In this document: one piece after another, positions 1-33,295 of the stretch | How the letters are laid out: each line of letters begins with the position of its first letter | Position numbering within the stretch: the first letter of the stretch is position 1 | Source: Micromonospora haikouensis | GTDB taxonomy: Bacteria; Actinomycetota; Actinomycetes; Mycobacteriales; Micromonosporaceae | Direction: 5' to 3' | DNA length: 33,295 nucleotides | Assembly (NCBI RefSeq): GCF_900091595.1 | Contig: NZ_FMCW01000001.1 | Span: forward strand, 1-33,295 | Notes under the pieces: generated by a model | Databases searched by the model: none | Seen by the model: only the letters and a program-made list of their open reading frames with translations | What the model was told of the DNA's origin: nothing | Program-made: the position numbers and the translations under genes

Positions 1-54
1 ATCGTGGCCGCCGCACTCGTCCTGCTCCACACCGAACACGACCGCACCACATGA
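1..54 (+). CDS. 3' end of an upstream gene (partial)
   Basis: Frame 1 is open from the first base and ends at the TGA at 52-54, giving a 17-residue tail (IVAAALVLLHTEHDRTT). The tail is too short to assign to a family. Its stop overlaps the ATG of the next gene (ATGA at 51-54), the usual sign of translational coupling, so the two genes probably share a transcript. The gene may be the body of the protein whose DUF3320-like domain follows, but this tail shows no recognisable homology. Confidence 0.5.
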   Translation: MVAAALVLLHTEHDRTT

Positions 55-515
55 CCACCTCTTGTGATCAGAACATTGCGCGGAATGGCTCAGTGCATGT
101 CGACGTGCTCCGGCAGCGGCTCCGCGATGCCTGGGGCATCGGGAGGTTCGGCTCGAGGATGAAGGCGAACCTGGATGCCGCGATCAAGCTCGCCCATGTG
201 ACCCGGACCGGGGACTTCGTCGACCTGCCGGGCCGGGTGGTGACCGCCGTCCGGCTGCCTACCGATGAGGTGCAGCGCAAGGTCGAGCAGGTCGCCGACG
301 ACGAGATGAAACTGGCGGTCGTCCGGCTGTTGGAAAGCGGCGGCACCGTTGCCCGCGACGAACTGCTGACCGTCATTGCTCGGATGTACGGGTGGGGGCG
401 GCTGGGAGCGGAAATCACCGGGCGGCTGCGGGCGCTGCTCGGGCGCATGGTCGCCGACGGCACCGTGACCGACGACCCGGCTGGCCTTTCGTTGCGGGGC
501 GGGTCACCCATGTAG
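51..515 (+). CDS. Stand-alone DUF3320-like protein
   Basis: This 154-residue protein holds two similar winged-helix-like units, at about residues 15-60 (VDVLRQRLRDAWGIGRFGSR) and 85-148 (ELLTVIARMYGWGRLGAEI). Each has the pattern hydrophobic helix, then a W-G-x-G/x-R-x-G turn, then a second helix. This matches DUF3320, which is normally the C-terminal domain of very large DUF4011-type helicase/nuclease proteins. Here it is a separate small ORF whose ATG overlaps the previous stop. Either the large protein was split by a frameshift or the domain is encoded separately, and the upstream sequence needed to decide is outside the window. It converges on drmC with only 13 bp between the stop codons. 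Function is unknown; nucleic-acid binding is inferred only from the fold and the company it keeps. Confidence 0.7.
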   Translation: MTTSCDQNIARNGSVHVDVLRQRLRDAWGIGRFGSRMKANLDAAIKLAHVTRTGDFVDLPGRVVTAVRLPTDEVQRKVEQVADDEMKLAVVRLLESGGTVARDELLTVIARMYGWGRLGAEITGRLRALLGRMVADGTVTDDPAGLSLRGGSPM

Positions 516-528
516 TGATCGCCAGGGC

Positions 529-1335
529 TCAGGGGAGGCGTTGCAACGGTCCGACCTCGGGGGCGGTGAGGGCCCGGAAGTGCGCGACGAGCCTTTCCAC
601 CACCCCGGGGTCATGGAGCACCACGCCGACCTCGATGTTGTGGGATAACGCCCGGTCGGTGAGGTTGGCGCTGCTGACCAGCGCGACCTCACCGTCGGCG
701 GCGATGAACTTCGCGTGCAACGCGGCGTGTGGGTTTCCGTTCGCGGCCCGCCGTGCGGCCGGCCAGTGCCAGAACGTCGCCCGATCGCGGAGGGCCGCGA
801 AGGTGGCCGCCGCTCCGGATGACCCGCGCAGGGCACCGCCGTGCTCGGCTGAGCTTTCCAAAATCAGATCGATGTGTACGCCCCGGCGGGCCGCAGACCG
901 CAGCTCGGCGATCACCTCGGCCACCCCGTACGCGGCGAAGCTCGCCACGAGCAGGCTGCTCCGGGCCGCACGGACGACCTCGACGACCACGGAACTGGTG
1001 AGCCGGACCGGCACGGACGAACTGGTCGGCCCGCTGACGGCCAGCTCCGTCCGGTGCGCATCCGCCCGTTGACGGAGGAGGGCAGCGCTGCGCAGCGCCA
1101 GAGCAACCGCCGGACCGGGAAGGTCGGGTGCCTCGGTGCGCCAGCTCCTGACCAGCCGTCCGGCATGCGCGCTGACCGAGAACCCTGGCCGGACATCGAT
1201 CAGCTCGGCCGCGACCGTCGTCCCGTCGGTGGACCTGTCCACACCCATGAGCACACCGGCCCAGGCGGCGACGTGCTCGGCGGGGAGCGTGGCGGCGAGG
1301 TCGGCGATCACCTCCGCGAACCGCTCGTGGCTCAC
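529..1335 (-). CDS. drmC: DISARM protein DrmC, phospholipase D-like
   Basis: This 268-residue protein of the PLD superfamily has a single HKD signature at about residues 207-214 (HAKFIAAD), followed by SSANLTDRALSHNIE, the typical strand and loop after the catalytic His/Lys. One motif per chain implies a dimeric active site, as in PLD-type nucleases. DrmC is a core DISARM component with this fold, though reported as partly dispensable for protection. The GTG start at 1335 overlaps the drmB stop in a GTGA quartet, so it is translationally coupled as the last gene of drmA-drmB-drmC. The frame stays open far upstream of this GTG, but that extension lies inside drmB in the wrong frame. Length and position match class 1 DISARM. 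Confidence 0.9.
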   Translation of the reverse strand: MSHERFAEVIADLAATLPAEHVAAWAGVLMGVDRSTDGTTVAAELIDVRPGFSVSAHAGRLVRSWRTEAPDLPGPAVALALRSAALLRQRADAHRTELAVSGPTSSSVPVRLTSSVVVEVVRAARSSLLVASFAAYGVAEVIAELRSAARRGVHIDLILESSAEHGGALRGSSGAAATFAALRDRATFWHWPAARRAANGNPHAALHAKFIAADGEVALVSSANLTDRALSHNIEVGVVLHDPGVVERLVAHFRALTAPEVGPLQRLP

Positions 1336-3170
1336 CGGGCGAAGAACCCGGAGCCGGGGTCGGTGAGGGTGTCGACCAGCAAGGCCCGGTCCAGGTAGTG
1401 GTTGCCGCGTTCGCAGGAGGTCTCGGCGGCGAAGAGGCAGGCGTGGCAGGCGGCGGCCGACAGGCGGGCGTGCACGGTCGGGTCGTGCTCGGCGCAGAGC
1501 GGGTCGGAGCTGCACAGCCGGGCGGCGTCCAGGGCCCGTTCGACGAGTGGGCCGAGCCTGTCGGTGCGCCCCAGGGAGACGAGGCCGCCGAGGGTGCCCT
1601 CGCTGTCCGGTGCCGAGGTGTAGAGCAGCACCCCGGCCATGGGGGTGTCGCCGGAACGGGCGTAGACGCGCTCCCCGATGCCGGCAGCGCTGTATCCGCA
1701 TTCCAGGGCCAGCTCGCGGATGAGCACGTGGGCGAAGGTGTGCAGTAGGACGTACCGGGGACCGGGGTGCGCCTCCGGGTCCAGCCTGCGCTGCGCCCGC
1801 CAGAGGTCGTGGGCGCGGGTCAGCAGCTGCTCGCGTTGCTTGACCTGCGGTCGGTGTTCCCACTCGACGACGCGCTCCTCGTCGAACCGGAGGAAGATCC
1901 CTTCGCCCCGCATCTCGGCGCAGGGCAGCCAGGTCGGCTTGCCGGTGGTCAGCGGCACCCGTCGGCGGTCCGGCGTGTCGAGCACGTCCCACTCGGGAGC
2001 GTCTATCCGGGTGAAGCCGTACAGCGCGGAGACCTCCCGCAGCCGGGGGACGAGGACCACGTTCCGGAGCCAGTCCCCATGCTGGGCCGGCACCGGCTCC
2101 GGGCGGGTGGTGAAGTCGGGCAGCTCGGTGCTGGTGCCGGCGGTGAAGGCCAGCCATTCGGGCCTGCGCAGGTCGTCGCTGTCGTCGGGCTCGTCGTCGG
2201 TCCCGGCCTTGCCGCGGCGCTGGATCGCCGCCCAGACCCGGTCGACGCCGTACGGCTTCAGCTCGGCCCAGCAACCCTGGGTCGGCATGATCTGCTTGGC
2301 GATGGCGGCGTCAAGCCCGGCGAGGGGGGACAGGTCCGACCAGCGGTCGGCGACGACCTGGTCGACCGGATGCTCGGCCCGGGGGAGGCTGAACACCCGC
2401 AACTGCATGGCGAACCAGCTGTTGGTGGCGCCCAGGGCGAGCGTGCGGGTGGGGGCGTCGCAGGGCTCGTAGGTGCCGAGGTGGGGGTGGCGGCCGCGGC
2501 AGGCGGGCAGGGTGCGCTCGGCATGCAGGCCGATCGCCAGCGACATCGGTCGGGAAGCCTTGCACTCGCAGGAGATGAAGATGTTGGCCGCCTCGCCGGT
2601 GCTGCCGCGTTCGGCGAGCGTGAGCGAGTGACCGGGGCCCGGGTCCGTCCCGCCGTGCACGACGTAGGACCAGGGGAAGTCGTCCAGGTGGCCGTTGTCG
2701 CAGGCCAGCACGAAGCGGGCCGGCACTGCGGTGGGTCGGGAGTTTCCGTTGCCCCGGCAGCTGTGCACGTAGCGGGCCCGGTCCGGCTGGTAGGGCGACG
2801 ACAGCAGCTCGAACAGCCCGGAATCCGCCGGCGCGAGGCGGTTGCACCGGGTGTCCGAGCAGCGCAGCCAGGTGGGGAAGAGCGCCACCGGCACACCCAC
2901 CCGGGTCCAGTCGGCGAATAGGTCGGAGGTCTCGGGCAGGTGCGGCGGAAGCCGGAGACTCTCCACCTGGCCGCCGAGCCGGTGCCGGATCGCCGCGAGC
3001 AGTCTGTCCTCGGTGACCGTGACCGAATGCGTGAGGTCCCAGTGCGCCAGCCCCAGGGTCAGCACCGACAGGCTGGGCAGATCGGCGACCGAGCCGACGC
3101 CGTAGGTGTGCAGTAGCTGGTTGGGGCGCAGCGCGCCGACCCGCAGGCTGCGCTGCTGCGACCCGCTCAC
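1332..3170 (-). CDS. drmB: DISARM protein DrmB, DUF1998
   Basis: This 612-residue protein begins PNQLLHTYGVGSVADLP after a short leader, a typical DrmB N-terminus. The C-terminal third is DUF1998: LHTFAHVLIRELALECGY at about residue 475, then GVLLYTSAPDSEGTLGGL. A cysteine-rich stretch around 550-585 (CSSDPLC, CHACLFAAETSC) probably binds a metal. In known DISARM systems DrmB forms a complex with the helicase DrmA and binds DNA. The GTG start at 3170 overlaps the drmA stop (GTGA), and its own stop overlaps the drmC start in the same way. The reading frame extends upstream to 3305, but that part overlaps drmA and is not protein-like. Confidence 0.93.
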   Translation of the reverse strand: MSGSQQRSLRVGALRPNQLLHTYGVGSVADLPSLSVLTLGLAHWDLTHSVTVTEDRLLAAIRHRLGGQVESLRLPPHLPETSDLFADWTRVGVPVALFPTWLRCSDTRCNRLAPADSGLFELLSSPYQPDRARYVHSCRGNGNSRPTAVPARFVLACDNGHLDDFPWSYVVHGGTDPGPGHSLTLAERGSTGEAANIFISCECKASRPMSLAIGLHAERTLPACRGRHPHLGTYEPCDAPTRTLALGATNSWFAMQLRVFSLPRAEHPVDQVVADRWSDLSPLAGLDAAIAKQIMPTQGCWAELKPYGVDRVWAAIQRRGKAGTDDEPDDSDDLRRPEWLAFTAGTSTELPDFTTRPEPVPAQHGDWLRNVVLVPRLREVSALYGFTRIDAPEWDVLDTPDRRRVPLTTGKPTWLPCAEMRGEGIFLRFDEERVVEWEHRPQVKQREQLLTRAHDLWRAQRRLDPEAHPGPRYVLLHTFAHVLIRELALECGYSAAGIGERVYARSGDTPMAGVLLYTSAPDSEGTLGGLVSLGRTDRLGPLVERALDAARLCSSDPLCAEHDPTVHARLSAAACHACLFAAETSCERGNHYLDRALLVDTLTDPGSGFFAR

Positions 3171-6100
3171 GAGGACGCCCCGGCAGCGCCCACGGCGGGC
3201 GGAGCGAACGGTGGTGGGTCGTCCCCGCCGACACCGAGCTGCAGTTGGAGCTGGATGCCGGGCTCCACGTCCCGCAGGGAGGTGGGACAGGTGGTCTGCG
3301 CCCACCGGCCCTCCTCAGGGCGGTGCAACAGCCCGGCAATGTCGTCGCTGTGGTAAGGCTTGTCGTAGGCCAACCGCCGCGCGGGCCGGGCCCGCTCCCG
3401 CGCCCACAGGTCGAGGCGGGCCTCCAGCTCGTCCTCCACCCGTTGGCGAACCGTGTTGTCGGCGGCCACCTCGCTGCGACGCTTGAGGAACCGCACGACG
3501 TGGTCGGCGAGCTGACCGTGCCGGTCGAACTCGCGCGCCCGCAGGTTGCCGTTGTAGGTGCTCTCCAGATCGCGCACCAGGGCTACCAGCACCCCGGTCA
3601 GCCCCCGGTCGATTGCCCGCTCGGCGAACGGGGTCACCGACAGGGCCTCGACCTGCCGGTAGACTGTGGCGTGAAAGTGGTCGAACCGCTCGTAGTGCGA
3701 CAGGTCGCGCGGGCGGGCCCAGTTGTAGACGGTGAACACCAGGCCCGGCGCCTGCCGCCCGACCCGGCTCGTCGCCTGGATGTATTCGGCGGCGGACTTC
3801 GGCTGGTTGGCCACCACTATCACGCCGAGCCGGGCGATGTCGACACCGACGGCGATCATGCTGGTGGCGAGGAGCACGTCGACCGGCCGGGGAGCACCCT
3901 TGGGGCGGGTGCCGTCGAAGCGCACCGCGAGCCGGTCCAGCAGCGGCCGGATGGCGTCCGAGGGCATCCGGGAGGTCAGCTCCTCCAGGTAGGGGTCGTA
4001 CCGCCGGGCGAGCCCGCGCTCGTCGGCGCGAACCAGCCGGCTGGAGACGTCGTCCTCCACCAGCCGGCGCATGCCGCCCAGGTCCCGCAGGCTGTTGAAG
4101 TAGCCGACCAACGTCATGTACGGGTCGGTGACGCGGTTTCGGCCGTAGGTCTCGTGGAGCTTCTGCGCCGCCCCGAGCACGGACACGTAGACCCGGATCA
4201 GGGTCGACCGGAGCCGGTTGCCGTGCGCGCAGATGCCGATGTAGCGGCGGCCCGGGCGGTCCTCGGTCGCGCGCTGCCGCGCGAAGAAGCTGTCGGAGGC
4301 GTCGAGCCCCGACGGTGGGAAGACCCGCGTGCGCCGGTTGAACAGCGCCCCGATCTGCTGCTGGGCGCGGCGCACGGTGGCGGTGGAGGCGATCACCTTC
4401 GGCCGGGACCACTGCCCGGGGGCCGGTTCCCAACTGGCCAGCCGGTCTACCGCGGTCTCGTAGAGCCCGACCAGCGAGCCGAGCGGCCCGGAGATCAGGT
4501 GCAGCTCGTCCTGGATGATGAGGTCGGGCGGACGCAGCCGTGCACAGGGGACGACCCGGTTGCCCGGCCGGTGGCGCTTGCGCTCCCAGTCGGTCGATTC
4601 GAGGTCCTCGGTGAGGTAGCCGTGCTGGTCGCAGCGCTTGCCGACCCGGCCGAAGAGGGCGGCGGTCTCGCCCTTCCACGGCAACTGGGCGAACTTGTCG
4701 ACCGTGGCGATCACCAGGGCCGGCGGATGGCGGTAGAGCTCCTCGTCGACCAGGATCACCGGCAGCCCGACCTGGTCGCCGGCGAGCGGGTAGCCGCCCG
4801 CCTCGCTGAACGGGCACTCCACATCGAAGCAGAGCACCAGGGTCCGCCAGTGGTCGCGTTCCACCTTGATGTCCCGACCCGGCTCGATCTTCGTGCCGCA
4901 CCAGGGGCAACTGGTGAGCTGGTGCGGTGAGCCGATGCCCCGGTGTGACCGGCCCCGCCGCCGTTCGTCCAGCCACTCCTTCGCGTCCTGGGTGCGGTTC
5001 GGGGTGACCCGGCCGCCGACCCACAGCCCGATCCGGATCGGCGTCTCGCCCCAGGTCTGCGGGTCTGCGCGGCGCAGGGACTCCGCCGCGCAGATCAGCG
5101 TCGCGGCGCGCTCGAACTGCTGGATGGTGAGCAGGCGCAGGGTGTACCGCATCAGCACCGCCAGCCCGGTCCCGCCGGTCAACCCGCCGTGGTCCGGCTG
5201 GCGGCGGCGTACCGCGATGGTGAAGGCGGTGAGACCGAGGTACGCCTCGGTCTTGCCGCCACCGGTGGGGAACCAGAGCAGGTCGGCGACGGCGCGCTCG
5301 ACGTCGTCGCCCCGCTCCGGGTGCCGAGGGTCGGCCAGGGCCGGCAGGTTGATCAGGACGAAGGCCAACTGGAACGGACGCCACCGGTGGTTCTCCGGCT
5401 GGTCGGCCTCGACGACCGCCTGCGCCAACGGAAGGTGCGGGTGTTCCCGCCGCCGGGCCGCGACGACACTGTGCACCCGTTGCAGGTACATCGCCCGGTT
5501 GGCGAAGCCGAACGCCTCACGGGCCGTCGGATCCGGGGCGGCGAGCAGCCTGATGCCGGCGGCGATCCGGTCGGCCGCCTCCCGGGCGTCGCGCAGCGCC
5601 TCGCGCACCTGCGGGCCGTATTCGTCGAGCCGCCGCTGCGGGTCGGCGGCGGTCGCCTCGTTGCGGTCGATCCACGCTCGGTAGCCGGCGGCGAGGGGCT
5701 GCAACGCGGCCGTGAGGGCCTCGACCGGGCCGGCTGCCAGCTCTGCGAGCCGCCGCATGTCCAGCTCCACGTCGGCCAATTCGGGCAGGTCGTCGTCCCG
5801 CTCGCTGCTGGGCACGTCGGTGAACGGCAGCTCGTGCGCGGGGACGGTCGTGGTGCGTACCCGATGGGCCCGCAGCGGGTCGGCGGCGGATGGCTCGGCG
5901 TGGACGGCCGTGCCGTGCCCCACCGCGAACTCGGGGTGGAACCGGTAGGCCATCGCCAGCCGGCGCCGCTCCGCCCGGTCGGCGTCGTCGCCGCCGGTGA
6001 CCTGCTCCGGCCGGGGCACGAAGACCGGCTCGTCGCCCGGCGGGCCGGTCGCGGTCAACTCGACCTGGAAGATCCACCGGTTTGCCTGGCGCGGCGAATC

Positions 6101-6667
6101 GCTGTGCTCCCGGTTTTCCAGGAAGAGCGAGACCAGCCAGACGTCGCCCAGCCGGCGCACCCGCCCCCGCACCACGACCTTCGGCTGCGCCGCGTCGACG
6201 TGCTTCGGGCCGATGGGCCCCTCGCGCAGGGGCACGGTGACCGGGCCGCCGCGCTGGTGCCGCCGCCAGACCCGGCCGCCGGCGTGCTCCGCCCGCTCGT
6301 CGACCGCGATGTCGTAGCTGCCCCAGGCGGCGGTGACCCGCAGCTCGGGGACCGACGGCGGCACGCTGGTGGTGAAGCCGAGCGCGGAGGGCGCCAGGCT
6401 GGGCACGTTCGGCGCGGTCGGCTCGGGGCCGCCCTCCGCCGCGTCCGACGCGGTGGCCTCGGTGAAGGTGTCCTCAGTGGCCGGATCGACGGACACGCCG
6501 TTGGGGGCGAGCCGCCCGAGAACGTAGCGGTCGAGCGGATTCTCCCTGGCGGAGAACTCCTCGGCCGGCCCGCCGAGCGGCCCGAGCAGGTCGGCAACGA
6601 CCAGCTGTTGCAGCTTGTCGCGGATCACCCGCTCATCCGGCACGGCGAGCACGCTCTCCCCAGTCAT
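3167..6667 (-). CDS. drmA: DISARM protein DrmA, SF2-type helicase
   Basis: This 1166-residue ATP-dependent helicase is the DNA-translocating core of DISARM. Visible motifs are Walker A FPTGGGKT at residues 466-473, a DEAH-type box as QDELH at 719-723, the STAT motif III near 760, LLATSMIAVGVDIARLG near 940, and motif VI QATSRVGRQAPG near 965. A zinc-ribbon-like CPWC with later cysteines lies around 590-620. The N-terminal 400 residues are family-specific. The ATG at 6667 has no Shine-Dalgarno, but a TANNNT box sits 7 bp upstream, so the mRNA may be leaderless. This gene heads the operon drmA-drmB-drmC, with 4-bp overlaps at each junction. It lacks its usual neighbour drmMI directly upstream, because about 7.3 kb of other genes intervene. 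Confidence 0.94.
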   Translation of the reverse strand: MTGESVLAVPDERVIRDKLQQLVVADLLGPLGGPAEEFSARENPLDRYVLGRLAPNGVSVDPATEDTFTEATASDAAEGGPEPTAPNVPSLAPSALGFTTSVPPSVPELRVTAAWGSYDIAVDERAEHAGGRVWRRHQRGGPVTVPLREGPIGPKHVDAAQPKVVVRGRVRRLGDVWLVSLFLENREHSDSPRQANRWIFQVELTATGPPGDEPVFVPRPEQVTGGDDADRAERRRLAMAYRFHPEFAVGHGTAVHAEPSAADPLRAHRVRTTTVPAHELPFTDVPSSERDDDLPELADVELDMRRLAELAAGPVEALTAALQPLAAGYRAWIDRNEATAADPQRRLDEYGPQVREALRDAREAADRIAAGIRLLAAPDPTAREAFGFANRAMYLQRVHSVVAARRREHPHLPLAQAVVEADQPENHRWRPFQLAFVLINLPALADPRHPERGDDVERAVADLLWFPTGGGKTEAYLGLTAFTIAVRRRQPDHGGLTGGTGLAVLMRYTLRLLTIQQFERAATLICAAESLRRADPQTWGETPIRIGLWVGGRVTPNRTQDAKEWLDERRRGRSHRGIGSPHQLTSCPWCGTKIEPGRDIKVERDHWRTLVLCFDVECPFSEAGGYPLAGDQVGLPVILVDEELYRHPPALVIATVDKFAQLPWKGETAALFGRVGKRCDQHGYLTEDLESTDWERKRHRPGNRVVPCARLRPPDLIIQDELHLISGPLGSLVGLYETAVDRLASWEPAPGQWSRPKVIASTATVRRAQQQIGALFNRRTRVFPPSGLDASDSFFARQRATEDRPGRRYIGICAHGNRLRSTLIRVYVSVLGAAQKLHETYGRNRVTDPYMTLVGYFNSLRDLGGMRRLVEDDVSSRLVRADERGLARRYDPYLEELTSRMPSDAIRPLLDRLAVRFDGTRPKGAPRPVDVLLATSMIAVGVDIARLGVIVVANQPKSAAEYIQATSRVGRQAPGLVFTVYNWARPRDLSHYERFDHFHATVYRQVEALSVTPFAERAIDRGLTGVLVALVRDLESTYNGNLRAREFDRHGQLADHVVRFLKRRSEVAADNTVRQRVEDELEARLDLWARERARPARRLAYDKPYHSDDIAGLLHRPEEGRWAQTTCPTSLRDVEPGIQLQLQLGVGGDDPPPFAPPAVGAAGASS

Positions 6668-6693
6668 GAGAGCGACCGTAGCGTTTCCCTACG
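6668..6693 (-). promoter_or_regulatory. Putative leaderless promoter of drmA with small dyad
   Basis: Read on the minus strand, TACGGT (plus positions 6675-6680) lies 7 bp before the drmA ATG, the spacing expected of an actinobacterial -10 box for a leaderless transcript. No good -35 hexamer is visible 17-18 bp further up. A 5-bp inverted repeat (CGTAG at 6677-6681, CTACG at 6689-6693) overlaps the box and could be an operator. Assignment rests on spacing and pattern only. Confidence 0.35.
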
Positions 6694-6770
6694 ACATGGC
6701 GGGGGTCGGTCCGTGCGGCACCTTCGGTGGGGTGGATCCGTTAGGCTACGGCGGGCCGGTCATACGGCGT

Positions 6771-7994
6771 TTGCTACAGGCAAGGGCCGGGGCGAATCGA
6801 GGTGGCGAGATTTCCGAGCTGGAGCCAGACGTCCTCGAAGAGTTGGACTCGCTCGGACGAGCGACGGGCATTGAGGTCGACGACGCCCAGGACGCCCGCG
6901 CCGATCAGGCGATCGACGCGATCCACACCCCGTTCGACCCGGAAAAGATCGACGTGGTCACCCGTAACACCACGGTCGACTTGCTGTTGTCCCGCATCCG
7001 CACGGGGCGCGTCGACCTGCAACCCGACTTCCAGCGTCAGGCCGGGATCTGGCGGGCGATGGCCAAGAGCCGCCTGATCGAGTCGCTGCTGCTGCGCATT
7101 CCGCTGCCCACCTTCTACGCCGCGGAGGGCGACGACGAGGCGTGGGCCATGGTCGACGGCATCCAGCGACTGACCACGATCGCGCAGTTCATCGAGCCGG
7201 AGGCGATCAATAGGGAGCCGCTGCGGCTGGTCAACCTGGAATACCTGGGCCAGGAATACGACGGCAAGACCTTCGATGATCTGCCCGGGCGGTTGCAGAC
7301 CCGGCTGAGGGAGACCGAGCTCATCGTGCACCTCATCCGGCGGAACACGCCGGAGGAGGTCAAGTTCAACATCTTCGCCCGGATCAACACCGGCGGCCTG
7401 CCGCTCTCCCGGCAGGAGCTGCGGCACGCCCTGATTCCGGGCAAGGGCCGGGAGATTCTGCGCGAGTGGGCCGAGTCCGACGTGTTCCGCTCGGCAACCG
7501 GCGACAGCGTGCGCAGCGAGCGGATGGTCGACCGGGAGATGATCCTGCGGTTCATCGCCTTCCGGCTGACCAGCCCGTACGACTACGACCACGACGACTT
7601 CGACCGCTTCCTGCGGGAAGCCATGCGCAACCTGAACGCGTTGCCCCCGTCTGAGGTCGAGCGGCTGTGGAAAGAGTTCGGCATCGCGATGATCGCGGCC
7701 AAAGGGATCTTCGAGCAGCATGCCTTCCGCAAGCGCGACCGGGCCGGGGGTAGCCGCCGCATGCCCATCAACAAAGCTCTGTTCGAGGCGATCTCGGTCA
7801 ACCTCGCGGAGCTCGGCGGTCCGGGAATGGCGCTGCTGATGACGCAGCGACGCAAGGTGGAGAAGAAGTTCATCGGCCTGATGAACGACGTCGACTTCCA
7901 AGGTGCGATCTCCCAAGGGACGGGTGACCCAGGCAAGGTGCGCCTGCGCTTTGCGCTCATCCGGAAGATCTTCGAGTCGGTGGTGGGCCGATGA
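6771..7994 (+). CDS. DUF262 protein (ParB/Srx-like nuclease or NTP sensor)
   Basis: DUF262 family. With the TTG start used here it has 407 residues. Diagnostic motifs are LQPDFQR near residues 83-89, MVDGIQRLTTI near 127-137 (canonical DGQQR), and FARINTGGLPLSRQELRHAL. DUF262 is the N-terminal domain of GmrSD and SspE-type enzymes, where it senses or hydrolyses NTPs and controls DNA cleavage. No HNH/DUF1524 partner domain is visible, so any nuclease must be this domain or another subunit. The start is uncertain: the frame is open from 6615, with ATG at 6666 and 6696, GTG at 6732 and TTG at 6771, none with a strong ribosome site. Family-like sequence begins only at ISELEPDVLEEL. It overlaps the next ATPase gene by 4 bp (ATGA). 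Sequence here is visibly less GC-rich than in the drm genes. Confidence 0.85.
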   Translation: MLQARAGANRGGEISELEPDVLEELDSLGRATGIEVDDAQDARADQAIDAIHTPFDPEKIDVVTRNTTVDLLLSRIRTGRVDLQPDFQRQAGIWRAMAKSRLIESLLLRIPLPTFYAAEGDDEAWAMVDGIQRLTTIAQFIEPEAINREPLRLVNLEYLGQEYDGKTFDDLPGRLQTRLRETELIVHLIRRNTPEEVKFNIFARINTGGLPLSRQELRHALIPGKGREILREWAESDVFRSATGDSVRSERMVDREMILRFIAFRLTSPYDYDHDDFDRFLREAMRNLNALPPSEVERLWKEFGIAMIAAKGIFEQHAFRKRDRAGGSRRMPINKALFEAISVNLAELGGPGMALLMTQRRKVEKKFIGLMNDVDFQGAISQGTGDPGKVRLRFALIRKIFESVVGR

Positions 7995-9151
7995 TCGAGC
8001 GGCTGCGCCTGGAGAACTTTAAGGCTTTTCGACACCTGGATCTGCCTCTGGCGCCCCTCACCCTGCTCAGCGGGGTGAACGCAGCCGGCAAGAGCACCGC
8101 CATGCAGGCGCTGGCGCTGCTACGGCAGTCGGACGATGCAGGGGTGCTCGACACCAAGGGCGGGCTGCTGCTCAATGGGGAACTCGTCGAACTTGGTGTC
8201 GGGCAGGACGTACTCCACGAGAACTACGCGGACGGCAGGGGAGGGGGCAGGGTCTTCATCGCCGTCGCCGTCACGATCGACGGGCACGAAAGCCGCTGGC
8301 GGGTCGAATATCGGACTGCCGAGGACCGTGAGGCCGATCTGCTCAAATTCCCGCTGAGTTGGGAAGGCTCTGACCAGCCGCCGACGCCGTGGCACCCGCC
8401 GAAGCGGAAAGGCCTCTTCTCAGCCGGTTTCCAATATCTGCGGGCCGACCGGATCGTGCCGGCCGTGACCTACCCGAAGTCGTTCGAGATGGCGGTGCGG
8501 CGGGGATTCCTCGGAGTCCGGGGTGAGCACACGGTGAACTACCTGCGGGCTCGCGAGGACTGGGTCACCTCGCCTGATCTGCTTCATCCGGCCGCGAAGT
8601 CGACCGGTCTGCTCGACCAGGCCGAGGCGTGGCTGCGGGAGATCTGTCCCGGCGTCAACCTGATGGCAGAGGACCTGCGCGGCACCGACATGGTGCGGTT
8701 GAGCTACGGATTCGGCGGCACTGCCGGCATCACGTCGTCCAACATCCGTTACCGTCCCACCAACGTCGGCTTCGGCCTGACGTATGCCCTGCCGATCATT
8801 GTGGCCTGCCTTTCCGCAGGTCCGGGCCGGTTGGTGATGCTGGAGAATCCGGAAGCGCATCTGCACCCCCGGGGTCAGACAATGGTGGCGCGGCTGGCCT
8901 GCCGTGCCGTGGCGGCGGGCGGCCAGTTGATAATCGAGAGCCACAGCGATCATGTGCTCAACGGAGTGCGACTCGCCGTCAAGGACGGGGTATTGACGCC
9001 GAATCACGTGGCGTTGCATTATTTTGACCGGAACGACGACGGCGAGATCGAGGTCAGCTCTCCCGAGATTGACCCCGACGGCATGTTGTCGCAGTGGCCC
9101 AGGGGTTTCTTCGACGAGTGGGACAGGGCGCTTGATCGTCTGCTCGACTGA
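7991..9151 (+). CDS. DUF3696 AAA/ABC-type ATPase
   Basis: This 386-residue ATPase belongs to the SMC/OLD-like group. The N-terminus carries NFKAFRHLDL and Walker A GVNAAGKST at residues 28-36. Walker B is LVMLENPEAHLHP near 281-293, followed by the switch histidine in IIESHSDHVLNG. The end (IDPDGMLSQWPRGFFDEWDRAL) is the DUF3696 tail. ABC-type ATPases of this sort act as sensors or motors in several anti-phage systems, usually regulating a partner nuclease. The ATG overlaps the DUF262 stop by 4 bp and the next gene follows 13 bp later, so all three are one operon. I infer that the ATPase and the DUF262 protein form one complex. The substrate is unknown. Confidence 0.92.
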   Translation: MIERLRLENFKAFRHLDLPLAPLTLLSGVNAAGKSTAMQALALLRQSDDAGVLDTKGGLLLNGELVELGVGQDVLHENYADGRGGGRVFIAVAVTIDGHESRWRVEYRTAEDREADLLKFPLSWEGSDQPPTPWHPPKRKGLFSAGFQYLRADRIVPAVTYPKSFEMAVRRGFLGVRGEHTVNYLRAREDWVTSPDLLHPAAKSTGLLDQAEAWLREICPGVNLMAEDLRGTDMVRLSYGFGGTAGITSSNIRYRPTNVGFGLTYALPIIVACLSAGPGRLVMLENPEAHLHPRGQTMVARLACRAVAAGGQLIIESHSDHVLNGVRLAVKDGVLTPNHVALHYFDRNDDGEIEVSSPEIDPDGMLSQWPRGFFDEWDRALDRLLD

Positions 9152-9164
9152 CGAGGAGTGACTC

Positions 9165-10082
9165 TTGTCCTTGCTGCTGGTGCTGAACGAGCTTTCCTAC
9201 CGGGAGACCAAGGCGCGGCGCGAGGAAGTGTCAGATTCACTACACGGCCTCGTGGGATTGTTGCGAAAGGTTCGTCAGCACCGCACCGACGTTGCTCTGG
9301 TCACCGAGCGTCGGTTCTTCGATCTCGACCTGGGCGACGACTATTCCGTCCGTGAGTGGGCCGGTGACGGGCGTAATCGCGACGCATTGCGCTACCTGCG
9401 TGGCATGCGCCAGCGCGCTCCGTTCCGGGACGTCGCCCCGGCTGATCTCCGCGACGGGACGGAATACTTCCACCGGGAGCGGCCGGCGGAGGGCCTGGGC
9501 ACCGCGCACCAGGTCGGTGGGCTGGCCGTGAGCCTGCCGCTGGCGCAACTGTGGGAAGAGCCGCTGCTGTGGCTGAGCCAGCGGGGCCTCGCCGAGGACG
9601 ACGCCGGAGCTGTCGCGCTCACCGAAGCTGAGGTGGACGTGCGGCACGCCTCCCGGTCGGAGCACGTCGACGAGCATCGGCAGTGGCTCTGCGACTCCGA
9701 GCTGACCCGGATCCACACTGGATCCGATCTTTGGGAAGCGCGGGAGGATGTCTTTCCGCATCTTCGCTTCCTGCCCCGCGTCGCCGACGACCTGCTCCGG
9801 CTCGCCCCGGCCTGGCTCAACCCGGTGAAGGAGCGGCTCGCCGACCTTGAGCTGGCGGCGTCCGCCTGGGCGCCAGCCGTGGAGGCCGCCCCGCGTTGGC
9901 GGAGCAAGGTGACGCCGGAGAGCGAGACCCGCAAGGCGCTCTGCCGCTTCGTCGACACCGACGGGCAGGCGCACCTCTTCGACTGGCACGCGCGGTTCAC
10001 GCCAGGGGCGGGGCGACTGCACTTCCGCATGGACGGGGCCCGGCAGCAGCTCGTCGTCGCCTACATCGGAGCCAAACTCTGA
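9165..10082 (+). CDS. Unrecognised 305-residue protein, third gene of DUF262-DUF3696 cassette
   Basis: I do not recognise the family. The TTG start at 9165 is supported by GAGGAG at 9153-9158, 6 bp upstream, and by the end of the ATPase gene at 9151. The protein is soluble, with no signal peptide or membrane segment. Histidine-rich stretches (HASRSEHVDEHRQW near 165-178) and a terminal block, FDWHARFTPGAGRLHF...LVVAYIGAKL, stand out. The terminal pattern (R-x-H-F, a variable turn, then V-x-Y-I-G-x-K/H-L) weakly recalls the last strands of RelE-type toxins, but no catalytic set can be assigned. Its place behind two typical defence proteins suggests the specificity or effector subunit of that module. 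Confidence 0.85.
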   Translation: MSLLLVLNELSYRETKARREEVSDSLHGLVGLLRKVRQHRTDVALVTERRFFDLDLGDDYSVREWAGDGRNRDALRYLRGMRQRAPFRDVAPADLRDGTEYFHRERPAEGLGTAHQVGGLAVSLPLAQLWEEPLLWLSQRGLAEDDAGAVALTEAEVDVRHASRSEHVDEHRQWLCDSELTRIHTGSDLWEAREDVFPHLRFLPRVADDLLRLAPAWLNPVKERLADLELAASAWAPAVEAAPRWRSKVTPESETRKALCRFVDTDGQAHLFDWHARFTPGAGRLHFRMDGARQQLVVAYIGAKL

Positions 10083-10311
10083 AGCCGCAATTGACCTTGG
10101 ACGAATCCGCCGTGCGGCAGCCGGCTCCACCGCGCGCCGATCGTGCAGATGCGGCCCCCGAGTAGGGCGCTTCACTCCTTTTGCCCGGGCCGCAACCGCA
10201 AGATCGCGGAAGGCGGCGGCGTCGTGATTTCGAAATCGGAATGTCGTTCGGGACAGGGGTGTCGTGGGCCGCTGCGGCGTTCATCGAGGGCTCCGGCTTC
10301 GGTGTGGTCAT
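9997..10311 (-). pseudogene. Short ORF behind the XRE-TPR gene, probably a remnant
   Basis: The ATG at 10311 overlaps the stop of the XRE-TPR regulator as ATGA, the same coupling seen between the other two genes of this operon. The first ~35 codons look coding (MTTPKPEPSMNAAAAHDTPV, then NDIPISKSRRRRLPR). Beyond that the translation becomes rich in Cys, Arg and Ser and runs antisense into the end of the 305-residue gene, overlapping it by 86 bp. A +1 shift after the arginine run gives a more ordinary stretch (AFRDLAVAARAKG). It could therefore be a real small gene with a short conserved start, or a gene broken where the neighbouring cassette joined. No function can be given. Confidence 0.3.
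10226..10237. repeat. 12-bp perfect palindrome in the 10083-10307 gap
   Basis: GATTTCGAAATC is a perfect 12-bp palindrome between the convergent 305-residue gene and the XRE-TPR gene. No GC-rich terminator stem is obvious in this 225-bp stretch. It may be a binding site or simply chance. It also lies inside the possible remnant ORF on the minus strand. Confidence 0.3.
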
Positions 10312-11513
10312 GGGCGGGTCAGTCCGATGGCGGTGGCGAGGCGGGTGATGTCGGCGGAGGTCTGCCCGGTGCGGAGGATGGCAGTGAGGGCGGTTCTGGC
10401 GGTCGGGCGGGTGCGGGTCTCGGCGGGGGCGATGCGGTCGGCGGCGGTCAGGGAGCGGCCGGCGGCCTGCGGGTCGCCGAGGTCGAGGTAGGTGTGGGTG
10501 ATGTCGATGAGGTGGGCGGCGCGGTGTTCGGCGGGGAGCAGGTGCCAGCCGTCGCTGTTGACGACCTGCCGGTGGACGATGGCGGCATGGTGGTGGTCGC
10601 CGAGTCGGGCTGCCGTGAGGGCGCGGGCGAGTTCGACGGCGGTGGGGCCGAAGGCGATGCCGTCGCCGTCGGGCTGATGCTGGCTGTCGTGCGCGGCGGC
10701 GAGGTGGGCGGCGCGTTCGGTGAGGTCGTGGGCGGTGGTGGCGTCGCGGTAGGTGGCGGCGGCGAGGGCGGCTTCGAGGAGCAGGGTCGCGGTGAGCCCG
10801 GGTTCGTCGGGCAGGAAGGCGCGCGACGGGGTGCGGTCGAGCTGGTGTACGGCGGTGAGCGCGGCGGTCTGCGCAAGGCGTCCCCGGTGCAGGGCGCGTA
10901 GGGCCTGGGCGAGGGAGATCGCGGCGAGGGCGGTGCGGTGTGGGTCGCCGGTGGCGGCGGTCATGGCGCGGTCGGCGGCGAGCCAGGCGAGGTGGGGCTT
11001 GCCGAGCTTCACCAGTGTCTGGGCGGTGAGCCGGTAGACGCGGACGATCGGGTCGGCCGCTGTCTCGGCGTGTTGGGTGTGCCGGGTGGCGGCGAGCAGG
11101 TCGGGCAGGGTGCGCAGGACCTGGGCGTGGTGGCCGTTGCGGTAGGCGGTCCAGGCGTACCCGGCCTGGTCGTCGAGCTGCCGCACGGTGGGGCTTTCGG
11201 TGTCGGGTGGGTCGTGGCGGGCCAGCGCCGCCCGGATGCGCTCCACGGCGGCTTCGGTGTCGGTGACGGCTTCCCGGTGGGGCTTGTCGGCGAGCAGGAC
11301 GGCCGGGGCGACGCCGAGGGCGGCGGCCACGGTTTCGATGACGGAGAGCCGGTCGAGGGTGCGTACGCCTCGTTCGACCTTGTCGACCCAGCTCTTCGAC
11401 CTGCCGATCCGGTCGGCGAAGACCTGCTGGCTCATGCCCCGGCGGGCGCGCAGCTCGGCCATCCGCCGCCCGATCGGCACCTCGGCGCGACTGTGCCGGC
11501 CGGGCCCGGTCAT
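10308..11513 (-). CDS. XRE-family regulator with TPR-like C-terminal region
   Basis: This 401-residue protein has an N-terminal helix-turn-helix at about residues 14-72 (IGRRMAELRARRGMSQQVFA, then RIGRSKSWVDKVERG). About 300 residues of alanine- and leucine-rich helical repeats follow (AWLAADRAMTAATG, AISLAQALRALHRG, LARALTAARLGD), typical of the TPR-like sensor half of large actinobacterial XRE regulators. The ATG at 11513 overlaps the stop of the preceding small membrane-protein gene (ATGA), so the start is set by coupling. Third codon positions are almost all G or C. It lies in the segment separating the two halves of DISARM. Whether it controls the defence genes or only its own operon cannot be seen. 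Confidence 0.87.
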   Translation of the reverse strand: MTGPGRHSRAEVPIGRRMAELRARRGMSQQVFADRIGRSKSWVDKVERGVRTLDRLSVIETVAAALGVAPAVLLADKPHREAVTDTEAAVERIRAALARHDPPDTESPTVRQLDDQAGYAWTAYRNGHHAQVLRTLPDLLAATRHTQHAETAADPIVRVYRLTAQTLVKLGKPHLAWLAADRAMTAATGDPHRTALAAISLAQALRALHRGRLAQTAALTAVHQLDRTPSRAFLPDEPGLTATLLLEAALAAATYRDATTAHDLTERAAHLAAAHDSQHQPDGDGIAFGPTAVELARALTAARLGDHHHAAIVHRQVVNSDGWHLLPAEHRAAHLIDITHTYLDLGDPQAAGRSLTAADRIAPAETRTRPTARTALTAILRTGQTSADITRLATAIGLTRP

Positions 11514-11653
11514 CGGCCCCGACCTGCCGGCGGGATGGCGTCGGTGGTCTCGCCGCAGCGGGGGCACCAGCGGGACTTGACCCGGAACGCGAGCAGCCCG
11601 AGCAGGAAGCCCGGCACCAGCCCACCGAACACGAGCGACACGACTTCGGACAT
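11510..11653 (-). CDS. Small membrane protein with CPRCG motif
   Basis: A 47-residue protein with a hydrophobic segment at about residues 3-24 (VVSLVFGGLVPGFLLGLLAF), then the basic stretch RVKSR and a half zinc-ribbon WCPRCGETTD. The ATG at 11653 is preceded by GAGGA about 8 bp upstream. The stop overlaps the ATG of the XRE-TPR regulator by 4 bp, so the two are co-translated. Such short membrane proteins often precede XRE regulators in actinomycetes; a role as membrane anchor or signal input is only inference. Longer in-frame starts up to 11788 exist, but they would run into the divergent promoter region. Confidence 0.6.
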   Translation of the reverse strand: MSEVVSLVFGGLVPGFLLGLLAFRVKSRWCPRCGETTDAIPPAGRGR

Positions 11654-11763
11654 CACGAGGGTCCTCGCTTCCGGACGGCGAAGTGGAGCTGGGCGGCGGC
11701 TCTGGTCCTGGCCAGGCGCGCACCTTCTGGAGGTGTTCGGTAGCTTGTAGTGACCAGGGTGGC

Positions 11764-11777
11764 GCATCAAGTGATGC
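11764..11777. promoter_or_regulatory. Candidate operator between divergent XRE genes
   Basis: A perfect inverted repeat, GCATCA-AG-TGATGC, lies in the 208-bp region between the small membrane-protein gene (minus) and the XRE-DUF5753 gene (plus). About 24 bp downstream, TATGGT at 11801-11806 could be a -10 box for the plus-strand gene, although no good -35 is present. Position and symmetry suit an XRE dimer site. Confidence 0.45.
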
Positions 11778-11861
11778 AAGGCAAGCACTCACCGCGGATG
11801 TATGGTGGATCGCATGTGAGTCGGGACAACCGATCCAGCGATGTTGGTGCAGAATCAGGAC

Positions 11862-12710
11862 ATGCCTCGATTCATGCCCGCCACTCCCCGCTCCCGCCGG
11901 CTCGGTCGGGAGTTGCGCAAGCTCCGCGAAGCCAAGGGGCTGACCGGTGAAGGGGCGGCGGATCTCGTCCGCTGCTCGTCGTCACGAATCAGTCGAATCG
12001 AGTCCGGCGAGATCAGGCCCCGCGTCGGTGACGTGATGGAGCTGCTGGTCGCGTACGGCCTCAGGATCGATGAGGAGCCGGGCGAGTCGCTGCTGGAGCA
12101 GGCACGTGGCCTGCGCGAGGACGGGTGGTGGCAGCGCATCGGCGGCAAGTACGCCACCTACATCGCGTACGAGACCGAGGCCGTCGAACTCAAGAACTTC
12201 GAGCCGATGCTGGTGCCCGGTCTACTGCAGACCGAGGCGTACGCCCGGGAGGTCAACGTCATCGGCCGGGAGACCGACCCGGACGGCATCAAGCAGCGGG
12301 TCGACGCCCGGATGACCCGGCAGGAGGTGCTCCGCCGGCAGCCGACGCCGCTGCGGATGCACGCCATCCTGTCCGAGGCGTCCGTGCGGACGGAGGTCGG
12401 CGGACCCGACGTTCTGCGCGAGCAGCTCGACCACCTGGTCGCGCTGAGCCGGCTGCCCAACGTCACCATCCAGGTGCTGCGCTTCGAGGCCGGGGCGCAC
12501 CTGGCCATCAGCAGCGGCTTCGCCCTGCTCAGCTTCGAGCAGGACGAGCCGCCGCTGGGCTACATCGAGACCCTGGCGGGCGAGCTGTTCCTCGAGTCGA
12601 ACCGCGACCTGGCGCGACTGTCGGCGGCGTACGACAATCTGAAGACGTTGGCACGTTCGCCGGCCGAATCGATCAAGTTCATCAGGGAGTTGAGCGAGCA
12701 TGGAGCGTAA
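11862..12710 (+). CDS. XRE-family regulator with DUF5753 domain
   Basis: This 282-residue protein has an N-terminal helix-turn-helix at about residues 13-72 (RLGRELRKLREAKGLTGEGA, then SSSRISRIESGEIRP) and a C-terminal DUF5753 domain from about 95 (YETEAVELKNFEPMLVPGLL, then later LAISSGFALLSF). This architecture is very common in actinomycetes and is typically paired with a DUF397 gene, as here, where the two overlap by 11 bp. Partners of this type act in developmental or antibiotic regulation (the WhiJ group). An ATG at 11841 is also in frame. I prefer 11862 because the MPRFMPATPRSRRLG start is typical of the family and AGGA lies just before it. Confidence 0.92.
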   Translation: MPRFMPATPRSRRLGRELRKLREAKGLTGEGAADLVRCSSSRISRIESGEIRPRVGDVMELLVAYGLRIDEEPGESLLEQARGLREDGWWQRIGGKYATYIAYETEAVELKNFEPMLVPGLLQTEAYAREVNVIGRETDPDGIKQRVDARMTRQEVLRRQPTPLRMHAILSEASVRTEVGGPDVLREQLDHLVALSRLPNVTIQVLRFEAGAHLAISSGFALLSFEQDEPPLGYIETLAGELFLESNRDLARLSAAYDNLKTLARSPAESIKFIRELSEHGA

Positions 12711-12888
12711 CGCCTGGCGCAAGTCGAGCCGGTCCGGCAACAACGGCCAGTGCGTCGAGGTGCGCGACCGTGGGCCTCAGGTCGACGTACGCGACTCCAA
12801 GGCCCCCGCAGCGGGCATGCTGAGCTTCGACGCTGCCGCCTGGGACGCGTTCGTCAGCGGCATCAAGACGGACGGCGATCGCCCCTGA
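12700..12888 (+). CDS. DUF397 protein
   Basis: A 62-residue DUF397 protein with the hallmark start WRKSSRSGNNGQCVEV, then VRDSKAP and a C-terminal LSFDAAAWDAFVSGIK. DUF397 proteins are small partners of XRE-DUF5753 regulators and are thought to modulate them antitoxin-like or as co-regulators. The ATG lies within the last codons of the regulator gene (11-bp overlap), so translation is coupled. The locus ends at a bidirectional hairpin shared with the convergent HIRAN gene. Confidence 0.93.
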   Translation: MERNAWRKSSRSGNNGQCVEVRDRGPQVDVRDSKAPAAGMLSFDAAAWDAFVSGIKTDGDRP

Positions 12889-12890
12889 GC

Positions 12891-12944
12891 TGAGGCGGGG
12901 TGGCCCGGCTCAAGGCCGGCGCGGCGGGTCGGCGGCCCGCCTCA
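12891..12944. terminator. Bidirectional terminator between DUF397 and HIRAN genes
   Basis: The 9-bp arms TGAGGCGGG (12891-12899) and CCCGCCTCA (12936-12944) are perfectly complementary. They enclose a second hairpin, CCGGC-TCAAG-GCCGG (12905-12919). The structure begins 3 bp after the DUF397 stop, and its right arm contains the HIRAN stop codon. It would act on both convergent transcripts. There is no T-tract, which is common in actinomycetes. Confidence 0.6.
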
Positions 12945-13931
12945 CTCGGAGACCCAGAACTGCCATCCCTGCGGCGCGGGGGGCCACGACGGATCGGGCC
13001 GCCAGCCCTGCGGCGGGACCCAGCCCGCCGGAGGCGGCGGCCACTCCGGGGGCACGACGAACCTCCACCGTGCTGCCGTCGCCATCTCCTGGCTCGTTGA
13101 CGACTCCGCCCGCTCGGCCGGATTGGTGCCCCGGGCGGTGGGTGGCGAATCCAGCCAGGCGTCCGACAGTTCGCTCGCCTTGGCCAGGTTGACCGCGACA
13201 TCGGCCTTGACCCGGTTGCCCTTCAACACGGCACGGGCAGCGGTGGTCAGACCCTTGTCCCTCAGGTGGCCGATCACCGGCAGGTTCTCCGTGGACATTG
13301 CCGGGCTCAGGGTGCCGGCGGCGAGGCCGTTGATCCGGACCTCGACGAGGGTGCGGGTGGACCGGGCCCGCTGCACCTCGACCTCGTGCAGGGTCACGTA
13401 GACCCAGGATTCCCCGCTCGGGCTGATCAGGGACGCGAGGTGCGACATGTGCTTCTCCTCGCCGGTCACCTGGATGAAACGGCCAGCGGGAAGCACGGTG
13501 TGCAGCTCCGACGGTGGCATGTTCGTCGGCACGATCATGTGCGGCTCGGCGAGGTCGATCCGCACCGACGCGACGAACGTCCGCCGACGTGGATCGTCCC
13601 AGTCCTCGCGCTCCTGCGCCCACACCCGGGCCTGCACCTGAGGCGTCCAGCCCTGATCGATCAGTGCGGTGAGAACCGGCGAGAACTCCCGAGCCTGCTC
13701 CTTGGGCAGATGGCCGACCTGCTTGCCGGAGCAGAGCACCTTCACGGCGTGCGGATCGTATCGGTTGGTCGGCTCCGGAATGAGCTGAGCCGGCACGGTC
13801 AGCTCGTTGTCGCCGTCCGGATCGAACGCCCGCCCGAACAGGTCCCGGATGTTCTTGGCGTAATGCGATTCGCCAGCGACTTCCTGCGAACACCAGCCAC
13901 GCTGGCCCCACAGATCAAATGCTCGGGTCAC
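12942..13931 (-). CDS. Stand-alone HIRAN-domain protein
   Basis: A 329-residue protein whose N-terminus is a HIRAN domain at about residues 17-115 (VAGESHY, then LIPEPTNRYDPHAVKVLCSG, then QVGHLPKEQA). HIRAN is found at the N-terminus of SNF2 helicases such as HLTF/Rad5, where it binds 3' single-stranded DNA ends. The middle (150-290) is unassigned. The last ~35 residues are rich in Pro and Trp (PEWPPPPAGWVPPQGW), a tail common in actinobacterial proteins. It lies on the same strand as drmD-drmMI, 78 bp behind drmMI, so it may be an accessory DISARM gene. The GTG start at 13931 has no Shine-Dalgarno and sits in the stem of a long inverted repeat. A TANNNT box 6 bp upstream suggests a leaderless transcript. 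Confidence 0.82.
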   Translation of the reverse strand: MTRAFDLWGQRGWCSQEVAGESHYAKNIRDLFGRAFDPDGDNELTVPAQLIPEPTNRYDPHAVKVLCSGKQVGHLPKEQAREFSPVLTALIDQGWTPQVQARVWAQEREDWDDPRRRTFVASVRIDLAEPHMIVPTNMPPSELHTVLPAGRFIQVTGEEKHMSHLASLISPSGESWVYVTLHEVEVQRARSTRTLVEVRINGLAAGTLSPAMSTENLPVIGHLRDKGLTTAARAVLKGNRVKADVAVNLAKASELSDAWLDSPPTARGTNPAERAESSTSQEMATAARWRFVVPPEWPPPPAGWVPPQGWRPDPSWPPAPQGWQFWVSE

Positions 13932-13960
13932 CGAGGCAACGTAGCGCCTCGGCGACCCGA
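13923..13960 (-). promoter_or_regulatory. 15-bp stem over the HIRAN start codon
   Basis: TCGGGTCACCGAGGC (13923-13937) faces GCCTCGGCGACCCGA (13946-13960) across an 8-nt loop. The only DNA mismatch becomes a G-U wobble in minus-strand RNA, so the drmMI-HIRAN transcript could form a continuous 15-bp stem starting about 50 nt after the drmMI stop. The 3' arm contains the HIRAN GTG, and the loop contains TACGTT, a possible -10 box. It may be a drmMI terminator, an operator, or a structure hiding the start codon. Confidence 0.55.
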
Positions 13961-14009
13961 ACCGGGTTCACCTGAACGGCTGGGGTGGTTGTCAGGCATC
14001 CGACATCGT

Positions 14010-17000
14010 TCAGAACAGGGCGTCTGGAAGGGGAAAGAGCCCGCCGTCCAATGCGGGCGGCTCCGAATCCGGTGCCTCTGCGGACCTGGGGCGCGGGGCG
14101 GCCCGCGTCTGCTTCCGCGGCTTGCGTCGGGTGGTGGTTTGTTGGGGCTTCTCCTGCTCGTGGCGCTGGTGGTTGAGGTCGAGCAGCAGGTCCAGCAGTT
14201 CGACCTGGGCGGTCGGGTCGATGGTGAACCGGACGCCCTGCCGGGTCCGGTGGAAACCGTGCCCGAGCGTGAGGTTGAACCCGTACGCCTCGGCGACCGC
14301 CTCGTCGATCTCGACGTGGATGTCTCGCAGGCGGCGGATGTCGGCGCTGGTCACCTGCTCGTCGTGGACCAGGTTGTAGAGCTTCGTCAGCCCCAGCTCC
14401 CGCCCCAACATCACCGATCGCCGGTACGAGTCCAACTCCGCCCCGACCTGCGCCATCCGCCCGGTCGGCTCGGGCATCGGGAAGGTCTCGAACCCATCGG
14501 ACGGCGTATAGCGGGGGTCAGACCTGAGGCTCGATTCGCCCTTCGTCGTCCACCACGAGAAGTGAAAGCTGCTGGACAGGGATGCTAGGTCTTCCGCCTG
14601 ATCGGTAGCAAAGACGACCACTTGGTCGCTGAGGACCTGCTTCGTTGGCGCGAATACAGGTAGCCCAGTCTTGCTGACCCTGGCGATGACGAGCACCCTA
14701 TCGAGGCCTTCGATTGCCGAGTAGAGCGCGGGAGCCCGTTCAGCGAATTGCCACCATCTCTCGCGTCGTGCTACTCGATTGTTGGTCGCACGGAACGGCT
14801 TGACTTCTCGTTCGACGATGGCGAAGCAGTCGGGGTATTCCTGGGCGCGTTCGAGTGACCAGTTGTGGAAGTTGATGACCCGGCGGCGGGCCGAGCAGTC
14901 GGGGCGGCTGTTCAGGTCCTCGCCGTTGAGGTAGGGGAAGAGCACGTCCTTGTTGCGCGGGTCCTTGTCGATCAGCGCCTGCGCCTGCTCCGGTTCGAGC
15001 AGGAAGCCGGTGCCCAGGACGTACGAGCCGATGTAGGACTGGCCCGCGTTGGCGGTTAGGCGGTACGGGTTGCCGGTGACTCGGGAACGGGCATCCAGCG
15101 ACGGGGTAATCCCCGGCACCCGGTTGCCGTCGAGGACCGGCTGCTCGTCGTCGGCGGCGTGACCGACCCAGAGCAGGGAAACCTCCAGTGAGGCGGTGCC
15201 CGGCCAGGGCTGGGACTTGTTCGCCCGGTAGACCGTCCAACCCATGTCCACCGCCTGATCGAGGCCGACCTCCCGGGTGTCGCCCTGAGCGATCGTGTTG
15301 GTGGCGATGATGCCCACCCGCCCCTTGCCCGTGACGCTCAGGTTGCGCAGCAGGAAGTAGGAGCAGAGATCCGCGCTGCCCCGCTTCCCCCGACCGATCC
15401 GCTCGACCAGGTATTCGCGCACGTCCGGCCCGATCGCCCCGGTCAGCCGCTGACCGCCGACGAACGGCGGGTTGCCGATGACGGCGTCGAAGCCGGCGCG
15501 GTTGACCACCTCGGGGAACTCCAGCGGCCAGTGCAGCGGCCGGATCGGCTCCGGCCGGGTGCCGCGCAGCCAGCCGGCGACGGTGATGCCGATCCGCTGC
15601 TCCAGCTCCGCGTCGTACGGCCCGTCGAGCAGGCGGTGCACGTCGTCGCTGATGCCGAGCAGGCGGCCGTCGTACTTCGTCTCCGGGTCGTCGGTGTCGT
15701 CCTCCGGGTCCCACGGGCGGCGCTGGGCGCGGACGGCCGTGGAGAGCGCCGCGCCGACCACCGCGTCGGCGGCCAACCGCAGGCCCCGGCCCAGGTGCTC
15801 GACCTCGGCGAGCTTGGCGTCCTTGTCGGCGGCGTCCCGGGTGTCCTCGACCACCGTCGCGCCGATCGACTCGCGCAGGGCGGTGATCTCGCCGACGGTC
15901 CGGTGCAGCCGGTCGACCAGGTCGCCGAAGAGGCGGCTGTGCTGGAAGCGCCCCGCCTCCGGGTCGAGGTGGAAGGCGGTGAGCTGGTCGAGGGAGGTGA
16001 TCCCGACCAGCGAGTCGCCGCAGCGCAGCGCGTGGTCGAGGAAGCCGAACGGCTTGCCCTTGGCCAGGGTCACCAGCCACAGCGACAGCTTCGCCAGCTC
16101 CACGGCCATGTCGTCGCGGTCCACCCCGTAGAGGCAGCGGGCGGCGACGAGGCGGCGGGCCGCGAGCAGCAGGTCCTCCTGGTCCGGGTTGCCGTTGGCC
16201 AGGTCGGACAGTTCGGCGGGGAGCCCGTCGCGTTGCCAGGCCCGCACCACCACCTCGGCGAGATAGCGGCAGGCTGCCACCAGGAACGCGCCGGAGCCCA
16301 TCGCCGGGTCGAGCACCTTCAGCCGCAGCAGCTCGTCGGCGGTCTTGGCCCGCCACACGCCCTCGTCGGTGACGCCCTGGGCCGGGCCGGGGGAGAAGCA
16401 GAGCGGCGCGAGGGTGTGCCGGACGACCTCCTCGGCCAGCTCCCGGGGAGTGTAGTGAGTGCCGGTGTTGCGCCGGTCGCCGAACTGGGTGAACAGCACC
16501 GAGCCTGCGGGGAAGACCGTGGGCAGGTCGCGCAGGTCGACGCGGAGCAGCCCCCAGTACGGGCGTACCCGATCGGTCAGGTCGGCGTCGTTGTCGCAGG
16601 CCGCGTGCAGCGCGGCGAGCTGGTGCGGCGCGGGCGTCGCGGCCCTGGCCCTCTCCACCTGCCGGACGGTGAGGTCGCAGCGGGCGACCAGCCAGACCCG
16701 CAGCTCCGCCTCGCCCCGGGCCGCCGCCGCTTCCAGCTCGGCCAGCGGCAGCTCCGGCTCGCGCTTGCCGATCAGCCCGACGTACGGCTCCCGCACCCGG
16801 GCGCAGGAGAACTCGAGCAGGCCCTCGTAGACGTGGCCGAGCTGCTCGACGCCGAGGCTGGAGTAGCTGAGCTGCTCCGCTGCCTTGCCCCGGTGCCGCA
16901 GCACCAGCAGGGCGTCCAGCATCTCGTGCACCACCCGGTCGGTGACCGCCGCGTCGACCAGCCAGGGGAACCGTCCGGGGTCGAACAGGGACCCGCCGTG

Positions 17001-18125
17001 GGCGGCAATGCGCAGGTCGGGGTGCTCGCAGCCGCCGTGCACGGCGGCGAAGAGGGCGAGCAGCCGGGGCCAGGCGGCGGTGCGCCGGTCGCCGATCTCG
17101 TTGCTGTGCATGTCAAACGCCGTGCGGAGCTGGCCGTGCAGGGTGGACGCCGCGTACGCCTGCGCGTAGAGCGGGTCGGCCACCGGCAGCAGCCGCTGCT
17201 CCTCGGCGTAGAGCAGGAAGACCAGGCGCATCAGCACGGTCAGCGCACCCCGGTAGATCTCCCGGTCGCTGACCTCGCCGAGCAGTTGCCCCTCGGACTC
17301 CCGGTCCAGCCGGGCCAGCTCACCGACGAAGAGCTCCACCGCCCGGCGGACCTGGTCGCCCAGGGTGGTGGTGATCTGGGTGAGCGCCTCCGCGCTGCGC
17401 GCGAACAGGCCGGCGAGGCTCGCCGAGGGGCGCCCGTCTGCGCCGGCCGGCGGGATGAGCACCCGGGGCGCGGCGAGCAGCGTCGCGAAGGCGCGCAACA
17501 GCGCCGGCTCCTCCAGCCAGAGGTCGGCGTCGAAGACACCCACCCCGGTCGGCTCGCCCCGGCGGGCGTGCACCAGCGCCCAGTGCTGCCCGTTGGTCAC
17601 CAGCGCCAGCGGCACGCCGGTGTCCCGGCACACCTGGGCGGCCTGCTCGACCGGGGACGGCCGGCCACCCCGGGCGGCGGTGAGCGACGCGTCGAAGGGC
17701 AGGCGGTGCACGTGCAGCCGGGCGGCCCGGCCGCCGCCGGGCTGCGGACCCGACAGCACCGCGTCCGGCCGGAAGCCGCCGCTGCCGGCGACCCCGACCG
17801 CGTCGTCGGCGTGCGCGCTCGCCGGATATTTCAGCAGCTCGCCGAGGACCAGCTCGACCCACGCCGGGCCGAGCAGGTCCGGGGCGTCCTGCACCTCCGC
17901 CCAGCCCCGGCGGATCCGGTCCCGTATCTCGTTCGGCACGGTGTCCAGCCCGTGCGGCAGCGCCTCGACGAGCACCGGCACCGTCAGGAACGGGCCCTCC
18001 GGGCGCAACAGGCCGAGCCACTCGGCGTGCTGCTCGTCGATCTTCTGCACGGCGGGCCGGGGCGCGCGGCGACCCGCGGCGGCACGGCCCGACGCGCCTC
18101 GGGACTGGCGGGGGACGGCGGGCAT
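14010..18125 (-). CDS. drmMI: DISARM class 1 adenine methyltransferase DrmMI
   Basis: This 1371-residue N6-adenine DNA methyltransferase marks self DNA in class 1 DISARM. The S-adenosylmethionine motif is KVLDPAMGSGAF at about residues 603-614, and the catalytic motif IV is NPPF at 885-888, followed by FVGGQRL. The first ~350 residues form a family-specific N-terminal region with a type I HsdR-N-like look. The part after about 1020 corresponds to a target-recognition domain. The ATG at 18125 overlaps the drmD stop by one base (TGATG), so the two are coupled. The frame is open further upstream, but that lies in drmD. Positions 14521-14820, in the presumed recognition domain, drop to about 59% GC by hand count against ~80% nearby, suggesting recombination of the specificity region. 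Confidence 0.93.
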   Translation of the reverse strand: MPAVPRQSRGASGRAAAGRRAPRPAVQKIDEQHAEWLGLLRPEGPFLTVPVLVEALPHGLDTVPNEIRDRIRRGWAEVQDAPDLLGPAWVELVLGELLKYPASAHADDAVGVAGSGGFRPDAVLSGPQPGGGRAARLHVHRLPFDASLTAARGGRPSPVEQAAQVCRDTGVPLALVTNGQHWALVHARRGEPTGVGVFDADLWLEEPALLRAFATLLAAPRVLIPPAGADGRPSASLAGLFARSAEALTQITTTLGDQVRRAVELFVGELARLDRESEGQLLGEVSDREIYRGALTVLMRLVFLLYAEEQRLLPVADPLYAQAYAASTLHGQLRTAFDMHSNEIGDRRTAAWPRLLALFAAVHGGCEHPDLRIAAHGGSLFDPGRFPWLVDAAVTDRVVHEMLDALLVLRHRGKAAEQLSYSSLGVEQLGHVYEGLLEFSCARVREPYVGLIGKREPELPLAELEAAAARGEAELRVWLVARCDLTVRQVERARAATPAPHQLAALHAACDNDADLTDRVRPYWGLLRVDLRDLPTVFPAGSVLFTQFGDRRNTGTHYTPRELAEEVVRHTLAPLCFSPGPAQGVTDEGVWRAKTADELLRLKVLDPAMGSGAFLVAACRYLAEVVVRAWQRDGLPAELSDLANGNPDQEDLLLAARRLVAARCLYGVDRDDMAVELAKLSLWLVTLAKGKPFGFLDHALRCGDSLVGITSLDQLTAFHLDPEAGRFQHSRLFGDLVDRLHRTVGEITALRESIGATVVEDTRDAADKDAKLAEVEHLGRGLRLAADAVVGAALSTAVRAQRRPWDPEDDTDDPETKYDGRLLGISDDVHRLLDGPYDAELEQRIGITVAGWLRGTRPEPIRPLHWPLEFPEVVNRAGFDAVIGNPPFVGGQRLTGAIGPDVREYLVERIGRGKRGSADLCSYFLLRNLSVTGKGRVGIIATNTIAQGDTREVGLDQAVDMGWTVYRANKSQPWPGTASLEVSLLWVGHAADDEQPVLDGNRVPGITPSLDARSRVTGNPYRLTANAGQSYIGSYVLGTGFLLEPEQAQALIDKDPRNKDVLFPYLNGEDLNSRPDCSARRRVINFHNWSLERAQEYPDCFAIVEREVKPFRATNNRVARRERWWQFAERAPALYSAIEGLDRVLVIARVSKTGLPVFAPTKQVLSDQVVVFATDQAEDLASLSSSFHFSWWTTKGESSLRSDPRYTPSDGFETFPMPEPTGRMAQVGAELDSYRRSVMLGRELGLTKLYNLVHDEQVTSADIRRLRDIHVEIDEAVAEAYGFNLTLGHGFHRTRQGVRFTIDPTAQVELLDLLLDLNHQRHEQEKPQQTTTRRKPRKQTRAAPRPRSAEAPDSEPPALDGGLFPLPDALF

Positions 18126-21100
18126 CAGCGGGCACCTCGGGCCAGGGACGCGGGGACCAGGAAGGTGACGGCGGCCGGGAACCAGCGGGCCGTCGGGTCG
18201 GCGTAGCGGCGGCGCAGCGCGTCGCTCTCCCGTTCGCGCTGCGCCGGGATGTCGCGCAACCGGGCGTGCAGCGCGTCCCGGTCGGCGTGCAACTGCTCGC
18301 GTTCGACGGTGAACAGGGTCGGCTGCTCCCAGTGCGGCTCGTCGGCAAGCTTGCTGCGGATCGAGGTCTCCAGCTCGGTCAGGACCGCGCCGATCGCGGT
18401 GACCTCCTCCTCGCAGCGCCGGGCGAGCAGCCCGTGCAGGCTGCGGGCGCGCTGGTCGGCGCGGGTGCCGAGGGCGCGACCCAGCGGCCCGGCCAGCGTC
18501 GGCCACAGCTCGGTCAGGCTCTGCCGGACCCGCTCGGCGGGCACCTGGTCGGTCGCGGCGGCCAGCAGGGCCTCCAGCTCCTCCTGGCGGGCCCGGGTGA
18601 GCTTGCCGCCCTCGATCGGGCCACCGGCGGTGACGACCTCCTCGTGCAGCCGGGTGCCCTCCGCGCCGGTGACCACCACCCGGCCGTGCGCGACGAGCGC
18701 CGGAGAGCGCAGCAGGTCACCGGGCACCACCCGGGCGGTGACCCGGCTGAGCTTCGCGCCGCCGGACCCGGCCCCACCCCGGGCCTGGGCCCACAGCTCC
18801 GCCCGCAGCAGACGCAGGCACATCTGCACCAACTGGTGCCCGAGGTGCAGCAGCACCACATCGGTGCGCCCCGCCGCCGCATCCGGGTCGAAGGTGATCG
18901 GCCGTTCCCGGCCCGTGACCGGGTGCAGCAGCCCGTCGTTGCGGGCGGCGGCCCACGCGCCGGGCAGCTCGGGCAGCCGGAACCAGGGGCCCGACGCGCC
19001 CGCCGGGGTCGACGCGTCGATCAGGTCCCGCCGATGGGCCAGGCCCAACCCCGTGCGGACCACCCGTTCCACGGTGGCCGGGGTGAGGTTGAGCTCCGCC
19101 CGGCTGCCCTTCAACGTCTCGGTGAGCCGGTGCAGGTCCCGCGCCAGGTCACGTTCCACCCGCAGCCGGGCGCGGCTCGCCCGCCGGTCGATCTCGACGT
19201 CGGTGACTTGCCAGTCGGTGCGCTTGCCGGTCATCTTCTGCTCGACCTGGGCGGCGATCACCTCGCCCGCGCTGCCCAGGTCGGTGCGGATCGCCTCGAC
19301 CTTCTCCACCGCCAGCCGCAGGAACGCCAGCTCGTCCTCCAGCGAACCAGTGGTGTAGTCGACGTGCTGCCAACCGGCGGGCACGAAGTGCAGCACGTCC
19401 ACCCGGTCGGCGCGCTGGCCATGCCGGTCGATCCGGCCGTTGCGCTGCTCAAGCCGGTTGGGGTTCCACGGGATCTCCCAGTGCAGCAGCCGGTGGCAGT
19501 GCCGTTGCAGGTTGATGCCCTCGCTGGCGGCGTCGGTGGCGAGCAGGACCCGGACGTCGTCGAGGTCGGGATGCTCCGTGAAGACGTTCTTGACGTGCTC
19601 GCGTTCGTCGGGATCCTGGCCGCCGTAGAGCAGGGCGATCCGTTCCGGCGGGTAGCTGGCGCTGAGTAGCCGCTCGTGCAGCCAGCGCTGGGTGTCGCGG
19701 TATTCGGTGAAGATGATCACCCGCTCGGTCGACCACTCGCCGCCGGGTCGCACGATCGGATCCAGCCAGCGGTGCAGCGCGGCGAGTTTGGCGTCCGGCC
19801 GGTCCTGCGCCGAGCGGGCCCAGGTGCGCAGCTCACCGAGGAGCGCCCGTTCCTCGGCCGACAGCGGGGCCGCGTAGTGCCGGACGGCGGTCAGGGCGTC
19901 GGCCTCGGCGCTGCCGTAGGCGGCATCGTCCTCGGCCGTCTCGGCCAGCCGGTCGATCACCGGTTGCAGGACCTTCTCGCCGGCCAGCCGTTCCGCCCCG
20001 CGCGCCGGCTCGCCGGAGGCGGCGTGATCCCGGGCGGTCATCGTCGCCAAATGGGTCTCGACGGTCTCGGCGAACGCCTTCGGCGACGAGAAGAGCCGCC
20101 GCTTGAGCAGGGTGGTGACGAAGTCGGCGGCGATCTCGCCGGCCCGACCGTCGGCGTTCGCCCGGCGGCTCGCCGCGTAGCGGCCGAGCAACTCGTGGGC
20201 GTGGCGCTCGGCGGCCGGGTAGTCGACCTCCAGGTAGCCGAGATGGCGTGCCGGGAACCGGGGAGAGCCGTCCCACCTGGGCGGCAGCTCGCTCTTGAGC
20301 CGTCGCACCATCACCCGGGCCAACTGCTCGTCGGTCGGCTTGACGCCCCGGGCGAACCGCTGGTCGTCGAGGAGCTCCAGCAACGCGGTGAACGACTCGG
20401 TGAAACCGTTGTGCGGGGTGGCGGAGAGGAAGAGCCGGTGCTCGCAGTGCGGGGCGAGGGCGCGGATCGCCTTCGTGCGGTGCGAATCCACCGCATACCG
20501 CCCCCGGCCGGACGGCGCGCAGGTGTGCACCTCGTCAACCACCAGCAGGTCGAAGGCGCGCGGATAGCGCGGCGTCGCCGGCAGCACCTCGCGGAGCAGC
20601 CGCAGCGGCCGGTCCCGCTTCAGCCAGTCCACGCTGACGATCAACCGGGGGTAGTGCGTCCACGGGTTGGTGTAGAGACCCCGGGTGCGGCGCAACTCCC
20701 GCAGCAGGGCCGCGTCGACGATCCGGAAGTCGAGACCGAACTTGTCGCGCATCTCGTCGCGCCACTGCCGCGTCAGCCCCGCCGGGCACACGATCATCAT
20801 CGTCCGGGCCCGGTGCCGCAGCATCAGCTCCTGCATCACCAGCCCGGCCTCGATGGTCTTGCCGAGGCCCACGTCGTCGGCGATGAGCAGGTTCGTTCTC
20901 GGCATCGACAACGCCCGGACCACCGGGTCGAGCTGGTAGTCCTCGATCTCGATGCCGGAGCGGAACGGCGCCTGAAGGGCCGTCCGGTCGGCCGAGGCGA
21001 TGGCACCCCAGCGCACGGCGTCCAGGAACGCGTCGAGCTGCCCGGGGTCGTCGAACCCGTGCCGAGGGTCCGGCAGCGTCGCGCTGTCATGCACCCGCCG

Positions 21101-21313
21101 GCCCGGCTCCAACTCCCAGACCACCCGCAACTCCTCGTCGCGGGCGTCGTCCTCGATGCTGACCAGGGTGGCCAGGTGCGGGGCCCGACCGGTGAACACG
21201 TGCGGATCGCCGCTGGTCACATCGCTGCGGACCACGTCGGCGACGACCCAGCGCCGGTTGCGTACGGTGACGAGCTGGCCCGGTGCCGGAGGGCTGTCGG
21301 TCGCCGTCGTCAT
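18125..21313 (-). CDS. drmD: DISARM protein DrmD, SNF2/RapA-like helicase
   Basis: This 1062-residue SNF2-family ATPase defines class 1 DISARM. Motifs are LIADDVGLGKTIEAG with Walker A near residues 145-155, the DEVH box VVDEVHTC near 256-263, LFLSATPHNGFTESF near 290-305, LLATDAASEGINLQ near 590, and QRNGRIDRHGQRADRVDVLH near 620-640. The lineage resembles the RNA polymerase recycling factor RapA. The C-terminal ~350 residues are helical and family-specific. The ATG at 21313 is fixed by an in-frame stop 30 bp upstream (21341-21343) with no other start between. It has no Shine-Dalgarno of its own and overlaps the stop of a five-codon leader ORF. It is the first gene of the drmD-drmMI operon, divergent from the EACC1 module. 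Confidence 0.94.
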   Translation of the reverse strand: MTTATDSPPAPGQLVTVRNRRWVVADVVRSDVTSGDPHVFTGRAPHLATLVSIEDDARDEELRVVWELEPGRRVHDSATLPDPRHGFDDPGQLDAFLDAVRWGAIASADRTALQAPFRSGIEIEDYQLDPVVRALSMPRTNLLIADDVGLGKTIEAGLVMQELMLRHRARTMMIVCPAGLTRQWRDEMRDKFGLDFRIVDAALLRELRRTRGLYTNPWTHYPRLIVSVDWLKRDRPLRLLREVLPATPRYPRAFDLLVVDEVHTCAPSGRGRYAVDSHRTKAIRALAPHCEHRLFLSATPHNGFTESFTALLELLDDQRFARGVKPTDEQLARVMVRRLKSELPPRWDGSPRFPARHLGYLEVDYPAAERHAHELLGRYAASRRANADGRAGEIAADFVTTLLKRRLFSSPKAFAETVETHLATMTARDHAASGEPARGAERLAGEKVLQPVIDRLAETAEDDAAYGSAEADALTAVRHYAAPLSAEERALLGELRTWARSAQDRPDAKLAALHRWLDPIVRPGGEWSTERVIIFTEYRDTQRWLHERLLSASYPPERIALLYGGQDPDEREHVKNVFTEHPDLDDVRVLLATDAASEGINLQRHCHRLLHWEIPWNPNRLEQRNGRIDRHGQRADRVDVLHFVPAGWQHVDYTTGSLEDELAFLRLAVEKVEAIRTDLGSAGEVIAAQVEQKMTGKRTDWQVTDVEIDRRASRARLRVERDLARDLHRLTETLKGSRAELNLTPATVERVVRTGLGLAHRRDLIDASTPAGASGPWFRLPELPGAWAAARNDGLLHPVTGRERPITFDPDAAAGRTDVVLLHLGHQLVQMCLRLLRAELWAQARGGAGSGGAKLSRVTARVVPGDLLRSPALVAHGRVVVTGAEGTRLHEEVVTAGGPIEGGKLTRARQEELEALLAAATDQVPAERVRQSLTELWPTLAGPLGRALGTRADQRARSLHGLLARRCEEEVTAIGAVLTELETSIRSKLADEPHWEQPTLFTVEREQLHADRDALHARLRDIPAQRERESDALRRRYADPTARWFPAAVTFLVPASLARGAR

Positions 21314-21327
21314 CCGGCTCGAACCAT
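21310..21327 (-). CDS. Five-codon leader ORF coupled to drmD
   Basis: On the minus strand, GAAGGAG (plus 21336-21342) is followed 8 nt later by ATG GTT CGA GCC GGA TGA, encoding MVRAG. The last codon overlaps the drmD start as ATGA. drmD lacks a ribosome site at a workable distance, since the GAAGGAG is 22 nt from its ATG. The leader would therefore load ribosomes that reinitiate on drmD. The peptide itself is probably irrelevant. The frame is +2 relative to drmD, so it is not an N-terminal extension. Confidence 0.5.
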   Translation of the reverse strand: MVRAG

Positions 21328-21389
21328 CGGTTGTGCTCCTTCAGCCCGTGGGTGGTCGTCGCCGATGCATCGAGCCCCGCGCGGAAGGG

Positions 21390-21460
21390 GTGGGAACTCG
21401 GCGGCAGACGTGAAGGCTAGTACGAGTTCCACACAGGATCGACCCGAGTTCCACATAGGA
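21390..21460. promoter_or_regulatory. Three CGAGTTCC elements in the drmD/EACC1 divergent promoter region
   Basis: CGAGTTCCACA-C-AGGA (21423-21438) is repeated as CGAGTTCCACA-T-AGGA (21445-21460), exactly 22 bp, about two helical turns, further on. An inverted copy of the core, GGAACTCG, lies at 21393-21400. This spacing on one DNA face is typical of cooperative operator sites. They sit in the 244-bp region between drmD and the EACC1 gene and could control both. A TANNNT box on the minus strand (TAGCCT, around 21415) is the only weak promoter hint. Confidence 0.5.
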
Positions 21461-21557
21461 GCCCATTGGCTGACATTCGATCGGCAAACCGACAGAGATG
21501 CTCCCGGGGTGTCCCTTCTTCCGTAGGTTGATCGGCACCGCTCAGCCAGGAGGTTGG

Positions 21558-21938
21558 ATGTCCCACGTCCGCATCCGGATCGACTTCACCCCGCTTCCCG
21601 ACGACGACGAGTTCGTCCTCGGCGAGCTGACCGACGAACTGGCGGACGACCTCCGCGAGATCGGGGAGGTGGAGCGCGTCGAGCAGCCCGTGACAGACCC
21701 GCACACCAAGGGCGTCGCGGAGCTGGCGCTCGGCGTGGTGACCGTGCTGGCGGGGGCGGATCCCGGCTACGTGCAGGCGCTGGTCGACGTGGTCCTGGCG
21801 TTCCTCCAACGCCACACCGGCCGCCGGGTGCACCTGCGGGTCGGCGACATCGAGCTGACCATCGACCGGCCGACCCACCGGCAGACGGACGAACTGGTCG
21901 CCACGGTGCGGGCGGCGATCGAGCGGGCGCGCCCCTGA
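21558..21938 (+). CDS. EACC1 (effector-associated constant component 1)
   Basis: This 126-residue alpha/beta protein starts MSHVRIRIDFTPL and continues LADDLREIGEVERVEQP, then LALGVVTVLAGADPGYVQAL and LRVGDIELTIDRPT. This is the pattern of the EACC1 family, the invariant small partner in NTP-dependent actinobacterial conflict systems, where it is encoded directly before a caspase-like or other effector gene. The ATG at 21558 follows AGGAGG (21548-21553) by 4 bp. An upstream in-frame ATG at 21498 has no ribosome site. The stop overlaps the ATG of the caspase-helicase gene by one base. Function is known only by association: it is thought to connect effector and sensor subunits. Confidence 0.85.
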   Translation: MSHVRIRIDFTPLPDDDEFVLGELTDELADDLREIGEVERVEQPVTDPHTKGVAELALGVVTVLAGADPGYVQALVDVVLAFLQRHTGRRVHLRVGDIELTIDRPTHRQTDELVATVRAAIERARP

Positions 21939-24900
21939 TGGGTCGGCACGCCCTGCTGCTCGGCACGGCCACCTGCCACGCCGACCGCGAGCTCGCGCCG
22001 CTGCCCTCCGTGCGGCAGGACGTCGCGCAGCTCAAGGCACTGCTCGACGGTGCCGGCGAGTTCGACAGCGTACGCGCGGCACTGGATTTGCCGGCGGCGC
22101 ATCTGCGTCAGGTCGTCGAGGAGTTCTACGGCGCGCGGCGCACGGGCGACCTGGCGCTGCTCTACTACTCCGGCCACGGGGTGCTGCATGGCGACGGGCA
22201 GTCGCTGTTCCTGGCGGCGACCGACACGGTCGGCGGGCAGCTGCACGCGACCGCGTTCGACACCGACGGCATGCTGCGCCACCTGCTCAACGACACCAAG
22301 GCCAGCCAGAAGGTGGTGCTGCTCGACTGCTGCTTTTCCGGCGCGTTCACGGCCCGCAACCGGTTCCGGGGCGGGGTGCGCGAGGAGCCGCGGCGCCTCA
22401 AGCGCCAGCGTGGCACCTTCATCCTGACCTCCAGCACCCATCAGAAGGCGTCGAAGGCGCAGGGCCCGGACCGCCCGTCGGTGTTCACCGAGGTGCTCCT
22501 CGACGGTCTGCGGGGCGCGGCCGAAGGGCCGTCCGACGACGGGTGGATCACCACCAACGATCTCTCCCGGTACGTGCCGACCGAGATGGCCCGCCGCCGC
22601 CAGCACAAGACGGTCGAGTCGAGTGAGGGCGTCACCGAGCCGATCCGGCTGGCGACCGCGCCGGGGTCCGCCGCCGAGGCGACGCGCGTCGCCGCCGTCA
22701 CGGCGAGCCCGGCCGACGAGGCGGCGTTCGACGCGGACCAGTGGCGTCGCCTGGTGACCTACTACGTCAACTGCATGCAGCGTTCGACCGTGCTGCAGTC
22801 GTTCATCGACCCCCGGGCGACCACCACGTACGTTCCGGCTCCACCCGGGTCCGAGGCCGTCTTCACCTCGGAGACGCCCGTCCGGCTGGGCGGCACGGCG
22901 GCCAGGCTCGCCGCGCGGGCCCGCGCCGACGGCAGGGAGCTGCAGTACGGCTATCCCGTCGTCGCCGTGCGGCCGGCCCGGCAGAAGGCGATCCAGCTCG
23001 CGCCGCTCCTGGTCTGCGACGTGACCATCGGCGCGGACGACGTCCTGCACGCCTCCTTCCCGCCCCGCCCCAGCGCCGCCCTCGTCGACCTGTTCCAGCT
23101 TTCCGAGGTGGAGGGCGACGAGCTGCTGCAACGCGTCGAGCAGGCGTTCGTCCCGGGCGACCCCGCCTCCCTCATGGCCACCGTCGACGTGTTGGTGAAG
23201 ACGTTCGGGTTGAACCCGGTGACGGAGCTGGACCCGGCGATGCTCGGCGGCACCATCCGGCAGGGGCCGGTGAACGGGTTGCAGAACGCCGCGATCCTCT
23301 ACACCGTCGATGCGGCCGAGTCGCCGCAGCGGCAGCTCGTCGACGACCTGCGAGCCATGATCAAAAACCCGAAGCTCATCGAGGGGACGGCGCTGGGTGC
23401 GCTGGCGCTCCGCCCGGACGGGGCGGCGGCGAGCCCGGGCGGGGCCGGCTCGACGCCCGTGGTGACGGTGGCGATGAGCGCGACGAACGAGGCGCAGGAG
23501 GAGATCATCCGGGCGGCGATGTCGCAGCCGTTGACGGTGGCCCAGGGGCCGCCGGGCACCGGCAAGAGTCAACTCGTCACCGCCCTGCTGGCCACCGCCA
23601 CCGCCGCCGGCCAGAGCGTGCTGGTCGGTTCCACCAGTAACCAGGCCGTCGACTCGGTGCTCGACCGGGTGACCGACCTGATCGGCCCGGGCCTGCTGCT
23701 GCGTACGGGCAACAAGGAGCACCGTCTCCAGGAGCCGAAGCACCTCGCCGACATCCTGGCCGCCTACCCGTCGGCCGAGCGGGCCACCGCGCCGGACGAC
23801 CGGACCCCGCTGCACGAGCTGCGGCTGCTGGCCGAGGAGGCCACCGGGCTCCGTGCGGCGCTGGACGAGCGGCGGCTGCTCGAACGCGACCTCGCCGACC
23901 TGGCTGCCGAACGTTCCGCTGGCCCCGGCCCAAACGCGGTCACGCTGCCGGCCGACGACACGGAACTGGCGCGCCTCGTCCACCTGACCGACCGGGCGCT
24001 CGCGAGCCGGTGGTTCGGCTGGTGGTACCGGTGGCGGCTGCGGTCGTACCAGGTCGTCGACCGGGACGCCGTCGCGGCACTCGCCGAGCGGGCGGTGCTC
24101 GAGTTGCGCTGGCGGGAACGCCTACGACGCCTCGGCGAGCTGCCCGACGCCGAAGTCTCCTGGCGGCGGCTGGTCGACCTGATCGGCACCGAACGGCCCG
24201 CCCTCAGCATCGACCTGCTGCGGGCGCAGATCGCCCGCCGGGTGGCTGCCGGGGCGCGGGTGCTCCAGGACCGGGCCGACGAGATGGCCAGGCCGCAGTC
24301 GGACAGCTGGTCCTACTTCCCGGAGCTGCTGCGGGTGCTGCCGGGCTGGGCGGTGACCGCGCTCTCCGCCCGACGCCTGAAGAGAAGCCCCGCCCTGTAC
24401 GACCTCGTCGTGATCGACGAGGCGGCACAGTGCACCATTCCCGCGATCCTGCCGATGCTCTACCGCGCGAAGCGGGCACTGCTCATCGGCGATCCGCGCC
24501 AGCTCGCGCCCGTGGTGGACCTGCCCGAATCCGACGACGTCGCCGAACGGGCCCGGGCCGGCCTGGGCACCGGCTGGCTCACCGCGCGGCGGCTGACCTA
24601 CACGGCCCACTCCGCGTACGACGCGTTCGCCGCCGCGGCGGCCACGACGCAGCTGCTCGACGAGCACTACCGGTGCCATCCGGACATCGTGGACGTGCCG
24701 AACCGGGAGGTCTACCAGGGCCGGCTCACCGTGCTGACCGATCCGGCCCGGCTGGCCGCCCCGGCCGAACCGGCGGTGCGCTGGCGCGACGTGCCGGGCA
24801 GGTTCAGCCCCGGTACGACCGGCTCCGGGTTCAACCCGGTCGAGGCCGAGGCGGTCGTCGCCGAGGTGGCAGGGCTGCGGGCGGCGTACCCCGACGCCTC

Positions 24901-25555
24901 GATCGGGGTGGTCACGCCGCTCGCCGCGCACCAGCATGGCCTGGCGGCGGCCCTGCGCGCCGCCGGTCTTACCGAGAACCTGCTCTGCGCGACGATCCAC
25001 AAGTTCCAGGGCAGTGAACGGGACATCATGGTCGTCTCGCCGGTCGGCGCGCACGGTGTCCCGGACCGCACCCGGGGCTGGCTGGCGCACCAGACCAACC
25101 TGTGGAACGTCGCCATCACCCGGGCCCGGTCCCAGCTCGTCGTGGTCGGCGACCGGTCGTGGTGGTCGGGTCAGCGGGGCCTGTTGACGGCCCTGGCGCT
25201 GGCTGGTGCTGCCGCCGATACCCCGCCGGACGCCGGGAACGTGCCGGCGGACCGCCTGCACCGGGCCCTGCGCGACGCCGGGCTCACGGTGCGGCGGGAC
25301 GTCCCCGTGGCCGGGCAGCCTGTCGACCTCGTGGTACGCCGCGAAGACGCCGAGCTGGCCGTCGTGGTCGACGACCCGGCCGGCGATCCGGACGGCAGGG
25401 TGCTGCGCAAGGTGCTCGCCCGGCTCGACATCACCGGAGGCTCCGGCCCGGTGCGTCGGGTGCCTGCGTGGCGCTGCCTGGCCGAGCCGGAGCGGGTGGC
25501 GGCGGAGCTTGCCGACGCCCTGCACCGGTCGGGGCGGGAGCCCGACGGCGGGTAG
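21938..25555 (+). CDS. Caspase-like protease fused to UPF1/DNA2-type helicase
   Basis: A 1205-residue fusion. Residues 1-250 are a caspase-like peptidase: YYSGHG with His80 and LLDCCFSGAF with Cys132 as the probable catalytic dyad. Residues ~265-515 are a linker region seen in this helicase lineage. Residues ~515-1110 are an SF1B helicase: Walker A GPPGTGKS 537-544, Walker B VIDEAAQ near 825-831, LLIGDPRQLAPV, LDEHYRCHPDIVD, ATIHKFQGSERDIMVVSP and NLWNVAITRARSQLVVVGD. The final ~95 residues look like a worn PD-(D/E)XK or Vsr-type nuclease. The ATG overlaps the EACC1 stop (TGATG). I infer a conflict system in which the helicase detects foreign nucleic acid and unleashes the protease. The gene ends before a bidirectional terminator. 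Confidence 0.9.
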   Translation: MGRHALLLGTATCHADRELAPLPSVRQDVAQLKALLDGAGEFDSVRAALDLPAAHLRQVVEEFYGARRTGDLALLYYSGHGVLHGDGQSLFLAATDTVGGQLHATAFDTDGMLRHLLNDTKASQKVVLLDCCFSGAFTARNRFRGGVREEPRRLKRQRGTFILTSSTHQKASKAQGPDRPSVFTEVLLDGLRGAAEGPSDDGWITTNDLSRYVPTEMARRRQHKTVESSEGVTEPIRLATAPGSAAEATRVAAVTASPADEAAFDADQWRRLVTYYVNCMQRSTVLQSFIDPRATTTYVPAPPGSEAVFTSETPVRLGGTAARLAARARADGRELQYGYPVVAVRPARQKAIQLAPLLVCDVTIGADDVLHASFPPRPSAALVDLFQLSEVEGDELLQRVEQAFVPGDPASLMATVDVLVKTFGLNPVTELDPAMLGGTIRQGPVNGLQNAAILYTVDAAESPQRQLVDDLRAMIKNPKLIEGTALGALALRPDGAAASPGGAGSTPVVTVAMSATNEAQEEIIRAAMSQPLTVAQGPPGTGKSQLVTALLATATAAGQSVLVGSTSNQAVDSVLDRVTDLIGPGLLLRTGNKEHRLQEPKHLADILAAYPSAERATAPDDRTPLHELRLLAEEATGLRAALDERRLLERDLADLAAERSAGPGPNAVTLPADDTELARLVHLTDRALASRWFGWWYRWRLRSYQVVDRDAVAALAERAVLELRWRERLRRLGELPDAEVSWRRLVDLIGTERPALSIDLLRAQIARRVAAGARVLQDRADEMARPQSDSWSYFPELLRVLPGWAVTALSARRLKRSPALYDLVVIDEAAQCTIPAILPMLYRAKRALLIGDPRQLAPVVDLPESDDVAERARAGLGTGWLTARRLTYTAHSAYDAFAAAAATTQLLDEHYRCHPDIVDVPNREVYQGRLTVLTDPARLAAPAEPAVRWRDVPGRFSPGTTGSGFNPVEAEAVVAEVAGLRAAYPDASIGVVTPLAAHQHGLAAALRAAGLTENLLCATIHKFQGSERDIMVVSPVGAHGVPDRTRGWLAHQTNLWNVAITRARSQLVVVGDRSWWSGQRGLLTALALAGAAADTPPDAGNVPADRLHRALRDAGLTVRRDVPVAGQPVDLVVRREDAELAVVVDDPAGDPDGRVLRKVLARLDITGGSGPVRRVPAWRCLAEPERVAAELADALHRSGREPDGG

Positions 25556-25571
25556 GCCGCAGCGGACACCG

Positions 25572-25602
25572 CCGGAGGGGCCCCTGTGCGGGACCCCTCC
25601 GG
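25572..25602. terminator. Bidirectional terminator closing the defence island
   Basis: The perfect 9-bp arms CCGGAGGGG (25572-25580) and CCCCTCCGG (25594-25602) flank a 13-nt loop. It sits in the 70-bp gap between the caspase-helicase gene (stop 25555) and the convergent secreted-protein gene (stop 25626). There is no strong T-tract, as usual for this GC range. Confidence 0.75.
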
Positions 25603-25625
25603 TCAGCTTCCTTGGTGCCGGATCG

Positions 25626-28600
25626 TCACTTCTTGAGCAGTCGCACCTGCACGGTCTTGCTCGCGCTCTGCCCCGTCGCGGTGCCGAACGCGACCGTGAC
25701 CGTCACGTCGAGCCGTCCCGCCTTGACCAACTCCTGCCGGTACGCGGGGTCGACCGTCACGGTCAGCGTGACCGTGCCCGCCTTGCTCACCTGCCTGGTC
25801 ACCGCGACCACCTTGTCGCCGGTGAGGGTGAGCGTGCCGGCCGTGTTGACGGTGGCGGCGATCGTCGCCGTGCCCGTCTTGGTGTTGGTCGTCACCTTGC
25901 CGAGCTTCACCGTCGGCGGCGGCAGCACGGTGCCCACCACCGCCTTGGACAGCGTCGCCCGTCCGGACGAGTCGACGACCAGCGCCTGGAGCTTGACCTG
26001 CCGGCCGGCGTCCCTGGCGCTGGGCGTCCAGTCGAACAGGTACGGGGCGACGGTGCTGGTGCCGACCCTGGTGCCGTTGACGAGCAGGGTCGCCGACGCG
26101 ATGGCGAAGTCGTCGGTGCCCCGGATGAGCGGGTGCACCGTCGTCCCGACCTGGAACACCGCGCCCTGCCCCGGGTCGGCGACCTGGGCCGACGGGGCGC
26201 GGTCGGCGACGCGGCCCACCCCGGTCGGCACCGCCTTCGGCGGCTTCGGCAGCCGCTTGGCGAGGGTGACGGTGGCCGCGCCGGTGCTGTCGGGGCCGGA
26301 GATGGCCTCGACCCCGGTGCGCGGGTCCGCCGGTCCGCCCGAGAGCGGCGCGCGCTTGCCGAGGTAGCTGCCGGTCACCGCGAACGGGGCTGCCTCGCGT
26401 ACGCCGGTGTTGTCGGCGTTGGCGTTGTAGACCGCGTACCCGTTGCCGGTGATGATGTCGCCGGAGGCGGTGAGCGCCCCGACGCTGTCGGTGCCGGCGT
26501 CGGTCAGCAGGATGCCGTAGGACTTCTCGGGCGCGGGCGGGTGGTAGTTCCCGGTGATCCGGCTGTCGTTGACGAAGCCGGTCGCTCCGCTGGCGTACTG
26601 GATGCCGACCTGCGGGAACACGCTGCTCGACGCGCCCGCGACGACCGTGCCGGTCACGTAGCCGTGGTTGCGGATGCCGGTCCGGGCGGTGTTGTCCGGG
26701 CTGCCGTCCGTGCCCCGCGCGCCGTCGAACAGGATGCCGCCCGACTGGTAGCCGGTGACGACGCTGCCGGTGACGGTCACCTCGCTCTCGACGGTGGCGG
26801 CGCTCGCCCCCCGGATCACGCCGGTCTTGACGATGCCCCAGCCGTGCGGGTGCTCGGCCAGTTCCTGCGCGGTGGTGGCGGCTCGCAGCGGGCCGACGAC
26901 GCTGTTCGCGACGCGACCGGCCGCGCCGAAGAAGGCGATGCCCGCCTCGGCCCAGACGTTGCCGGAGGTGACGGTCACGCCGGAGATGTCGACGAACATC
27001 TCGTTGGTGTCGGTGGAGCCGAGCGACTGCCGCGACACGGTGATCACGTTGCCGCCGCCGTCGCGCAGGTAGGGCTGGTGGCCCGCGAGGGTGCCGAGCG
27101 ACTGGTCGGGCTCGATGGTCACCTTGTCCGCGCCCGCGCCCTTGATCTTCAGGGGCTTGGTGATGGTGAGGCCGTTGCGCGCGCCGGCCTGCACGGGGTT
27201 GGACGCGTGGTTCACCGGCGTCGAGGACTCCTGGTAGACGCCCGCGCAGACCACGATCGTGTCCCACGGCGAGGCGTGGTCGACGGCCGCCTGGATCGAC
27301 GTGAACTGGGCGGTGGGGCACTGCTTCCCGTCGTCGTCGACGGTCCAGGTGGTGTTCCCGCGCGGGTTCGCGACCGGGTCGACCAGCGCCACCTTGCCGG
27401 GGGTGTTGTCGTACGCGGCGAGGTAGGTCGCCGGGTCCGGGCCGCCGAGGGCGGACTTGCCGTGGCCCGCGCCGTTGGCGTGGTTGCCGTCCGACAGCAG
27501 CCGCGCTCCGGCCGCGCTCTCCTGGAAGCGCACGTCGGCGAGCTGGATCGAGCCGGACTTGGGCAGGTCGCCCGCCCCGAAGCGCAGTTCGAGCTTGGCC
27601 AGGGAGCCGACGTCGACGCCCTGCGCGGCGAACTCGCTCAGCGGCACGCGGATCTGGTCGAGGACGATGTGCGTGTTCGGCGTGTTCGTGCCGGTGGACA
27701 TGTGCAGGGCGTTGCCCCAGCGCGGGTCGCCGGCGTCGACGGTGGCCTCGTGCCCGGCCGTGTCGCTCAGCGCGATGACGAAGCGCTGCGTGGTCGACGT
27801 CGGGTCGTACGACGTGGGTAGTTCGTTGGGCCAGACCGGGCTGGTCGGGGTGCCGTTGACGGTGGTGTCGCGGGTGTTGTCGCCCCGGTTGTCGGCGCCC
27901 GGGTTGCGGGTGTCGAAGAAGTTGACGGCGGCGCTGAGGGCCAGCGCCTTGAGGCCCCGTACGTCCTTGGACGCGGCCGGGATCGCGGCGGTGAGGGTGG
28001 CGGTGGAGGTCGGCTCCCAGGCGAGGGTGAGCTGGCGGCCGTAGGAGTGGTTGATCGGGCTGTTCTCGCGGGTGGCGTTCTGCCCGCCGAGCGCGCCGGC
28101 CGCCGGCAGCGGGCAGGGCTTGGCGGCGGTCGGCAGCCCGGTCTTGCCGAGCTGGGCGGGCGCGAAGTCCTGGGGCTCCGGGTTGCACCAGTCGTAGCCG
28201 CCGGCCGTCGCCGCCGGCTTCGGCGCGACGCCGGGCGCCTGGGCGTACGGGTCGGCGAAGCCGCTGCCGGTCAGCGGGCCGCCGAGGGCGTTGAGGCCGA
28301 GGGGGTTCTCCACCTCGGGGCGGATCACGTCCACCCGCTCCTGTGGCGCGGCGAAGTAGCTGGTGTTGACCCGCTCGTTGCAGGCGATGGCCGTGCCGGA
28401 CGGGCTGGTCGGGCAGGCCGTCGCCGGGACCTGCAGGCCGCTGGCGGTGTTGGCCAGCTCGCCGGTCAGCCAGGGCTGGAACGCGCCCTCGCCGCCGACG
28501 TAGCGGCGGAAGAAGGCGGCCATCGTGGCCAGGCCCAGCTTTTCCTGGTCGCCCATGCGGGCCGCGTCGCCGGAGAACTTGGTGTTCACGGCCGGGTTCA

Positions 28601-29711
28601 GCGGATCCGAGTTGTCGATCTTGTAGTTCAGGTCGGGGTCGGTGTAGCTGGCCGCGCCGCTGAGCCGCAGGTTGTTCGGGTGGATGTTGTTCGTCGCGAA
28701 CGGGGCCGAGTTGCCGCAGGCGGCGTCGTTGTTGCCCTGGCCGTCCGCGCCGCCGTCGGCGTACCAGACGGTGTTGTACCAGTTGTGGATCGCGCCGAGG
28801 TGCTCGACCTGGATGCGGGGGAAGGGGTCGCCCGGGTTGACGTACTGGCTGCGCTCGAACAGCCGCGCGCCCTGCAGGTTGGACACGTCGCCGTCGCACA
28901 TCGGCAGGATCGTCAGGTACGGCATGCCGTACGGTGCCTTGCGCTCGTAGTCGACCGGCGCGAGGGAGATGACGCCGCGCAGGGGATAGCGCGGGCCGTC
29001 GGTGCGGATGCGGTTGTAGTCGATGAAGCTCGACACGGCGTCACCGCCGCGCGAGTGCCCCATCAGGCCGATGCGGGTGAGGTCGAGGTGACCGGAGAGC
29101 GTGGTGCCGACGGTCGTGTGCTCGTCGACGGGCAGGCCCTCGGCGCGGTTGGCGGCGCTGAGCGCGTCCAGGGTGGCGGCGATGAGCATGCGCCGGCTGT
29201 GCATGCCTTTGCCCTTGCTGCTGTCCTGCCGCATCATCAGCTGGTCCTGCGACACCGAGAACGTCGTGTAGCCCCAGGTGGCGAGGTTCTCCGCGAGGTA
29301 GGCGTAGCCGTTCTCGTTGTGCTTGAACTGGGCGCAGGTGAGCTGGGCGCTGTTCTGCCCGGAGTCGCACGAGCCGTGGTTGCCGTGCACCAGGACGATC
29401 AGCGGCGATGGGGTGGTGCGCTTGGCCCAGTCCGGCGTGTAGAGCTGGCCGCGGATCTCGACCTGCTCCGCCGCCTGGGCCGTCCCCGGCGTCGGGTCGG
29501 CCCCGGCGGAGTTGGGCTCCTGGATGCTGGCGAGGCCGAGCTTGGCTTCCTGGACGGCCTGGTAGCCGAACGGTCCGCGCGCCGTCGGGTCGGGCAGGTC
29601 CGCCGGTGCGGCGGGGGGCGGTGCGGCTGCGGTGGGGGACGCCGCGCTGGCCGGGGCGGCCAGCGCGGCCGGGGCCGTCAGCGAGACGACCACCGCGAGG
29701 AGAATGCGCAT
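25626..29711 (-). CDS. Secreted multidomain protein: alpha/beta-hydrolase, beta-helix, Ig-like repeats
   Basis: A 1361-residue exported protein with a signal peptide, MRILLAVVVSLTAPAALAAP, cleaved near ASA at 21-23. An alpha/beta-hydrolase domain spans about 80-400: VLVHGNHG at 107-114 (oxyanion region) and the nucleophile elbow GHSRGG at 218-223 with Ser220. A beta-sandwich-like region follows at about 540-760. A right-handed beta-helix, pectin-lyase-like, starts near 790 (FTSIQAAVDHASPWDTIVVC). Ig-like domains fill 1190-1361, with a basic RLLKK end. Substrate is unknown; an extracellular esterase or polysaccharide-acting enzyme is possible. The ATG at 29711 is followed directly by the signal sequence. 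A TTG at 29735 preceded by GGGGAG would add a basic n-region (KVRTSRS) and is a credible alternative. It is monocistronic and convergent with the defence island. Confidence 0.85.
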   Translation of the reverse strand: MRILLAVVVSLTAPAALAAPASAASPTAAAPPPAAPADLPDPTARGPFGYQAVQEAKLGLASIQEPNSAGADPTPGTAQAAEQVEIRGQLYTPDWAKRTTPSPLIVLVHGNHGSCDSGQNSAQLTCAQFKHNENGYAYLAENLATWGYTTFSVSQDQLMMRQDSSKGKGMHSRRMLIAATLDALSAANRAEGLPVDEHTTVGTTLSGHLDLTRIGLMGHSRGGDAVSSFIDYNRIRTDGPRYPLRGVISLAPVDYERKAPYGMPYLTILPMCDGDVSNLQGARLFERSQYVNPGDPFPRIQVEHLGAIHNWYNTVWYADGGADGQGNNDAACGNSAPFATNNIHPNNLRLSGAASYTDPDLNYKIDNSDPLNPAVNTKFSGDAARMGDQEKLGLATMAAFFRRYVGGEGAFQPWLTGELANTASGLQVPATACPTSPSGTAIACNERVNTSYFAAPQERVDVIRPEVENPLGLNALGGPLTGSGFADPYAQAPGVAPKPAATAGGYDWCNPEPQDFAPAQLGKTGLPTAAKPCPLPAAGALGGQNATRENSPINHSYGRQLTLAWEPTSTATLTAAIPAASKDVRGLKALALSAAVNFFDTRNPGADNRGDNTRDTTVNGTPTSPVWPNELPTSYDPTSTTQRFVIALSDTAGHEATVDAGDPRWGNALHMSTGTNTPNTHIVLDQIRVPLSEFAAQGVDVGSLAKLELRFGAGDLPKSGSIQLADVRFQESAAGARLLSDGNHANGAGHGKSALGGPDPATYLAAYDNTPGKVALVDPVANPRGNTTWTVDDDGKQCPTAQFTSIQAAVDHASPWDTIVVCAGVYQESSTPVNHASNPVQAGARNGLTITKPLKIKGAGADKVTIEPDQSLGTLAGHQPYLRDGGGNVITVSRQSLGSTDTNEMFVDISGVTVTSGNVWAEAGIAFFGAAGRVANSVVGPLRAATTAQELAEHPHGWGIVKTGVIRGASAATVESEVTVTGSVVTGYQSGGILFDGARGTDGSPDNTARTGIRNHGYVTGTVVAGASSSVFPQVGIQYASGATGFVNDSRITGNYHPPAPEKSYGILLTDAGTDSVGALTASGDIITGNGYAVYNANADNTGVREAAPFAVTGSYLGKRAPLSGGPADPRTGVEAISGPDSTGAATVTLAKRLPKPPKAVPTGVGRVADRAPSAQVADPGQGAVFQVGTTVHPLIRGTDDFAIASATLLVNGTRVGTSTVAPYLFDWTPSARDAGRQVKLQALVVDSSGRATLSKAVVGTVLPPPTVKLGKVTTNTKTGTATIAATVNTAGTLTLTGDKVVAVTRQVSKAGTVTLTVTVDPAYRQELVKAGRLDVTVTVAFGTATGQSASKTVQVRLLKK

Positions 29712-29735
29712 GCTCCTCGATGTTCGTACCTTCAA

Positions 29736-30227
29736 AGTGTCTCCCCGGAAAGGAGTGGAAATGTTCAACGATCGGGGACGGTAGCCAGCTCTCGTTTCTC
29801 CCGCGTTTCGTATGGCGTGCGTCTCTCGGCGCACGGAAATCGCCTCTACCAGGGGATATGCGCCCCGGACGGGAAGCCGGCCGCAACTGCGGCGATTGGG
29901 ACTCCGGGGCTCTTCGCGACTCATATCCGCGCCGGGAAACGGCGTGCCGAACGGCGTGCTCGGGTTGGTGCAATCCGTTGGGAATTGTGGGCCCGCGAAT
30001 GGAGAGCCGTACTTGAATGTATTGCTGCCCTCGGTCGGCGCGGGGCGCGCGGCGCGGGCCTCGGCGCGGGGCGCGATCTACGCAACAGGGCCATCACGGG
30101 CAAGTGGTGCGCACTCCCGTGGACGTGGCCAAGGGGGCAGCCCGGCCAAGTCCATGACGATTGGGTGCAGGTGGCAGGGAATCGCCGGAGGGGATGACCG
30201 CACAGTGATCCGAGCGATACTCAGCTA
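29736..30227. other. Gene-free region upstream of the NRPS locus
   Basis: I see no convincing gene here. Open frames exist on both strands but lack ribosome sites or family sequence, and local GC is lower and uneven. One direct repeat stands out: TCGGCGCGGGGCGCG occurs at 30035-30049 and 30061-30075, 26 bp apart. A shorter repeat, ACGGCGTGC, occurs at 29939-29947 and 29951-29959. The stretch lies between the divergent secreted-protein gene and the MmyB-type regulator and presumably holds promoters for both. Confidence 0.5.
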
Positions 30228-30256
30228 TTGGTGTCCGGGTCCCCGAGCGGTAGCAT
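30228..30256 (+). promoter_or_regulatory. Putative promoter of the MmyB-type regulator
   Basis: TTGGTG (30228-30233) and TAGCAT (30251-30256) are separated by 17 bp, the optimal spacing for a housekeeping sigma-factor promoter. The -10 fits the actinobacterial TANNNT pattern and the -35 keeps TTG. Transcription would begin near 30263, right at a pair of palindromes, giving a leader of about 235 nt before the regulator ATG. Confidence 0.45.
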
Positions 30257-30264
30257 CCACATTC

Positions 30265-30292
30265 GTGACAGTCACTGGACACGATTGTGTCC
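30265..30292. promoter_or_regulatory. Two adjacent palindromes at the predicted transcription start
   Basis: GTGAC-A-GTCAC (30265-30275) is followed one base later by GGACAC-GATT-GTGTCC (30277-30292). Both are perfect. A further half-site, GTGTCC, lies at 30231-30236 within the putative -35 region. The arrangement suits an operator for a dimeric repressor, possibly the XRE regulator itself. Confidence 0.5.
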
Positions 30293-30500
30293 GTGCCGTC
30301 GCGAGCGGGCTTTGGCCTATTCGGCCGAAAGCCTCGTACGCGGGATCCATCGGTCCCGGCGACGGGCAGCCGTCGACCGATCGATCCGCCCTGCTTCCGG
30401 CTCTCGGGAGAGCCGTGTGACCGGTGGCCGTTGTTTCATTTCGGTGCAGGTCCAGATGCGCGGGAAATATCATTCACGGCTGCGCCAGGACGAGGGAGAA

Positions 30501-31313
30501 ATGGTTGCCATTCGGCAGGTCTCGGCAGATCAGAACAGCGAGCTGGCCGCCTGCGTCAAAGCCTGGCGGCACCGGCTGGTGCCCGACGACCGGCTCCTCG
30601 CCCGACGCCGCCGAGCCCGTCGGTCGAACGTCACCCAGGAGGAAGTCGCGGAGATCGTCGGGGTGAGCGTCGTCTGGTACAGCAACCTCGAACGCGGGGT
30701 GCGGGCCAACTACTCGGACGCCTTCCTCGACGCCGTCGCCGAGGCGCTGCGCCTCGACCGGCACGAGCGGGAGCTGCTGTATCTCCTGGCGGTCGGCCGG
30801 ATGCCGTCGCCGTCGCCGGTCGGCGCGACCGCCGTCGTCCTCGGCCCCGCCCTGCGCCAGTTCGTCGAGGGGCAGCGCTGGGCGACCTACGTCCTCGACC
30901 GGTACGCGCGGGTGGTGCTGCACAACGAGGTGTGCGAGGCCTACTATCCCTGGCTGCGCAGCGATCCCAGCTACCCCCGCTGGCTGTTCACCGACGCCGA
31001 CGCGCGCCGCCGACTGGTCAACTGGGACACCGACTGGGCGGCGCCGCTGCTCACCCAGATGCGCATCGCCCAGGCGCTGCACCCCCAGGACGCGGGGATC
31101 GCCGCGCTGGTCGACGCCTGCCTGGCGACCAACCCCGAGGCCCGCTGCCTGTGGAACGCCCACGCCGCGAACGGGTGCACCCTGCAGTCGCGGCGCGGCA
31201 TCCGGCTCTCCAGCGACCACCGGACGACGCTGGTCGACGTCGTGACCCTCACCGATCCGAGCGCGAGTGAGCTGCAGATCGTCTCGCTGATTCCGGTGGC
31301 CGACCCGGCGTAG
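30501..31313 (+). CDS. MmyB-type XRE regulator
   Basis: This 270-residue protein has an XRE helix-turn-helix at about residues 44-98 (VTQEEVAEIVGVSVVWYSNL, then ERGVRANYSDAFLDAVAEAL) and a MmyB-like ligand-binding domain at 112-265 (FVEGQRWATYVLDRYARVVL, then YYPWLRSDPSYPRWLF). MmyB-type regulators control antibiotic clusters and other operons and are thought to bind small hydrophobic ligands in a PAS-like fold. The ATG at 30501 is preceded by GAGGGAG. The frame is open upstream to 30228, but that part is not protein-like and contains the candidate promoter. Its position directly before MbtH and NRPS genes on the same strand suggests a pathway-specific regulator. Confidence 0.9.
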   Translation: MVAIRQVSADQNSELAACVKAWRHRLVPDDRLLARRRRARRSNVTQEEVAEIVGVSVVWYSNLERGVRANYSDAFLDAVAEALRLDRHERELLYLLAVGRMPSPSPVGATAVVLGPALRQFVEGQRWATYVLDRYARVVLHNEVCEAYYPWLRSDPSYPRWLFTDADARRRLVNWDTDWAAPLLTQMRIAQALHPQDAGIAALVDACLATNPEARCLWNAHAANGCTLQSRRGIRLSSDHRTTLVDVVTLTDPSASELQIVSLIPVADPA

Positions 31314-31444
31314 CCGCCTTTCATCCCCCCGCTTCCCCTCCGGCGAATTCCGTCGTCGGCGATTCCGGCCTGCCCGCTCGACCTCGGCCTTCCCGTGGGC
31401 TGCCGGCCTGTCCGTGTGCTCTCGCCGAAACCGTTTACACCAAC

Positions 31445-31464
31445 TGCCACTTGGTGAAGTGGCA
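31445..31464. promoter_or_regulatory. Perfect 8-4-8 inverted repeat upstream of the MbtH-like gene
   Basis: TGCCACTT-GGTG-AAGTGGCA is a perfect inverted repeat in the 251-bp gap between the regulator (stop 31313) and the MbtH-like gene (ATG 31565). It lies about 100 bp upstream of that ATG. It could be an operator for the NRPS operon or the regulator's terminator. The weak T-tract after it and the distance from the regulator favour an operator. Confidence 0.5.
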
Positions 31465-31564
31465 ATTTCTGGCCGCCACCGCTATCGCCCGGCAGGATTC
31501 TCCCCGGCCGCTTCCGGGGGCTATGTGGACTCCCTGCGGCATCGATGTGGACCGGAGGCGGATC

Positions 31565-31795
31565 ATGAATCCATTCGACGATGCGGACGGCACTTTCCTG
31601 GTGCTGGTGAACGCCGAGTCGCAGCACTCGTTGTGGCCGGAATTCGCCGAGGTGCCGGCGGGCTGGACCGTGGCATGGGGGCCGGGCGGCCGCGACGACG
31701 CGCTGCGCTTCGTCGAGGAGAACTGGCAGGACATGCGGCCTAAGAGCCTCGCCCTCGCCATGGACCAGGCCGAGCAGGCCGCGTTCCATGGGTGA
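31565..31795 (+). CDS. MbtH-like NRPS accessory protein
   Basis: A 76-residue MbtH-family protein with the family signature almost complete: NPFDDADGTFLVLVN, then QHSLWPEF, PAGWTVAWG and ENWQDMRPKSLA, including the conserved tryptophans. MbtH-like proteins bind the adenylation domain of an NRPS and activate or stabilise it. The ATG at 31565 is preceded by GGAGG about 7 bp upstream. Its last codons overlap the start of the NRPS gene by 8 bp, so the two are co-translated and the adenylation domain just beyond the window is its likely partner. Confidence 0.95.
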   Translation: MNPFDDADGTFLVLVNAESQHSLWPEFAEVPAGWTVAWGPGGRDDALRFVEENWQDMRPKSLALAMDQAEQAAFHG

Positions 31796-33295
31796 GGACG
31801 ACCGGCACTGGCCGCTGAGCAGCGAGCAGCAGCGGCTGTGGTTCATCGACCGGCTGACGCCGGCCAGCGCCGCCTACCACGTGCCGGTGTCGTGGCGGCT
31901 GCGGGACGCCGTACCGCTGCCGGAGGTCGTCGCCACCGTCGGCCGCCTGCTGGCCCGGCACGACGCGTTGTTCACGGCCTTCGCGGAGGTCGACGGCGAG
32001 CCGGTGCAGCGCCTGCTGCCGGCCCGCGAACTGCCCCTGGAGGTGCACGACCTCACCGACTGCCCGGCCGCCGAGCGCGACGCCCGGTGCGCCGAGGTGG
32101 TGCGGGAGGTGTCCCGCCGACCGTTCGACCTGAGCGCCGGGCCCCTGGCCCGCGCGGCGGTGTTCGCCGTCGACGACCACGTGCGGCTGCTCCACCTCAC
32201 CTTCCACCACATCGCCGTCGACGGCCTCTCGCTGGAGCTCGTCGAACGCGACCTCGCCGCCGGCCTGGGCGGCGCCCCCGTCCCGCCCCCGCCCCGGGCC
32301 GCGTACGTCGAGCACTGCGCCCGGCAGCAGGAACGGCTGGCCGGGCCGCGGGCGCAGCGGGACCTCGACCGGCGCGTCGAGCAGTTGCGGGGCGCGCCGG
32401 AACTGCTCGAACTCGGCCGCGACCGGCCCCGGCCCCGCGACTTCACCTACCGGGGCGAGACCCTGCGGTTCACCGTGGAGCCCGGCGTCCGCGACCGGGT
32501 GCGGGCCCTGGCGGCGGGCAGCGGCGTCACGCCGTACGTGGTGCTGCTGGCGGCCTTCCACGTCTTCCTGCACCGGCAGACCGGGCAGACCGACCTCGTC
32601 GTCGGCTCGCCGGTCGCCGGCCGGGGGGACAGCCGGTTCCTCGACGTGGTCGGCCTGTTCGCCGGCACGATGGTGGCCCGCACCGACCTGGGCGGCGAGC
32701 CGACGTTCGAGGCCGTCGTGGCGCGCACCCAGGAGTCGGTGCTGGACGCCCTGGAGCACCTCGACGTGCCGTTCGACCGGCTCGTCAACCGCCTCGTGCC
32801 GCAGCGGGTGCCCAGCCACGGCCCGCTCGTGCAGGTGCTGTTCGCGTTCCACGAGACGGGGCCGGCGGCCGGGGCCGGCGCCGCGGGCGGAGCCGGGGCG
32901 GGGGCCGGCGCGTCGTTCCTCACCCGCGAGTTCGTGCCCACCGACACGGCGAAGCTGGACCTCACGTTCACCGTCTACGACGTCGGCGACCGCTTCGACA
33001 TCGAGATCGAGTACTGCACGGACCTGTTCGGCCGCGACTCGGTCGAGCACTTCTTCCGGCACTGGTCGCACCTGCTGTCGAGCGCTCTCGATGCGCCCCG
33101 GCTGGCGATCGGACACCTCGCGGCGATGGACGCCGCCGAGCGGTCGCTGATCCGGTCCTGGTCGGCGGCCCAGACGTCGGCGGCGGGTGACGACGCCGAC
33201 CTGCTGGTGCACGAGTTGGTGGGTCGGTGGGTGGAGGGGTCGCCGGGTGCGGTGGCGGTGGTGTGTGGGGAGGTGGTGTTGACGTATGGGGAGTT
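31788..33295 (+). CDS. Non-ribosomal peptide synthetase, partial (condensation plus start of adenylation domain)
   Basis: The frame runs from ATG 31788 to the end of the window, 502 codons with no stop. Residues ~7-440 form one condensation domain: PLSSEQQRLWFIDRL (C1), HHIAVDG at 140-146 (C3, the acyl-transfer motif with the catalytic second His), DLVVGSPVAGRG and VVGLFAGTMVART (C5-like), and VPFDRLVNRL. From about 470 the first lines of an adenylation domain appear (LVHELVGRWVEGSPGAVAVV, then LTYGE). A condensation domain at the extreme N-terminus means this protein either accepts an acyl/peptidyl chain from another carrier or N-acylates its first residue. Codon choice changes sharply at about 33,210. 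The ATG lies inside the MbtH-like gene (8-bp overlap). Confidence 0.95.
   Translation, partial: MGEDDRHWPLSSEQQRLWFIDRLTPASAAYHVPVSWRLRDAVPLPEVVATVGRLLARHDALFTAFAEVDGEPVQRLLPARELPLEVHDLTDCPAAERDARCAEVVREVSRRPFDLSAGPLARAAVFAVDDHVRLLHLTFHHIAVDGLSLELVERDLAAGLGGAPVPPPPRAAYVEHCARQQERLAGPRAQRDLDRRVEQLRGAPELLELGRDRPRPRDFTYRGETLRFTVEPGVRDRVRALAAGSGVTPYVVLLAAFHVFLHRQTGQTDLVVGSPVAGRGDSRFLDVVGLFAGTMVARTDLGGEPTFEAVVARTQESVLDALEHLDVPFDRLVNRLVPQRVPSHGPLVQVLFAFHETGPAAGAGAAGGAGAGAGASFLTREFVPTDTAKLDLTFTVYDVGDRFDIEIEYCTDLFGRDSVEHFFRHWSHLLSSALDAPRLAIGHLAAMDAAERSLIRSWSAAQTSAAGDDADLLVHELVGRWVEGSPGAVAVVCGEVVLTYGE

Follow-up and report, generated by a model that had tools for sequence, protein, structure and literature searches.

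A Menshen operon inserted in a DISARM locus of Micromonospora haikouensis, with a likely effector of predicted RelE/YoeB-type fold

Three contiguous plus-strand genes in a window of 33,295 nucleotides from Micromonospora haikouensis are a new copy of a catalogued defence system, Menshen, inserted in a DISARM locus, which leaves no need to follow them up as a system yet to be described. At a probability of roughly 0.6, we hold that the third protein of this operon, NsnC, is the likely effector and that its predicted RelE/YoeB-type RNase fold would serve to stop translation once a phage is sensed. The analysis documents Menshen as cargo within DISARM, the corresponding site being empty in another locus of the genus. 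It also suggests that Menshen and ptuXYZ, both published names, denote the same operon, and provides residue-level predictions for NsnC (R284, H275, E252 and K304). If NsnC is a ribosome-targeting RNase, Menshen would link the sensing of modified DNA to translation arrest.

Gene content and assignment to Menshen

The first gene, nsnA (6771..7994, plus strand), encodes a DUF262/ParB-Srx-type protein with a VDGIQR motif and a helical domain. Its frame is open from 6615 with an in-frame TTG at 6771, and alignment leaves the exact start uncertain, several close homologues beginning roughly 8-17 residues further in. It overlaps by 4 bp (ATGA) with nsnB (7991..9151, plus strand), which codes for an OLD-type ABC ATPase of 386 residues with a C-terminal DUF3696, and 13 bp further on lies nsnC (9165..10082, plus strand), which has a TTG start with AGGAG just upstream and encodes a two-domain protein of 305 residues. 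The first-pass annotation had placed all three ORFs, the overlap and the gap correctly, and Pfam bears out its calls of a DUF262 protein (DUF262/GmrSD_N, E 3e-21) and an OLD-like DUF3696 ATPase (AAA_15/AAA_21 and DUF3696, PF13175/PF13304/PF12476; E 2e-14 for DUF3696). The ABC ATPase motifs of NsnB, Walker A, Walker B and the H-loop (residues 28, 281 and 316), are intact. Pfam searches at E 0.1 returned no TOPRIM match in NsnB and no DUF1524/HNH nuclease in NsnA, which likewise had no sequence-level relative in the PDB at E 1.

On this basis the trio had been put forward as an undescribed defence system, and the third protein, described as unrecognised, does lack a Pfam match at E 0.1 and an NCBIfam name. 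That the system is undescribed is nevertheless extremely improbable, and we reject it: the PADLOC defence library of 2023 holds dedicated models for all three genes under one prefix, Nsn, so that the trio is already catalogued, and the architecture is in print as ptuXYZ (PMC11980606). The more general part of the proposal is supported: the genes for the DUF262 protein, the OLD-like ATPase and the third protein form a unit of defence type. A PADLOC run, which had been suggested as a check, matched the three proteins to the Nsn models nearly end to end: NsnA to PDLC03877 (E 8e-131; residues 75-457 of the long ORF against profile positions 13-383 of 385), NsnB to PDLC03878 (E 2e-112; positions 1-343 of 345) and NsnC to PDLC03879 (E 1e-99; positions 1-303 of 305). 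The Nsn prefix we take to stand for the genes of Menshen, a system that reportedly received its name in Millman et al. 2022. Menshen has since been the subject of a comparative study (NAR 2025, gkaf357), which may already contain the findings on NsnC.

One review, which describes Menshen as a DUF262 protein with an OLD-type ATPase, links a predicted OLD nuclease to the system (PMC10952713). Presented in 2025 as a novel three-gene operon, ptuXYZ consists of a DUF262 protein without DUF1524, an ATPase structurally similar to PtuA, and a third protein with an N-terminal PIN-like domain and a C-terminal YoeB-like BECR fold; 17 operons appear in its figure, and Menshen is nowhere mentioned in the main text (PMC11980606). 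Because this architecture is that of our trio (nsnA, nsnB and nsnC corresponding by architecture to ptuX, ptuY and ptuZ), ptuXYZ and Menshen are, we infer, two names for a single system. The trio shares with ptuXYZ a DUF262 protein devoid of DUF1524, an ATPase of the PtuA/OLD kind (by sequence alone) and a third protein with a predicted C-terminal YoeB-like BECR fold, while the PIN-like character of the N-terminal domain of NsnC is only weakly seen here. NsnB matched PtuA in PADLOC (E 4e-11) and, below the cut-off of that model, in NCBIfam (E 1.5e-7); among PDB chains, PtuA scored E 0.001-0.005 and an OLD chain was best (E 1.5e-9). With Menshen the trio has in common the near full-length matches to the Nsn models, the pairing of a DUF262 protein with an OLD-type ATPase and the contiguous A-B-C order on one strand; it differs in lying within DISARM, and Pfam (E 0.1) found no TOPRIM domain in NsnB, where the review mentions an OLD nuclease (PMC10952713). 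Literature searches for NsnA, NsnB and NsnC by name found nothing relevant among the papers listed, and one for DUF3696 yielded a single unrelated paper.

The three genes stay together in the sampled loci. An NsnA alignment search of GTDB genomes yielded 310 relatives, the best 80 of which by NsnA similarity were kept as loci; within these 80, nsnB adjoins nsnA throughout, nsnC comes next in the same orientation, as found by tblastn in 79 and by profile in the remaining one (L078), and the A-B-C order is fixed in 80/80. By tblastn L078 had seemed an exception, but the profile identifies its third gene as NsnC, and we rejected the replacement of NsnC by unrelated proteins in close relatives. 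The record titles of these loci include Actinomycetota, Pseudomonadota and Cyanobacteria, and the distribution of Menshen is sparse: a search of 296 genomes of the phylum, its own among them, found NsnB in 9 at E 1e-30, and a search of 101 genomes (its own and relatives) with the NsnC model gave matches in 4, two of them weak and partial. Among 72,556 plasmid records, 51 hold NsnA relatives (E 1e-20). Of these 51, 29 are predicted to be conjugative, and in 6 of the 15 that were listed the match extends to an annotated DUF3696 gene. Among 19 genomes of the genus with a match to the NsnA model, 17 besides those of the window and of M. endophytica, the NsnB of the window matched beside NsnA in 1 of the 17 (tblastn E 1e-4), so the NsnA model by itself probably over-calls, and the number of plasmid records has to be read with this in mind. 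(NsnA homologue set A3 counts 61 of 120 listed, of 3681; from set A4, 1 of 17, the self match, was left out.)

Insertion into the DISARM locus

The first-pass annotation had the trio inside a DISARM locus with an orientation of its own; it lies between drmMI and drmA, on the strand opposite to all drm genes. On one side are the methyltransferase gene drmMI (14010..18506, minus strand; ORF as listed, start putative; PADLOC DrmMI 1573 bits, residues 155-1472) and the helicase gene drmD (18125..21313, minus strand; NF038317 1335 bits, cut-off 610). On the other are drmA (3167..6667, minus strand; NF038325 1308 bits, cut-off 950), divergent from nsnA with 103 bp between them if nsnA starts at 6771, drmB (1332..3305, minus strand; ORF as listed, start putative; PADLOC DrmB E 1e-75; MZB PF09369) and drmC (529..2274, minus strand; C-terminal part of the ORF, residues 315-580; NF038319 217 bits, cut-off 133; PADLOC E 1e-117). 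All five matched PADLOC models, and drmA, drmC and drmD were also over their NCBIfam cut-offs. The GC content of the trio, 66.3% compared with 72.9% for drmA-C and 72.6% for drmMI and drmD together, agrees with the earlier remark that the cassette is less GC-rich, and 6 of 600 sliding windows of trio length were as low, the lowest starting at 6451 and overlapping the trio. Low GC is not unique to it, because a second dip (65%) falls within drmMI at about 14.0-15.5 kb.

Comparison with the closest DISARM locus of the genus (L135) delimits the insertion. Its alignment with the window runs as far as 14010, the end of drmMI, and picks up at 6683, a short way upstream of drmA, so that the window carries a block of about 7.3 kb (6684..14009), comprising nsnABC and regulator-like genes, in place of which L135 has 885 bp. 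DrmA was over its cut-off in 22 of 160 genomes of the genus, and NsnA, NsnB and NsnC were found in 0 of the 20 other DISARM loci sampled from 19 genomes (tblastn E 1e-6), one of these loci (L138) being only 7.3 kb long, with G032 (DrmA over cut-off) and 20 genomes with DrmA below cut-off left out of the sample. The view of the trio as a fixed component of DISARM was therefore rejected.

Two further genomes hold the trio among DISARM genes, which suggests from sequence comparison that the nesting arose more than once, uncommon as it is. In Micromonospora endophytica nsnABC occupies the same position and is 86% identical at the DNA level, and of the remaining block short pieces only still align. 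In Streptomyces rochei, the trio sits between DrmD/DrmMI-like and DrmA/DrmB-like genes, all on one strand; these drm-like genes are 29-38% identical, and its DrmA and DrmB matches were called from an identity of 35-37%. The trio might accordingly be considered an accessory module that is functionally part of DISARM and works only with it, a reading favored by the nested, divergent position beside drmA, by the same nesting in M. endophytica and by the co-directional arrangement in S. rochei. We regard it as very improbable: within a flank of at most 10 kb, only these two of the 80 sampled loci matched DrmA as well as DrmB, the 20 other DISARM loci of the genus do not have the trio, and NsnA relatives, counted on NsnA alone, occur in the 51 plasmid records. 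The same tally answers the question raised beforehand, whether the gene order recurs beyond DISARM: it holds in 80/80 loci, against DrmA plus DrmB in 2/80. DrmMI-like neighbors were present in 23/80 loci, 16 of them also with a DrmD-like neighbor, and we rejected the notion that all 23 are DISARM, given that only the M. endophytica and S. rochei loci have DrmA and DrmB. When one such locus (L024) was checked against the library, its methyltransferase scored 8e-271 as type IIG versus 9e-49 as DrmMI, and the downstream helicase scored better as Druantia DruE.

NsnC as likely effector and the nature of the attack

The AF2 model of NsnC (pLDDT 95.4) has an N-terminal alpha/beta domain (residues 1-182; 9165..9710, plus strand), PIN-like according to the ptuXYZ paper (PMC11980606) and with weak matches here, VIA-align listing no single clear family, and a C-terminal domain (residues 196-305; 9750..10079, plus strand) that is predicted to adopt a RelE/YoeB (BECR) fold and carries E252, H275, R277, R284 and K304. 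Across clades no part of NsnC is better conserved than this C-terminal domain, which retains a conserved Glu, His and Arg and a terminal Lys/His (of the 99 NsnC homologues, 10 short ones were left out of set A1). The fold assignment is a prediction: the best RelE-type match of the model in Foldseek was 2khe (E 0.067, probability 0.97), with no match of any kind at E 0.001, and hhalign gave a probability of 12% for the NsnC profile against a RelE/ParE profile. The second NsnC clade on its own showed no similarity to RelE in hhalign (P 0.3), three single E. coli toxins aligned over 2-3 residues, which lends no support, and no RelE family was among the 25 weak matches listed of 29 from a Pfam scan of 90 NsnC members; against the PDB, the NsnC profile gave two weak matches of unrelated kinds (E 0.054 and 0.16).

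At the residue level, R284 pairs with toxin R61 in the profile alignment, the sole correspondence so placed, those of H275, R277, E252 and K304 being judged by eye. The residues that NsnC keeps are charged and lie roughly where the conserved ones of YoeB/RelE do; H275 and R277 fall next to RelE K52 and K54, which were dispensable in RelE. NsnC resembles the ribosome-dependent RNases RelE, YoeB and HigB in predicted fold and in its conserved Glu, His and Arg, but differs from them as a two-domain protein in an ATPase operon, and no equivalent of RelE Y87 was found in it, NsnC ending at the last strand. The RelE/ParE superfamily also contains gyrase inhibitors (PMC11980606).

NsnA in turn resembles type IV restriction enzymes in its predicted structure. 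It shares the ParB/Srx-type DUF262 domain with BrxU, GmrSD and SspE, and with BrxU the helical domain that follows; in the structure model its match ends at BrxU residue 422 of 580, where the C-terminal nuclease part of BrxU begins. In contrast to these enzymes, the trio adds an ATPase and a RelE-fold partner, and no HNH (DUF1524) domain was found in NsnA. Similarly, it has the OLD-type ABC ATPase of Gabija, PARIS and Septu, but no TOPRIM or HNH nuclease was found in the three proteins.

We propose that NsnA, through its ParB/Srx-type nucleotide-binding domain, would read a feature of foreign or modified DNA and that NsnB would couple ATP hydrolysis to this signal. NsnC, kept silent in a resting complex, would then be released or switched on and would cleave RNA at the ribosome, leading to growth arrest or abortive infection. 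Given the predicted resemblance in fold between NsnC and toxins that cleave RNA at the ribosome, a halt of protein synthesis is the likely means by which the trio protects. A fuller version of this scheme is possible, though we hold it only tentatively: Menshen and ptuXYZ being the same, a type IV restriction sensor of the BrxU/GmrS kind would have lost its HNH nuclease and would use an OLD-type ATPase to unleash a RelE/YoeB-type ribosome-dependent RNase restrained in the complex, much like a toxin-antitoxin pair in which no gene for the antitoxin is needed. Within DISARM the operon would then act as a fallback, aborting infection by phages that evade methylation-based restriction, in the way that BrxU backs up BREX by cutting DNA directly.

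The destructive step could instead be directed at DNA, with NsnA (GmrS/BrxU-like) or a partner nuclease degrading phage DNA and the RelE-fold domain of NsnC serving as a structural or sensor module. For this speak the designation of the DUF262 protein as a putative nuclease as well by the ptuXYZ author (PMC11980606) and the predicted OLD nuclease that the review associates with Menshen (PMC10952713), and the strong conservation of the RelE-fold domain would also suit a docking module. We consider attack on DNA rather unlikely, since NsnA stops short of the BrxU nuclease part with no DUF1524 found, NsnB lacks a TOPRIM Pfam match, and the residues kept in NsnC are charged and stand at about the YoeB/RelE positions.

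The preferred reading, an RNase effector governed by the other two proteins, also has to be weighed against an ordinary type II toxin-antitoxin module that came to lie beside an ATPase by chance. The predicted RelE/YoeB fold of the C-terminal domain would fit such a module, and candidate plus-strand ORFs of 55, 75 and 61 residues lie within 600 bp downstream of nsnC. It is a very unlikely origin, however: the toxin-like domain is fused to a domain of 180 residues, making NsnC a protein of 305 residues and not a single-domain toxin, the 13 bp between nsnB and nsnC leave no room for an antitoxin gene, and nsnC accompanies nsnA and nsnB in every one of the 80 loci.

Gene neighbours of Menshen

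In one Streptomyces locus (L024), Menshen is preceded by a type IIG restriction-methylase and a DrmD-like helicase and followed by a Druantia DruE-like helicase; a regulator of the HTH_31/DUF5753 type is encoded in the same locus, as is a HATPase_c_2 protein. DrmA/DrmB-like genes lie downstream of Menshen in a Streptomyces rochei locus (L016), and a DrmMI-like neighbour was found in 23 of the 80 Menshen loci that represent the best 80 of 310 NsnA relatives. Menshen and its DrmMI-like and other neighbours in these two and other Streptomyces loci perhaps constitute a recurrent composite island. In the window, nsnABC is adjoined by two HTH_31 regulators (10308-12710), one of which carries DUF5753 (11841-12710), and a CapP-like protein is encoded at the corresponding stretch of the Micromonospora endophytica locus (L002 15942-16961, E 7e-17).

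Further NsnB- and NsnC-like sequences

The window's own genome encodes a second NsnB-like ATPase (G000:C3:3175-4422, E 3e-38). Searches with the NsnC model revealed weak matches, confined to its C-terminal part, in two other genomes (L086 in G055, E 9e-5; L087 in G011, E 5e-4), which are possibly separate RelE-type domains.

A caspase-helicase gene and the far end of the window

Adjoining the DISARM helicase gene drmD, a plus-strand ORF of 1333 aa (21554-25555) combines a caspase domain (PF00656, residues 131-348, E 8e-17) with an SF1 helicase part (AAA_11/AAA_12) that resembles Mokosh MkoA (E 7e-51), and this protein may be a separate defence protein in its own right. The plus strand at 31788-33293 encodes a Condensation domain (PF00668, E 8e-82) of the kind found in non-ribosomal peptide synthetases, and therefore a biosynthetic cluster may border the defence genes. 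A 1432-aa ORF on the minus strand (25626-29924) contains a single weak Ig-like domain (PF17957), and the stretch holding it exhibits a strong AT skew.
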